In this document: piece after piece, positions 1-64,000 of the stretch | Layout: each line of letters opens with the position of its first letter | How positions within the stretch are numbered: the stretch's first letter is position 1 | From: Apostichopus japonicus | Lineage: Eukaryota; Echinodermata; Holothuroidea; Aspidochirotida; Stichopodidae | Assembly (NCBI RefSeq): GCF_037975245.1 | Contig: NC_092571.1 | Coordinates: 28,066,564-28,130,563 of the forward strand | Direction of reading: 5' to 3' | DNA length: 64,000 nucleotides | Notes under the pieces: model-generated | The model's input: only the letters and a program-made list of their open reading frames with translations | The model's database searches: none | What the model was told of the DNA's origin: nothing | Translations under genes and position numbers: made by a program

Positions 1-63
1 CAGATTCACCCCAAGAAAAAACATAAAACAAGATATGTTCAATGAGATAATTATGATATACTT

Positions 64-1666
64 ATTAATGAAATGGGGGTGTAGGCGGTTTTACACTATC
101 TAACGCAACGTAGTCGCCAAGAACCTGAAGTATTTTTAAGGGAGGGCCTGATAATAAGCGGAAACGGATCACCGACCGAAAATATATCGGAATTAGTGGA
201 TTATTTCTTGCTTCCTATTCAGGGGCGTAGCGAAGGTTCTTTTGTTGGGGGGGGGGGGTGGTGATTTGATTTGCCGACGGATCTGGAAGTGGTGACTGAA
301 ATGGGGGAGGGGTCTAAGGGGAGGGGGTGTCCCCCTTCCCTTTTGGAAAATTTTTAGTTTTGAAACATCCTTAGATGCAATCTGGTGTATATTTTAAGTC
401 AAATTTGATTTGCCGACGGATCTGGAAGTGGCGACTGAAATGGGGGAGGGGTCTAAGGGGAGGGGGTGTCCCCCTCCCCTTTGGAAAATTTTTAGTTTTG
501 AAACGTCCTTAGATGCAATCTGGTGCATATTTTAAGTCAAATTTGGCACTGTAGAATTTCCATTTCGATATTATTTTTATGGCAGTCGGCAGAAGAAGAA
601 TTAATTGGGACCAATTATCGAACTGTGTTTTCTCTTTCACCGATCGTTGAAATAGTGAAACTTCGTGATGAAAATGTTCAGAAAACTTTCCGGTAATGAG
701 AAATAACAACATTCATTGATATACAAGCGAGAAACGTTAAAAATTGTGTACAATTCGTGAGCCGTGTCCTTAAGTTTTCCACGGAGAACGAAGAATGACA
801 TCTGCGATGACGTCATTCTGAACAGAGGATAATAACAACACGTTGTCACACGATAGCACGACTCATGGGCTACGGCCTATACGGAAGCCTTTAATTCTAT
901 TTCTTTCACTGAGTTGCCGGCGATTCTGGCACTCGTCTAGCTGAGCCTGGCTACAGTAGCTATACTGACGGCCGTGACATTATCAGTTATTTGCCGAGAG
1001 GTTTTTAACTTGCAGGCGTCGGGTGATTGGATTGGTGAATGAGTTTATCAGATGAAGAACTGGAAAATCGAAAAAACCGATAAAGAAGCTCCCGTTCTCC
1101 TTTTCTCTATTCAGCTTTCCTTCTTTCTTCCCCTTCCGCTCTCTTCACCTTTTCTCCTTTTGCCGACAGACCCAAAATTTGCCGACAGCGACCAAATTAT
1201 TATATATAATATAATAAATAAAAAATAAAACCAAAATCTCAAAGGTTTACTTGTTAACTCAAGGTTTCATACTAACGAAGAATCAGCTGACTCTCAAGGT
1301 TCACACGAAGCTCTTTTAGATGCTCTTATAGCTGCATTATGAGCCCATAAAAACTCGTGCACAGAAAGTTGATGCATTTTGAGAACGAGACGCCCAGGCC
1401 GAATATAAAATATTCAAAGGCTATACTACTGATGAAGCTCCTATAAAGTTTGAGAGCAGAAACCGGTCTAGTTGGTCATAAGAACCTACACTAGTCTCTC
1501 TTACTATTAACAGTACACTCAATTCACCTAATAGGTGCAATTATGCTTCACCACGAGGAGCATGCTATAAGTTCATGTTCCTTGGGCCCTCCCTTAAAAA
1601 TACTTCAGGTTCTTGGCGACTACGTTGCGTTAGATAGTGTAAAACCGCCTACACCCCGTTTCATTC
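64..1666. mobile_element. 1.6-kb element with long TIRs and 19-bp flanking direct repeats
   Basis: Bases 67-148 and 1585-1665 are near-perfect inverted copies of about 81 bp, outer end AATGAAA then a G-run and GTGTAGGCGG. They differ mainly in the length of that G-run. Immediately outside, a 19-bp sequence starting AGATAATTATG is repeated directly at 45-63 and 1667-1685, as expected for a target-site duplication but unusually long for a TIR element. No transposase reading frame is visible inside. The interior holds a tandem 139-bp repeat (264-541), a hAT-like end CAGGGGCGTAGCG at 220 and several TTTGCCGAC motifs. This looks like a non-autonomous DNA element or fold-back element; I cannot assign a superfamily. 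Confidence 0.7.
264..541. repeat. Tandem duplication, two 139-bp units with a G/C-rich hairpin
   Basis: Two nearly identical units (264-402, 403-541) begin ATTTGATTTGCCGACGG. Each contains GGGGAGGGGG followed by a 3-base loop and a CCCCC-TCCCC arm, then TTTGGAAAATTTTTAG and AGATGCAATCTGGTG. The hairpin half also recurs near 25,550, 48,470, 60,970 and 61,300, so it is a dispersed repeat that was locally duplicated here. Confidence 0.85.
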
Positions 1667-1686
1667 AGATAATTATGATATACTTG

Positions 1687-4600
1687 CTAACTGTGCATTG
1701 ATTTTCCCTGACAGTAATAGTCAGCACTATAGTACTGAGCCGTATCTAATTAATACGTGATGTCGCGTAGGCCTGGTAATTGCCTTAGTTTCAAATTTGG
1801 AATAAAAACGATCGCGTTTCAGGAAAGAACAGCTGGATATATATTAGGCTTTTCTTTCACCAAGTTATGCCTATTAGGAATTTAAAGTACTCCCACATAA
1901 AAAAAAACGCAACTGATTTCCAAAAAGGGGGGGCCGGGGCCGGGTCGGCCCCCCCTGGATCCGCCCCTGGTTGTGTTTTGTATTTACGTGTGATCCGTAA
2001 CCGATGAGGTGGTTAGGCTATTTGCTATACACTTAACCATGGTAGGATATTATTTTTGCGTATTTTTGGAAATTCTAAAAAATACTTTTTCTCCCTCTTA
2101 ATACCAGATGTGGTCTTCCGTTTTATTCATAGATGGGTGTACTAGAGCCTTGTTAACATGACATTAGTTGCATTTAACACGATATGCCAGATTCGCGTGA
2201 ATTTTTCGAAAGTGTTTTGTTCAATCTTTTCGTAAAATTTGAAAGGTGTACCAACTTACTTTTCTTACACAATTGGTAATTTCTCTGCTGATTTTTGTTT
2301 TTTCCCCCTCTATACAGTGAAGTGAATACGTTGTGCATTGAGTATAAACTTCACGCGAATGCAAGAAAACGATGCGGGGATTTCCAGCAGACAAATGTTT
2401 TCTTTGCGGGATTACTGAGTCAGTTGAAGGGAATCCCGCACCTTAGAGGGAACACTGAATTGAAGTCAAATTCATACGAAAGAAAACGTTTACTAACTAA
2501 CATACAATATAAATTTTAAAAAAATGTGGAATGGCAATATTGTTCAAAACATTTCCCGCGAGGCTGATTTATTACAGCAGCTTTTCCCGCGCTGGGCCAT
2601 GGGTGTCAGTGTGACCCATATACTGTACCCTGAAGTGTGCGAAACTAGCCATTGACATTGCCCTTGTGAGTGGGTTTTACAACCTGCGTCCTGGGTTACC
2701 TGCTTTCTTCAATTCAGTACACAAAACACTAATGATTATCAATAACCCAACAGAAGACTCAACATATAATTTTGTTATCTTATTTTTTTTTCTTTTTATA
2801 GTTTCAAAGGAAATTAAGGAATAGTGGAAAATGAGACGAAATAGTGGATTTGAAAATACACTATTCCGCTGGAATAGTCGTAAATATTCTAAATTTCGAC
2901 CCCTGCTTACAATTAACGAGATTAGCCACAAATGGTGATATTATTTAAGTCTGTGTGATGTAGTATATTTTTGGTTATCATACTCTTTACAACAAAATTC
3001 TACAGTTAGGATGCTTCAATAATATTCTTAACAGAGGCTAAATCATATGCAAATGTTAGTACACACAATCCAATATTTATGCAAGCTAAGAGGAAGGGTT
3101 TTATGCAATGATTATTCCTTTAGGAACAAACAGTCCCTGATACGTGGAAATTGGGACTCCTTTGTTCCACTGGAGATGATGCCTTGTCATGTTTTCATCT
3201 TTGTTATGAATATGAAATGAAGACATATGTAACTAGTGGCAGAATCAGAATTACTAGGATCTGTCTAATGGACGATGCAGGTATCATTATCGAAACAGTT
3301 TTGTTTTTACTCATTACAGTAGTTGGAGTGACATGACCCGCTATGAAGCCATTTTTAGAAAGCAAAGCTATAAATGGCAATAGTTTACATGGTGTTATAC
3401 TTGTCTGAAATGCTTTGCAAATACAAATAGGTCAGATATTGTCACCTTGTTTGATTTAATTGTACATAAATACCACCTTGATTTTTTAAGAATTATTGGT
3501 TGCAAAAACACTTTTTTCTTCTCCTTTTTTTTAAGAAGGAACAGTTTGTCACAAAATGTCCTTTTGTCAAATGAGAAATTTTGCTTGATTTTGTTCTTTT
3601 TTGCAGTACCCATTTACATGAAGTAGTTAAATTGCAAAAGGTAGAGAATGGAATACAGAATGAATAATTACTGGCAGATTCTTTAATCTGTTCTAAAGGC
3701 AAATAAAAAACTGCGGGAAATGTTATGCAAGAGTCATTATTAGTGTACATTCATTCCTGAGAATGAATTAAAAATAAACGTCATAGGGAAAATGGTATAA
3801 GTTCTCTGAAATATATTTTTGGAAAATTTTATAAGAAAGGCAAATAATTAATGAGAAATATTGATACCTTAAAAAAACAACAGTAGATATGGGTTTATGA
3901 CCCACTCTTCGGATACTCTTTTAGTTCGGATTTTCGTCTCTGTGGGTGTTTGTATAGGCGCGCGTCAACAGTTCGTTAGGCTAGCGTTTACTTACAGTAT
4001 TAGGCCTACTGGTACCCAAATGCTGTAAGACACGTCCATGTATGCAAACACACATCAATTCATGCATCAATGCAACGTACGACTTGTTGATATTGTGTTT
4101 TAATGCTATGATGTAGGTTTGAATGAATTCGATGAAACTTTGTCCTACTGTACTTTGGTTCTAGCGTGGTGCATGCGGTACCATGGCGTAGTTTAGCCTA
4201 CGTTCTACATACATGCTACATACATGCATAAGCGTGTATGATATATGAAACACCTTACAACTTGCAGGTTTAAGCTAGCGATCACACTTCGCCCTTGGCT
4301 AAAAATAATTTGATCTATTTCACCAGATTGGTTTCCTTGGAAGATTTCTTCACAGCCATATAGAAGTTTCCAGTTGCTAGGGGCTCGTGTGGCTTTCCTT
4401 GCCTATAACATGGGCCGTTCGTAGCGTGTTCAATTCGACAGTTGTTCACTAATATTCAGTGTTGGTAATACTGCATCAGAAATTTGCATACTTTTAATAT
4501 TTCACTCTAAGGCAAGGTTGCCAGTTTTTCTGGCAACCGGCCAATTTAGCGGCCCAATTGTATGAGAAAGTACCTAATACGAAATAACTGTTACTTTATG

Positions 4601-6850
4601 ATTAGGAAATATATGGTTTCGCAATAAGTTGCAATTGTGGTCTCTCAGCTGAGCATTAGCGAGTGAAGCGGGTTGAAAAACAACGGAGTCGGACTGAACA
4701 ACAGTCCCTTTGGGGGAATTTATCAGTTTTGTGGGGCTTCTCTTACATTTGTAAAGGTGTTGGGTTAGCGGGTTTGATGAGGGCAAATGAAAGGAATGGA
4801 TTTTCCTCCCATTTGTGATTTGTAGATCTGGTACTATTGTTTCGATACGCGTTTCTTTAGTTTAATTAACTCAGATAATGGAATGCAAAGAAGGTCCCTG
4901 GGTGTCCTACAAGTATGTCGAATTTTGATTGTTATTATCATTGTCATAACTTTATTGCCACGTTTCTCAGGAAGTAACAAGTATATGATTTCTTGTATTG
5001 CAAAATAGATCGAAAAGATCAGTAAACGACTCCAGTATTTCTGAAATTCTTCAGAATGTACGTACCTTTGGATTTCATCTGGTCTTTGTTGCATCTAATA
5101 CATTGCCCAGACTGACAGACGAAAATATATTATATAGCTTCATTATTAATCCTAGTATATTATATCTTAATTTAAAAAGCAGCATTTTGCATTGGATCTC
5201 AAAGACTTCTCATGTCATAATATCATAAAAATGAAGGGTAGGAATTTTCCGTTCCGTAGCGTGGAAAACCTTCAAAATCAATATCCAAGCCGTTAGCGAA
5301 GTCGTGGAAACAGTAAAAGTATCAAAAGTCCCATGACGGGGAATGCTTCTTTTTGTTTAACCGTGCTTTGTTTTCTTGCAAATTTCTTCAAAACTGCTTG
5401 ACTTCCTGAGGAGTGGTGAGTGGAAAGGGTAATGCGAATGTCTTCTTGTTGTCATCTTGATCAATATACCCGTAACACTTTATAACCTTGGTACAAAATC
5501 GCAATTTGATGTAAAATGCTACTTTAACATGATTTTCACCTTGAATACATCTATCACCTTGCAAACATTTCGATGTGAAAGAAATACTTAATATTGTTAT
5601 GATTTTGATATTGTTTTTATGTTAATTGAGGCAATCATGCAAATTTCGAAATTCATACCTTGTGAATATAGCTATGTTTTGTTTTATATTTCTTTTGTTT
5701 GTTTTATAGTAGACATGCAATGTATACCTTGAACTGTTTTGTGCTGCATTTTAGTGTAAATGAACTTCATAAAGTCACGTTGTGGTCTATATATCGTTAA
5801 AACGATCATTTATTTTGTGTTTTTGTTATTTTTGGTGAGGTGTCCTTTTCAAAATTGATAAAATTACAGTTTTTGTCTGATCATGGAAAAGCATAGTTAC
5901 ACGATAGCAATTGTTGTATATTAAATTTAGGGCCTACCTTTCTTTATTGATTTATATTTGTTGTTTGATATATATATATAGCAAGTATATAGCAAATATA
6001 TAATAGTAGGTTTCAAAAGCATGGGTTTCATAAAATCTGAAGAATTGATTTAGTGACAAAGGTAGGGAATTCGACCCGCTTTGCATGGGAGCCACACAAT
6101 CTCGATTATATATCCTTGCCTTAGGGGATCCAGGGATAGCCTAGCTACTACTGGTGTACCCCGCCCCCTATTTTTAACCTCAAAAAAGAAGTTAGTTATC
6201 ATAGCAAGGTAAATATAGACCTTTATATAATTTTATATCTTTAGGAGAAGGACCCAAACACAGGAAAGTCGGCTTCAGCGACACTGTCACACTTTTTTTT
6301 AGAATCATGGATCCGCCTTTGTGCCTACTGCGTAGTGGATGCATTGACCTTATATATAATGCATTGAATGCTTTGCTGATGATCTTTTTACTTCATTCAT
6401 GATATCGGCCTACCGGGTTTATAAAGAATTCATACACCAGTCTGGACGTATTCGATCTTTTTTGTAATATAATGAGTAAATTGGGTAAACTGTTTTAGCC
6501 TATAATCAGACTTATGGGTACATTGTCATTCTAACCAGGGCGCATTTAATATATCCATCCACCCTGCAAGAACACGTTTATGGCAAGCCTTGTGACAATT
6601 GCCCTGTGTAATATATACGCGTATTAATAGTTCGAATTGATCCTGGTGTTATCAAGATGTCCATGATACCAGCTCATTTTTATGCACGGAACTCCTTGAT
6701 AAGATACATATCCAATATGCAGAATTTGAGCGATAGTAAGGCAAAGGTCAGAAATAGATCTGTGTCAGCAAACGACAGCAACTTCCACACCAGCTAAAAT
6801 CGTAGTGCAGTTACATGTGAACTGTAGGTTCATGTGTATTGTGTAAATGT
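1687..6850. other. Gene-free stretch
   Basis: AT-rich sequence with scattered short open frames (the longest under 90 codons, none with recognisable domains or good splice context). I see no convincing exon, RNA gene or intact mobile element apart from the MITE end at 1927-1969. Confidence 0.5.
1927..1969. mobile_element. Solo end of a hAT-like MITE
   Basis: A G-run and C-run inverted pair is followed by CCTGGATCCGCCCCTG, which read on the other strand begins CAGGGGCGGATCCAGG. This is a typical hAT-type terminus and resembles the fragment near 60,378. No partner end was found. Confidence 0.45.
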
Positions 6851-6990
6851 ACATAGGCGTAGGAGCCCGATTTGATTGGGGGGGGGGGGGGCGGTTGTAA
6901 CGACTTGCCCGAAAAATATAATCAAAATCTTTTCGCGCGTTCAACATGTTAATGTGCATATCATATAGGCATTCATCGGTTATAACATCG
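6851..6990 (+). mobile_element. Fragment of the CATAGGCGTAGGAGCC MITE family
   Basis: It starts CATAGGCGTAGGAGCCCG, then a run of 12 G, then GGTTGTAACGACTTGCCCG and the tract leading to ATGCATATCATATAGGCATTC-like sequence shared with the fuller copy at 44,438-44,906. The distal end is missing. Confidence 0.6.
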
Positions 6991-6998
6991 CATGCCAA

Positions 6999-7270
6999 CA
7001 GGGGCGTCAATCCGATTTGAAACGTGGGGGGGGGGGGGACGGAATCGATTCGAGTATTCCGGCCGTAAGTACTATCTAAGCGGAGCGCCACCATCGGTTG
7101 GCGCGCAGCGTACAAGAAAATTTTTCTTCTGGCAGACCCCTCAGATTGCAGGAAACGGCACTTCCCGAGCATTATGGCAGAAAGCAACACCCCTAAAATT
7201 GATAAAAATTTCCGGCAATTTTTTATTTTGGGAAATATTCTTGAAGGAAGTGATCGCCATTTATTCCTAA
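6999..7270 (+). mobile_element. MITE fragment beginning CAGGGGCGTCAATCCG
   Basis: A hAT-like left end with an 11-13 base G-run 25 bp inside it. At 7,065-7,175 it carries the module TCTAAGCGGAGCGCCACCAT followed by GGTTGGCGCG, which is also found inside the MITEs at 56,452 and 57,879. I could not define the right end. The reading frames here (either strand) are repeat sequence, not genes. Confidence 0.45.
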
Positions 7271-7357
7271 GTTTACCAATTCCTCGTCTCCCAGAAGCGC
7301 CCAACATTTAAGATATCGAAACATTTTCGTGTTGGCTGATCCATGATCACCGCCCAT

Positions 7358-7871
7358 CAAGGGCGGCGGGAGCACTTTTAATCTGGGGGGGCACCGACAT
7401 CAAAGGGCACTTTGCAGCAATTCGATTGGACTGATGCAGCCTTATATTTAGTACCCTTTACAACTCTTATTGCATTATCTTATTTGTGTACACACATCAC
7501 TCCATCAACGCCCCCCCCCCCCCCCTCTCAAGGAAAATATGCATACTAGCACTGCCATATCCAATGTGCAAATTGGGAAACAAGGAACAAGTTTTCTTTT
7601 GAGACAAAATGAGGCGAAATCATGCTAATTGCTAATGTAGGAATCTTCCGAATTAGAGTTTATTTCTTGTTAATATCTTAACAAATTTGTTTCATTCGAA
7701 ATAGCTTTGAGTTTGACCCACAGAAAAGGCCCTTCCCGAGTGTTCATTCTGGTTCCCTGGCCTCTTGCTAACTTGAGACACCTCAATTTTTATGTAGAAA
7801 ATGGGCACATTTTTAACCTGGGGAAAAGTGGGGGCACGTGCACCCTGTGCCCCCCGGTTCCACCGCCCTTG
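7358..7871. mobile_element. hAT-like MITE, copy 1 (514 bp) with 8-bp TSD
   Basis: Ends are CAAGGGCGGCGGGA and TTCCACCGCCCTTG, inverted relative to each other, flanked on both sides by the 8-bp duplication CCGCCCAT (7350-7357 and 7872-7879). An 8-bp TSD and CA-G-rich termini fit the hAT superfamily. It has G/C-runs near both ends and a 15-C run near 7,510. A second copy lies in the opposite orientation at 57,879-58,538. Confidence 0.85.
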
Positions 7872-8194
7872 CCGCCCATGCCCGTGAGAAGTGGTGACTG
7901 GGTGAAGAAAAAGCCATGCCGTTTGAAAACATGGGCAGAAAAAGTGAAAGTAGCGAAACCTAAGGTAAAACGCGCGATAACGAAGTGATTATTTTCCAGG
8001 TTAATTGAGACTGTATCAAACGCGAGCTTAGGACAAACATATTCAAAGGTAATGGCATTACTAATCCCGATATGTTGTCTGTGAGGTGTGTGGAAAATCC
8101 GCAACGACCATCAAAGAGCAATTGAATATTTAGTCTACTTTCGATTTCGAAAACACTTTTTTTTTAAATTATGACAAAATTTAATGACACCTTT

Positions 8195-8247
8195 GATTTT
8201 GGGGGGGGGGCTGTGCCCCCGGGCCCCAATGGGCACGACGCCACTGA
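8195..8247. mobile_element. Solo MITE end with G-run
   Basis: A run of 11 G, then GCTGTGCCCCCGGGCCCC and the terminus GACGCCACTGA. It reads as the right end of a hAT-like MITE; its left end was not found. Confidence 0.35.
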
Positions 8248-8276
8248 CCCGAGGGGCCTCAGATATAGGCCCATTG

Positions 8277-8637
8277 CAGGGGTGGGCAACCTTTTGAATG
8301 AATGGGCCAGATTTTAGGAGTGAAAGATTGACAGGGCCGCACCTAACCAACGGCCTGCTGCTGATTTCAAACCTTTGATTCCGAGGACGTTCAAGCAATA
8401 GGTGTGTGTACTTAATCTGTATTCATAAAACCATAATGTCAATACAGTCCTGTTGATAATTAATGGTGATAATAGACCAACCTGACAGCATCATAAGTGC
8501 AGATAAATTCTAAGCAGCTAGCTCGTTTTTGGTGATGATGCAAAATAGATTGATTTTTTTCTTTTTCTTGAGACATCTCACGGGCCGCAAAAAAATCACT
8601 GGCGGGCCGCATGTGGCCCGCAGGTTGCCCACCCCTG
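8277..8637. mobile_element. hAT MITE of the CAGGGGTGGGCAAC type (361 bp)
   Basis: Left end CAGGGGTGGGCAACCTTT and right end AGGTTGCCCACCCCTG are perfect inverted repeats. Subterminal GGGCCGC/GCGGGCC motifs sit near both ends. This terminus is well known from hAT (Charlie-like) elements across animals. I see no clean 8-bp TSD, so the insertion is probably old. No coding capacity. Confidence 0.85.
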
Positions 8638-9144
8638 GTCTATAGGAATGATGTCCCAAAATTTCCCCGGACATATAGGCGAAGGAAGCTATCCGCCGCG
8701 ACTGCATGTGAGTTTCTCGACTTTCTGTCCTGGGAGTCATACCACAAAATGGTGCATTTCCTCATACGCCATTATTAATAATTTAAATAACTAACTAATA
8801 AGGCACAGCCCATATCCGAGTTCGTATAGCGAGCTTAGCGCAAATTTGGCGCCAGCATGTTAAACCAGGTTGCTAGGTCTACGAGAATACATTTACATGA
8901 AATTTGAAAACAAGGATAGCAAGACAAACAACTTTTATTATGTTTTCAGGACCTCACACATGCGCATGTATCGTCAGACTTAGTATAGGTCCCATGTGAG
9001 TGGTGGCTAAAGTGATAAGGCATGAAAATAAATCAGTGGTTGTTCGTTGGAGTCCTCAAGCAAGTTACCTCGGTTGCTAGGTGGATTTGCATCTGGTTAT
9101 CGGGTGAATTCTGGTCGGAGCGTACTATGTAACCACCATGTACC

Positions 9145-9874
9145 CAGGGACGTAGCTAAGGCCTGATGATTGGGGGGGGGGGGGGTGTAGTGGCTGAAAA
9201 TCGGTTTTGAAGCCAGAAAATTCCAACTGCTGCTTTGTACCCCCCACCCTCCCGTTACTCGTCAACGATACGGTCAGTGTCAGTCAGAAAACCCAATCTT
9301 TCGCGACTGCACTTCTGTTACGAACTTGTTGCGATACATTTGTACCCACTGGCACTCATTTCAAAAACTTATTGCCCCCCCCCCCCCCCTCCACCGCAAC
9401 CAAATATTTTTGTGAAATTCGGGCAATATGCTGATAGCTTTTTGGATAATTTGCAATGTGTTTTTCAGTGGTTATACTGATATTATTTTAAAAAAAAATT
9501 GGGTTATATTTTTCGGGCAAGTCGTTACAACCCCCCCCCCCCCCCCCACAAACCAAATTGGGCTCCTACGCCTATGACGGTAGTTCTATTAGGCATTTTT
9601 TTGTAGTATTCAAAATCATAAGAAGATTTGTACGGTGGAGTATAAGAATCGCGAGAAACAATTTCCCAAAGTGGCAAGGAAAACGTGGTAAATATGACAG
9701 GTTAAAGGTCAATTTTGACCGAAATTTTAAAAAAAAATTACATGAAAAGGCCTAGATAAACTAGATTGCGACAGTCGGAAATTCCGACTGTCGCACTCCA
9801 ATTTTCCAACTAGCGTCAGTTTTACCATGGCTTGGGGGTGAGACACACCCACACCCCCTCTAACGACGTCCCTG
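9145..9874. mobile_element. Candidate MITE, CAGGGACGTAGCTAAGG ends (730 bp)
   Basis: The left end CAGGGACGTAGCTAAGG and right end CTAACGACGTCCCTG are imperfect inverted repeats with G/C-runs nearby. It contains a fragment of another family (to 9,576). No TSD is visible. Its right edge coincides with the point where the hAT transposase remnant at 9,875-10,211 stops. Confidence 0.5.
9385..9576 (-). mobile_element. CATAGGCGTAGGAGCC-family fragment, nested
   Basis: On the minus strand it starts CATAGGCGTAGGAGCCCAA, then a run of about 18 G, TTGTAACGACTTGCCCG, and the conserved block AACCACTGAAAAACACATTG also seen in the copies at 10,430 and 44,438. Confidence 0.6.
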
Positions 9875-10211
9875 CGCGGTGAATATGGAACACGATCACA
9901 TGGTTCAGCCTCTGTTGAGTCATGGTGCTCCGTAGCCTTGTCTTCAAACGCCTCAAAGCACTAAAAGATCTCTCGGCTTCCGTCTAACTGGCGGAGGAGA
10001 CGAGGAGCAACCGCAAGAGAGCTTCGACTTCACCAAACATAGCCCGTACCACTGGATTCATCAACTTGAATAATTGTCTATACCCTTCAACCGACGACGA
10101 ATGGAACTGGCCTCGAAATAAAGGCAGACTAAGCTTAATTAAATTAAGATTGTTGGAGAGCTCGGGGTACCAACTCACGAGATCTGGGTGAAATTTTCCA
10201 TACAGCAACAT
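9875..10211 (-). pseudogene. hAT transposase C-terminal (dimerisation) domain remnant
   Basis: Reading minus from 10,211, the frame gives a segment ending MFGEVEALLRLLL, then after an in-frame TAG at 9,984-9,986 continues TEAERSFSALRRLKTRLRST, MTQQRLNHVIVFHIH. The ERSFSALRRLKTRLRSTM block is the diagnostic hATC motif of hAT transposases (ZMYM-like group). Most of the transposase is missing and the internal stop makes it dead. The frame is cut at the boundary of the MITE at 9,145-9,874. Hydrophobic helix residues upstream fit the usual C-terminal dimerisation fold. It shows that autonomous hAT elements, which could drive the MITEs here, have been active in this genome. Confidence 0.8.
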
Positions 10212-10429
10212 TGAGTGATATTCGAGGATATGAATCCTAAGATGTGTAAGCCGTAACCAAATAGAGCCACGACACTACTCTTTTTCCAAATGTGTGGGGG
10301 GGACATTTGATATTGTTTCCCCAATCCATCGAAATGTGGGGGGGACGTGTCCCCCCCCCCGTCCTCCCCTGGATTGACGCCCATGCATGCCAATAACATA
10401 CAATTATTTTCCGTGTTATTACCGTTCCA

Positions 10430-10635
10430 TATTGGTTAGAATTATTGGGAAAGTCGTTACAATAATAATGATAATAATAATAATAGTAATATAAGTTTAA
10501 CCATTGAAAAACACATTGCAAAATATTTTCTTTCAGTAGGTGCCCGAAAATTCTCAGCATATTTCCCGAATTTCCACCCCAAAAAATGGTTGGGGCTGTA
10601 GCCCCCAGTCCACCCCCCCGCCTCCAACGCCTATG
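10430..10635 (-). mobile_element. CATAGGCGTAGGAGCC-family fragment
   Basis: It ends CCTCCAACGCCTATG, preceded by C-runs and GGCTGTAGCCCCC, with the family blocks CCATTGAAAAACACATTGCA and TAGGTGCCCGAAAATTCTCA and a short (AAT)n-like tract. One end is missing. Confidence 0.6.
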
Positions 10636-13379
10636 TACATGTGTACTGATGGCGGTGGGAGGGGCAGGGATGGGAGGGAGGGAGGGAAGGAGTGTTTTTT
10701 GACTAGATGGTTCAGTATCATGATATCTTTGAATTATATTTAATGATGTAACACCAACAGTTTACTTTAGCCTCATCTAAGTTATCAAATCTTAAATTAA
10801 TGAAATGGACCTTCATATCAACTGGACTAATAGTTTATGATGCGCGACGCATGTTAGCTTACTATGAATACAGCATGGTTCCCGCTTGGATTTCTCGTGC
10901 GAGAGGCCGTAAAAGATTTGTGACATTTGAGGGCGTGAGCATACGTAGGGGGTAGGGGCATGATCGCCTGCGTAATTTGTTGAATATCCGAATGTCAATC
11001 ATTCTACCAAGAAATTAGATAAAAATGCTATGTTAAATAGGCAGGAGAACTTTTATTTGTTGCTTTAATTGTGTTCACAGCGAGTTTTCAATGTCAGATG
11101 ATGTCATGGGTTAAAGAAAAAGTTTGATTACAATCATTGCATTTTTTTATTCCTTCTATAGAATAGTGAAGCGGCGATGTTGGTGATAGTTTTGCGAGCC
11201 GGTCGCAAAAACCACAGCATCTCACAAAATGAATACCATGGGGAACCATGTTACCGTATATGCTGTTAATACCGCATTCTTCATGATTTCTGCTAAATCT
11301 TAGTGAATCGTCATTTTAAAAGTGATTCATCAATGCTGCTCGACTTGTTGAAGCTTAACCAAACACTATTTGCTACTGGTGACCTGAACTATAGGGATAT
11401 CATTGTAACTTAATAGGCATATGCAGCACGGAGGGTATTCATTAAGTATATAGGCCGTACGTCGTGTATCTTCTCTTGTGCTTTTAAAATAAAAATCACA
11501 CACAAATATTCGGCAGGTATACTATAGCTCACAAATTAACTTTACTTTAGTTAGTCTGGATAGGAAAGTGAAAGAAGCTGCATCATTCGAGTTGAGAAAA
11601 CCAAGTCAAGTGTTGTCTGTATAACTGTTAAAGCTTTCAGAGAATAAAATGCTTTACGGGCCGTATTAAACAGATATTAAGTCAATACAATAGTTTTTAA
11701 TGAAGTTGATGGAGGTAGCCTACAATCGATGTCAAGAAGACCTTTTGTGCAAATTGATACTGAAACAGTAATTGCTGACTCGTACATGTAGCTGAATTGT
11801 GTTCTATTTAAGCAATAAAAAAAAAACTGAACGAGGATAATACAACCAAGCATATACATATATACGTATATAGAGTGTCGTATCGTGTTCTGCTCTTGAG
11901 AATAACATCGATACACTGTTAGTATACCAGCAGAAATACACTACGTTATGTTGCTATGTCTATATAATGTCTTACAAATTGGCTGTAATAAATAGACAAA
12001 ATGGCTGCCAAAATCCTCTACGTTTGAAACTGCGTGGTGCTTTTAGCCTTAACCAAAACATCAATATTTGGGTTTTAATAATGAAATGACCACTTTACTT
12101 TGACATCTTTTGTAGCCGAATGTATTTCCAGAATAGGTCTAGCTCATGTTAGTTCCTCTTAATTGATTTCGTAATGAAGACAAAAGGGAATTAACATTTC
12201 CAACTTGCAAAGATTGCCAAATACTTGCGCACCAGGCAAAACCCGGTCATATTTTGATACTGCGGAAATATGAGACATCATACTGGTTATACTAGCTACC
12301 ATATCATTGGCGACTGTGTCAGAGGTCAAAGAAACACAGCGATATGGTGGTATGTAAACTGTTGACAACTTGAAGAGAGCTCTACCATATCAAAGAGGTG
12401 TTTATTTAAATGACAATGAAAAGCAGAAAGGACAAGCAACATCTAGCACATCTTTTCTATTTGTTCCAAATGTGTCATATTAGAGCGCTGCAGCCAGCAC
12501 ATTAGATATATAGCTGTGTAAGGGTCGAAGCAAATTCAGCCTCCATTCATACGGACACTGTGAATACAGAAACAATAAGTCAATGTTTGTTAACATCACC
12601 AAACTTTAGAATAATGGATTTTATCAAAACTATAAGGAAAAATAAGTTATGTCTCGAAACGCACAACAACAAAAAAACACTTCCAAGATTGCTCTTCATT
12701 CGTCTCCATGATTTTAATCTATCGCTGTGGATATTCACAACTTATTCGTTTGCAACCCTTCATTGCAATCTTTCATAACATTGGCTAAATAGGACAATGA
12801 GAAATCACCTCATCAGTTTCCTTTCTAACTCCATAATGGAGTTTATTATTTTAGAAATTATAAATATCCTGAGGAAGGATGATGATGTTTAGATTCCAGC
12901 ATAGTTTCATTGTCGACTCCGTTCTACCACAGTATATATCAAGTAGACTTGCTGTAGAACATAACTAGTTTTAAAGTCTGTTTGACTGGGCAACGACAAC
13001 GTACGTTATAATGGGGGATGATGACCTATGGGAATCAACCGTACAAGCCAACTGGTAGTGGAACGTACGTTTTCTAAGGTTGTCCTTTGATTAAAAGGAA
13101 GAGATGTAGGTAATTTTGAAGTGAATTGACATATCCTGTAGCTTTATCTAAATGAAAGGGCAAGGTAGTTATGTCAAAGTTTGTATTCATCCATGTGAAA
13201 CGAGGACAGTCAAATTATTTCAAGAAGTTCAGCAATAGCTATAGGTATGCTCCTGTGAATTGCGAGCGCAGCCCCCCCCCCCCCCAAAAAAAATAAGAAA
13301 CTAGCTTTGAAACAATTTACAGACTTTTTGGCGTCATTCAATCAGTTCCAGATCTTAGGATCTATGAAGAAGATACAAT
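10636..13379. other. Gene-free stretch
   Basis: No recognisable exon, RNA gene or intact element. A G-rich (GGGAGGGAGGGA) tract lies at about 10,660-10,690 and a 13-C run at about 13,271; the open frames are short and unlike known proteins. Confidence 0.45.
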
Positions 13380-14164
13380 TTACAGATACAAGAAGATACA
13401 ATACTGTGTGGAATTCAAACAGTTTACACAAATGCTGAGTCTAGTGCTACGGTCGGGCAAGGAATAAGGATTAGGGGGGGTCCAGGTTGAAACACTAAGG
13501 AATAGAGTGCAAGTGCAAAACTGGAGCATAAATGTGGCAGATTGATAACTATTTATGTCGTAAATCTTGAAGGGAGTGAGTTTAACGAAAGGAAGACTAC
13601 TACATGTGAGAACTTCGAGGAAGTCTTTGAAATGTAACAAACTGCACTTCCCCTCCCCTCTCCACCAATTTATTATTATTGTTATTATTATTAATATGAT
13701 TATTATTATTATTACGATCGGAGGACTGTACGGTTAATGAAAGTAATGAACCCCGACGACATTAGAACATGGTACCTAAGAGTTTTCAACATCAGAAAAT
13801 CTAAAATGGTTGATAGAAACTTTTAGTCCCTTGAACTTGTTATACGGGAAGGGAACACCGCTGAACATGTCTTTTTTGGCACTGAGTGAAAGTTTGTTAG
13901 CCCTTAACCACAACAAAACATCCTGTGACTCTTCTTCGTGCAACAATAGCAGCGATTGAAAATGGTTCGAGACCGGAACAGTAAAACGGCAATCATATAA
14001 GTATTATCACTTGAAAGATGAAGATCATATAAAAAGTCTAGAGGACCGAGGATTGACCCTCGTGGCACGTCACAGGAAACAATGTTTAGGTCGGAGGCAT
14101 GGTTATTGATCGACGTACTGTTTACGATTACTAAGGTAGTTGCATTATTACAGAACCATTGCAT
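13380..14164 (-). pseudogene. CR1/L2-like LINE reverse-transcriptase remnant
   Basis: On the minus strand, 14,164-13,904 reads a degenerate RT palm. The block IVSCDVPRGSILGPLDFLY followed by DLHLSSDNTY matches the non-LTR RT consensus V-P-Q-G-S-x-L-G-P-L-L-F-x-x-Y-I-N-D-L. The YADD segment is scrambled and a frameshift follows. About 300 bp further along the same strand (13,640-13,380), a frame with KIYDINSYQSATFM resembles the C-terminal tail of the same LINE class. No endonuclease part, no poly(A)/tail repeat and no TSD were found. It is a dead fragment; the assignment to CR1/L2 rather than another clade is tentative. Confidence 0.6.
13669..13714. repeat. (TTA/ATT)n microsatellite
   Basis: Imperfect trinucleotide run TTATTATTGTTATTATTATT continuing to 13,714. 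Confidence 0.9.
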
Positions 14165-16081
14165 AGAAAGCGTCTTACACCATATCTTAGGTCGCGCTTA
14201 GAAAGTAAAATGTTAAAATGCTTTCGAGAGAGCTAGGAATGTGTAACTGATGAGGTGAACTTTTTTAATGCAGATGAGAAAGTAGAAGTGAGAAATAGTA
14301 GAGTATGAGATGTAGATATTCCAGAAAGAACAACCAAACTGACCATTAAATAAGCTATGTTACTTGAAAACTCCAAGTCTGATGATACTGTTTTATTAAA
14401 GGATTTAGAAAAACGTATAACTTAAAAATCGACCTTTAGTTAGGAAAAGTGGTTTGATTGTGTTTTACTTTAGAGTTTGCATGTGTTGTATAAGAGAGCA
14501 TTGGTTTGCAAGTATTCACTGCCAAGAATGAATACAACTTTGTAACATGAATAGATGTGAGTAGGCCTACAAGATCAATAAGAGTTCAATTCACGTCCTA
14601 CATATCTTATATGGCGGATAAATCAAATGACACAAAAAGAACATGAATTACAATTCTTCGATTTATTTGTGGGCATTACTTTCTGCCACTGACATAATGC
14701 TATGGTGGTGTGAGAAGAACAACGGATGTAGTCCGAATCAAAGTACAACTATACAAAAACAAACAAAGCCAAAGACACCGAAAAGTAACATATGGAAATA
14801 TAAATTCGTTAATGTGTTTATAAAGTGTACAGCCACCATTTTACAGTTTAAAATAACTGAATTTGTTTTTTGTTTTTTTTTTATAGCTTACATGTATATT
14901 GTAGTTCTATAATTGAAAAGATAAGGTATGATTTTTAATACAACGTATGCAAGTTGTATAACTGGCCGATTGTACAGTAACTTTTATATAAAGAACCGGC
15001 ATGTTATAAATAGTAGGCTTCCAAATTGTGATTAAACGATACGCGTTTTTTTTTTACCGCCGTAATTTGTGGAAGTTTGTTTACACCGAACGATCAATCG
15101 AGGTGGATCGTGAACTTGATTTACACCTTTTAAAATACACAATTAACATGTCTTTCATTAAGATGTATACTAACAGGCTACCATCAAGCAACAATTCTTG
15201 TAAAAACATTGACACTAGAAAAAAAATATTATAATTAATAGTAAGAGAAAACAACCAAAACGAGATTGTTCTATTGTGTTCTTTCATCATTTCCAATTTA
15301 AAAGCGATTCAACGTGGCTCTTAATGTGCAAATAAAGTTACTTTTACAGGGCATTTCACCGATGGCTAATTTTTCTCATTGCAGTATTATCCTCTCTTAT
15401 CACTATCGAGTGGTTGTTTATAGCTTGTTCTGTATAATGGTACGAGTACACATCTTCATACATAGAAACAATATTAATTGAGTATAAAATTGAGAAAATT
15501 GTGTGAACGTTTGAATCGTTGACATGAAATATAAATTTGGTCAATTAAAATGTTTAATAAAATTACACAAACTCAACGCTAACATGTTCATTCCCATCTT
15601 TGAAATTAAATGCATGTTTTTCATTCTGAAGAACAAAAGAAACAGTATATCCGCAGCCATATATACAATTGCGAAGAATGTTAATCCTCTGTCGTATTTT
15701 TTATTTTTATTTTATCATATTTTACTTTGTTTTAGCATTGTTAATGTTTCTAGGAAGATAGAATGATATACAACTTCGTAACAAATTGGTACGATTTACA
15801 ACATGAAATACAACTTTGAAAAAAATCTACATTTTTAGATTGAGGCAAGTTTTTTGTTATGTTTTCGTTTTGAAGAAACTTTTCTTTTAAACATTATGAT
15901 CTTGTGCTGCCCTCCACCCCAACAAAAGTGAAGAAGAACAAAAGGACAACCACACCAATATCAGCAAAAACCGTGCGATTGAATAATCTGAAAGTGATTG
16001 CCAACACCGGCCTCCAACATAACTCTACAAAAGACTATTGTGTTATAACGATTTATGCAGTAAATACCCAAAGTCTTAAGT
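14165..16081. other. Gene-free stretch
   Basis: AT-rich with short frames on both strands; none shows a domain, signal peptide or credible splice context. It lies downstream of the Ig receptor gene. Confidence 0.45.
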
Positions 16082-16087
16082 TTTATT
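16082..16087 (-). promoter_or_regulatory. Poly(A) signal AATAAA of the three-Ig receptor
   Basis: The minus strand reads AATAAA 10 bases after the TAA stop of the receptor gene. It is the nearest canonical signal, though unusually close to the stop. Confidence 0.5.
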
Positions 16088-16097
16088 AATGCATTTC

Positions 16098-17570
16098 TTA
16101 AATGGACACGATAGCATAGTTGTCGTCATTGGCATCTTGCAATATTGTGACTCTCGGATTGCAAGCTTCGTACAGAAGGTTGTCTGTCATATCCGTGATA
16201 GAAATAGACTTATAACTTACACTGTCAACCTGTGCATTGATCTGGGTCGGACTTTCATCTGGTTTTGACCCATAGATCGGGTTATCTACCATCTCTGTAT
16301 CTTCTTGACTGCTTCCTGCTATCATGGGACTAAGAGAGTGGCCTTCATCTGCAGTAGACGAACTAAGGCCGAGGTCGTTCGTATTATTGTTATTTTGAGT
16401 GGGCCTGTTTGTTGGTTCTGCAGTAGGTCTCAATTCTTTACGTTGTCGTCTTCTACTCTTTCTATATACTATGATTATAACTACGAGCACAAAAATTACG
16501 ATGATGACAAGTATTAAATATGGCAACGTACTACATGGAATTGGCGTGCCTAAGCATCCTGTAACTATCGAATCTATTGTTATGTCTTCGGAGACATTTC
16601 TCCCACCATAGGAAGCCCTACAGTTAATGGTTATTGATCCATTGGCACTTGATCCATAATCAAATATCTTCAGCTGTAATGAATCATTGATCTTAGTGAT
16701 GTTATACTGCCAATCTTCCAGTGGAATATCAGTCCATTTTAGTACAACTCCACTTACATTACTGGTACAGGTTAGAGTAATATTTTCTCTTTTATTTGTG
16801 TTGACTGTGTAGCGAGATGGATTAATCGATACCGAGAATGTCGATAATGGTCCGAAGGAACAAGATTTGTTGTAGCTCTGATATGGAGCAGGTAACTGTT
16901 GGATTACTCTGCAGATGAAGCTGCTCTTATTAAAAGAAGAATCCAGGAAGGTAGAGAACGATCGTGATTTTGAAAGCTGCTGCTCAGTGATGATTAAATC
17001 TGTGCTATGAACTTGTTTCTGTTTACCGTCCGTCTCATAGTAGAGAAATATATTAACAACCGGGTTTCCTTCTTCTGTTGTACAGTTGAATTCGAACGGC
17101 ACTTGTAATTGGTCGCTGAAGAAAATAGGAAGTTCGTAGTTGGATGTACATCGAGGATACTCTTCTGGTGGGCTGTACATAACATTTACGGTTAAATATT
17201 GGTACCCTGGATTGTAACAAATGAAGTCGCCTTGATTGTCTCGTGATATATTGATAAAAGTTAAATTACAAACTGAGTCATTTCTGTTAAAGATAATATT
17301 GTCTGGTAAGGATGGGCTCAAAGATCCATTCTTAACGTAATCTATGTTATCTCCCCATATCTGACATTCATCAGTTGTATGTTGCTGACAGATGAGATAA
17401 ATCGTATCCCCCTCCAGAACTTCACGAGGAAAACTCTTCAAACTATCTTCCATAAAGGTAAATGGTTTAGTTATTCCACTGTTGCCTTTAACCACGCATA
17501 GACTGACCTCAAGCACAATCACAAAAGTCACAAATTTTGCAAGCACATCGTCTGCTGTATTTATCTTCAT
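16098..17570 (-). CDS. Single-pass receptor: three Ig-like domains, TM helix, tyrosine-rich tail (490 aa, intronless)
   Basis: An uninterrupted 490-codon frame. Residues ~1-30 form a signal peptide with hydrophobic core FVTFVIVLEVSLCVV. Three Ig-like modules follow, with cysteine pairs C61/C118, C163/C220 and C268/C317; the F-strand signatures are GDFICY in domain 1 and SSFIC in domain 2. N-x-S/T glycosylation sites are numerous. A membrane helix spans ~349-369, followed by the basic stop-transfer YRKSRRRQRK. The ~120-residue tail has Y433 in NPIY (an NPxY PTB/endocytic motif), Y453 in VSYKSI (fits the ITIM form V-x-Y-x-x-I), Y467 (LLYEAC) and Y485 (NYAIV). This suggests a cell-surface recognition or adhesion receptor signalling through phosphotyrosine; the ligand is unknown. 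A paralogue lies 6.3 kb away on the same strand (23,843-24,664). A multi-Ig receptor in one exon is unusual. Single-exon ORF, domain order and motifs are seen; the signalling role is inferred. Confidence 0.85.
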   Translation of the reverse strand: MKINTADDVLAKFVTFVIVLEVSLCVVKGNSGITKPFTFMEDSLKSFPREVLEGDTIYLICQQHTTDECQIWGDNIDYVKNGSLSPSLPDNIIFNRNDSVCNLTFINISRDNQGDFICYNPGYQYLTVNVMYSPPEEYPRCTSNYELPIFFSDQLQVPFEFNCTTEEGNPVVNIFLYYETDGKQKQVHSTDLIITEQQLSKSRSFSTFLDSSFNKSSFICRVIQQLPAPYQSYNKSCSFGPLSTFSVSINPSRYTVNTNKRENITLTCTSNVSGVVLKWTDIPLEDWQYNITKINDSLQLKIFDYGSSANGSITINCRASYGGRNVSEDITIDSIVTGCLGTPIPCSTLPYLILVIIVIFVLVVIIIVYRKSRRRQRKELRPTAEPTNRPTQNNNNTNDLGLSSSTADEGHSLSPMIAGSSQEDTEMVDNPIYGSKPDESPTQINAQVDSVSYKSISITDMTDNLLYEACNPRVTILQDANDDNYAIVSI

Positions 17571-20500
17571 ATTTGGTAAGTTTATTTAATAACTGAGGAG
17601 ATAATTATGTTCGATAATGTTTGAAATATTGTAACATTAAAAGGTCTATTAAACAACAAGTTCTAAAGTGGAAGGGCGATATGATCAATAACAGGTCATC
17701 ATTGGCATCTCAGAGGAACACATATATTATATTGGTAAAGGAAGCTACCATTCTGAAACAACTAGTAAGTTCGTGTCCAACTAAAGATAGAGTATCGATT
17801 TGCACGTTGTCTTTGAACTTCAACTTCTTAAGGAAAACATGAAAATATTTCTGAAACTGTTTAACTACATTTGTGAAGATTGCGAACAGATTGGTACTGA
17901 GAAGTGTGTGATGCTAGCAGTGCAGTATGCATTCGTACGCATATTCATAATACATGCAAATATGACCAGATTTTGACATTTACTAATACCCATAGTGAAC
18001 CTTTGAAACCATTTGATGCTTTCTATATTAATCAATACTTTTTAATAGTGTTGTACAGACAGGTGTATATTGCCATCGGTTTATTGAGAATGCAAAATAA
18101 ATTCATACCTGGTTTTTACGGTTAATGCGGTAGTTCACACTTGGTTGTTTTCGTAGACTAAGCTATAGTTTCAGCACAGTGCAAGCAATGAGCAAAGCTG
18201 TTCAAAATAGTATCCGAACGACCTCCTCCATGAAAGGGTGACGTTGACTCTTTAACGAGAGATATTGTTCGACACAACCCGTGAACACTTTCCCTTCAAC
18301 ATGACATACAATAGTAAGGGTTATTACTCATCGTAGAATATTAAGTTTATTTCATATACCACAAAATCATTTTAACGAAATTGGGATTTCGTGGCTACCG
18401 TACTTCTTCCCTAAAATATACTATACGGTTTTTCTATGTTTGATTTGAATGAGTTACTTTCGCTCCGTTGAAATCAGGTTCACCCGGAGATTTTAAAGCC
18501 ATGAATCCTTATTGTGCATGTAAAAGATTACACAATCATGACACAATCGATGATGCCTTAAAGTTATTCCGGACGTTTCGATAAAGGAAATGCATGAAAC
18601 TGTTCATTTTCAGTAAATGGACCTCCGCTTAAGCTGCTTATCTGAGGAACTATGAGAACGTTTCATTAATTAAGTAATTAATGATCGAAAGTATTAAAAT
18701 ATGTATCCGCTGGAGACAGATTTCATTCATGTATTTTGGTTACGCCAATGAGAGAACGCGCTGTATAATGCATATTCAGAACCAATGAAGCTCTCCTTAC
18801 TCGAAGAATAGCTGATCGTCAATGAGACTAGCAGACTAGTGAAAAACACTAATAAGTGTGCAAAACCTAACCTATGGTCAAAGATAGTACTACACTTGGT
18901 ATCACATACCTTCGATCCTCTTTACAATCTCTCTCTGGCTAGGCCTAATAACGTAACCAATTAGTATTAGAACTATATATCTGACTATAGGCTACTAATA
19001 TTATACTAATACCTAGACCCTACTAACTGTAACAAGTAGCTCAAGTTTTGACTGACGTTTGATTAAGCTGATCGAAGGAACATTTAATTACCATCTTTAT
19101 TGTATATTCAATTCAGCAATGATGTTGCTTTCAAAGTCCCATGATATGAAATTATTTGTCCTGTGATGAAGCCTAACGCAAAGGAAGAATTAAGTCGAGA
19201 AGAAAACAGCAGGTGACACTAATAGTACAGCCTACTACTATTTAACATGATTAGTGTGTTTTATGTATATTTACAATATACATACCTTTCATTACCATTA
19301 TAAGTACGGAATAATGCTGAAGTACTATTGGGCTAAAGAAATAAATACATTTTCACGTCGGGTGGCTTCCAATTCAACATTTTAACTCAAATTTGAAATC
19401 AAACACTTGAGTAGTATACATGTGTTATACCGATGACACCGTCGCTGTTTAGTGTTGCATATTCATCACTGACATAATTCATAGGAGTTTTAATACAGAT
19501 ACATATATGGTGTCCAGCCTGGGTGATATAGGCTGGTAGTCATGATGTTGTTATAATTGACCATTTTACTCATTATCCATTAGTTTTAGTTCAGTAGATA
19601 TGTACATGTCTATAATTTATTGTAATTGTGATTGTTAGTTAACTGATGTCAAGTACTATGCCGTATCCTGCCGTGTGTGTGGGAGGGGGGGGGGGCTTTC
19701 AATGAGATTTCCACTTCTAAATGAAATTAGGCGTTAATTCAGTTAGTTTTAGCAATATTTTCTTATCATTTCTTCTGATTTCGTTAGTCAGTAGTGTGCA
19801 TCCTCAAGATTCTAGACACGTATAGTAAGAACGGCGTTCAAAAAGAACACAATGTACTTTTTTTTTTAAAAAGTCGCCCAAGAAAGAACCTAGGCACAAA
19901 AACCCGAAAAACGTAACGACTGATACGCTCTCGACCCCATTCCCACGCGCATGCTCATCCGGTGTTATCCATGTTCAGTCATTATGTCCCCACCTCCATC
20001 TTCAATTGGGAGTGACGCCCCTGATGGTTTTACTCTTAATATGAGGGCCGTTTTTCCAAAAACAAATATCTTTCAAAATGTTACCGTTTTACCCCGTTTC
20101 CATTATTTTTAACAACTATCACTGTCATGTTCAGTGATCAAATGACATATTTCATCCATGAACAAAACAGGTGGTTCATTTAAATATTAAGAAAAACCTA
20201 AGACCAAACATCATTTTTTGTTTGTCCTTTTTCCAAACGCACGTAGTCTTTATCGCTACATCCGGAGGGTGCAACGCTAAGGAAGTACATGCAGCGGGCG
20301 CTATTCGATGGTAATGGGATGCACAGTGCGTAGAAGCCACGCTTACGATTACGTCGCTATTTTATCAATAGGTCAACGTAGTGCAAATATTTCAGGCTGA
20401 AACGAACGTACATGTTTTGGAAGGCTCAATAGTTCATTGTTTTTCCATCTTTAAAACATCGCCCTCTCTAGAGTATACGACGGGCGCAGACGATTATCGA

Positions 20501-23500
20501 AGCAATGTTAAACTCATCGATGTACCGGTGTATAGCCTTTGCGGTAATTGAGGCACATAAACGTACGTTTCTGCAGAAACACTCTATGAGAACTAGCACT
20601 CTCGTTGACCATTAATACACTCAATTATCTAGATTTTTAAATATGTATCACACTAACATCCAAATACTCACGAGTTCCGAGACTGTAGGGAGGGCGGGAT
20701 GTGAGGCGTTTCATTACTACGACGCTACAATTAAGATATGTATAACACTGATCTCTGGATGAAGCTAGAAAAGACATTTTTAACGCAGCGGTGGACGTTT
20801 GGTTTAGGCCACATCCACAATATAGATAGAATAGATAGAAATGACGTCACTAGTTCATAATCTTTTTTCTCCGTCATTTATCGGTCATGACCGTTGGCAT
20901 GACACTTTTTCTAACATCAGCTTCATGGAAAGATCAGTCAATAATTATAAAAGTGTACTTTGTATAGGTAGTATTAATTAGGCCTGAATGAGCTTTAATA
21001 CGCAGGTTGTCCCCTGTTTGCAAGTCATTTGACAAAAATATATTGCATTCATTTCAAACCAAAAGATCAAGTCCATCTAAGAATAATTTGTAGTGATCCA
21101 ATTCTGGGCCTGCTACCTGGAATTCCGTTCAAAATCCTATTAAAGCGTTTCCTTCTATTTCCTCTTTAAAACGTAACTTTAAGCATAGCTTTAAGTAAAT
21201 GTCTTTATTTGTTTTATCTGTTTCACGTTTAGTACCAGCCTTTGAAAGGTTATTTTCTTTCTTCGACATGTTAAAAGTAATGTAGTACCTTTATTGTTAT
21301 GTTAACATATTGTTTAAAATATAATTGTGTATATGTTTTTGGACGTGTCTATACTGTGTAGGTTTGTTGAAAGCTATCTGCTTTGCTAAGTGTGCTTGTG
21401 TGTATGTTTATATTATATATTATACATTTATATATACTAATACGGATGTTCAGCAAAACAAGCATTTAGTAATTTTCCAGTAAACCTCTTCTACCATTTG
21501 TTATATATCTATGTATTGTGTCACCGAGACGACTCTCAATTATCCTGAACAAGTTAGTCTGAGGTTTTATCCCGTTTATTCACACACGTGGTTCAACAGG
21601 ACCAAAGTGAAACTATAAACTAAAAATATCAAAACATTAATATACACACATTGGTGAAACAAAGACATGAATTTGCACAAATCAATAATTACATATTAAA
21701 GCATTATATTTCCCCTAAGGCTTACAAAAAAATGCACATTAGGAAGAAGTACAGCAAATAACATTTGGTAACATGAAACAATTTATAGAGTAAGATTGAC
21801 AACAATTACATTCTTGATAATTATAACACTCAACTTACAATCATTGCCGGGCAAAACTAAACGCACGACATGTTGCAAAATGCGGTAAACAGGGGCTTAC
21901 AGTGGCTTTCTGGGCTTTACTGCGGCTTTCTGGGGTTTACGGCGGCTTTCCGGAGAATGTATAAATATACCGACAAAATGATAGCCTATGGAGAATACTA
22001 TACAAAGACGATACTTTAAGTCAATGTACTCTAACATGTGAGCGAAACAACAAATACAAAAAGGGCAACAATAATAACAGGCACAAACATATAGCAAAAT
22101 CATATGTAGCCTCGTAGTCTTGTTTATACTGTTATACATGTTGCAATGGTTAAATTAAAGTTGAATTGAGTTGAATTAATTAGGTTACAGGGACTCAAAC
22201 TTTTATCTCTGGATGTGTTTTAATTTGTATTTACTAAGGAGGATCAACATGTCAGGTATGATTTTTTTATATAAATATATTTTTTAATGTATTTTAGCAC
22301 ACATAAAACAAATTGTAAATTTTTCAAGACATGCGAGGATTCAGAGGATGTAGGATACCTGTGCACCCTTTTTGCAATCCCCATACAATACATTTAGTCG
22401 ATGTTAGCAAAACCTTGCCTGTAGAACAAATTATGGACCTGATTTATTGCCTAATATGCCTCAAAATGGATGATTTCGCATTTGACATATTTTCTGGAGC
22501 CTGAATAAGCCCATGCACGGTATATTTTAGCGATTGCTTGCACGTAATACGATATAGTATATAAAATCCGAAATTTCGGAGGAAGTCGTGCTCTATTGTA
22601 TTTACATAGTCCCATGTATGCAGTTCGTATCGGGGATTTGAGCTATAATACATGCAGTAATAGACCAAGTAAGCCTAACGCTTGAACCCAAACCGTATTG
22701 CATGGACACAACTAGAACACTATATGCTGATACTACGCAACCTTTATAATCAGTTGTATGGATGAGCGTTCCCTGCATTGCTCATTGTTTATTTTATAAT
22801 CATGCTGTAATGTAAACGGAATAATTCGAAGCCATTGGATATATTTTATTTCCGTATTAATTTTCCAAATTTGCTCAGCCCTATGTTCTCATATCACACT
22901 TGGGTTTCATACATAAAATATAGCTTTCTTTTTGTCATAGGCCTACATAATATTCGTATCTTTTGATTTCCTTGGAACATTTTTACACTTTTTACATTTT
23001 TACATTTTTACATTTTTACATTTTTACATTTTCGCATTTTTACATTTTTACATTTTTACATTTTTCTGTGTTTACTACCCCAGCTCTGAACTGTTCCTTT
23101 TTTATATACTACGACTACAGCATTCCATATGATGGATATAACATTATCTCATACCACCAGACAGCTATTTCTTTCACAGAAGCCAACAAACTCAATGATC
23201 TCTTGACACTACTTATAGCTAACATTGAAGCCAACACTGTTTGCGAGAATTTCATGTTTTGACCGTTGTTGACTTTAAGTGATTGTTAAGGTTCTCGCCC
23301 TCATATAGACCAACACATCCAGGTCGTCCTCTGAATGTGTTTTTGTACTCACCAGTGCGGTTCTAAATCCAATTAATTGCATAGAACGTAATATTGTGCT
23401 TTAAAACATAAATTATATATTATGGTACAAGACATGACAATACATTTCCATATAACCTATAATATAAATGCAATCTTGTCAATAACCAGTTGACATATAA

Positions 23501-23842
23501 AGAACATTTAATATAAATACTGGACTTATATGATAATGGAACGCAGGTAGTTGCCTCTGATCAAATCAGCCTCTTGTAAAGGCAATATCACCAGCCTATA
23601 CAATCATTTAAGTTATTGCAGGTGGCCAATCATATTCCAACATGTATTAGACTGCAATATGGCTATTATCAAGAACATAATTACAGGTCACTTTCAAAGC
23701 AGATTACAACTCTGGAAGTATAATTGTATTCCAAAGTATTACTTATGGTTTAGTTACAAACTGTGAGGTATTAATGAACTTGCAAAATATACTAAATCTC
23801 ACAATGCACAAATCTGGAAGCATTAAGTGAACCTGGGTATAA
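17571..23842. other. Intergenic stretch between the two Ig genes
   Basis: Low-complexity, AT-rich sequence with no further Ig exon that I can recognise. It contains the TACATTTT microsatellite (22,978-23,064), an 11-12 base G-run at ~19,686, a MITE-like right end GGGAGTGACGCCCCTG near 20,008-20,023, and at 19,354-19,405 a ~50-bp block also present at 55,312-55,360. Confidence 0.45.
22978..23064. repeat. (TACATTTT)n microsatellite
   Basis: About ten copies of the octamer TACATTTT with one CGC variant. It creates an artificial reading frame of Phe/Tyr/His/Thr repeats on the plus strand. Confidence 0.95.
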
Positions 23843-24664
23843 TTAACACATTACAATATATTGGACTGAAAAAAATAACAAAGTCCAAGCTAGTAAGCTA
23901 CAATCTCGAGTATCTCCTTTGTTTTTGGTTTCCTTGTGGTGCACGTGAGGTAACATCTTCAGTGGACCGAAGGAACAAGATTTTTGGTATTCCTGGTAGG
24001 GATCAGGTAACTGTTGAGTTACTATGCATATCAAGCTGCTATTATCAAAGGAAGAATCCAGATACGGAGTGAACGACAGTGTTTTGGAAAGCTGCTGCTC
24101 ATGAACATTTATATCTCTGGTGTCTACTTGTCGCTTTCTTCCTGCCTTATCGATGTAGAGATGTACACCAACATCTGGATCTGCTTTTTCAGTTGAACAG
24201 TTAAACTGGAACGGTTCTTGTAATTCATCATGAGATAATACATGACGTCCATAGTTAGACGTACAGCGAGGGTATTCTTGAGATGGGCTGTAAATAATCA
24301 TTAAGTCTAAATATTTAGCCTTTGGTTTCCTGCAAATGAAAGTACCTCCATTTTTGCGTGTAACGTGTATAATTGATAGCACGCCAGTTGTGACGTTTCG
24401 TGTAAATTCAGCATTATCTGGCGATTCTTGGTATAGTTCTCCTCCAGTAACATAATTGATATTATTGCCCCATACTTCAACTTCATCAGTATTGTCTTGA
24501 TGGCAGATGAGATGAACCGTCTCGCCCTCAAGAACTGTGTAGGCATGGGGCTCTGAAATGGACGAACTAAATGTGAAATATCTTTCACTGCTCCCTTCCA
24601 CCACACATACTGTAACCAGCAGCCATCCCGCAATTATCAGCACAAACGTCATCGTCAACTGCAT
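23843..24664 (-). CDS. Two-Ig-domain paralogue without cytoplasmic tail, possibly GPI-anchored (273 aa)
   Basis: I place the start at the ATG at 24,664 (MQLTMTFVLIIAGWLLVTVC, a signal peptide that aligns with the paralogue's). An in-frame ATG 30 bases upstream (24,694) would add 10 residues. Numbering from that upstream ATG, Ig 1 has C64/C121 and Ig 2 has C166/C223. The sequence tracks the three-Ig receptor closely, including YSPSQEYPRCTSNY, EQQLSK, YLDSSF and QKSCSFGPL. Immediately after SFGPL homology stops: there is no third Ig domain, no basic-flanked TM helix and no tyrosine tail. Instead ~38 residues end in the hydrophobic CSLLAWTLLFFSVQYIVMC, reached after the polar HHKETKNKGDTRD. This layout fits a GPI-attachment signal; a degenerate TM end or soluble form is also possible. 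Intronless like its neighbour. Family relationship is seen; the anchor and a decoy role are inferred. Confidence 0.75.
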   Translation of the reverse strand: MQLTMTFVLIIAGWLLVTVCVVEGSSERYFTFSSSISEPHAYTVLEGETVHLICHQDNTDEVEVWGNNINYVTGGELYQESPDNAEFTRNVTTGVLSIIHVTRKNGGTFICRKPKAKYLDLMIIYSPSQEYPRCTSNYGRHVLSHDELQEPFQFNCSTEKADPDVGVHLYIDKAGRKRQVDTRDINVHEQQLSKTLSFTPYLDSSFDNSSLICIVTQQLPDPYQEYQKSCSFGPLKMLPHVHHKETKNKGDTRDCSLLAWTLLFFSVQYIVMC

Positions 24665-24699
24665 TCTTAAACTTGGTAAGGCAAAAGAAAACATTCATT

Positions 24700-25501
24700 G
24701 TGGAAACCATATAAATCTCAAAATAAAGCATGATGTTAACGTTTACGTATACAAAAGAATCCTGATCCCCCTGCGACACACGTCCCCTGTATGGGAGTGT
24801 TAGGTGAATGGCGGCCCCTTTTGTCGCTTAAATTCAAAATCAAGGACGACATTGTTTAACACATCTTCAAAATTGAGTTGAGGATAGGTTTTTCACTAAA
24901 AATGCTTGAGATTTCATCATCGAAATCGGCAAAATGAAATTGTTTATTGCCAGTAAAACCACCTTGTTCCGCAAACGGAGATTTTCCTGAACATTCAGGT
25001 TCCTCACTGCAACCTGCATAATCAGGTTTTTTACTGCACTTTGGCTTCTCATGAAGTGTCACAAGAATGTTTTTTTTTCATAAATTGAGAAAGTTCTGGG
25101 GTTCCATCCACAGGAGGCAACTACGACTGCGTAAATTTAAATTTAAATTTACTCTTCACAATATTCAATTTCTTCTTGAGCCATATTGGAATTAAGCATC
25201 TGCAATTATGCCTGCTTTAAGAAGTTTTGACTTATTGCAGAACTATACGACGAAAAAGACAATTATGCCTGCCTTAAGTTTTGTTCTAGTAGGTTTTTGG
25301 GAACCTTTTCTTGTTGCACTTATGCTGTCTTTGGTGGGCCTATATGTCGAACTGTACAGCAATTATGCCTGCGTTTCACTTTGTGTTAGTGAAAAATGTG
25401 ATTCTGCCTCTGTTTTTAATGCCAAGTAAGGTTCAAATCTAATAACTGCTAAAGTAACTGCTACATTTAGCAACAAGTCTGATAAAAGCAATGCAGTACT
25501 T
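24700..25501. other. Intergenic, with an unrecognised Cys/Pro/Glu-rich frame
   Basis: On the minus strand 25,062-24,856 is a 68-codon frame with an internal pattern EKPKCSKKPDYAGCSEEPEC followed by an acidic, aromatic end. I do not recognise it and see no good splice acceptor or signal peptide. On the plus strand, CAATTATGCCTGC recurs three times between 25,200 and 25,375. Nothing else stands out. Confidence 0.3.
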
Positions 25502-25871
25502 CAGTGGCGTAGGAAGGTACTTTTGAGTGGGGGGCTGAAGACTGATGGCCGGCCTGGGGGAGGGGTTTAAGGGGAGGGGGTTCCCCCTCCCCTTTGGAAT
25601 TTTTTGCATTTCCAGGTGGCCTCAGATGCAATTTGGTGCAATTTAGCACACTTCAACACCCACTCCATTTTGTAAACTTAATTTTGTATTTTCACCTCGC
25701 CTTAGATGCAATTTGGTGCTCCAAATGAGATTTTTTTTCTCATTTGGAAATGAAAGAGGGGTTTTCTGACCTGCGAACCGGGGGGGCGGAATGATACTTC
25801 CGCCCCTCCACATTTTTCACTGGGGGGCTGGCGCCCCCCCCCCCAGCCCCCCCCCGGTTCCTACGCCCTTG
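25502..25871. mobile_element. hAT-like MITE (370 bp) with 8-bp TSD CAGTACTT
   Basis: Ends CAGTGGCGTAGGAAGG and CCGGTTCCTACGCCCTTG are inverted repeats; CAGTACTT is duplicated at 25,494-25,501 and 25,872-25,879. The interior carries the dispersed GGGGAGGGGG/CCCCCTCCCC hairpin, two AGATGCAATTTGGTGC motifs and long G/C-runs beside the right end. Confidence 0.9.
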
Positions 25872-25879
25872 CAGTACTT

Positions 25880-28800
25880 CAATAATTCATATGCCACTGT
25901 AAGGTAATATTATAACATAACATAAAAGTACCACATATAGCTCTTAAAACACATGGATAGACAGAGAGCAGCAGCTATTCAATACTGATATGAATAGAGA
26001 GGATAAGGGGATGCTTCTCGACGGCTAGTAACACACTTAGACTACTTACAGCAACATGCTCTCACGTAGTCATGGGAAGCAAAGCATGTGATGTGATATA
26101 TTGCGGTGACATATTTTCAGAGCATATAAAGTTACAGTATAGATACAGTGACAGACCCCGGAGACCCCACACGATCGAAGCATAGCAAAGCTTATAACTG
26201 TGGGTACCCCTTAGAACGGAAAGTGTATACCGAATAACTTAACGTAATAGATTGCATATAAGAACAATAATCGAAACAAAAGAACACCCAAAACGGAACA
26301 TAAACAGCAAAAAGCCTATTAAACATAATATACCGTGTCACAATCTTCTGGAGGCAAGAAAACAATTTCAGTTTTCTTTTGAAGGTATAAGAGGAAGCAT
26401 ACCGGAAATGAGTAATATTAAAAGGAAGGGAATTCCAAACCTGGGGAGCAACATAACGAACAATAGTGTGATTACTGAAGTATATACATTGCTGTACTTA
26501 TAAGGTTAACCGTTCGGGATCGGTAAGAATTAACATCACACTACACATCTGATATCTCTACAGGTATCAGGTAATTGGCTATTTTGAATATTTTAGATAT
26601 GTATGCCACATTGATAGCGATTGATATTGTAGATTGATAGAATATTCAGTTTTGCAAAAAGAGAGCAGGAGTGTGTTGGAGATAATTGGTGATAAAAATA
26701 TAAGGGATATTGCAATATAAGAAAAATACCTTGAAATGTTTTGGTGACTGGCAAGGTGCACGGTGGTGTGGTGAAGGTGCCTGAGCCAATGATAGAAATA
26801 TGATCTACCCTTTTCTAGAATGGTAAGAACATGATAGAGTCAAAACTATTATATGTTAGGACTTTCACAATGAACACTGTTGAAGGTACTTCCGCGTTAC
26901 AGCCAAACAGTGCATAAAAGCAACTTCACACACTGAGGTTTTCTATATGCGAAGAGAAAACAAAGTAAAAGCCATAAACTATTGAGTAAATTCTCTTATT
27001 AGTTTCGAATCTGTTTTAAAGAGGTACTCCTGTGCATGGGTTAGAATTGTTAATTCAGTAAATCAATAGGACAAAACCACATCCCGGTAGATTTGTTTTG
27101 TTTTAGTAAAGATACCAGTTAAGTAAATAAGGGAGCAAACAGATTTCTGCTGAATCGCCCTTTGACATTTTTTACCTCTTCTGTTGCCAGATGACTAAAC
27201 AAATATCACAAAAGTCATATCTGGGACATACGATATATTACTAGTAGCACTGACGTTATATCTCTTTATTCCAACCGACCATAGCCCATTAAAGGGATAT
27301 TCCGGTGGCTGATGTTGATTGCTAAAGCTAGAAAGTTTCTGTATCTATAACCACGTGTAAGTTCATTTATTCGTTATTTCTCATAACTATATGAATGTAA
27401 ATTACTACAAAAAATTAATATATTTTCAGATCATATCCCTACCGAAATTTCAACTGAATTGTTGTGGGAGTTGCGTGTGATTGTGTAAGCGTACGAGTTA
27501 CGGCAATGATTTCAAAGCAACTCGGGAGTTCGTACGGTGATTGTCTTCTTCACTGTATTATATTAACAAAATTGTTAAAATGACCCCCAGTAGTGCAGAA
27601 TAAATTTTCGGCGAATAATTTTAGTTATATTTTTCGGGCAAGCCGTTACAGCCCCCCCCCCCCCAAAAATCAAATTGGACTCCTACGCCAATGGGTATGA
27701 CGTAATCACATTCCATGATAATAAATTACTCCCTACCAAGCGTACAATTCATGTAATCATTCATAAAAAAAGGATGTCTTTAAAGTAGCATTTTGCATTC
27801 GTTTTCAAGAATTTTTTTAAGAATGTGAAGTCACATAATTTGTGAGTCCTAGCAACTTAATTATTGCCAATTTGAATCACCAAGCATCACTGAAGCCACC
27901 TAGTCAGAACAACAAGAAACATATTTGCAAGAAACAATCCACCTGTAGGCTACAGCGTTGTAGCACAGTGTCGTGTCTGAATGCACATGAATATACGTGT
28001 CGTGTCCAATACACGCAATACTTAGTTTAATTCGAAAATAACTTTTCCGTACGGTTAATGATAATCATACAATAATTAACAACACTCACCCGGACATATT
28101 AAAATGCAAGGTATGAACGAATTTAGAGTTAACAAAGCGCGATGTCCTCATTTATGGAGTAATCTGTAAAAGAAACAAATTCCGAAGATTTAAACCTGTT
28201 CGTATTGCAGCTTGCAGAATTTGACTAACTGACTGCACGTGAACGTTACATTCTCTTCCGTGTGTCATGTGATAGTTACGTACTACAGGAGCATATCCGG
28301 GGGGAGGGGTTGGGGTCCGGGGGGAGGGGTTGGGGGCGCCCCGCCCCCTGGAAAATCAACAATTAAAACAAGTTCTACGTGTCCTAACGTTTAAGATTTA
28401 AAGTGTATTATAAAGGGACTAAATGTTAAACTTACATTGCTCTCGAATTTGTAAACCTTATTCTCGTACATAAACATACGAAATAAATGCTAATGCAGTG
28501 TGATAATATATTCACAGTTATATGGCATACAGTACATCATTTACATATATACGTCTGCTTACATGATACAAGCACCAAATTGGCCTAATCAACCGTAAAC
28601 ATAAACAAGATATGCATCATATATTGCGATCATTGAGGTCTTTTGTTTTGACATGGATTTGAGAACGTCTTAATTAGGCATATGATTACGTTATCATAAA
28701 TTTGGTCGCACATATTACGAACTGACGATGATATAAACGGTTTTCTGTAATGCAGACGTTATAACGCTTAGGACTGCCACATGTTTTGTATTACACCAAA

Positions 28801-29289
28801 ACACCAGTATTCACGGTCCATTCTTATGTAGCCTTATTCACGTAGCCTTAGGAATATTTCTCAGCGATACCGAGTTTCAGTTTATATTTTAAGAAAGTTT
28901 GAAAGTCGTTTATGATCTGTTTCCATTTCAACCGTCTTTTAGTTTGCTTCCAAATTATCACCCATCAGAGATGCGAAAGCAACCCTAACGCCTCTCCTGC
29001 CTCGTTGATCTGGTTGCTGTTTTCACATACAGGATGTCGTCACATAGTACGGTCACATTGTGGTTGGCGAGTGTTTAACATATACCCATTCCTCCACCAC
29101 CACCCCTCCCCTGCCCCACCTCTAGCTCGAACATTGTAGCATCGACAAGGAATACCGACACATTTACCAAAAAGAAAATATTTTGGAGACTTTAACATTA
29201 ACAGTTTACAACAATTAAGAATATTCAGAAGTTAATATTTTGTTTGGTTGAATTTCATTTCAATGAAAGGTAATGGACAACGGGGGGGG
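25880..29289. other. Gene-free stretch
   Basis: No supported gene. It includes a CATAGGCGTAGGAGCC-family fragment at 27,625-27,693 and a short G-rich tandem duplication near 28,298-28,340. Confidence 0.45.
27625..27693 (-). mobile_element. CATAGGCGTAGGAGCC-family terminal fragment
   Basis: The minus strand reads CATTGGCGTAGGAGTCC, then a G-run, GGCTGTAACGGCTTGCCCG and AAAAATATAACTAAAATT; this is only the terminal ~70 bp of the family. Confidence 0.6.
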
Positions 29290-29699
29290 GGTTAATGGAA
29301 GTCCGTTCCTCTACGTCCGAGCTGTGCACTTGTGGCAAAGTAACGTATCCCCTGGTAACTGCTGTAGAATGAGCTTGGCTTGCTTGGCTGTAGGCTAACA
29401 GAGGGCGGGACCGATGTCTGGGCGGTATATCCTGGGCCGGAAGAAGGCAATGGCAAACCACTTCTGTAATCTGCCAAGAACATGACCATGACAGACATTA
29501 CGAGAACAGATATTGTGCCGGACGGTGGGACCCGCGGGCCTGAAAGCACTAAACCTACTACCGGGGAAGAGCAACTTCCTGTCACCAGAGCTTGTAGAAA
29601 TGACGTGGCTGCATTCAATCCCACGGGAAGTGCAGAGACATGAGCGCATCAAAAGAAATAGTGTTGCACAGGACCATCAGTGGCAGGATGAACTTCAGT

Positions 29700-31047
29700 A
29701 AGGAACATAAAATAGGAACATGGAATGTAAGAACGATGAACAGATTGGTAAACTGGATATAGTTTTCAAAGAGATGGAGAGAACAGCAGTTGAGATCTTG
29801 GGTATAAGTGAGCTCAGATGGATTGGCATGAGCCACTTCGAGTCAAATGGATGCAAGGTGTTCTTCTCTGGACATGAGCGCATCAAAAGAAATGGTGTTG
29901 CACTGATCTGTAACAAGACTACAGCGGCGAGTGTGTTAGGCTACAACCCGGTGAATGACAGGATGATTTCAATCAGGCTGGATGGTCACCCTTGAAGACA
30001 AACACAACTTCTATGGCAGACTACAAGACCTAGTTGACAGCGTGCCAAGAGGTGATGCACTGGTTATTATCGGAGACTGGAATGCCAAGGTTGGAGAAGA
30101 AGCAGTTGCTGGCATCAGTGGGAGATATGGCCTGGGTGAGAGGAACGAGGCAGGTGAACGCATGTTAGGTTTCTGCGAGGCAAACCGGCTGGTTATTTCA
30201 AACACCTGGTTTCAACAACCAAAACGCAGATTATACACATGAACCTCCCCAGATAGACAATACTGTAACCAAATTGACTATACTCTTGTTTGTAAACGGT
30301 GGCAATGGGCAGTTAAATCAGCAAATACACTGCCAGGTGTTGACTGTGGCACAGACGAACTGCTAGTTGCCATAATGCATATCAAATTGAGGAAGGTCAA
30401 GAAGCAAGATAGAGTCAACAAATACAGCCTGAACGAGATCCCAGAAAGATACAACATAGAGGTCAAGAACTCCTTCGCAGCACTAGACTAAACTGAGAGG
30501 GAACCGGATGAATTGTGGCAGGAGGTAGAAGACATCATGAAAAGGCAGCAGAAAAGAACATCCCAAGAGCTAAAAAGCAAAAGAATAGCAAGTGGCTGTC
30601 AAAGAAAGCAATAGAAATTGAAGATAAAAGAAGGGAGGCAAAGAAACAAGGGATTCACAATAGAGAGTTCCGACAACTGAATGCCGATTTCCAATATCAG
30701 GTAAGGAAGGACAAAGAAAATCATCTGAATAGAGTTTGCGCTGAAATTGAAGCAGACAATCAAAGGGGGGGGGGGGAGAACAAGAGACGTTTTCAAGAAG
30801 ATCCGAGACATCACAGGAGAGTTCAAACTGGGGGTTGGAAGTCTGAAGAGCAATGCAGGAGGTGATCTCTGTGAAGAGTCACTTGTAAAGGAGAGATGGC
30901 GTGTTTATACAGAAGACTTGTACAGAAGTGATCACAATATCACCACACAATTTACGGAAGGGACCTACGAAGATGAAGCACCGATAATAAGTCAGAAAAG
31001 CTGTAAAGTCACTAGCAAATGGAAAGTCCCCAGCAAAAAATGTACCC
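29700..31047 (+). pseudogene. RTE LINE endonuclease and RT N-terminal part, broken
   Basis: Recognisable segments in order: KIGTWNVRTM (start of an apurinic endonuclease fold), then after a frameshift EILGISELRWIGMSHFES and KRNGVALICNKTT, a small deletion/frameshift at ~29,993, then ALVIIGDWNAKVG (catalytic D/N strand), GLGERNEAGERMLGFCEAN, an in-frame TGA at ~30,240, NQIDYTLVCKRW, a TAA at ~30,489, then the RT linker and the RT start KAVKSLANGKSPAK at about 31,040. The order and motifs match the RTE/BovB ORF, the family often annotated as craniofacial-development-protein-2-like. At least two stops and several frameshifts make it a pseudogene. Confidence 0.85.
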
Positions 31048-33150
31048 TAATTTTACTCGGTAAACTATGGTAAATGTGTGGTAAATAGGGTAAATGTGTG
31101 GTAAAATTGTGGTAAAATCAACCGCGGTACATTTACCGCAGTTTTACCATGGTATTACCGCGGTAAAAGTATGGTAAAAGTGCGGTACATTTACTGCGGT
31201 AAATTTACCGCAGTTTTACCATGATATTACCGCGGTATAAATAGGGTAAAAGTGCGGTACATTTACCGCGGTAAATTTACCGCAGTTTTACCATGATACT
31301 ACCGCGGTATAAGTAGGGTAAAAGTGCGGTACATTTACTGCGGTAAATTTACCGCACTTTTACCATGGTTTTACCGCGGTAAAAGTGTGGTACATTTACT
31401 ACGGTAAATTTACCACAGTTTTACCATGGTATTACCGCGGTAAAAGTGTGGTACATTTACCGCGGTAAATTAACCGCAGTTTTACCATTATATTACCGCG
31501 GTATAAGTAGGGATAAAGTGCGGTACATTTACTACGGTAAATTAACCACAGTTTTACCATGGTATAACCGCGGTAAAAGTAGGGTAAAAGTATGGTACAT
31601 TTACTACGGTAAATTTACCATAGTTTTACAATGATATTACTGTAGTAAAAGTAGGGTAAGTTTATATGGTACATAAACTACATATGTGAAATTCCTACAA
31701 TTGTGCCATGATTAACCACAGTAAAAAATAGGGTAAAACTATATGGTGCAATTATACTATGGTAAATTTACCATAATTGTACCATGATTTTACCACAGTA
31801 GAACATATATGGGTCACACTATGAAACATGATGGTACATTTACAGCAATTTTCCATGATTTTGTCCCATATTTTTGCAATACTGATATGACAAACCTTTT
31901 GTTCTATTCATATCTTAATGTTGGCAATATAAATTACCTGTGGATATGAGTTGAATAAAGAAGAGAGACAAACTGCTATTCTTATATGTTATAGTATGCA
32001 TCTCTTTTCCTAAAAAAAAACAAGCTGAGGATAGATACATAGAGAATTCCTTCATGGAATCCCTGATATATTTGAGAGGAGACAACAATTAATTCTTTTT
32101 TCATTATTAGGGAGAACCTAAAAGCCTTTAAAATGAAAAAGAACTATATGAACTAGCACACATAAGGCACAGCTTCTGTGCCTCAACACTGTGGCACACA
32201 AAAATTGACCAATCAGTGTCTTCAGATTTGGGTATTCTCTGTCAGGTCCATTAAATGACTTGACAAGTCTATGTATCTATGATCAGAGTACAGAGCGGTG
32301 AGGTGGCAGAACGGGAGAGTACATACTGCAGTACCTGAGGTCCCTGGTTCAAACCTCGGTGTCGACACTGACACCAATTTTCACCCCGCTCCTTTCTCGT
32401 GGTAGGAAAGTGGCTACACGTGGAAAGCGGTACTCACGTCCTTCGGAGGGGACGTTAAATTGCGGTCCCGGGAGCAGGACTACACACCCCTGCCTCGTTA
32501 CTTCAGGGCACTATTCGAAAAGAGAAGGCGAGTTTCGCCGGTGTCCTTCCACGCACAAAAACTTGGAACCTCAATAATTTCCGACTAAGGATTTCCTTAG
32601 TCTGCTGAAGCACCTTCGGGTGGAAGCGTAATACGAGGTGTATCATATCATATCATATCATGATCAGAGTACTATTTTCATTTAAAACAAGTCTTTGAGA
32701 TCAAAGATCAAAAGTCCAATCTGGACTACCAATTAAGTCAAAAGAAGAGAGTCAGGAATCATACCATCTAGGGTAATTGAAATTCAACAAAGCTTTCTCA
32801 TGTGTGAATCCTCCATGGATTTGATGAATTAAAAACTGTTGCATTCTACAACTGAGGACTTACATGTCAGGCATACAACCATTACAATAAGGGTAAAGGC
32901 ATATAACCAAATTATGATACAGTACACTGATGGGTGAAATTCAAAGAAATATATGGTATACATGCTGATTGAAGTTAGGACAAAATCATGCTCAATGTTA
33001 GGTAAAACTGTCCTACAATTAGTGAAAAATCATGGTAAATTGAGGTAAAACTAAGGTAAAAGCATAGTAAATCTACGGTAAACTTGGGGTAAGAGCGTGG
33101 TAAAAGTATGGTAAATTGAGGTAAACTAAGGTAAAAGCGTGGTAAACGTG
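31048..33150. repeat. GGTAAA palindromic repeat insertion replacing the RT palm
   Basis: It begins just after ANGKSPAK of the LINE and ends just before VDEIILDGNKV. From ~31,070 to 31,830 it is an array of 60-73 bp units built from mutually complementary words: GGTAAATTTACC, TACCGCGGTA, TTTTACCATGGTA and GTGCGGTACATTTACC. The array is GC-rich at its start and decays to TGTGGTA/CATGATT variants at its end. Similar GGTAAA words resume at 33,020-33,148, so both edges of the insertion carry the motif. The middle (31,830-33,020) is non-repetitive except for a SINE. No open frame here is real coding sequence. Confidence 0.8.
32292..32654 (+). mobile_element. tRNA-derived SINE with 11-13 bp TSD
   Basis: The 5' part has a pol III box-B-like CTGGTTCAAACCTCGG (box B core at 32,346-32,356) and an upstream A-box-like GTGAGGTGGCAGAACGGG. 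The body has CCTTCGGAGGGGACGTTAAA then GCGGTCCCGG, a motif common in invertebrate SINE bodies. The 3' tail is (ATATC)n. GATCAGAGTAC (ATGATCAGAGTAC at full length) is duplicated at 32,279-32,291 and 32,655-32,667. It sits inside the GGTAAA insertion. Confidence 0.85.
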
Positions 33151-33780
33151 GTAGACGAAATTATTCTGGATGGAAACAAAGTTAAAATAGTACACGACTT
33201 TAACTTTCTCAGTTCTAGAATTGATGACAATGGTACTTGTAAGGAAGAGATTGTGAGACGGATAGCTCTCGGAAGAGCTGTTGTGACGGGGCTAAGCAAG
33301 ATTTGGAAGGACAAAGCAATTTCAATAATAACGATGAGTCAACTGATGAGAGTACTAGTTTTCCCAGTTGTGCTTTATGGGAGTGAATCATGGACAATAA
33401 CAAAGGGAATGAGGGAAAGAATAGACAGTTTTTAATTGTGGTGCTGGCGCAGGCTATTGAAAATCCCTTGGACTGCACACAGAACGAACATCTCGGTTAT
33501 GGAGCAATTAAAACCCTCACTTCCACTGGAAGCACAGATCCTGAGGCAGCAACTAAATTGTTTCGGACATATCATGCGAGTGGAAAAATCAATAATGGTG
33601 GGAAGGGTGATGGATCACGGAAGAGGGGCAGGCCACGAGCAAGATGGATGGATGGTGTCAAGCAGGCGACTGAGCTGACTCTGGATAGACTGCGAGTGGC
33701 AACCAGGAGCCGGAAGGATTGGAGGATGGAAGTCATGGTCATCACCAGGGGTCGGACACGACTCGACGGCACAAGTTAAC
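33150..33780 (+). pseudogene. RTE LINE reverse-transcriptase C-terminal part, broken
   Basis: It reads VDEIILDGNKVKIVHDFNFL, SSRIDDNGTCKEEIVRRI, VFPVVLYGSESWTI, a stop at ~33,433, LWCWRRLLKIPWTAHRTN, FGHIMRVE, then a frameshift to RKRGRPRARWMDGVKQATEL. This is the thumb/connection and C-terminal R-G-R-P-R-x-R-W motif of RTE/BovB elements, in the same orientation as the 5' part. Confidence 0.85.
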
Positions 33781-33795
33781 AAGTAAATGGATAAG

Positions 33796-35341
33796 TAGTC
33801 GGACTGAAGTTAAATGCATGCGATGTTAAATAGGAACTAAATTGTGGTAACCGGTGGTTATTGAGGAATGGTGTATTTATCATTATTATATTAATCATAA
33901 CTATGCCTTACATCTGTATGACCTTTTAATCTTGATTGTACTTAAAAAAAAAAACATAAAAATTCAGTAATTTCATTATATTCTGTATTTATTTTCAATT
34001 TGCCTTTCCATTTATACAGAGTATGTAACTTCATTTCGAAATTAACTCTGTTTGTCTTTTTTTCATATGACACAATGCCTGATGGCATGCCTTAATACAT
34101 GAGCCTCGAACGGAGAAACAGTTAAAACTGTCCATCATTGTGATTGGAAGAAAATAGAATACAATCGTCTGCACTATGACTTAATGCAGATACTGTGATC
34201 CCTCTGAATATATCACTATGATGCAGACAAATTAATTTAAACTGGAAGAAAAAGCATTATAGTGTTAAACAATTTGTCGATACAAAATATTTTCAAACCT
34301 GAAAAGTTGCAGTACCTTAAAAAGAAATTAATTAAATTGATACAATGGTCACTCCTAGCTCAATTAAGTATAGTTCATACTCTAGAACGGAAAAACGTCT
34401 TTAAGTATATTAGTTTCATGCATTCAAGGTGGTATTTGCGGGAAAGAAATTTAGAAAATAATATTGGTTACATTAGGCACTATATTGATCAGTCTTAGAA
34501 AAATTAACATGGAGATGGAAATTACCTCAAACGTAATGCCAAGCACAATTATTCAAGGTGGTTTGGGGGAAAACATGGTGTTTAGAAACAAATATTACGT
34601 AAATTAGACACTCTTTTGACAAGTCTTAGGAAGGCAACATATAGGTAAAGACTACAGATTGAAATGTACAGAAAAATCACAATAAGGCTAGTGTAATGAA
34701 TATCTAATTAATCATTAAATTAAGAGACTACAAGATAAAGAAAACATTGTTACAAAATTACAAAACATCAACAGAGTGCACACTGCATTAGGTTATTTCT
34801 ATCAATGTTCATTTGAATTGTACAAAAGAAGAAACTACAAATCATGGAAATGTTACAGCACAAACATCACAACTATTCATAGAATATTAAATCAACTGCA
34901 TTGTACCTTCTGGAATGCAACACTAATATATCTTGCAAAGTGGAATTGTTTTCACATAACAGTAAATAGTAAAAAATATATTTAGCTAACAAAATTTACC
35001 AACTGGGTTATGTCACCATAGCTGATATTTTGTCTATTTCTGAAAGAAAACCTTCGCTAGTGGAAGGAAGCTGAGCATTTTTAAGAGTCAAACCAGTATT
35101 CCAACAGTTATAGTCTCCACTTATATCAAAGCTAGCATCATTTGCACCAGAATTGTTCAATACAGTGACTGATACATCCAAAAAGAACCTTTATCAGAGA
35201 TGCATGTTATCATACATATGTGAAACTAAAAGTTCAAGTACGCTTGAGGATTCTATAAAAAAAAATAATAATAAAAATAAAATTATCCATACCATACTGA
35301 AAGACTGAATGTGGCCTTAAATCGGATAAGATCATTTGATA
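33796..35341. other. Intergenic or 3' untranslated sequence, no gene seen
   Basis: AT-rich sequence downstream of the KY gene (minus strand). It probably includes its 3' UTR, but I see no canonical AATAAA on the minus strand close to the stop codon. Confidence 0.4.
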
Positions 35342-36746
35342 TCAAATTTTTTGAATAAGGTAGTTAAACACATGAGTGAATGGGATTCCTTGTAAGTGAG
35401 CTTCTTTTGCAAAAATCTTCAGGACAAAAAACCCTTTAGGTTTTAAGTCCACAACAAAAGAGCATTGCTGGTTTGCCGTCTGCATTTGCACATCTTGATG
35501 CATTTCCCTACCCTCATGGTAGAAATGGAACACAAATTCACGCTGCTGGTAATGTCCTACCTCTATAATCAAGATTGATCCCTCGGCCACGATAAAGGGA
35601 TCGACATTTGAGATGGGAAATAGTTCAAGCCCATCGAATGCCTTCGTTGGGCCCCATTGTTCGTGTTCACGAAGCAGCGGGAATGGCTGCACGGAGGGTC
35701 TTGCAGAATTTGCGACGACCAGGTAGCTGCAGAGATGAGCTGGGTTTGAATGTCCTTGATACACCACAAAGATGTGAAGACCGTAACGATCTGGACGGGG
35801 CGGTGCAAATGTGACTATTAGTTGATTATTTACATTCCGTTGCATTGCATATGGTTTCAGATGGGACTCATCTTTGCCCCAAGCTGTCAATGAATGGTAG
35901 AAGGACATCTTCATCGTCATCTCAAACACTATGTGGGTATTTCGATTGTCCTGAGAGAAGATGACACCAGTACGGTGAGAGACGGGGACTAAACCAGCGT
36001 TCATGACCCCAATGGGTCCCCAGTGGTCTGCAGGCGCCAATGGAAGGGGCGCAACGTCCTTACTGGGGGCATGACAGTAGATGAGATATCGGCAAATCTC
36101 TGTGGGGCTTTCCACATTCAGTTCACCATCGATGAATTGTCTTTTAGCAAAGAGAGTTAAATGAAAGGCGCCAACATCTGGAATACGAACATAGCAAGCC
36201 ATCACGTTATCGCCCACCTGATGGATGAATTCATATTGATCATACAAGATGCCTTGGGAGGATTTCTCACTTCCTGAATAGGCCTCAGAGAGACGGCAGG
36301 ACAACAGAAACCCTGGAGGACACGTTATCTTGATGTTTATCTCGCCGTACGGTGCCTGGAGGACAGCCTGTGTGTGATCGTGGAGACCAAAGCCATACTT
36401 GAAAAAGTCAGGCTTAAGGAGAACAGCTTTGTTGAAAACTTCTAGCGTGACAGCTTCCCGCAGCAACTGCCAGGAGGAATCATTTGGAAAATGGCTGGAT
36501 ATTATGACCTCTGGGTCAGCCAAGAAGTAGTGCTCATCATATTCAAATCTGAATGGGTCAAAGGTCACTGATCCAGGAATGTGAGAAACACCCCAGTTGC
36601 AATCAAGAAAATGCCAGTAACCATCAATTCTCACTGCATTCCAGGTGTGATGGTGAGAAGGGTCTTGAAAGGAGATTTCCGTACCAGGAGTATAACCTTT
36701 CATCTTGGCAATCCCAGTAATCTCAACACACTGTAGACTGACAAAT
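35342..36746 (-). other. Terminal exon 15: KY His/Asp and C-terminal beta modules
   Basis: The chosen acceptor AATTTTTAG|ATTTG yields MCRFVSLQCVEITGIAKMKG, keeping family spacing. An in-frame AG 9 bases further in is an alternative. His codon at 36,649-36,647 (HTWNAV), Asp at 36,604-36,602 (LDCNWG). YFLADPEVIISSHFPNDSSW follows, a block I recognise as typical of KY/hillarin proteins. Two related modules begin HWGPIGVMNAGLVPVS and QWGPTKAFDGLELFPIS. The frame ends in TGA at 35,342-35,344. Confidence 0.8.
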
Positions 36747-39700
36747 CTAAAAATTGGTAGAATGAAAGTGTAATATTTAAATTTAACATTTAAAGTAGCC
36801 TGTGAACAACAATTTTACAAAGGACACAGTCTTATTCAGTGGCTTGTTATGTTCCTAGTGGAGTAGTTAACAATTCTGGGATATTAATGCCCTATGATAT
36901 ATTCTGTTAAGTACAACCTGTCTTCTAAGGAAGGCATTATTTACAATTGTGTCCACACCATACATGTTTTCCAAAGCATAATTTTGACTAGGTATAACAA
37001 GTTTTAAAGTAAAACATACTTCACACATGGCAAGGTTAAGGTTTTTTTCTTTATTCTCATTATTGCTAGAGTTACTGACTTGCCTCTGGTACTTTGACTC
37101 CAGTCCAATTCGATTTGGATACTAAATATGGGAATTGTTTGACAAGTCATGTAAACATCACCAGGTTTAGACAAATTAACATTACTTGCTACCAATTAAC
37201 AATTTTGACTTAGCCATCTAGCTTCTTACATGATGAAACAAATTATCAAAGCCTGATCAAAGAGCTGTCTGATTATTTAAATGACATCTCACTTTATCTG
37301 AAAAGTCTGCTGTGCTGAACCTGCCTACCAGGAACAGAAGATACAGCTGCAGTGTATGGTACTGACCACTTTTGGTTTCTCTAGCATATCAAAGGCCATG
37401 TTTCATTTCAATTGCAAAACAACTGGGTATTTTAATCACAGAATGTGTTTTCAAGTATGAGATACTTCAAAATTACCAAATTAAGAACACCAATGCTCCT
37501 TCTTAATTCTATTATGTTCACTTTAGGCTCAACACAGCAGCGGCCTAAAGGAGAAATGCTCACCTGCACATACGCATAAACAATGTCGAGAAGGTGATCA
37601 TTTTCTGGTAAAGGCCCTTCAAGACTCCAAGAGGGGTGTCATCGACTACATCATTGAGGTTCATTTCGTCACAATTCTGTGCAGTGATCCAACGAAAGAT
37701 CAGTCTTGCCTTCTCCAGCTCTGTGATACCTATGCTGGTTAGCTCATTCACCAAGGATGAAAAGGTTGGTTGAGTCACCAGGCTGACTGTCTGGGCTAAC
37801 TACAAAGAATGCCAAAACAAATAATAGTCATGATAAATGAACAAAGCGTTGACCCCATCGGGCAGGGAAGAAATGTTAGCTGCCTGACTCCTCATGTTGT
37901 AGGGGCATAGAACCATTGGAATAATTTAAGATTGTTTACACTTTCTATATTCTGTTGTGTTTTGTGATGTTAGACAAACCCTCTAGAGTTTTTTTCTGAT
38001 TGTGTTACTGTAGCAGCTCTTTAAATCATGCCTTCACATAATTCTCACACTCATAATGCTTTTTCACTATTTCTTACTTATCTGAAGTATTTATTCTAAT
38101 CATTACTTCTATAACATTGTAATACTTGCCACAGTTTCTAATTACCTAACCAAAAGGTTAACTTGACCATTTGAATGCAGTACACCTTGCAACAAAAACA
38201 GAGTACAGATGAAAATTGATAGATTTTCTTCAATTACTTCTGATTAAAAACTGATTATTCAGAATGAACACTTACTAACACGTGTCCAAAGAAAAGATCC
38301 ATTTTGCAGACATAATTTTCTAATGCAATTTGAGACTGCACCAGTATGCAATGTGAACTCATCTCATCCATCTTAAAGTTACTTTGGAGTTTTATAATTG
38401 ATGTTGCTCATCAATTAATACCTCAGTCTCAAAATAAATGTTCTACACGAGGTCAACCTTGTTGGGCCTGTATGGAAACAGCTGTGCAAAACTGAGTTCA
38501 AAACTTGAACCACAAATATATGGAGTAAACAATCCTCTATACAAAATTGAAATGTTGAACATAGTGCAGAATGATTCAAATAATCAATGATACTTTGATA
38601 CAGTATAAGTATATATTCAAGTTCATCTTTATACCTAAGTATACATTCAATATGATAAAATAACTTTCACACAGTCTGATATACACTTGCTGTAATTTTT
38701 CTTAAATTAGATTTTTTTTTTTAAATCAGTGATAAAAGCATGGTTGATCAGTTTGAAGGTCCCCTTTGGGTAGAATAATTATCCCAGGCAGTTTTGTAAA
38801 GCTTTATCAAGTCTACCTCATTTAAATTAATACAGAGTTGCTATATATTTTCTTAAATTTGATTTGATTATGTAGTACAGCTAAGTTGATCAGTACGAAA
38901 CTACCGCTTTACTGATCAATTGTCCCAGACAATTATAAAACCCAGCTATAAAGTCTACCTCATTTAAATTTGACAAATACTCATCGCAGCCCACTGCTCT
39001 CAATATTTCCACCTACAATCTACCCAGGTAATGACCATTTGTGTACTGATCCTTGTAGTTTATCAATACTTGTGAACTTTGGAAATTGAGAAATAACAAG
39101 TTTTGTAATATATTATAACCTTTTACGAGGAAGCATCATCATAACATGTCTATTGTGACTGATAAATACAGAAACCACCTCTATCAAGATACTTAACTAC
39201 TTTATGATGATACTGTATCGATTGTTTAAAGCGACAATTTTAGTTCCTGCAAACATGATCGAAAAGGAAAGAAAAAGGATCTCACCTACACAGAAAAGTT
39301 AACCATGATTCACTTCATTTCAATAATCAATAACAGGCTAAAATTGCTAAAGCATTTCAAATCACGTTCGTATTACACTAATCCATCTGAAATAAGTGAA
39401 AAATCTGATGTAATATCAGGGCCCGCTGACAACCTTGAGCACTTCCAACATAATTGGAGTCGATACGTAGTACTGTTTTAAGTTAGCCTTTATATCATTG
39501 TAATCACAGACATGACATACAGTAAGTATATAAAAAGATACCAAATTTAAGTCTTCTTATCAGCTGTCTCAGGCATGATTGTTTGGTCAACTCTATTTCG
39601 CTTTCTAAAAATATAAATCTTGTATTCTTAAGGCATGTGTAATATAAATCAAGGTACTGAGTCAACATATATCAAAACATCTTCTTCTTATCCTCTCTTG

Positions 39701-42700
39701 GATTATATTGAATTACTCCTTCTGGTAACTAAGTCTCGCAAATTTGACAATATCGCAATCCAAACTGACATCTGCAAACTTGATCAATATCGCACATTCC
39801 TCTTTTTTTGCCTCCCAAGTCTTCTGCATCTCAAGTTTCATCTTCTCTTCGTGTACTCTCTTCCGCATCACAGAGACATTCTGACAATGTTCCAACAGCA
39901 TCAGATCCAGCTCTTCATCTGGTGAAATTTTCCACTCCTCTTTAAGACTAGCTGTAATTGTCAGATTATACACTTCCAAATCTTCCTCTAAATGTGTTAT
40001 TTCCTGCTGAGTTAAAACTGTTCCATCTCCTCCCAGGGGCTCTTCCACATCTGCCAGGGTATCTTCATCAGAACCTAGCCTGCCCGCCTCTTCATCCTCT
40101 AGAATTGCAAAAATAGCCTGTTCATAATCTTTCAAGTCCAGATCAGTATCTTCCATCATGACTGCTGTCTTCTCCTTGTCCCTAGTCTGGTAGTAATTCA
40201 TGTTCATGTCAGATTCATGAGATGGAATAAAGTCATCCCTTGCTTCTGATTCCTCATTCTCCTTGGTCTTCGGATATCTGGACCTCATGACAGACTCTCC
40301 CTCTTGCAGAAATGTTGCTGGAGTAGCACCCACTACTGAACTTTGGCTGTAACCATTCCCTTTGTGCATTGGCTTCTCTCGTACAAACATTTCCTCATCT
40401 TCTGAGTCTTGAGATTCACCGCGACATTTGCGATTGTCATCTTCATCTATTGATGCATCTCTCTGAGTTCTATCTCTACCTCCGCTAGTTTCTCTTCTTT
40501 CTGGATAATCGTTTACCAAATGGGGAGTATCTGCACCCTATTTATAGGAAAAGCATGCAACTCAACTAAAAATATGACACATAAATCGCCGAAGAAATCA
40601 TAAAATCATGAGGAAACAATATTCAATACAGCTCCTAAGGTTTAATCCACACTGTCACTATGAGTCTAAGTTTTAGGAAAACTCTAGTTTTCCTGTTAAA
40701 ATTTTACATAGCGCAAAAATAGCTTCAATTAAAAATGCTTTAAATAAAGATGAAAGTTTTGGTCACCATGTTTATTTAAAATAGTGGTTTACTCTCCAAG
40801 ACTCAGAGACATGCCTAGTTTAATAGTGATTTATCAAGGGTTTAGTGTTGATTACCTATTAAGGCGATCTGTCCAGAGATACATTACTAGTTGGTCAAAT
40901 GAAATACTGGGTGTAGTAAATTTCAACGAATTAATTGTGTTTGTGCACTTTAGAAACTTGTGATGAAATGGTAACAATGTTCACATAATGGAAAAAAAAT
41001 TGAACCGCTTACTTTCCTTATTACTAAAGAACATGTCATGTTTATAAATAATGATAATAATAGCGTAAGTCAATAACAAACTGAAGCAAACTCATTCTTC
41101 TTGTTAAAACCTGAACAGAACTACAAAACTGTTTTCATATCACTACTATTTACTTCATGCTATGCAGTTCCATGTATAAAAGAATGTACTAAAAAGGCAG
41201 TTCAGAACTAAACAATTGTACAAGAAGAATAAGGTATGACTGTATGAGCAATTTTTTAAATTTCAAAACATCCCTAGTTTCTTTATTGAACACATATAAA
41301 CAACGAAGGAACATCAATGTTTTGGAGAGATATTTATGGTTTATATGGATACATTTGGTGAGATGAAACTTGATCAACTTCAATATTAAACAGATGAAAC
41401 TAATGTCACAAGGTAAAAGTTAACATGTGGTGATTGTTGATGGATAAACATCACAATGCCACAGTTTACATTTGAGTGTTATTCACACTTAAATGCTCCT
41501 GATATCATTGTTTTGATCTACTGTACCTTTAAAATATCACAATACTGACAGACTGCAGCAGAGGTGAAACAGACTATATAGTAATAGATACATACCACCA
41601 CTTTCACTTTAATATCACAGATATTATCTCAGAATTTATCCGGTATCGCATCACAAAATGCAATACCAATTTGGCATATTGCGATACAAGTGTAAACTAG
41701 ATGCATAACAGTTTTGTACATAGAAACCATAGTATTTTATTACAGACAACTGAAAATTCATGCAGAACATTCAAATCTGCTGCACAAACATCAGAACTCT
41801 AAGATATTCTGATGAAAGGTAACCTTATTAGCGCAATGCAGTCACTTTGCTACGATGTGTTAAAATATCACTTGTCACTTACTTATATGAACAGAGATGG
41901 AATGGATAATGTAAGTGGAATTGTTTATAGGACAAATGACCACAATACAAGACAGGATAATGTTGAGGGTGCATCAGGCAAACATTAATTATAAATATGG
42001 CAATGGTTTGCATTGGAGATATTCCCAAACAAAACTTATGGATAGGAGATTTACTTTATGCTTATTTCAAGTAGCAAAGAAAACTGTAAATGAAAAATGA
42101 ACTAGGTTTATAGAAATTTGGGAAAAGTTGTGGCAAACAATGAAATCTGGCATGTGCTTATCCATGCCAATATGTTTTAAACATAATATACCATGGATTT
42201 GACTATGCAAAAGTGTACATTAAGATGATGATAATATTGAACCAAATTTTGATTAAATTGTGGTGAGTTATTAAAGATACTGAATAAGGTGGATACCATA
42301 GCGGATCTTTACTACAAAGAAAATGATACACTCAATTACAACCATTGAGACAAAAACAAGGTTCTGTACTTTGAGATTATTACATTATCAAGTTCATTAT
42401 AAAAAATACATGTTTTAAATGTTTAATTTCACTTACTCTTATAGCGTGGGCATCAAGTTCTCTGAAGATGGACGGATCAGTGTACAGTTCTTGTTTCTTC
42501 TTTACTGGGTATTCTTCCGCTAAGGGCACTATCAGGACATCATTTGATTGGATGGGTGTGGTCCAAAATTGTGTGGCTACTAGTTTAGCCATGGTCTGAT
42601 TCAATTCTGGGAGGTCTTCAAGCTCTTCATCCTGCATTAAAAATCACCAAAGAGAGATAGAAAGAAAGTGACCATAGCTGGGAAAGTGGTCTCGGTTTCA

Positions 42701-45700
42701 CTTAAGAAAAAAAACCTTGATGACATTTGGATGTCTGATTTATTGAATTGAATCTATTCTCAACAATCGGAAATGTGGCTTACGCAGGTCGTAAACGGAC
42801 CAAAGAGCAATAGTATAGGTATCAATAGACTGTGATACACATACAGTAATACAAACATACATACAGCAAGTCCTACAAATAAGAAACTTATCTTCTCATT
42901 TGTGAATTAAATATATGAATAGAATTAGGCACAAATGAGTATCTGTAGTGGGCCCTAAGTGTATGTGGTGGGCATAAACGCAGTCCAGAGCGGTTGTAAA
43001 TGTAGTGCTCAAATAAGGGGTGTGTTGGGTCTTGCATGATTTGTTTCACTTTATTGCAGACCCTCTCATGATACAAGCACTCTAACGAAGGTAAGTGAAC
43101 ACCGATAACCCGCTGAGCAACTTTCCTAGCAACTAATGTACAGAACAAGACAGAAAAAGAGAAGCAAAGGATTTCCAAATAAATTCACCTATTGATTAAT
43201 AAAGTTAATGACTTTGAAATGTGTCCGCCAAACAGTTCATTCAAGGTGGATGGAATGGATAGGCAGACAGAATTACAGTAGTGTACTTGACTGTATCATT
43301 GACATTTGATATGGAACTTTCAACTTTAAGCAGACTGCACTATTATGAAGTTAATATGTTATGAAGGTAGTTTTTAATGTTTCTCAATGTATAATGAGAT
43401 TTACTCTGCTAAATTGCAAGATACAAGTTTCTCATTTTGCAATGGGTATACAGCATATTAAAATTGTCAAAAGTACATTCCCAGATGAACTTTACTTTTT
43501 CAATGATTTGCACATTTGTTCCAAAGGTACGGGGAGACATACGAGTGGGAGGAAATATGTATTTCAAACACACAATCAAATATTTTCAGCAGATTTTACT
43601 CATTTTATCAAAGCAATATCAAACTCCTTTCTCTTACACTCATGTCAACTACAAATTCATTCCCTCACAAGTAAGAAATCTCTCCATGATGTCATGATTC
43701 TAGGGAAACTTCTTTTTTCATTTTCTTACCTCATCTTCATCCTCACTGCTGCTGACTTCATCTTGATAGTACATTGCTGCAACATTCACCTCCTCTGTCT
43801 CTCCCTCCTCCTCTACCGTAGTAACAATCTGAGCCTGCCTCATTGCCAGCTTCCTCCTCATCTTTTCCTCCATCCTCAACCTCTCATTCTCCAGTCTGTT
43901 CTCCAAGGACTCCATGTTACGACGATGCTCAGAGATCATCAGATCCAGTTCCTCGTTGGAGAAGACCCCTCTATTACTCTCTAGGCTCTCATGGATTGCC
44001 CTTGAATATTTCTTCAGGTCCTCTTCAAGATGGTTCAAATCTTCCTCCGACAATGTTTCCAAGTCTTTCGTTTGATTCTTCTCCTGCAAATAAGTCAACA
44101 TTTCAAAATTTCGCACTTCTTTTTAGTTTTGATAAATGACCCTTCAAAAATATGAGGCACATCAATTAAATTGCCATACACAGAGACTATAAGACCAGTT
44201 CGTCGATCAGATGTAATGCAAAACTCGGTAGGGTAACAAAACACTTTCCTGACCTCAAATCACATGGTTACAATGCATTACAAACTTGCAGTAAAGGAAA
44301 CACTGTGTCAAATGTCATTGAAACATGTACTGTTGTTCATATGAAGATCAAGGAACATATGATTTGGTTGGGTTCTTAGAATTTACAACAACAGATTAAC
44401 ATAAATAGTTTGGTCAACACTGAGGAGGTGGCATCATCATAGGAGTAGGAGGCGGGGGGCTGGGGGGGCTACAGCCCCTCAAACCCAAAATTTTTGTGAA
44501 AATTCTAGCAATATGGTGAGAATTTTTTGGGCACCTACTGAAAGAAGAAGAATTTGCAATATGTTTTTCAATTTTTTTTGGTGAGAATTCGGGCAATATG
44601 GTGAGAATTTTTCGGGCACCTACTGAAAGAAGAATAATTTGCAGTGTGTTTTTCAAGGGTTAAACTGATATTATTAATTATCGTTATTATTGTAACAACT
44701 TGCCAATAATTATAACCAATATGAAAGGGTAATAACACGGCAAATGATTGTATGTTATTGGCATGTGATGTAATAAACGATGAATGCCTATAAGATATGC
44801 ACATTAACATGTTGAATGCGGGCAAAAATGTCGGTTATATTTTTCTGACAAGTCGTTACAGCCCCCCACCCCCCCCCCCCAATCAAACTAGGCTCCTGCG
44901 CCTATGGGCATCGTTGTCAAATTAACCTTTAAGATCAAGGTTTCTGAAACTGAGTATCTTGGAAACCTGAATAGCTATAGAAGCTGAACTGTATATGCAT
45001 GTATTTTAGATCCTCCTACAAGCAGGAACTCGCAAAGAAGCCACCATTGACTTATCAAAGCCGCATGCTGACCGAAGTCAGTCTCTTACATTCATATTTA
45101 ACGTCCATGATTATGAATTGTCAATTGTCAACAACTCTGTAACTGGACGACAAACATTAATCTTGGAGTGACTCAAACTCGGGACCTTATGATTGAAAGG
45201 CACCAGCGTTAACCATGGCTGTTCAAATGTTTCCCTTTATGTTAGGGATGACATATCAATACAAACAGTCTGCCTATAGTCATCATTTTACTGGTTATTC
45301 TTTAATATTACAGAGGTCTTTTGAGCAAAGAAGATACACATCACAGGATTTGAAATGATCATTTTTTCCAGTTATCTCATTGAATCTGGTGGGAATTTCA
45401 ACATCAAAATGTTATTTCAGCAATGGAAACTGACTGCATTAAGGTTCTTCTGAATACCCAAAGTTTGTTGTATTAACTTGCCATGGGGATCAAAATTAAA
45501 GGTCATGGATATGACGTCTCATTGATCATAAAAATCAGTCATAACTTCGCTTACCAGAATAGACATGATGTTAACAAAATCTGCCTCTGACTCTAACTTC
45601 AGCTTCCTGGCAGCCCTTTTCTCTCTTAATGCGTCAAGCATTCTCTGTTTTTCACGTGCCAGTCTTCCGTTAAAGTCCTCCATGTTCCTGGCGTGTTCCT

Positions 45701-48700
45701 CCATCAGTTTATTGATCTCTGCCTGAGATATCTGACCTTTCTTTCCAGCTATCGATGACTCCACGAAACTGTCATAATCATTGATTTCCTTCTCGACTTG
45801 CTCAATCTCATCCTCTTCCAGGCGGTTGCCATCATTATCCTACGAGAGTGAAATATTTATGTTATTAACCCCACTAGTTTGAATTCAACCAATCAGAGAT
45901 GCAGGTTTAGTTATGAGCCGTTGCTAAAAATAGATTCAAGACTTTGTGTTGGTACAACCAGGGAGTTGTTATGGAACTCCCTGGTACAACTGCCATATAG
46001 AATGTACACAAATCAAGTATGGTGTTGTATTACGTATTGGTCAATGACATTCGTAGTGTTTAAATATTCATATTATGGGCGAGGTTTATTGGGATCCCAT
46101 CGGAAAATATCTTGGAGAAAAACAAAGTTGAAAGTTGCAAATTTTTCGTCTTTTATGCCACCATTTGAAGTAAGATTTAAATAGATAAGCTAGTTATGTT
46201 TGTCCTTATGGCATAGTGGAGCCAGTGAGGTTGAGAAAAACCATAGAAAAGGACGCAAAATGCTGCTTTAAAGCCGAAGATTTTGAATGGAGCAGAACAA
46301 AGTAATTTATACCTGGAACAGGATTTGATCCAGAGACCTCTGGTTTACAAGTTCTGCGCTCAACCAACAAAGTTATCCAACACTTAGTTTGTGATAATCC
46401 CTATTTCTGGCCATTTCATTGCTGGGGACACCAGTCATTTGCTTGCATATCCTGTAACCTGTATGATGGCTCAGTATCATTCCATATAACCCAGAAAGCA
46501 GCAGGAAAAGTGATTCTAAGCAATTCCATTCACTTACTTACATCTCTGAATTAAACCAACATTGCTTGTTAAAGTGCAACTCTGTGTATTACATAAATCC
46601 ACATCTCTTGCCTCTCACTAACTTGTAAGGGTTCCCTTTTGTACATAATATCTGAAATTCCTGAAATAGTTACTCAAAGTCCCATTCCAAACATACTTTC
46701 CCCCTTACTTAACTTTCAGCAATGAGAGTTTAATCTCATGTTCCTGGTATAAACCCAAAGAAGAATAAAACACTTCTCAGAATAGGAGATAATTACTTTT
46801 CTTTCTTGTGTAGGATCATATCTCTAGGGAATGTACATACAAGATTTCTTACATGATGTGTATTTCAAGCTAAGACTACCAATCATTTTAGAGGCTCACA
46901 GAAATCCCCTCCCACACCCTCACCCATACACACACCTCAAATAATTTTAAAAACTCTCGTAACTACAAATTCTACTTTGCAGGGCAAAAAGTCAGAAGAG
47001 AGAACTTCCCTCACAATAAGAGAAACTAATAATTACTTGTTTTCTTGCTCATACAACTTCAATTTTCTGCAAGTATGCAATTCTGTAAATGTTTGCTCGA
47101 GCAAACAATGACACCCCTAACTTACCACCCCTCCCTCCCCCTCTTCCCCCTACCTGTCCAATACCAGCCCTATGAAACTGCCACCGGACATTGTAATACT
47201 GTAAAGTTTGACAAAAACATTCCACTTACAAGAAGAGATAATAATTCCTTTCTTTCTTGTTCATGTGAAATCATCCCCCTTCTTCTTCTTCTCCTTTCGT
47301 CTAACTTATCCTGGAAGTGTTGTCTCTGCCTCTCCTGGCTCAATCTTAATTTCTCTCTCAAGTCTTGCATCTCTTGCTGATGCTGTTCCACCAATCGTCT
47401 GTATTCTTCATCGGACAACTGTCCTCTCCTTTCTTCCACAGCGGTCTGGAATGTTGCTTCTCTCACTTTGATTTCTTCTTCTAGATTAACAATGCTATGC
47501 ACTGATTGATCCTTTGCAAACCAAAAAACAAAACAAGTAAAACAATAAACAACATACTAACGAATTAGAAAGTAAAATTAAAAGACACATGTGATATAAA
47601 ATAATAACAACCTGGAAGGCAGTTATTTTACAATTTTAAGGCAGCAACATATATGTTCACCATGTTTGAGTAAAATAGTTCTTGCAGATAACATTTAGTT
47701 CCAAACAAAATTTGAAAGCAGGAGCCCAGACCCCCCCCCCTGTCCTGCCCCCAACCACCCCCTCTAGTTCCAACCATGCACACTTACGTCTGCCTCGGAT
47801 ACTTCTCCTCTTCTCTTCCGCCTCTCAGCAAGCTTATCTTGAAAATGTTGTTTCTGTCTATCTTGACTCAATTTCAGCTTGTTTCTCAAAGTTTCAATTT
47901 CCTTACGATGCTGAGCCAACAGACGTCGATAGTCTGCATCTGACATCTTTGATCGTTTCTTCTCGACTTCAGCCTGGAAGGTGGCCTCTTTCATTAAAAT
48001 CTCTCTCTCAAGCTTCTGAACGTCTTGGATGGTGGACATATTATCCTACAGAATTATGATTGAGACAAAATCATGAAGCTAAATGAATGCATGGGTTTGT
48101 ATTTCTCTGACTTAATCAGAGATTTCAGACTTCATCAAATCAGAAATGCATTTAGGGTACTATTTTATTGCACTTGGTAAGGAATATGACCAAACCTGTT
48201 GAGTATTACTTGCAATAAGGTGGCTATTGTTCATAGATTCTTCACCAAACACACATACATTGATTCATTGTTTGGTTGAGTCAGTGATTAATACATTTAC
48301 AGTATTTTGAGAGTTCTTTCAAGCTCCAACAAGTCTTTAACTTTGACAGACTGAACATGGTAGCATTCATCATCTTCAAACTAGACAAGGCAACAATATT
48401 CCATTGCGGCCCATCATATATTCAGGGATGTGCCCAGGATTTCCTGAGTGCCAGTTTATACTGATCGCCGTCCTGGGGGAGGGGTCTAAGGGGGAGGGGG
48501 TGTCTCCGATTTTTGAAGGTGCTCAGATGCCAAATGCTGGCACTTATTTAGCTTTTTAAGCACATACACAAGTACTAGTTTTGCTAACAATTTACATTTC
48601 TTGTTTTTTTTTTTAGTGAAATATATTACGTACCTGGTAAAAGTTATAAGTTTGCCATTAGTAGGTAACTGATGCATTATTAGTCTGTATGATTTCGGCA

Positions 48701-51700
48701 TAGGCTAGGCTCAATTTATGTTGAATATATTGTAAGGAATGTCGGAATTTTAGATGAAAGTAATGCTGGGCGGGATTCACGATTTTTAAGACAGTGCTGG
48801 GCGGTAATTTTTAGTGCTGGGCGGGGCTGCCCAGTGCCGCCCAGCGTGGGCACATCCCTGTATATTTATAACATAATGTAACTAGTTGACCGATCCATTA
48901 TGATAACTACCTCTCCTGTTGGATTTTCAGGTTTCATTTCCACATTGACGGCAGATGTTGGTCGCAGGGCACGCCTGGCAGCAAGTTTTTGTCTCAATTT
49001 TTGGTCAGACAACTCTCTCTCTTGTTCCAATCTCTTTTCCATTGACTTCATCTCTTCGTGGTGCTGGTCCAGAAGCTCTCGGTATTTCTCAGATGAGATT
49101 TTATTTTTCTGACCAGCTATCTTCTGTTTCTCGGAAGTATTTTTGATGTCCATCATAAGTTGTAACTGCTTCAGTTCCTCTGGAGAGAAACATTTCTCTT
49201 GACTGCTTGCATGCTGCCCCTTTAACAAGAGAGTAAGGTGAAGGTAAGCTAACTCATTTTCCAAATTTAAATTAATATTCTATGATACAGTGGCACCTGA
49301 AGATATGCATAATACAGAGAAGCCAACTAGAGCATATGACTTTGTGTTGCTACTACTGATTATGATTATGATTATGATGATTATTATTATTATTATTATT
49401 ACTTGTTTCATCAAATAGTATAACAAGGTGAACAAGACAATAAACTGCAAACAAGTTTAAAATGTGAAAGCAAGTAAACTAAAGAAACCCTTTTGGGCTT
49501 AATCGAATAGAGTACTTTCATCAAAGAAAGTAGATAACCTTAACACCTACTAAAGAACTCCCACCCCCCCCCCAAAAAAATAGATAACCTTAACATAAGA
49601 CCTATAACACTACCCACCACCACCACCACCAACTCCCACTCCTTACAATGGATACAATCAATAAAGGCTTTCAGAGTAATTTTTCAGATGTTGCCTGAGC
49701 GAAGCCACAGAAGTATAAGTTTTCAAGTTGATTAGAAGATTGTTCCACAAAGAAGAGTGTTTATCCATGCTGACTGAAACACCATATGTACTCATTCATC
49801 CATTTTTCAAATATGTAGATTTCTTTACCATATTTTAAATTTAATTCACAACAACAAAGGTTTCACCCAAACCTGTAATAGGAAACACAACAGAGCTGAC
49901 ATTATTGTTCTAACCTTTGTTGTTTTCTTCCTCTGATTCAGTTTCGTCATAAGTTCCTGCCTCATCCTGTCTCTCTCTTCATCTAGTTGATTCTGCATCT
50001 CCTCCATCTCAGAGCGATGTCTGTCTATCATCCTCTGACAGTCCCCTGCAGACATCTTTGTCTTGGCATTCTTCAGGTCATCTTTAAATGATATTGCTTT
50101 CTGGTTCAAGGCTAGCTGGAGTTCCTTCACCTCATCTGCAGATAAATTCTGATCCCCGAGGAACAGAAAATGCAACAAAATATTAGAAACTGAAGCAAAA
50201 CGGTTTTGTAGAATGACTATTCCACAAAGAAGTATATGAAGAAAGATTTACGACCATATCTTAGGTTATAGGTTTCAGCAAACTGAATAAATACACCATT
50301 GCTATGAAACAAGTGGATAGTCATCCCCTATTAGTCATCTTTGCCAGTTAGCCATCTTTATAGTTAACTGTGCAGTGGTCATAAGTCACAGACTGTTGCA
50401 GTTCTGAGATATCCAACTCTGTTCGTGGGATGATACCAATTACCCATAATATCTTTAATATGAAAGGGTGATAGTTAGAAGCCATGCATTTCACCTAGCT
50501 CTGACCCCTTAGAGCAGAATAGTGATTCCACAAGCTTTGTTTATAAAGTTTGTTTGTCAAATTTGGGCTTAACTAGTCATTTTTCTATATTATTATATTA
50601 ATTCTCTTATCTTCATTTTATTTTTACATTTCCTTCAATCTTTGTAGATGAAGCAAGCAAGCAAACCAACCTCCTCTATTCCACTTTCTCTCATATTTCT
50701 GCGAGCAGCCAGTTTGTCCAACATCTCCTGCCTCTGTCTTTGTCTCTGTAGAGCCAGCTTTTCCTGCATCTGTCCAAGCTCCATCTTATGTTGGGCTATC
50801 AGTTTCTTATAATCGTCATCTGATGAAAGACCCTTTTTCTCCTTCAGCTCAATATCAAACTGTTTTTGCCTTTCTTGGAGTTCTGCTTCAAGCTCCTGTA
50901 ACTCCACAGCAGTCAGTGCCTGATATATAAAAAATACTTAATCACTTTCTCATTCTTTAAAACAACTGATCGATAGGTTATTACTTTACTAATAATCAAA
51001 TCAAATATCAATAAAAGAAAGAGAAAATATTAAATAAGAGAGCTTCCTAGTCTTTTTCAAACTACAGTAACTTTTCATCAACAAAATGGTTTTTGTCGGA
51101 TGAGCAAACCAGCTACTGACATAGCTGAATTTGGTATGATCACAGCTGGCAAACCTTCAATGCATCAAAAACATGGTTCAGGTACAGTGAACCATGGTTT
51201 CTACGAATGTTGAATGAATGGGTAAAGCTGGTGGATTCACCAACATTATGTAACAGTTTTTTAATCTAATATTCTCTTGCAAAACTAACAATTGGATGGA
51301 ATGTTTGGAGGAAAGTTCATGGATTAATATAGCATATTGACAAGGACTTTGTAAATTGACAATGAACAATACTCTAGAGATAATCAGGTGGGAAGGTGTC
51401 AGTCTGTGGGCAAACCATGCAACCCCTAAAAGGTTCAAAACCGTATAACCTGGGCCTGGAACCTTATTGCATAATTATTCAGAAATTATACCTCCCAAGA
51501 TATGCTCATTGACACCTACTTGAGAAAACACTGAATGTGGCTCACTGTAAATCAGGGTAATGACAATGAAATACCACCCACAAAATATATAGCAGACATT
51601 TCAATTTATATAATCTTGGCAACATCCGGTGTTTCATCCCAAAAACTGCTACAGTATGAGCATATAATATGAAGATGAAGATATCAAGTTCAACAAGCTG

Positions 51701-54700
51701 ATTGACAATATAATTGCTGTTTCATTACCTTCTCTGACTTCTTTCTTTTCCTGGCAGCTACTTTATCTAGAAAAGATCTTTTTTGAGTTCCCATCTGATG
51801 ATTCAACCGTTTCTCTAATAAAGCCACCTCCTCTTCATGCTGCTTCAAAAGCTTCTCATATTCCGCTTCCGAGAAGTTTTCTTTCCTTGATTCCACTTCT
51901 CTGTGGAACTTTGACACTTTTTTCTCAATTTCTTGGGTCACAGCAAGTTGGTCTGATGTTCTAAATTTGTCTTCTTCTTCCTTTTGAGAGTTTGCTCTCT
52001 GATATCAAGAAATGACAACAAAATAATCCTCAAGCGTGGAAATCACACTTCAGTCTCTAAGATTACTCCCAGAAGCACTTCAACTGAGAATGGCACCATC
52101 AATATGACAAACACAAATGAAATATCAAATTTTATCTATTCCGCTATTCTTAGTCTAGCAAAACAAAATGGAAAAATCAAAGAAAATCTGTGAAAGACAT
52201 GACTTACTCGCTACTTTAGCTTGGAACCTAATAACACATGTTACCTGTATGCATCTGATAAATTGTGAAATATGGATAGAATTTCCCTAGATTAAACATG
52301 ATTTGTAATACTCATAATGTAAACAGTATATTTTGCACTCAATGTAGTTATGAAGCGATAGTAAATAGAAACATAATAACATTTACTTAAATGTTATTAA
52401 TTCCCTCTAACAGAACTCACTCGTCTAAAGGCAGCCTTGCACAACCATGTGCTTAAGGTTTTCGAATCGCAATGTATCTCATTTGATATTCAGTTTTCTA
52501 GAAGTTATATATTTTTGTATGATGCCATATTTGTGACATGTTGCATACTTATTTCAGCTTGCCTGTCAGCTTTCTGCTATTCATTTTCTGATATACTTTA
52601 TATATCTGTTTGTAGAAACTGCCTTTGGAATATCTGAGGTATTGAACTACTGTATTTATATCATTATGATTATGTCTACTGAACTGATTGTGTTTATGCT
52701 TCCATATTTTGCCGCAAAGTGAACATTAAACAAAGCACAACCCCTCAACTTCCATATCTTCATTCTATACCTTATTACTTTAGGCAAAATTTCTTTAACA
52801 GGAATGTTCCAAGAACAACAGTGTACTACTGTACATTAACAACTATTTAGTGGCCAAATATGAAAGCATAAAGATAATCAGTTCAGTGGACATAATCATC
52901 ATGATATAAATAGTTCAATACCTCAGATATTCCAAAGGCAGTTTATTCAAACAGATATATAAACTATATCAGTAAATGAATAGCAGAAAACCGATTGGAA
53001 AATTATAGACGATGGAAAAGAGCAAAGAGATTTATGGTTTAATACAGGATTCGAACCAGTGACCTCTGGGTGAATAAATGACAAGGTAGTTAAGTTCCAC
53101 ATGAAGTATACACAGAAAGAGGATCACAGAAAATTGAGCAATCTACACAGAGCAATCTACAAATAGCAGAATATAAATTTGATATAAAGGGAAACTACCT
53201 ATCCATACTGTACACAGTGTACAGGACTGAACTCAATTTTACATTTACAGTTTAGTACAGCCTTAATACCGAGCCAAAACCACTGTTCTTTAAACAAGGA
53301 TGGACAAATACCATATTTTCTGCAAGGAGCTTCTCTTGCTCTTTCTTTTCAGCAATGCGAGCTGCTCTACGCTTCTTCCTCTCGGCTACTTTTGACCCAA
53401 GTTTTAGCTGATGTCTCTCTTTCTCTCTCTCTCGAAGGATTTCCATAAGTTCCATTTCTTGTCTATTGTAAAATGAAGAGAAAGCTAATTTATCAGTACT
53501 GTAGTTGTAAAAATTCTCTTCAGTTTGGTACAGCTATCAAAGGTCAAGTTTACCATTGGAAAAGGGAAAATATTTGTGAATAATCTGTACAGTTTTATCA
53601 TTCAAATGAATTCTTGACTAGTGCACTTCATTGCTGTAATGATAAGGATATCAAATATTTTCACCATATATGCAAAATAAAGAAAAGCCAACTAATGGGA
53701 AATTCGTCTGGAATGGATGATAATTTGTCAAGGCAATGAATGAAATGTAACAAAACTTTTGTCTTGAAAAGGAAAAAACCTTGTCTTGAATCCCAGATGA
53801 TGACATACTTGTGATTAGCTATCATTTGCTGATATTCCTGCTGGGATAGCTTTTCCTTCTTTTCTTTGATTGCCTGCTTAATCTTGACACGTCTTTCCTT
53901 TGCATCTTCCTTGGCGAGGGAGGGTGAGGGCGTCTTCGGATCAGATCCATCTAATGATGTAGCCACGTTCTCCCAGTCTTCGTCGTCACTGTAAACAACA
54001 CCAGATATCTATAGAGAGAAGAGGAGGAATAATGAGGGTCATATGAAATCAGCTGGGAACGACTTGACTCGACCTTAGGATGAAGTCAAGTTCGACTTTT
54101 ATGAAAAGCTGAGTGTGAACAGAACTTCCTCCCTGACATAATTTCAAATATTACACTCACCTGTCTCTGAAGAGGAATGTGCAGGGGACTGCTCTCCGGA
54201 GTAAAGTTGATGTCATCATTATCATCGCCGACAGTCTCAATGTTGGTCACTGTTAGGGATGCAGCTTCCTGGAGATAACTCTGGAAATCACTGTTGGGAG
54301 CATCAAATGTCTACAATAGAAGGAAAAGAAATTCACTTTTTAACAGTGATAAAAATTGTCAAAAATCCTTAAATTTACCATGCCAATGTCCAGCAAAACT
54401 AGCCAATTGTATAGCCATAGGTCCGTAACACTTTGTTCTACTATTGAATTTGAGTCCTGCCTACTGTACTTGGTTTTAGTCACAGTGATGCATAGCACAT
54501 GACCAGGGGGGTAAGGAAGATTCCAAAAAGTAGGGGGGGGGGCACAACATCAGAGGGGCACTTTCTCATTCCACCACCACCAATGATTATGCTATAAACC
54601 GATACACACCGGCAATATCACTTAAATATGATGTGTTAGTATGCTACCAATACCATTTATTGAGAATTGAGATTAATTGTTTATTGTTAACCATGCTACA

Positions 54701-55939
54701 AAAAGACTGTACAAGACTAAAACTAAATAATTCAAACACAATATTAAAATAAACAAAGGCTTAAGATATCCAAAAGACAGTTCTTCATCAAAGGGGCACA
54801 TTTTATTTGCCAGTAGGGCACATTGCCCCAGTGCCCCCCTCCGGCTCCTACCCCCTGGCACTGACATATTTACTGCCATTCCCATGTAACATTTCCATCG
54901 AAATTGGTTATCTACAGACCAATTTTTATAAGGTTTTTCTTTTTCCAACTATATAGTAATTGTTTCTACACTGTAGAGACTGCTCCTCTAATGCAGAGAG
55001 TGAATTAAAATAATTTTACTAAAATTACCTTTGAAACAATAAATGTCATTCTGCCATGCTTGTGTGAATATGAATAACTAGTTGTGTGTGTCACTTACAA
55101 AATAGTTTGCACAATGTGCCTTGTATGCACAAAAGATACAATTATTGGCGTATGTCTTGGGAGTAATTCTGCTTGATGCTGAAAGTTTTCATTTAATCTA
55201 CCATTTCATTCAAATTCAAATCTTTAGCTTTTGTATCTATAATAATATAAAAAGAATTATAATGATCAGCAGTTATTTTTATGTTGCTTAAGTGATGGAT
55301 TACACCTTACACGTCGGGCAGCTTTACAATTCAACATTTTAACTCAAATTTGGAATCTTTTCAATTTAAAAAGTCATTTCAGATGGGAAAAACCGTAGAC
55401 TGCTCTACAATGAAAAACCCACCTTACTATGATCCCGCCAAGGTATCGAACCCGGAAACTCCCTGATTGCTAAGCCTCATGCCTTAAAATGCCAAATAAC
55501 TCAGCCCCCATATTGACACTCAGGAAAAATTATCATTTTAGTAGAACTAAAGACACAAAATGTAAACACAAGTAAATAAGGTTAACTTCTACCAAATATT
55601 TATCATTGTATGTTCCATTATGCCCTCCCAAGCAATCAAATAATTTACATTTCTCATTTGTAGACACAGAATTTCACTCTCAGAATAATTTCCTTGAGTT
55701 GTCAATTATTGACTAACCCCAATATCTTGGTTTCCGATCTTGACTTTGTATTTACTTGGTGCTACTTCTGTAAGCTTGGCTGCTCCCAAAGCTGATGATC
55801 TATCAAAACCGCTAGCAATGTGACCCTTGACCTTTACTGGTTGGGACTGTCCAGGTACTACAATTTCAGCAACCACAGCAGTGCTACTGGGATGCTTGGT
55901 TTGGGAAGGTCGTTGCTTCTTTGAAGCACCAGACCCCAT
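35342..55939 (-). CDS. Myristoylated, repeat-bearing KY/hillarin-type pseudo-transglutaminase (~1,599 aa, 15 coding exons)
   Basis: Rebuilt exons, high to low: 55939-55718, 54310-54161, 54008-53809, 53462-53312, 51998-51729, 50919-50671, 50148-49915, 49219-48911, 48045-47788, 47511-47230, 45839-45555, 44083-43730, 42631-42437, 37799-37564, 36746-35342. All have AG/GT borders and compatible phases, mostly phase 0, and concatenate without a stop. Domains: MGSGASKKQ, a strong N-myristoylation motif (1-9); acidic linker (~75-140); nine ~56-residue charged repeats (~170-960); acidic linker (~960-1010); KY/hillarin transglutaminase-like domain (~1040-1190) with His1165 (HTWNAV) and Asp1180 (LDCNWG) but Met1120 at the expected catalytic Cys; two beta-rich modules each opening with W-G-P. 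KY and hillarin proteins are cytoskeleton-associated; here a membrane-tethered scaffold is the likely role. Internal phase-0 exons could be skipped, so the true transcript may differ. Function inferred, architecture seen. Confidence 0.8.
37564..37799 (-). other. KY domain exon 14, with Met at the catalytic Cys position
   Basis: Acceptor TTCTTTGTAG, donor CAG|GTGAGC, 236 bp. It encodes LTSIGITELEKARLIFRWIT (family helix L-x-K-A-R-x-I-x-x-W-I-T), then DDTPLGVLKG and YQKMITFSTLFMRMC. In the family consensus the last part reads C-x-G-Y-A-x-L-F-x-x-L-C; here the first Cys aligns with the Met encoded at 37,601-37,599. Confidence 0.75.
39713..40537 (-). CDS. Alternative terminal exon: acidic region plus a tenth repeat, then stop
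   Basis: It lies between exons 13 and 14 of the KY gene. The acceptor ATAAATAG|GGT opens a phase-0 frame that would follow exon 13 directly. It encodes 274 residues: a charged, probably disordered region (RDRTQRDASIDEDDNRKC, DSEDEEMFVREKP), then EEPLGGDGTVLTQQEITHLE, then a tenth repeat (DEELDLMLLEHCQNV) clearly derived from exon 12's NEELDLMISEHRRNM, and a TAA stop. Splicing to it would give a ~1,327-residue protein with no KY domain. No canonical poly(A) signal is visible within ~200 bp. A weak in-frame donor (GAT|GTCAGT) before the stop could make it an internal exon, but that would interrupt the D-x-H-A entry to the KY domain. Expression unproven. Confidence 0.6.
   Translation of the reverse strand, partial: GADTPHLVNDYPERRETSGGRDRTQRDASIDEDDNRKCRGESQDSEDEEMFVREKPMHKGNGYSQSSVVGATPATFLQEGESVMRSRYPKTKENEESEARDDFIPSHESDMNMNYYQTRDKEKTAVMMEDTDLDLKDYEQAIFAILEDEEAGRLGSDEDTLADVEEPLGGDGTVLTQQEITHLEEDLEVYNLTITASLKEEWKISPDEELDLMLLEHCQNVSVMRKRVHEEKMKLEMQKTWEAKKEECAILIKFADVSLDCDIVKFARLSYQKE
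42437..42631 (-). other. KY gene exon 13, linker into the KY domain
   Basis: Acceptor TTTAATGCAG, donor AGA|GTAAGT, 65 codons in phase 0/0. It ends DPSIFRELDAHAIR; the D-x-H-A motif is the usual entry to KY/hillarin transglutaminase-like domains, which supports direct splicing to exon 14. Confidence 0.75.
42888..43178 (-). pseudogene. LINE reverse-transcriptase C-terminal tail in an intron
   Basis: The frame contains DPTHPLFEHYIYNRSGLRLC and RYSFVPNSIHIFNS. The pattern H-P-L-...-S-G-x-R-L-...-R-x-S-F-x-P-x-x-I-x-x-x-N-S is the C-terminal signature of many non-LTR reverse transcriptases. There is no upstream RT core, so it is a 5'-truncated copy inside the KY gene intron. Confidence 0.65.
43730..44083 (-). 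other. KY gene exon 12, repeat 9
   Basis: Acceptor TTATTTGCAG, donor GAG|GTAAGA, 118 codons in phase 0/0. Repeat core VFSNEELDLMISEHRRNMES, ending MRRKLAMRQAQ, then an acidic tail EVSSSEDEDE. The long plus-strand frame over this exon (43,361-43,984) is its shadow. Confidence 0.8.
44438..44906. mobile_element. CATAGGCGTAGGAGCC-family MITE, most complete copy (469 bp)
   Basis: Ends CATAGGAGTAGGAGGC and GGCTCCTGCGCCTATG are inverted. The flanks GGCATCAT (44,430-44,437) and GGCATCGT (44,907-44,914) are an 8-bp TSD with one mismatch. The interior has a direct duplication of a ~90-bp block (ATGGTGAGAATTTTT, GGGCACCTACTGAAAGAAGA) and G/C-runs at both ends. It lies in a KY gene intron and has no coding capacity. 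Confidence 0.8.
45160..45235 (-). mobile_element. tRNA-like SINE head
   Basis: On the minus strand, AGCCATGGTTAACGCTGGTG (A-box-like), CTTTCAATCATAAG (anticodon-arm-like) and CCCGAGTTTGAGTCACTCC (box-B-like) occur in tRNA order, but stems are imperfect. Intronic. Confidence 0.5.
45555..45839 (-). other. KY gene exon 11, repeat 8
   Basis: Acceptor TCTCGTAG, donor CTG|GTAAGC, 95 codons in phase 0/0. It starts acidic (DNDGNRLEEDEIEQVEKEIN); repeat core QISQAEINKLMEEHARNMED, ending REKRAARKLK. Confidence 0.8.
46312..46385 (-). mobile_element. tRNA-like SINE head
   Basis: On the minus strand, GTTGGTTGAGCGCAGAACTT, GTAAACCAGAGGTC, then box-B-like TCTGGATCAAATCC. The tRNA-like order is preserved, stems are degenerate. 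Intronic. Confidence 0.5.
47230..47511 (-). other. KY gene exon 10, repeat 7
   Basis: Acceptor TTTGCAAAG, donor CTT|GTAAGT, 94 codons in phase 0/0. Repeat core QLSDEEYRRLVEQHQQEMQD, ending FQDKLDERRRRRRG; shares LKLSQDRQ/LRLSQERQ and QHFQDKL with repeat 6. Confidence 0.8.
47788..48045 (-). other. KY gene exon 9, repeat 6
   Basis: Acceptor TTCTGTAG, donor GAC|GTAAGT, 86 codons in phase 0/0. Repeat core KMSDADYRRLLAQHRKEIET, ending FQDKLAERRKRRG. It is closest to repeat 7, suggesting a recent tandem exon duplication. Confidence 0.8.
48423..48860. mobile_element. MITE with CAGGGATGTGCCCAGG ends (438 bp)
   Basis: CAGGGATGTGCCCAGGAT at the left and GCGTGGGCACATCCCTG at the right are inverted repeats. 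Only TATATT (6 bp) is shared by the flanks. It carries the GGGGGAGGGGTCTAAGG hairpin half and two GTGCTGGGCGG motifs. Intronic. Confidence 0.75.
48911..49219 (-). other. KY gene exon 8, repeat 5
   Basis: Acceptor TTGTTAAAG, donor GAG|GTAGTT, 103 codons in phase 0/0. Repeat core KISSEKYRELLDQHHEEMKS, ending LRQKLAARRALRP, with a non-helical tail PTSAVNVEMKPENP. Confidence 0.8.
49358..49401. repeat. (ATT/ATG)n microsatellite
   Basis: TGATTATGATTATGATTATG merges into a pure TTA run to 49,401. Confidence 0.9.
49915..50148 (-). other. KY gene exon 7, repeat 4
   Basis: Acceptor GGGGATCAG, donor AAG|GTTAGA, 78 codons in phase 0/0. Repeat core KMSAGDCQRMIDRHRSEMEE, ending LMTKLNQRKK. Confidence 0.8.
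50671..50919 (-). other. KY gene exon 6, repeat 3
   Basis: Acceptor TATATCAG, donor GAG|GTTGGT, 83 codons in phase 0/0. Repeat core LSSDDDYKKLIAQHKMELGQ, ending MLDKLAARRNMRE. Confidence 0.8.
51729..51998 (-). other. KY gene exon 5, repeat 2
   Basis: Acceptor TTGATATCAG, donor AAG|GTAATG, 90 codons in phase 0/0. Repeat core NFSEAEYEKLLKQHEEEVAL, ending FLDKVAARKRKK. Confidence 0.8.
53038..53100 (-). mobile_element. tRNA-like SINE fragment
   Basis: The minus strand has ACTTAACTACCTTGTCATTT, CACCCAGAGGTCACTGGTTC and GAATCCTGTATT: a box B (GGTTCGAATCC) with a tRNA-like arm ahead of it. Intronic; too degenerate for a functional tRNA. Confidence 0.45.
53312..53462 (-). other. KY gene exon 4, second half of repeat 1
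   Basis: Acceptor TTTTACAATAG, donor ATG|GTATTT. It completes the split Lys codon and reads QEMELMEILREREKERHQLK to the basic VAERKKRRAAR, ending in phase 0. Confidence 0.75.
53809..54008 (-). other. KY gene exon 3, linker and first half of repeat 1
   Basis: Acceptor TCTATAG, donor CACAA|GTATGT. It encodes VVYSDDEDWENVATSLDG then the helical IKEKKEKLSQQEYQQMIANH. The exon breaks (phase 2) just after the conserved His of repeat 1. Confidence 0.75.
54161..54310 (-). other. KY gene exon 2, acidic linker
   Basis: Acceptor CTATTGTAG, donor CAG|GTGAGT, 50 codons in phase 0/0. It encodes TFDAPNSDFQSYLQEAAS and an Asp/Asn-rich stretch (VGDDNDDIN), probably disordered. Confidence 0.7.
54504..54857. 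mobile_element. MITE with CAGGGGGGTAAGGAAG ends (354 bp)
   Basis: Left CAGGGGGGTAAGGAAG and right CGGCTCCTACCCCCTG are imperfect inverted repeats, with G-runs and GGGGCACTTT/GGGGCACATT motifs near the ends, as in the 7,358 and 57,879 family. Flanks GCACATGAC and GCACTGAC may be a decayed TSD. Intronic. Confidence 0.6.
55312..55360. repeat. ~50-bp block shared with 19,354-19,405
   Basis: CACGTCGGGCAGCTTTACAA then TTCAACATTTTAACTCAAAT matches 19,354 onward with few changes, in the same orientation. Here it sits about 80 bp from the tRNA-like SINE head at 55,430-55,500, so it may be that SINE's body or tail. Confidence 0.6.
55430..55500 (-). mobile_element. tRNA-like SINE head
   Basis: The minus strand reads AAGGCATGAGGCTTAGCAAT then CAGGGAGTTTCCGGGTTCGA and TACCTTGGCGGG: A-box remnant, anticodon-like arm and box B GGTTCGATACC. 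Intronic. Confidence 0.5.
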
Positions 55940-56024
55940 GCTGCTGTTACGTTTCTCAAAGTCTCTGTAGATATCATTTTCCTTCCATCAGTGGTTCATG
56001 AATGCCTCCACACTTTGGACCAGG
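55718..56024 (-). other. Exon with start codon, N-myristoylation signal
   Basis: The acceptor TTTTACAG precedes 56,024 and the donor GGG|GTTAGT follows 55,718. The ATG at 55,939 sits in a good context (AGCAGCATGG) and encodes MGSGASKKQRPS, with Gly2, Ser6, Lys7 and Lys8. The acceptor upstream implies at least one non-coding 5' exon; a possible donor CAAG|GTAACT lies near 56,993. Coding part 74 residues, exon ends in phase 0. Confidence 0.75.
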
Positions 56025-56451
56025 CTGTAAAACAAAAAATTATATATCTTGAAGGAAATTGTTGACTACATCAGGACTTCATATTCATTTCAATGTGTCC
56101 AGTCAATTATTGAAAAGTGGAATGGGTTCTTTTTCAAGGTAAAGGGGTAATATCATATGTGCTACTGCAATGCCTACAGGTTTGTACAGCATACATGTGA
56201 TTCTTTTATGACACAGATTGTGAAAATGTTTTCGAGCTTTGTAAGCCTTTGTATTACTGTAAATGTTCATTGGAATTACATTTCATGGATAGACCACTGG
56301 TACAAAATGGATATGCTAAGTAATGAAGCCACTGAGAAACTAGCTTGCACATGTTATAAACCACAAGACTTAAGGATAAATCTGACTCCTGGGACAAAAC
56401 TTGGACTTAAACATATTATGAAAAATATAAAGATCGGAAGTTCATGTGGCC

Positions 56452-56747
56452 CAGGCTTTTAGCCAAGGGTGGGGGGGGGAGAAGGGGGCAGCCGCCCCCC
56501 CCCCCTTGAGCATATTAAATAAAATATGTAATGGTTTTATGATATCGCTAGTATTTTCAAAAGAGAAAATGCTAAGATGCAACTGACAAGGCCTGGGAAG
56601 TGCCATTTCCAGCGATCTGGGAGGCATTTTCAGCCAAAATTTTCTTGTACGCTTCGCGCCAACCATGGTGGCGCTACGCTTAGATAGTTTGCAATGCCAA
56701 ATTTACAGTTTCGCCCCTCCCTTGGCAAATTCCTGGCTACGCGCCTG
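56452..56747. mobile_element. hAT-like MITE (296 bp) with perfect 8-bp TSD ATGTGGCC
   Basis: Ends CAGGCTTTTAGCCA and CCTGGCTACGCGCCTG are imperfect inverted repeats; ATGTGGCC is duplicated at 56,444-56,451 and 56,748-56,755. It contains G- and C-runs and the module CGCGCCAACCATGGTGGCGC shared with 7,065-7,175 and 58,028-58,171. It lies upstream of the KY gene's first coding exon. Confidence 0.9.
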
Positions 56748-56755
56748 ATGTGGCC

Positions 56756-57630
56756 TAAGCGTATTGTGACTCATTTGCTATGTTGATATAACCAATCACA
56801 TGTGACCATCTTTACATTTTATCATAATGTATACAAATTTCATGTTTTCAATATATGGGTCTGTGAGCTACATTAAAAATAGGCGATTGTATTGACAAAT
56901 TTTCACAGACCCCCCCAAAGTTACGTTGCTACGCTCTATCACCTGGGCCTACATATAATTAACATTGGGCCGAGGCTAGGTTTAAGTTACCTTGCACGAA
57001 TTGATTGCTCTCAATCTCTGTATCTCTGACTGTAAATGAGCGCCCAAACTTCAAAAGAATATAATGACACACAACACAGTCATTATCAATTAATTTCTGT
57101 GCTGACCAAACACATTCACCCCGTTATCGCGCAATAACCATTAGTCACTCTGGGCATGTTTGTCATGGCTTGTATAAATTGACGCTTGTTCATCAGTACG
57201 CGAAAGTTAACTTAAACGTAAGATCACTGTTAATTATACGTAGGACTAAGTTATTATGTAGCATACAATTGGTAGTATGACTCAGAGTAGCCCCCGAGTA
57301 TTATTTCCACGACACTGACGTAAATGCTATATACTAAGTCCTAAATAGTAGTAAGATTAAGCCTAACGTAAGCCTATTGTTACATTTTCACTGGCCCATT
57401 GCAGTCATTGGTAGCTGAATTGAATAAAAATAGCCTACGCAAGAATATTTTTTAAACAGCACACTAATTTTAGGGCTTTTAGTTACTAACTTGGTATCTA
57501 CAATGTACAAAAACAGGTCTCGAAACATATCCGTTGAAGTTAATGCAAACTAGCCCTGAACATGTGAACGAATATCATGGTCCTTTGTGAGGTTTGAAAA
57601 CGTATCCATGGTGACCAAATTGTAAGGTAC
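56756..57630. other. Upstream region of the KY gene
   Basis: No reading frame of note. It probably contains the non-coding first exon and promoter of the KY gene (possible donor CAAG|GTAACT on the minus strand near 56,993), but I see no clear core promoter element. Confidence 0.35.
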
Positions 57631-57878
57631 ATGTTTACATTGAGGTAAATGAATCTGGAGGATTCTGGTCAATTGGGTGCGCGCGTACCATGTATGGAGG
57701 GTCATGTGATGTTTTCCAGGGTGGTACCAAACTGATATTTCTCTGTAGCAGTTCGAGAATAGTGTTAGTGACTTCGTAAAGATTTGCACCAAGACGGATC
57801 GGACATGGGAACTAACGGCATAAGGAGGTACTGGTACTTCAGGCCTACGAAATAGTGCTAATATGGTAACGTTCAACC

Positions 57879-58538
57879 CAAGGGCGGCGGAACCGGGGGG
57901 GGGGGGCACAGGGGGCACGTGCCCCCCACTTTTCCCCAGGTTAAAAATGTGCCCTTTTTCTACATAAAAATTGAGGTGTCTCAAGTTAGCAAGAGGCCAG
58001 GGAACCAGAATGAACACTCGGGAAGGGCCGTTTCCGGCCATCTGAGGGGTTTGTAAAACAGAAAAAAATTTATAGTACGCTCCGCGCCAACCGATGGTGG
58101 CGCTCCGCTCAGATAGTCGTGCATACAACTTTGCAAATCCTGGCTACGCCCCTGACTTTTAATGAATTTCTGTGGGGCAAACTCAAAGCTGTTTCGAATG
58201 GAAAAAATTGGTTAAGATATTAACAAGAAATAAACTCTAATTCGGAAGATTCCTACATTAGCAATTAGCATGATTTCACCTCATTTTGTCTCAAAAGAAA
58301 ACTTGTTCCTTGTTTCCCAATTTGCACATTGGATATTGCAGTGCTAGTATGCATATTTTCCTTGAAGGGGGGGGGGGGGTGGGGCGTTGATGGAGTGATG
58401 TGTATACACAAATAAGATAATACAATAAGAGTTATAAAGGGTACTAAATATATGCATCAGTCCAATCGAATTTCTACAAAGTGCCCTTTGATGTCGGTGC
58501 CCCCCCCCCCCAGATTAAAAGTGCTTCCGCCGCCCTTG
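57879..58538. mobile_element. hAT-like MITE, copy 2 (660 bp) with 8-bp TSD GTTCAACC
   Basis: Ends CAAGGGCGGCGGAA and TTCCGCCGCCCTTG are perfect inverted repeats; GTTCAACC is duplicated at 57,871-57,878 and 58,539-58,546. It is the reverse-oriented homologue of 7,358-7,871 but has an extra ~145 bp at about 58,028-58,171 ending GGCTACGCCCCTGAC, the module found in other MITEs here. The minus-strand frame covering it is repeat sequence. Confidence 0.9.
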
Positions 58539-58933
58539 GTTCAACCTTATTCTCTTGAATGAAGGCAGACCTTCTACATAATAGATCTTACTTATTAATA
58601 CAGCTCCAGGGGCAAGCTTTGTCTCATATGGCCTAACGTTATTACTACTTGCTATAAGTGAATGTAGAAATGGGAAATGTGGGGAAATGTTTAGTTCAGT
58701 GCAAACACGGAATTCTCCATGGAACAGAGCCTAATGCTGCTCGACGGGAATATAGCTATCACGTTAGGCGACCGACACGGTTATTGCTAGGTAACGGGTG
58801 TCGTCTGCTGCTCAAAGCACGCAAACACATTTACGTACTAGTTGGGTGAAATCATCATGCGTAATAGGGAAAGTAGTATATTGGTACCACCCTGGAACAC
58901 ATCACATGACCCTCCATACATGGTACGCGCGTA

Positions 58934-60172
58934 CGTATGGCAAGCCATTTTATTTTTTAATTCAGTATTTAATGATATCAACAATTATTTAATGATATCA
59001 ACAATTATTTAATGATATCAACAATTATTTAATGATATCATGAATTATTTCATGATATCTGAAATTGTTTTAATAATATGTACGTCATATTTGATGATAT
59101 CATTAATTGGTGCAAGGAAATTATTGATATCATTATTTTATTTGATGATATCATAATTAAACTTTCTGATATCAAGAATTGAATTTGTGTTATATTAAAA
59201 TAGATGAACTATTATAGATATCAATAATTCAATTGAAGATATCATAAATTCAATTTCAGAAATCTATATTTAAATTAATGATAACAAAAAGTATGACGTA
59301 CATATCACGAATTCGGCCATATTTAATGATATCATAAATTCCAATTATTGATATCATCAAATATGGCGTACATATCACGAATTCGGCCATATTTAATGAT
59401 CTCATTAATTCGAATTTTTGATATCATAAATTCCAATTAATGATATCATCAAATATGACGTACATATCACGAATTCGGCCATATTTAATGATATCATCAA
59501 TTACGCCCTCAGTTTGAGCACCTGGGATTATGTGGCGGGAAGTATAGTGCAGTGCGGTTAGTGCATTATATTCTGTCTAGAACTGGTTGAGCTTCAATCC
59601 CCGCCATATTAAGAGCAGTTTTACGTATTGAGCCTACCGTATAACTAATGTAATGTATACTGCACTGCACTAGACCCATACCAACTACCACCAGCTTAGT
59701 TCCATAAGGCCTGTGTACGGATGAGTTACTGAGACTACGCCGTATAACCAGACATATCGCAGCCATATTTAATGATATCATTAAATATGGCCGAATTCTT
59801 GATATGTACGTCATAATTGTTGATATCATTAAATCGAATTAGTGATATGTACATATCATTAATTAGAAGTAGTGATATCAGTAAATATGACGTCATATTT
59901 GTTGATATCATTAAATCGAATTAGTGATATGTACATATCACAAATACATTTAAAGATATCTTTAAATCATTTCTTGATATCACTAATTCATTTAATGATA
60001 TCATTAAATGAATTATTGATATCAAGAAATGAACTGAATTAATGATATCATTAATTGATTTAATGATATCAACAATTCGAATTCTTGATATCAACAATTG
60101 ATTTAATGATATCATCAAATAATTAAAGATATCATTAAATATTGAATAAAAAGTAAAACGGCTTGCCATACG
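58934..60172. mobile_element. GATATC-rich palindromic element with CGTATGGCAAGCC termini (1,239 bp)
   Basis: Inverted termini begin CGTATGGCAAGCC and continue for ~50 bp to TATTTAATGATATC. Both sides carry the self-complementary TACGCGCGTA (58,924-58,933; 60,173-60,182), consistent with an 8-10 bp TSD. Most of the interior is variations on AATGATATCATTAAT separated by 10-20 bp, including three identical direct units AATGATATCAACAATTATTT at the left. A unique GC-richer core of ~245 bp (59,515-59,760) has its own GTGCAGTGC/GCACTGCAC inverted pair. No coding capacity. Confidence 0.85.
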
Positions 60173-60377
60173 TACGCGCGTATTTACTGTGTGATAGTTT
60201 CTCCAGATTCATTTAACTCGTTGCATGTATACTAGTCAAGTGCCATTATGCTTTTATTCCTCTTCTTTCCTTCTTTTGTGTGTGTGAATTGTTTGTTGTT
60301 TTTTTCCTCCTAGTTCATGACAGACCAAATTTCACAGTAGTTTTAAAATGCCCCCACCCTTCCCTTTCTCATGCCCA

Positions 60378-60480
60378 CTGGCGGATCCAAGGGGGGGCCA
60401 AGGGGGCCATGCCCCCCCCCAAAAAAAAAGGTGAGCCAAAAAATGTTTCCGAACATCCGCTAAATCATATGATTGGAAAT
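60378..60480. mobile_element. Solo MITE end
   Basis: ACTGGCGGATCCAAGGGGGG then GCCATGCCCCCCCCCC: a hAT-like terminus akin to the one at 1,927-1,969, with no matching right end found. Confidence 0.4.
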
Positions 60481-60552
60481 TTAAAAAAATCGAGAGGAAT
60501 AGCAGTGGTAGACTAGTCTAAACCTTTTCGTTTTCTGGTTTAAAATTAAATG

Positions 60553-61065
60553 CAGAGCTCCCAACTGACCCGCAATTCGCGGGAATTAGACCCGCATTCT
60601 AACACCCAAATCCGCTGACCCGCACAAGCGTCGTAAAAAACCGCATTGTAATTGTCAAGTATATACATAAAAAAATTTGCATCAAATTTTGACTTAGCAA
60701 CCATCATTTCTTTAGCATTTAGCATAATAGAGTATAAAACCTCCTTTACAGCATCATTTGTACCTCAAATTAGCCTATAATTCTTTTCATTGGGGCGAGC
60801 AGCGAACATTTTCATGCCACGGGAAAGAATGAATTATCACCTACTATTCAATTTATTGATGTTACACACAAACAAATGCATATTTCTCAGAAAATTTTGG
60901 GTGACAAAAGCCTTTCTAAGTGCCACCATTTTACATGTAGGCATCACCAGGATTCCAAAAAAAATCAAAAGGGGAGGGGGACACCCCCTCCCCTTATACC
61001 CCTCCCCCAGGACGGCGATTCGTGGCATGGACCAGCATTTGCCTTCTCAAGAGTTGGGAGCTATG
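60553..61065. mobile_element. Element with CAGAGCTCCCAACTGA ends (513 bp)
   Basis: Left CAGAGCTCCCAACTGA and right CAAGAGTTGGGAGCTATG are imperfect inverted repeats; TAAATG directly precedes the left end and follows the right end. The left third repeats GACCCGC several times. It carries the GGGGAGGGGG/CCCCCTCCCC hairpin near its right end. Confidence 0.65.
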
Positions 61066-61264
61066 TAAATGTATGAGCATGAGGATTTACAGTTTAACAC
61101 CATTTTGCAGTTACAGGCTGGTTGTAAGAAATTTAAAACCTATGAGAAATCAAATTTCTTGAGAAAGATGATCCCAACTTTGTTTTCTAAATATTTTAGA
61201 AAATTACACCTGGGAAACATTTTTTTTAGAAGTAAATTAACATCACCATTGTACACTTTTTTCG

Positions 61265-61350
61265 CACCAAATTGCATCTGAGGGCATTCAGCAATAGAAA
61301 ATTTTCCAAAGGGGAGGGCGCACCCCCTCCCCATAGACCCCTCCCCCATA
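61265..61350. repeat. Dispersed G/C hairpin repeat
   Basis: Inverse copy of the repeat at 264-541: TTGCATCTGAGG, AAAATTTTCCAAAGGGGAGG and CACCCCCTCCCCATAGACCC followed by CTCCCCCA. Confidence 0.75.
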
Positions 61351-64000
61351 TCACTCTAATGCCCTGTCAATATCATCATCATTATGTGTTTTGGGGGTTT
61401 TCAGGGGCGATTTCTTATCATTTATTCCACAGGTACCCACAATTATAAATTGCAACAAGGCTAATCCCACCATGAAAGGGAAAAGTCCATGCAGCTATGC
61501 CCTTCCCGAGGACACTAACCCGAGGGCTGCCAACTCTCCAACTAAGAGGGTTGCCAATTGTAACAGACTCTGTGTGGTAGCCTAATGAATGGGTGTATCG
61601 AATCTGCTGGTCCAGGGCCGGGCTATGGCACGGGTCTGTGTCTAGCCCCCTGTGGGCTGCACCTTGGCCAGCTGACTGTTGCAAGTTAATGACCTCGCAT
61701 TGGCAGAAACTTAAAAATTTTCCGACATCCGTGAAGGGGGGGGGGCCATGGCCCAATGGCCTCCCCCCTAAATACGCCCTGCGTAACTGTATGTATTGAC
61801 TGTGCACTAGTGTCTATTACCGACGGTAGCAAGCTGTGTTTGTATTTTCTGGGATCGATGGTGGTGTCTAACACCTCTGTTACACCTTATTCGAAACTAG
61901 GTCAGATAACCGGCATGAGACGTTTCTTTGTGCGCGAGTCTTCACATCCTTTAATTGGCAGCTTTATATTTGCAGACTACATAAATCCACCTCCGTTATA
62001 GTGATGGCAATCTAAGCAAAACCTCACTGGCACGAGGTGATAATGTAGAAATTCTTTATCTATATCGATCTCCCATATTATGGTATGACAGTTACATGCA
62101 ACACGTACTGCGTATATCCGGAATTTGTTGTCGCTGTGTGAGCCTGTTCCCACTGGGTAATTTAATTACTGCCCATGCACATGAATACAAAAGGCTTCGG
62201 TGTATCACATATTCAACAGCTAACTACAGCTACGGATTTGAAATAGTGTGACGATGATGCGTTTGGTAAATAGCGGCTTTTTGTCACACGAGGCAGTGTT
62301 ACTTCTTATTCTCCGTGTTAGGACTTGAGCTGTCATATAGTAGGCCGGTACCCACAACTATAGCTCAAATGCTCGGAAACTGTCGTTGTCAAACATATCA
62401 CCTTTTCTATACGTTGAACAACAAAGGAAACGAAATTCTTTCACGGATGAGGTATGTACAGCTTACGCAGCAGCAGTCTAGCTGCCTGTTCCGTATATAC
62501 TGCATTATTAGTCTGAATAATAAATTAAGCCGCGCTCTATATACAAGATATCCAGACACAGTGTGTTGTAAATGCCGCTCATTGATGAATGAGATTAGTG
62601 AGATAAAAAGGAATTAAGATATCATTATTTTACTGTATTTTTTAAGGTTGTGGTACATCGTGACGGGTTAGAATCATGGTTTAATTAAGTTGAAAATGTA
62701 ATCCTCCTTGGAATTATAAGCACGAGGCGGGTTAAGACAGCTATTATCATTTATTCCAGTATTTTACAGCATAGGACTACATGTAGGTCTCTCACAATAT
62801 TATGTAGGCATTTAAAGGTCTAAGATAATAACAGTATATTACTCAGTGCTACAACTTGAATGAAGACTGCACAGACGACGGTAAATGGCAAATGCCCAAA
62901 AAGTCAATAAATCAGTTTTTTTTTTCGGTTGATAATCCAGGTTTATGGATGCATTGTCGCCGATAAACCAGGATTTTCAACTGATTATCCAAGAATTATC
63001 GAATAAAATTTGTAATATCAACCGACCATCAAAGATTTTCGATTAAAATAATCCAGGTTTATCACATTAGTTTAGATGATCCTGGATTATCGGTTACTAC
63101 CCAGGATTAGAGAGGCTGGATTTTCGACTGATAGATCTGGATTCTTGACCGATTAACTCGGAATTATTGAACGATTAACTGTGTTTATCGATCTATCATG
63201 GGTACAGTATTTGGCTTGCCAATACGTAGGCAATAAGCCTTTAGCATATGGCGTCGATGCGATAAACAACACGTATTTGTTTATGAAAAATCACCCACTG
63301 ATATAGCACATGATTACGAAAACCAGCGACTGGATTTAAAAAATACAGGTGGGTTAAATATAGTTCAAGGTTATCAGTGTTTGTAAAGCAATGATTCCTC
63401 AAGCACTTACATTGTCGAAAGAGGTTTCTGTGAGTCAAGCACAACTTCACAACAACGAGATCTACATGATAGAATAGGCTTACTTTCCCCTTTAAGAAAT
63501 TCGAATATTTTGACAATTTATAACTCCTAGCCATTGCTTATTATATTATAGTTCACTGTAATCTGATTGTGGAGATATATGCGGCCTACGTATTAACCAT
63601 GTAGGCTGCAACATAAGTCTACATGATATATGTAGTGTCCATTCAGGACCACCGTACTTGGAACAAAGAACTTTGGCCTACTCAGTGAAATTCCGGAAGA
63701 ATGTTGCAGCCCTTTAATCAATATTATACACAAAACGTAACACGGACTAGCAGACGTGAACAACGACAACAACAACCAGGAAATGGGATTTGGTATACGG
63801 CACTTACAATTCAGTAAAGAGGTGCACCGACAATTTAAAGACATTGAAGACTCGCCCCAAGGCGTGCCGCCCTCTGAAAAAAGTTAACATTCCGTTGCTT
63901 GCATGTGAAGTTTTCTGCTTGTCTCTACCAAATGCAGACAGTAATGAAACGTGATACCTTGTTATCTTTTATCTAGACCTGAGATATAATCGCTGCTATG
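61351..64000. other. Gene-free stretch
   Basis: Short frames on both strands without recognisable domains. It contains an 11-12 base G-run and MITE-like end near 61,736-61,790 and the repeat at 62,924-63,200. No RNA gene seen. Confidence 0.45.
62924..63200. repeat. Degenerate inverted/tandem repeat of the word GATAATCCAGG
   Basis: About ten imperfect copies, on both strands, of GGTTGATAATCCAGG / CCTGGATTATCGGTT and the variants CGATAAACCAGGATT, GACTGATAGATCTGGATT and GACCGATTAACTCGGAATT. The two orientations could pair with each other. Confidence 0.6.

Follow-up and report, generated by a model that had tools for sequence, protein, structure and literature searches.

In muscle, KY-type proteins are linked to the cytoskeleton. 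In the parts of the published accounts available to us, KY is described as retaining its putative catalytic residues (PMC6078408), and the fungal protein Cyk3, which acts at the division site and has an N-terminal SH3 domain, is described as having a transglutaminase-like domain that has lost the Cys and kept the His and Asp; those parts of the Cyk3 account mention neither hairpin repeats nor a myristoylation start (PMC4758748). The protein that we predict from the window (the whole 64,000-nucleotide stretch of DNA analyzed here) is like KY in having Ig-like_KY domains above the cut-off with a weak transglutaminase-like core preceding them, and it is like Cyk3 in keeping the His and Asp and apparently losing the Cys. 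Unlike KY, it has an apparent Met at the place of the Cys, and it differs from Cyk3 in carrying a long array of helical hairpins behind a putative membrane-anchor signal. As the best explanation, to which we assign a probability of about 0.5, we propose that a single 15-exon gene encodes a membrane-to-cytoskeleton scaffold of the KY/Cyk3 kind, 1599 residues long.

Gene model and the repeat units

The gene model on the minus strand gives one continuous open frame of 1599 codons with consistent phases. All 14 introns chosen for it are GT-AG and 12 of them are in phase 0, with the splice sites picked when the repeat was already known; the donors of exons 4, 6 and 8 score below 7/9 against the consensus. 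The features, with bits referring to leave-one-out scores, are as follows.

Exon 1, 55718..55939 (-): 74 residues, with the N-myristoylation-type start MGSGASKK at the first Met in frame downstream of an in-frame stop; donor GGG|gttagt, phase 0
Exon 2, 54161..54310 (-): acidic linker, 50 residues; GT-AG, phase 0 on both sides
Exon 3, 53809..54008 (-): first part of unit 1, through the His; phase-2 intron within the codon that follows
Exon 4, 53312..53462 (-): remainder of unit 1; exons 3/4 together 48.5 bits
Exon 5, 51729..51998 (-): unit 2, 90 aa; 49.0 bits
Exon 6, 50671..50919 (-): unit 3, 83 aa; 68.1 bits
Exon 7, 49915..50148 (-): unit 4, 78 aa; 58.9 bits
Exon 8, 48911..49219 (-): unit 5, 103 aa; 52.7 bits
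Exon 9, 47788..48045 (-): unit 6, 86 aa; 76.3 bits
Exon 10, 47230..47511 (-): unit 7, 94 aa; 75.7 bits; AlphaFold2 model
Exon 11, 45555..45839 (-): unit 8, 95 aa, class Y17/N47; 57.8 bits
Exon 12, 43730..44083 (-): unit 9 and acidic tail, 118 aa, class Y17/N47; 72.7 bits; AlphaFold2 model
Exon 13, 42437..42631 (-): acidic start, then into the KY-like domain; GT-AG, phase 0
Open frame with the tenth unit, 39713..40537 (-): class Y17/N47, possible alternative last exon; 34.6 bits
Exon 14, 37564..37799 (-): first part of the transglutaminase-like core; place of the catalytic Cys apparently Met; aligned with KY paralog L028
Exon 15, 35342..36746 (-): three Ig-like_KY domains and the stop, preceded by the His/Asp half of the core (HTWNAV...LDCNWG)

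The first Met begins MGSGAS-KK, which fits Met-Gly-x-x-x-Ser, the N-myristoylation rule, and the N-terminus is predicted to be a putative myristoylation-type membrane-anchor signal.

The repeat is genuine and its units are truly homologous. When each unit was compared to a profile of the other nine, the scores ranged from 34.6 to 76.3 bits, and none of the 2000 shuffles per unit, which were of two kinds, came up to the score of the real unit, the best of them giving 16.7 bits. This result bears out the ninefold repeat described in the earlier note from the letters alone. The unit of about 56 residues given there covers only the better-conserved half, helix A having been missed; the real unit has about 85 residues. 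One unit per phase-0 exon holds for exons 5–12, which encode 78–118 residues each, but not for unit 1, which is split over exons 3 and 4 by a phase-2 intron. Exons 5–12 are symmetric as claimed, every length being a multiple of 3 and every boundary in phase 0. The His was likewise correctly described as invariant with the tenth copy included: it is present in 10/10 aligned units, the tenth being the unit in the open reading frame 40537-39713, and of the columns occupied in 9 or more rows it is the most informative (5.35 bits), followed by Tyr37 (4.08). Within-row permutation produced an invariant column in 0/20,000 trials. The Ser of the proposed motif is found in nine of the ten units and is replaced by Pro in the tenth.

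The units are 16–51% identical to the unit of exon 10, and exon 9, the closest to it, has the same third base at only 9 of 21 compared positions, which indicates that the units are old duplications. Their phase would allow units to be gained, lost or skipped, as had been proposed, but the comparisons of units showed no sign of recent gain or loss.

The frame with the tenth unit lies between exons 13 and 14, begins with an acceptor and is then open to a stop; its unit matches exon 12 at E=4e-8 in this genome. The frame has no donor of 7/9, although a single GTAAA-type match lies close to the 5′ end, and no AATAAA or ATTAAA occurs within 1500 bases after its stop. Both arguments are weak, the former because exons 4, 6 and 8 likewise lack a 7/9 donor and the latter because the first such signal after the exon 15 stop is also about 1350 bases away. 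The frame is a possible candidate for an alternative last exon.

Its position and its terminal stop, together with the 4.6-kb intron that separates exons 13 and 14, would also fit two genes, in which a repeat protein ends in the 39.7–40.5 kb exon and exon 13 begins a second, KY-like gene. However, exons 12, 13 and 14 are connected by phase-0 junctions whose donors reach 7/9 or better, an acidic run spans exons 12 and 13, and the lack of AATAAA or ATTAAA within 1.5 kb argues, if weakly, against a transcript that ends in the tenth unit. We therefore consider two genes unlikely. We infer that exon 12 is joined to exons 13–15 from the phase, from the splice sites and from the acidic residues that run over the junction. 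The one-gene product and the tenth-unit product may both occur as isoforms.

Hairpin fold and the invariant His

The units of exons 10 and 12 were modelled with AlphaFold2 as single units, using one shared alignment with a different heading for each. In both models the unit is a hairpin in which a 6-residue loop connects a short helix A to a long helix B, and helix B continues into a basic extension. The helices span residues 2–27 and 34–93 in exon 10 (mean pLDDT 89) and residues 13–36 and 43–85 in exon 12 (mean pLDDT 77), and ten-residue blocks within the hairpin parts of both models have pLDDT values of 88–96. In the column table, helix A has a stripe at positions 7-10-14-17-21-25 and helix B has one at 37-41-44-48-51-55. 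The invariant His is at position 44, within the hydrophobic a/d stripe of helix B. An antiparallel pairing with i+j of about 61–62 would set position 17 beside position 44, so that His44 would face position 17 of helix A, provided that the two stripes pair.

Positions 17 and 47 vary together, being K/R and E in seven units and Y and N in three (7/7 and 3/3), although on the tree this change happened only once and therefore does not amount to statistical covariation. Exons 11 and 12 and the tenth unit form a clade with support 96/98 in this tree, in which six end branches are flagged as long and five of the seven inner forks are open. Columns 21 and 37 likewise differ between the two classes.

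A His retained in ten of ten otherwise divergent units, within a core stripe where protonation would upset packing, could point to a metal or pH-sensing site, nine of which in a row would make the arm respond to the level of zinc or protons. The metal site suggested in the earlier note is unsupported, because each unit has one invariant His and no second invariant ligand; furthermore, position 47 is Glu in seven units and Asn in three. We regard a metal or pH-sensing site as rather improbable. It is simpler to suppose that the His makes an intramolecular core contact with helix A, and the joint difference at positions 17 and 47 makes a buried structural layer likelier than a metal site.

KY-like C-terminal part

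Ig-like_KY (PF23265) matched three stretches of the C-terminal part at E=2.4e-44 and 151 bits, with a cut-off of 27. Transglut_core (PF01841) matched joined exons 13–15 at E=0.0029 and 18.3 bits, which is below its cut-off of 23 bits. Compared with the PDB at E≤10, the C-terminal 611 residues matched FAP246 alone (7n6g, E=4.3e-7), which we take to be an axonemal protein; the match covers 137 residues of the transglutaminase-like/KY region, across the His/Asp half. FAP246 differs from the window protein in that the repeats are unmatched there at E≤0.01.

The His and Asp motifs of the triad are present and align with paralog L029. The column putatively assigned to the catalytic Cys from the human KY sequence contains Met here. 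Of four paralog loci, L028 alone yielded this stretch, and it has Val in that column. The transglutaminase-like domain thus apparently lacks the catalytic Cys. The genome's four further KY-like loci, located on C1 and C3, were unmatched by all three window-unit searches. Neither this C-terminal part nor the N-myristoylation-type start, which decide the kind of protein, had been described in the earlier note.

In the scaffold that we favor, lipid on Gly2 would tether the protein at the membrane, and the nine hairpins, most likely an ordinary structural scaffold, would form a stiff or elastic spacer. Inside each hairpin the invariant His would face position 17 of helix A and take part in a polar layer that fixes the register of the two helices, composed of K/R17-His44-Glu47 in seven of the units and of Tyr17-His44-Asn47 in the other three. 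The basic helix ends (K-L-A-x-R-R/K) may contact acidic lipid or polymers of the cytoskeleton, and the C-terminal module may bind a cytoskeletal partner without catalysis, as has been supposed for KY and Cyk3, so that the whole protein would act like a membrane-to-cytoskeleton linker. A KY-type protein that combines a membrane-anchor signal with an arm of countable hairpins would serve as a natural ruler whose units can be deleted exon by exon without frameshift; such a ruler would bear on how the apparently non-catalytic core is positioned in KY-type proteins and Cyk3.

Relatives of the repeat

Searches of the genome listed five weak places with E-values of 0.1–7.3, which come from small preselected sets and not from the whole genome: C4:24121185, C12:12660085, C12:20611217 and C12:20604133/20604100 with window-unit queries, and C2:6872579 with a C12-unit query. 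The follow-up with the ten-unit profile was confined to C4:24121185 and the two places at C12:20.60–20.61 Mb, and gave 26.3–29.7 bits for three units at C4:24.12 Mb and C12:20.60–20.61 Mb. Like those of the window, these three units, at C4:24.12 Mb and in a receptor-like stretch at C12:20.59–20.62 Mb, have the His and a basic end to the helix, although the His itself adds to the profile scores and its retention at these places is therefore biased upward. The C12 stretch differs from the window gene in having Ephrin_rec_like exons, an apparent membrane helix and weaker candidate units without the His: the two next-best candidates (17.1 and 13.7 bits) lack it, and the following one (10.2 bits) begins after its position. 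Because the motif is found at two other places in the genome, the repeat is not private to the window gene.

A more far-reaching proposal is that several otherwise unrelated genes share the repeat as a hitherto undescribed module of animals, a "His-locked helical hairpin", with nine buried histidines making a membrane-anchored arm that switches stiffness or length with pH, metal or tension and couples the membrane to the non-catalytic KY head. We hold this to be a speculative reading with little likelihood.

Pfam found no family at E≤1 in the 988 joined residues of the repeat part. For the ten units taken singly, the best E-value was 0.0041 (Mitofilin) among the best 25 of 28 families; the scores of exon 10 and of the frames with exons 6, 9 and 12 were all below cut-off, and the other units were given E-values only. 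The repeat profile matched none of 177,635 PDB sequences better than E=0.21 (best noise 14.9 bits). With the exon 10 model only, Foldseek gave no match at E≤0.001 (best 0.56), and the best VIA match had Z 9.9 and rmsd 6.9 over 93 aligned residues, in the range noted for helical bundles; these fold searches, which covered families on the VIA list, returned only generic helical hairpins. Neither the repeat nor the architecture appeared among the literature matches listed, in a search mostly outside subscription journals. Consistent with the earlier note, in which the repeat was not recognized as a named family, it matched no family in the libraries searched.

The repeats could be the tail of a ciliary coiled-coil family of the EVC2/limbin type that was captured by a KY gene. 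Human EVC2 presumably resembles the repeat, and the sole PDB match to the KY part is the protein that we take to be axonemal. However, putative EVC2 fragments scored 14.1 and 7.1 bits with the repeat profile, which does not exceed the best PDB noise of 14.9 bits, and the EVC2_like model (PF12297) was silent across the genome, a scan that is uninformative because its controls were also silent. This origin seems to us a long shot. A plain low-complexity coiled coil of the trichohyalin type, aligned by composition, would explain the long helices rich in E, K, R and Q but is strongly disfavored, as the earlier note had anticipated, because heptad-keeping shuffles reached the real score in 0/1000 cases for any of the ten units and the profile found no PDB sequence at E under 0.21. 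With no family in the Pfam scans and matches at other places in the genome, the repeat merits a family entry.

Gene model and KY-type C-terminal part

Splice sites and reading frames define a gene model of 15 minus-strand exons (ex1–ex15), with the start ATG at 55,939, the stop at 35,342 and 1599 codons in all. All 14 of the introns chosen are GT-AG and 12 of the 14 are phase 0; the donors of ex4, ex6 and ex8 score below 7/9 against the consensus. The start ATG is the first Met downstream of an in-frame stop, and the predicted N-terminus reads MGSGASKK, an N-myristoylation-type sequence. We infer that ex12 is joined to ex13–15 in one gene. Its main parts are:

43,730–54,008, minus strand: repeat units, in ex3/4 and ex5–12 (interval of the earlier note)
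ex14–15, minus strand: putative transglutaminase-like core and three Ig-like_KY domains (Pfam)

The interval in the first line ends short of the C-terminal part, which is of the kyphoscoliosis peptidase (KY) type. Here the three Ig-like_KY domains are matched at E=2.4e-44 (PF23265) and the core in ex14/ex15 at 18.3 bits (PF01841), below the cut-off of 23. The window is G000:C11:28066564-28130563 in the genome searched (671.58 Mb, 35 contigs). Across that genome Ig-like_KY has 11 matches at E<=0.01: eight come from four further loci, on contigs C1 and C3, and this gene accounts for the other three. Two near-identical KY-like loci, L026 and L027 (G000:C1:17.08 and 21.39 Mb), lie 4.3 Mb apart on the same contig; either the locus was duplicated recently or the assembly contains it twice.

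Aligned with locus L029, the core retains the His and Asp motifs. The stretch holding the Cys place reads KMITF; in L028, the only one of the four paralog loci to yield this stretch, it reads GVIGL, with no Cys. The position of the catalytic Cys is taken from vertebrate KY, and on that placement the gene resembles the fungal cytokinesis protein Cyk3, likewise keeping His and Asp without the Cys. Cyk3 is described in these terms (PMC4758748), and the putative catalytic residues of KY are described as conserved (PMC6078408).

The repeat and its invariant histidine

We aligned ten rows, comprising the nine units of the gene model, each named by its exon, and a tenth unit in the open frame 40537–39713 (minus strand). 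The His at column 44 is the sole invariant column, and Ser33, Lys69 and Arg73 are each kept in nine of the ten rows. Profiles rebuilt without the tested unit scored the ten units at 34.6–76.3 bits, although the remaining nine rows retain the ten-row register, which gives real units a slight advantage. For every unit, none of 1000 residue shuffles matched the real score, nor did any of 1000 shuffles preserving seven-residue phase, and none of 20,000 within-row permutations yielded an invariant column. The nine-fold repeat with an invariant His, as proposed earlier, is therefore real.

The repeat is also without a name as far as the searched libraries show; the earlier note had not recognised it as a named family. 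No PDB sequence matched the profile at E < 0.21 (best noise score 14.9 bits), and no Pfam family matched the joined 988 residues at E<=1. Unit by unit, the best Pfam E among 25 of 28 families listed was 0.0041, and all scores given fell below cut-offs. The KY-type architecture that contains it is unusual. Phase-0 symmetry permits units to be gained, lost or skipped, as had been suggested, but the units are old and divergent, and the symmetry therefore allows turnover without showing any.

AlphaFold2 models the ex10 unit (nine rows) as helix 2–27, a loop and helix 34–93, with a mean pLDDT of 89, and the ex12 unit as helix 13–36, a loop and helix 43–85, with a mean of 77 and low confidence at the start and acidic tail; the two models are not independent because they have sequences in common (the ex10 rows, reordered). 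These models indicate that the unit is a predicted hairpin of ~85 residues, so that the ~56 residues first proposed cover the loop and helix B but not the whole unit. Foldseek and VIA searches with the ex10 model returned nothing beyond generic hairpins.

Column counts place the hydrophobic stripe of helix A at 7-10-14-(17)-21-25 and that of helix B at 37-40/41-(44)-48-51-55. His44 is alone in being steadily polar within its stripe, and in the helix A stripe it is position 17 (K/R/Y) that is mostly polar; if the helices pair stripe to stripe, 17 would lie opposite 44. Seven units combine K/R17 with Glu47 and three (ex11, ex12 and the tenth) Tyr17 with Asn47, and columns 21 and 37 also separate these classes. 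Because the three form one clade (support 96/98), the 17/47 change is one event and no proof of coupling. Of the two readings suggested earlier, a specific contact or a metal site, the metal site is less fitting, since a second invariant ligand would be expected and none is present; a polar layer 17-44-47 fits the pattern better.

The ex1–ex15 product is most likely a membrane-anchored scaffold, its anatomy shown by sequence and prediction and its anchor, partner and mechanics being what we infer. The lipid-type N-terminus would anchor the protein at the membrane, the predicted nine-hairpin arm carries basic helix ends, and the probably non-catalytic KY head would bind cytoskeletal partners.

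Related units and other features of the window

Of the 30 matches listed when three different units were queried against the whole genome, 25 are units of this gene; the other five, all weak, fall at one place on contig C4 and three on C12. The tenth unit, downstream of ex13, was found by the ex12 query and missed by ex6 and ex10, and may be an exon, an alternative end or a relic. Against the ten-unit profile the C4 unit scores 26.7 bits and two C12 units 29.7 and 26.3 bits, compared with 14.9 bits for the best PDB noise. All three have the His, which is absent from the next two C12 candidates, at 17.1 and 13.7 bits; these are not whole-genome statistics, because the places were chosen beforehand by similarity. 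Reverse searches with one C4 and one C12 unit led back to the ex1–ex15 gene, matching its units at E 0.3–5.9, weak alone. The repeat is not private to this gene. The C12 region includes:

G000:C12:20592500-20622000: receptor-like stretch (L017, L018, L030), with Ephrin_rec_like exons upstream and an apparent membrane helix

Many charged-helix frames occur in this stretch, some with the same His motif.

Within the window, the ex10–ex11 intron holds an interspersed repeat (46000–46272) with 39 other scored places at 93–96% identity (40 scored out of 1489 first-look candidates in the genome), probably a young, abundant element. Broken open frames at about 29700–33800 (plus strand) were recognised by eye as akin to a non-LTR retrotransposon. 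A further frame is:

23843–24694, minus strand: open frame of 283 residues (231-residue part scanned), PF00047 at E=2.2e-5, above the cut-off

With its Pfam-predicted immunoglobulin domain, this frame possibly encodes a cell-surface Ig protein.
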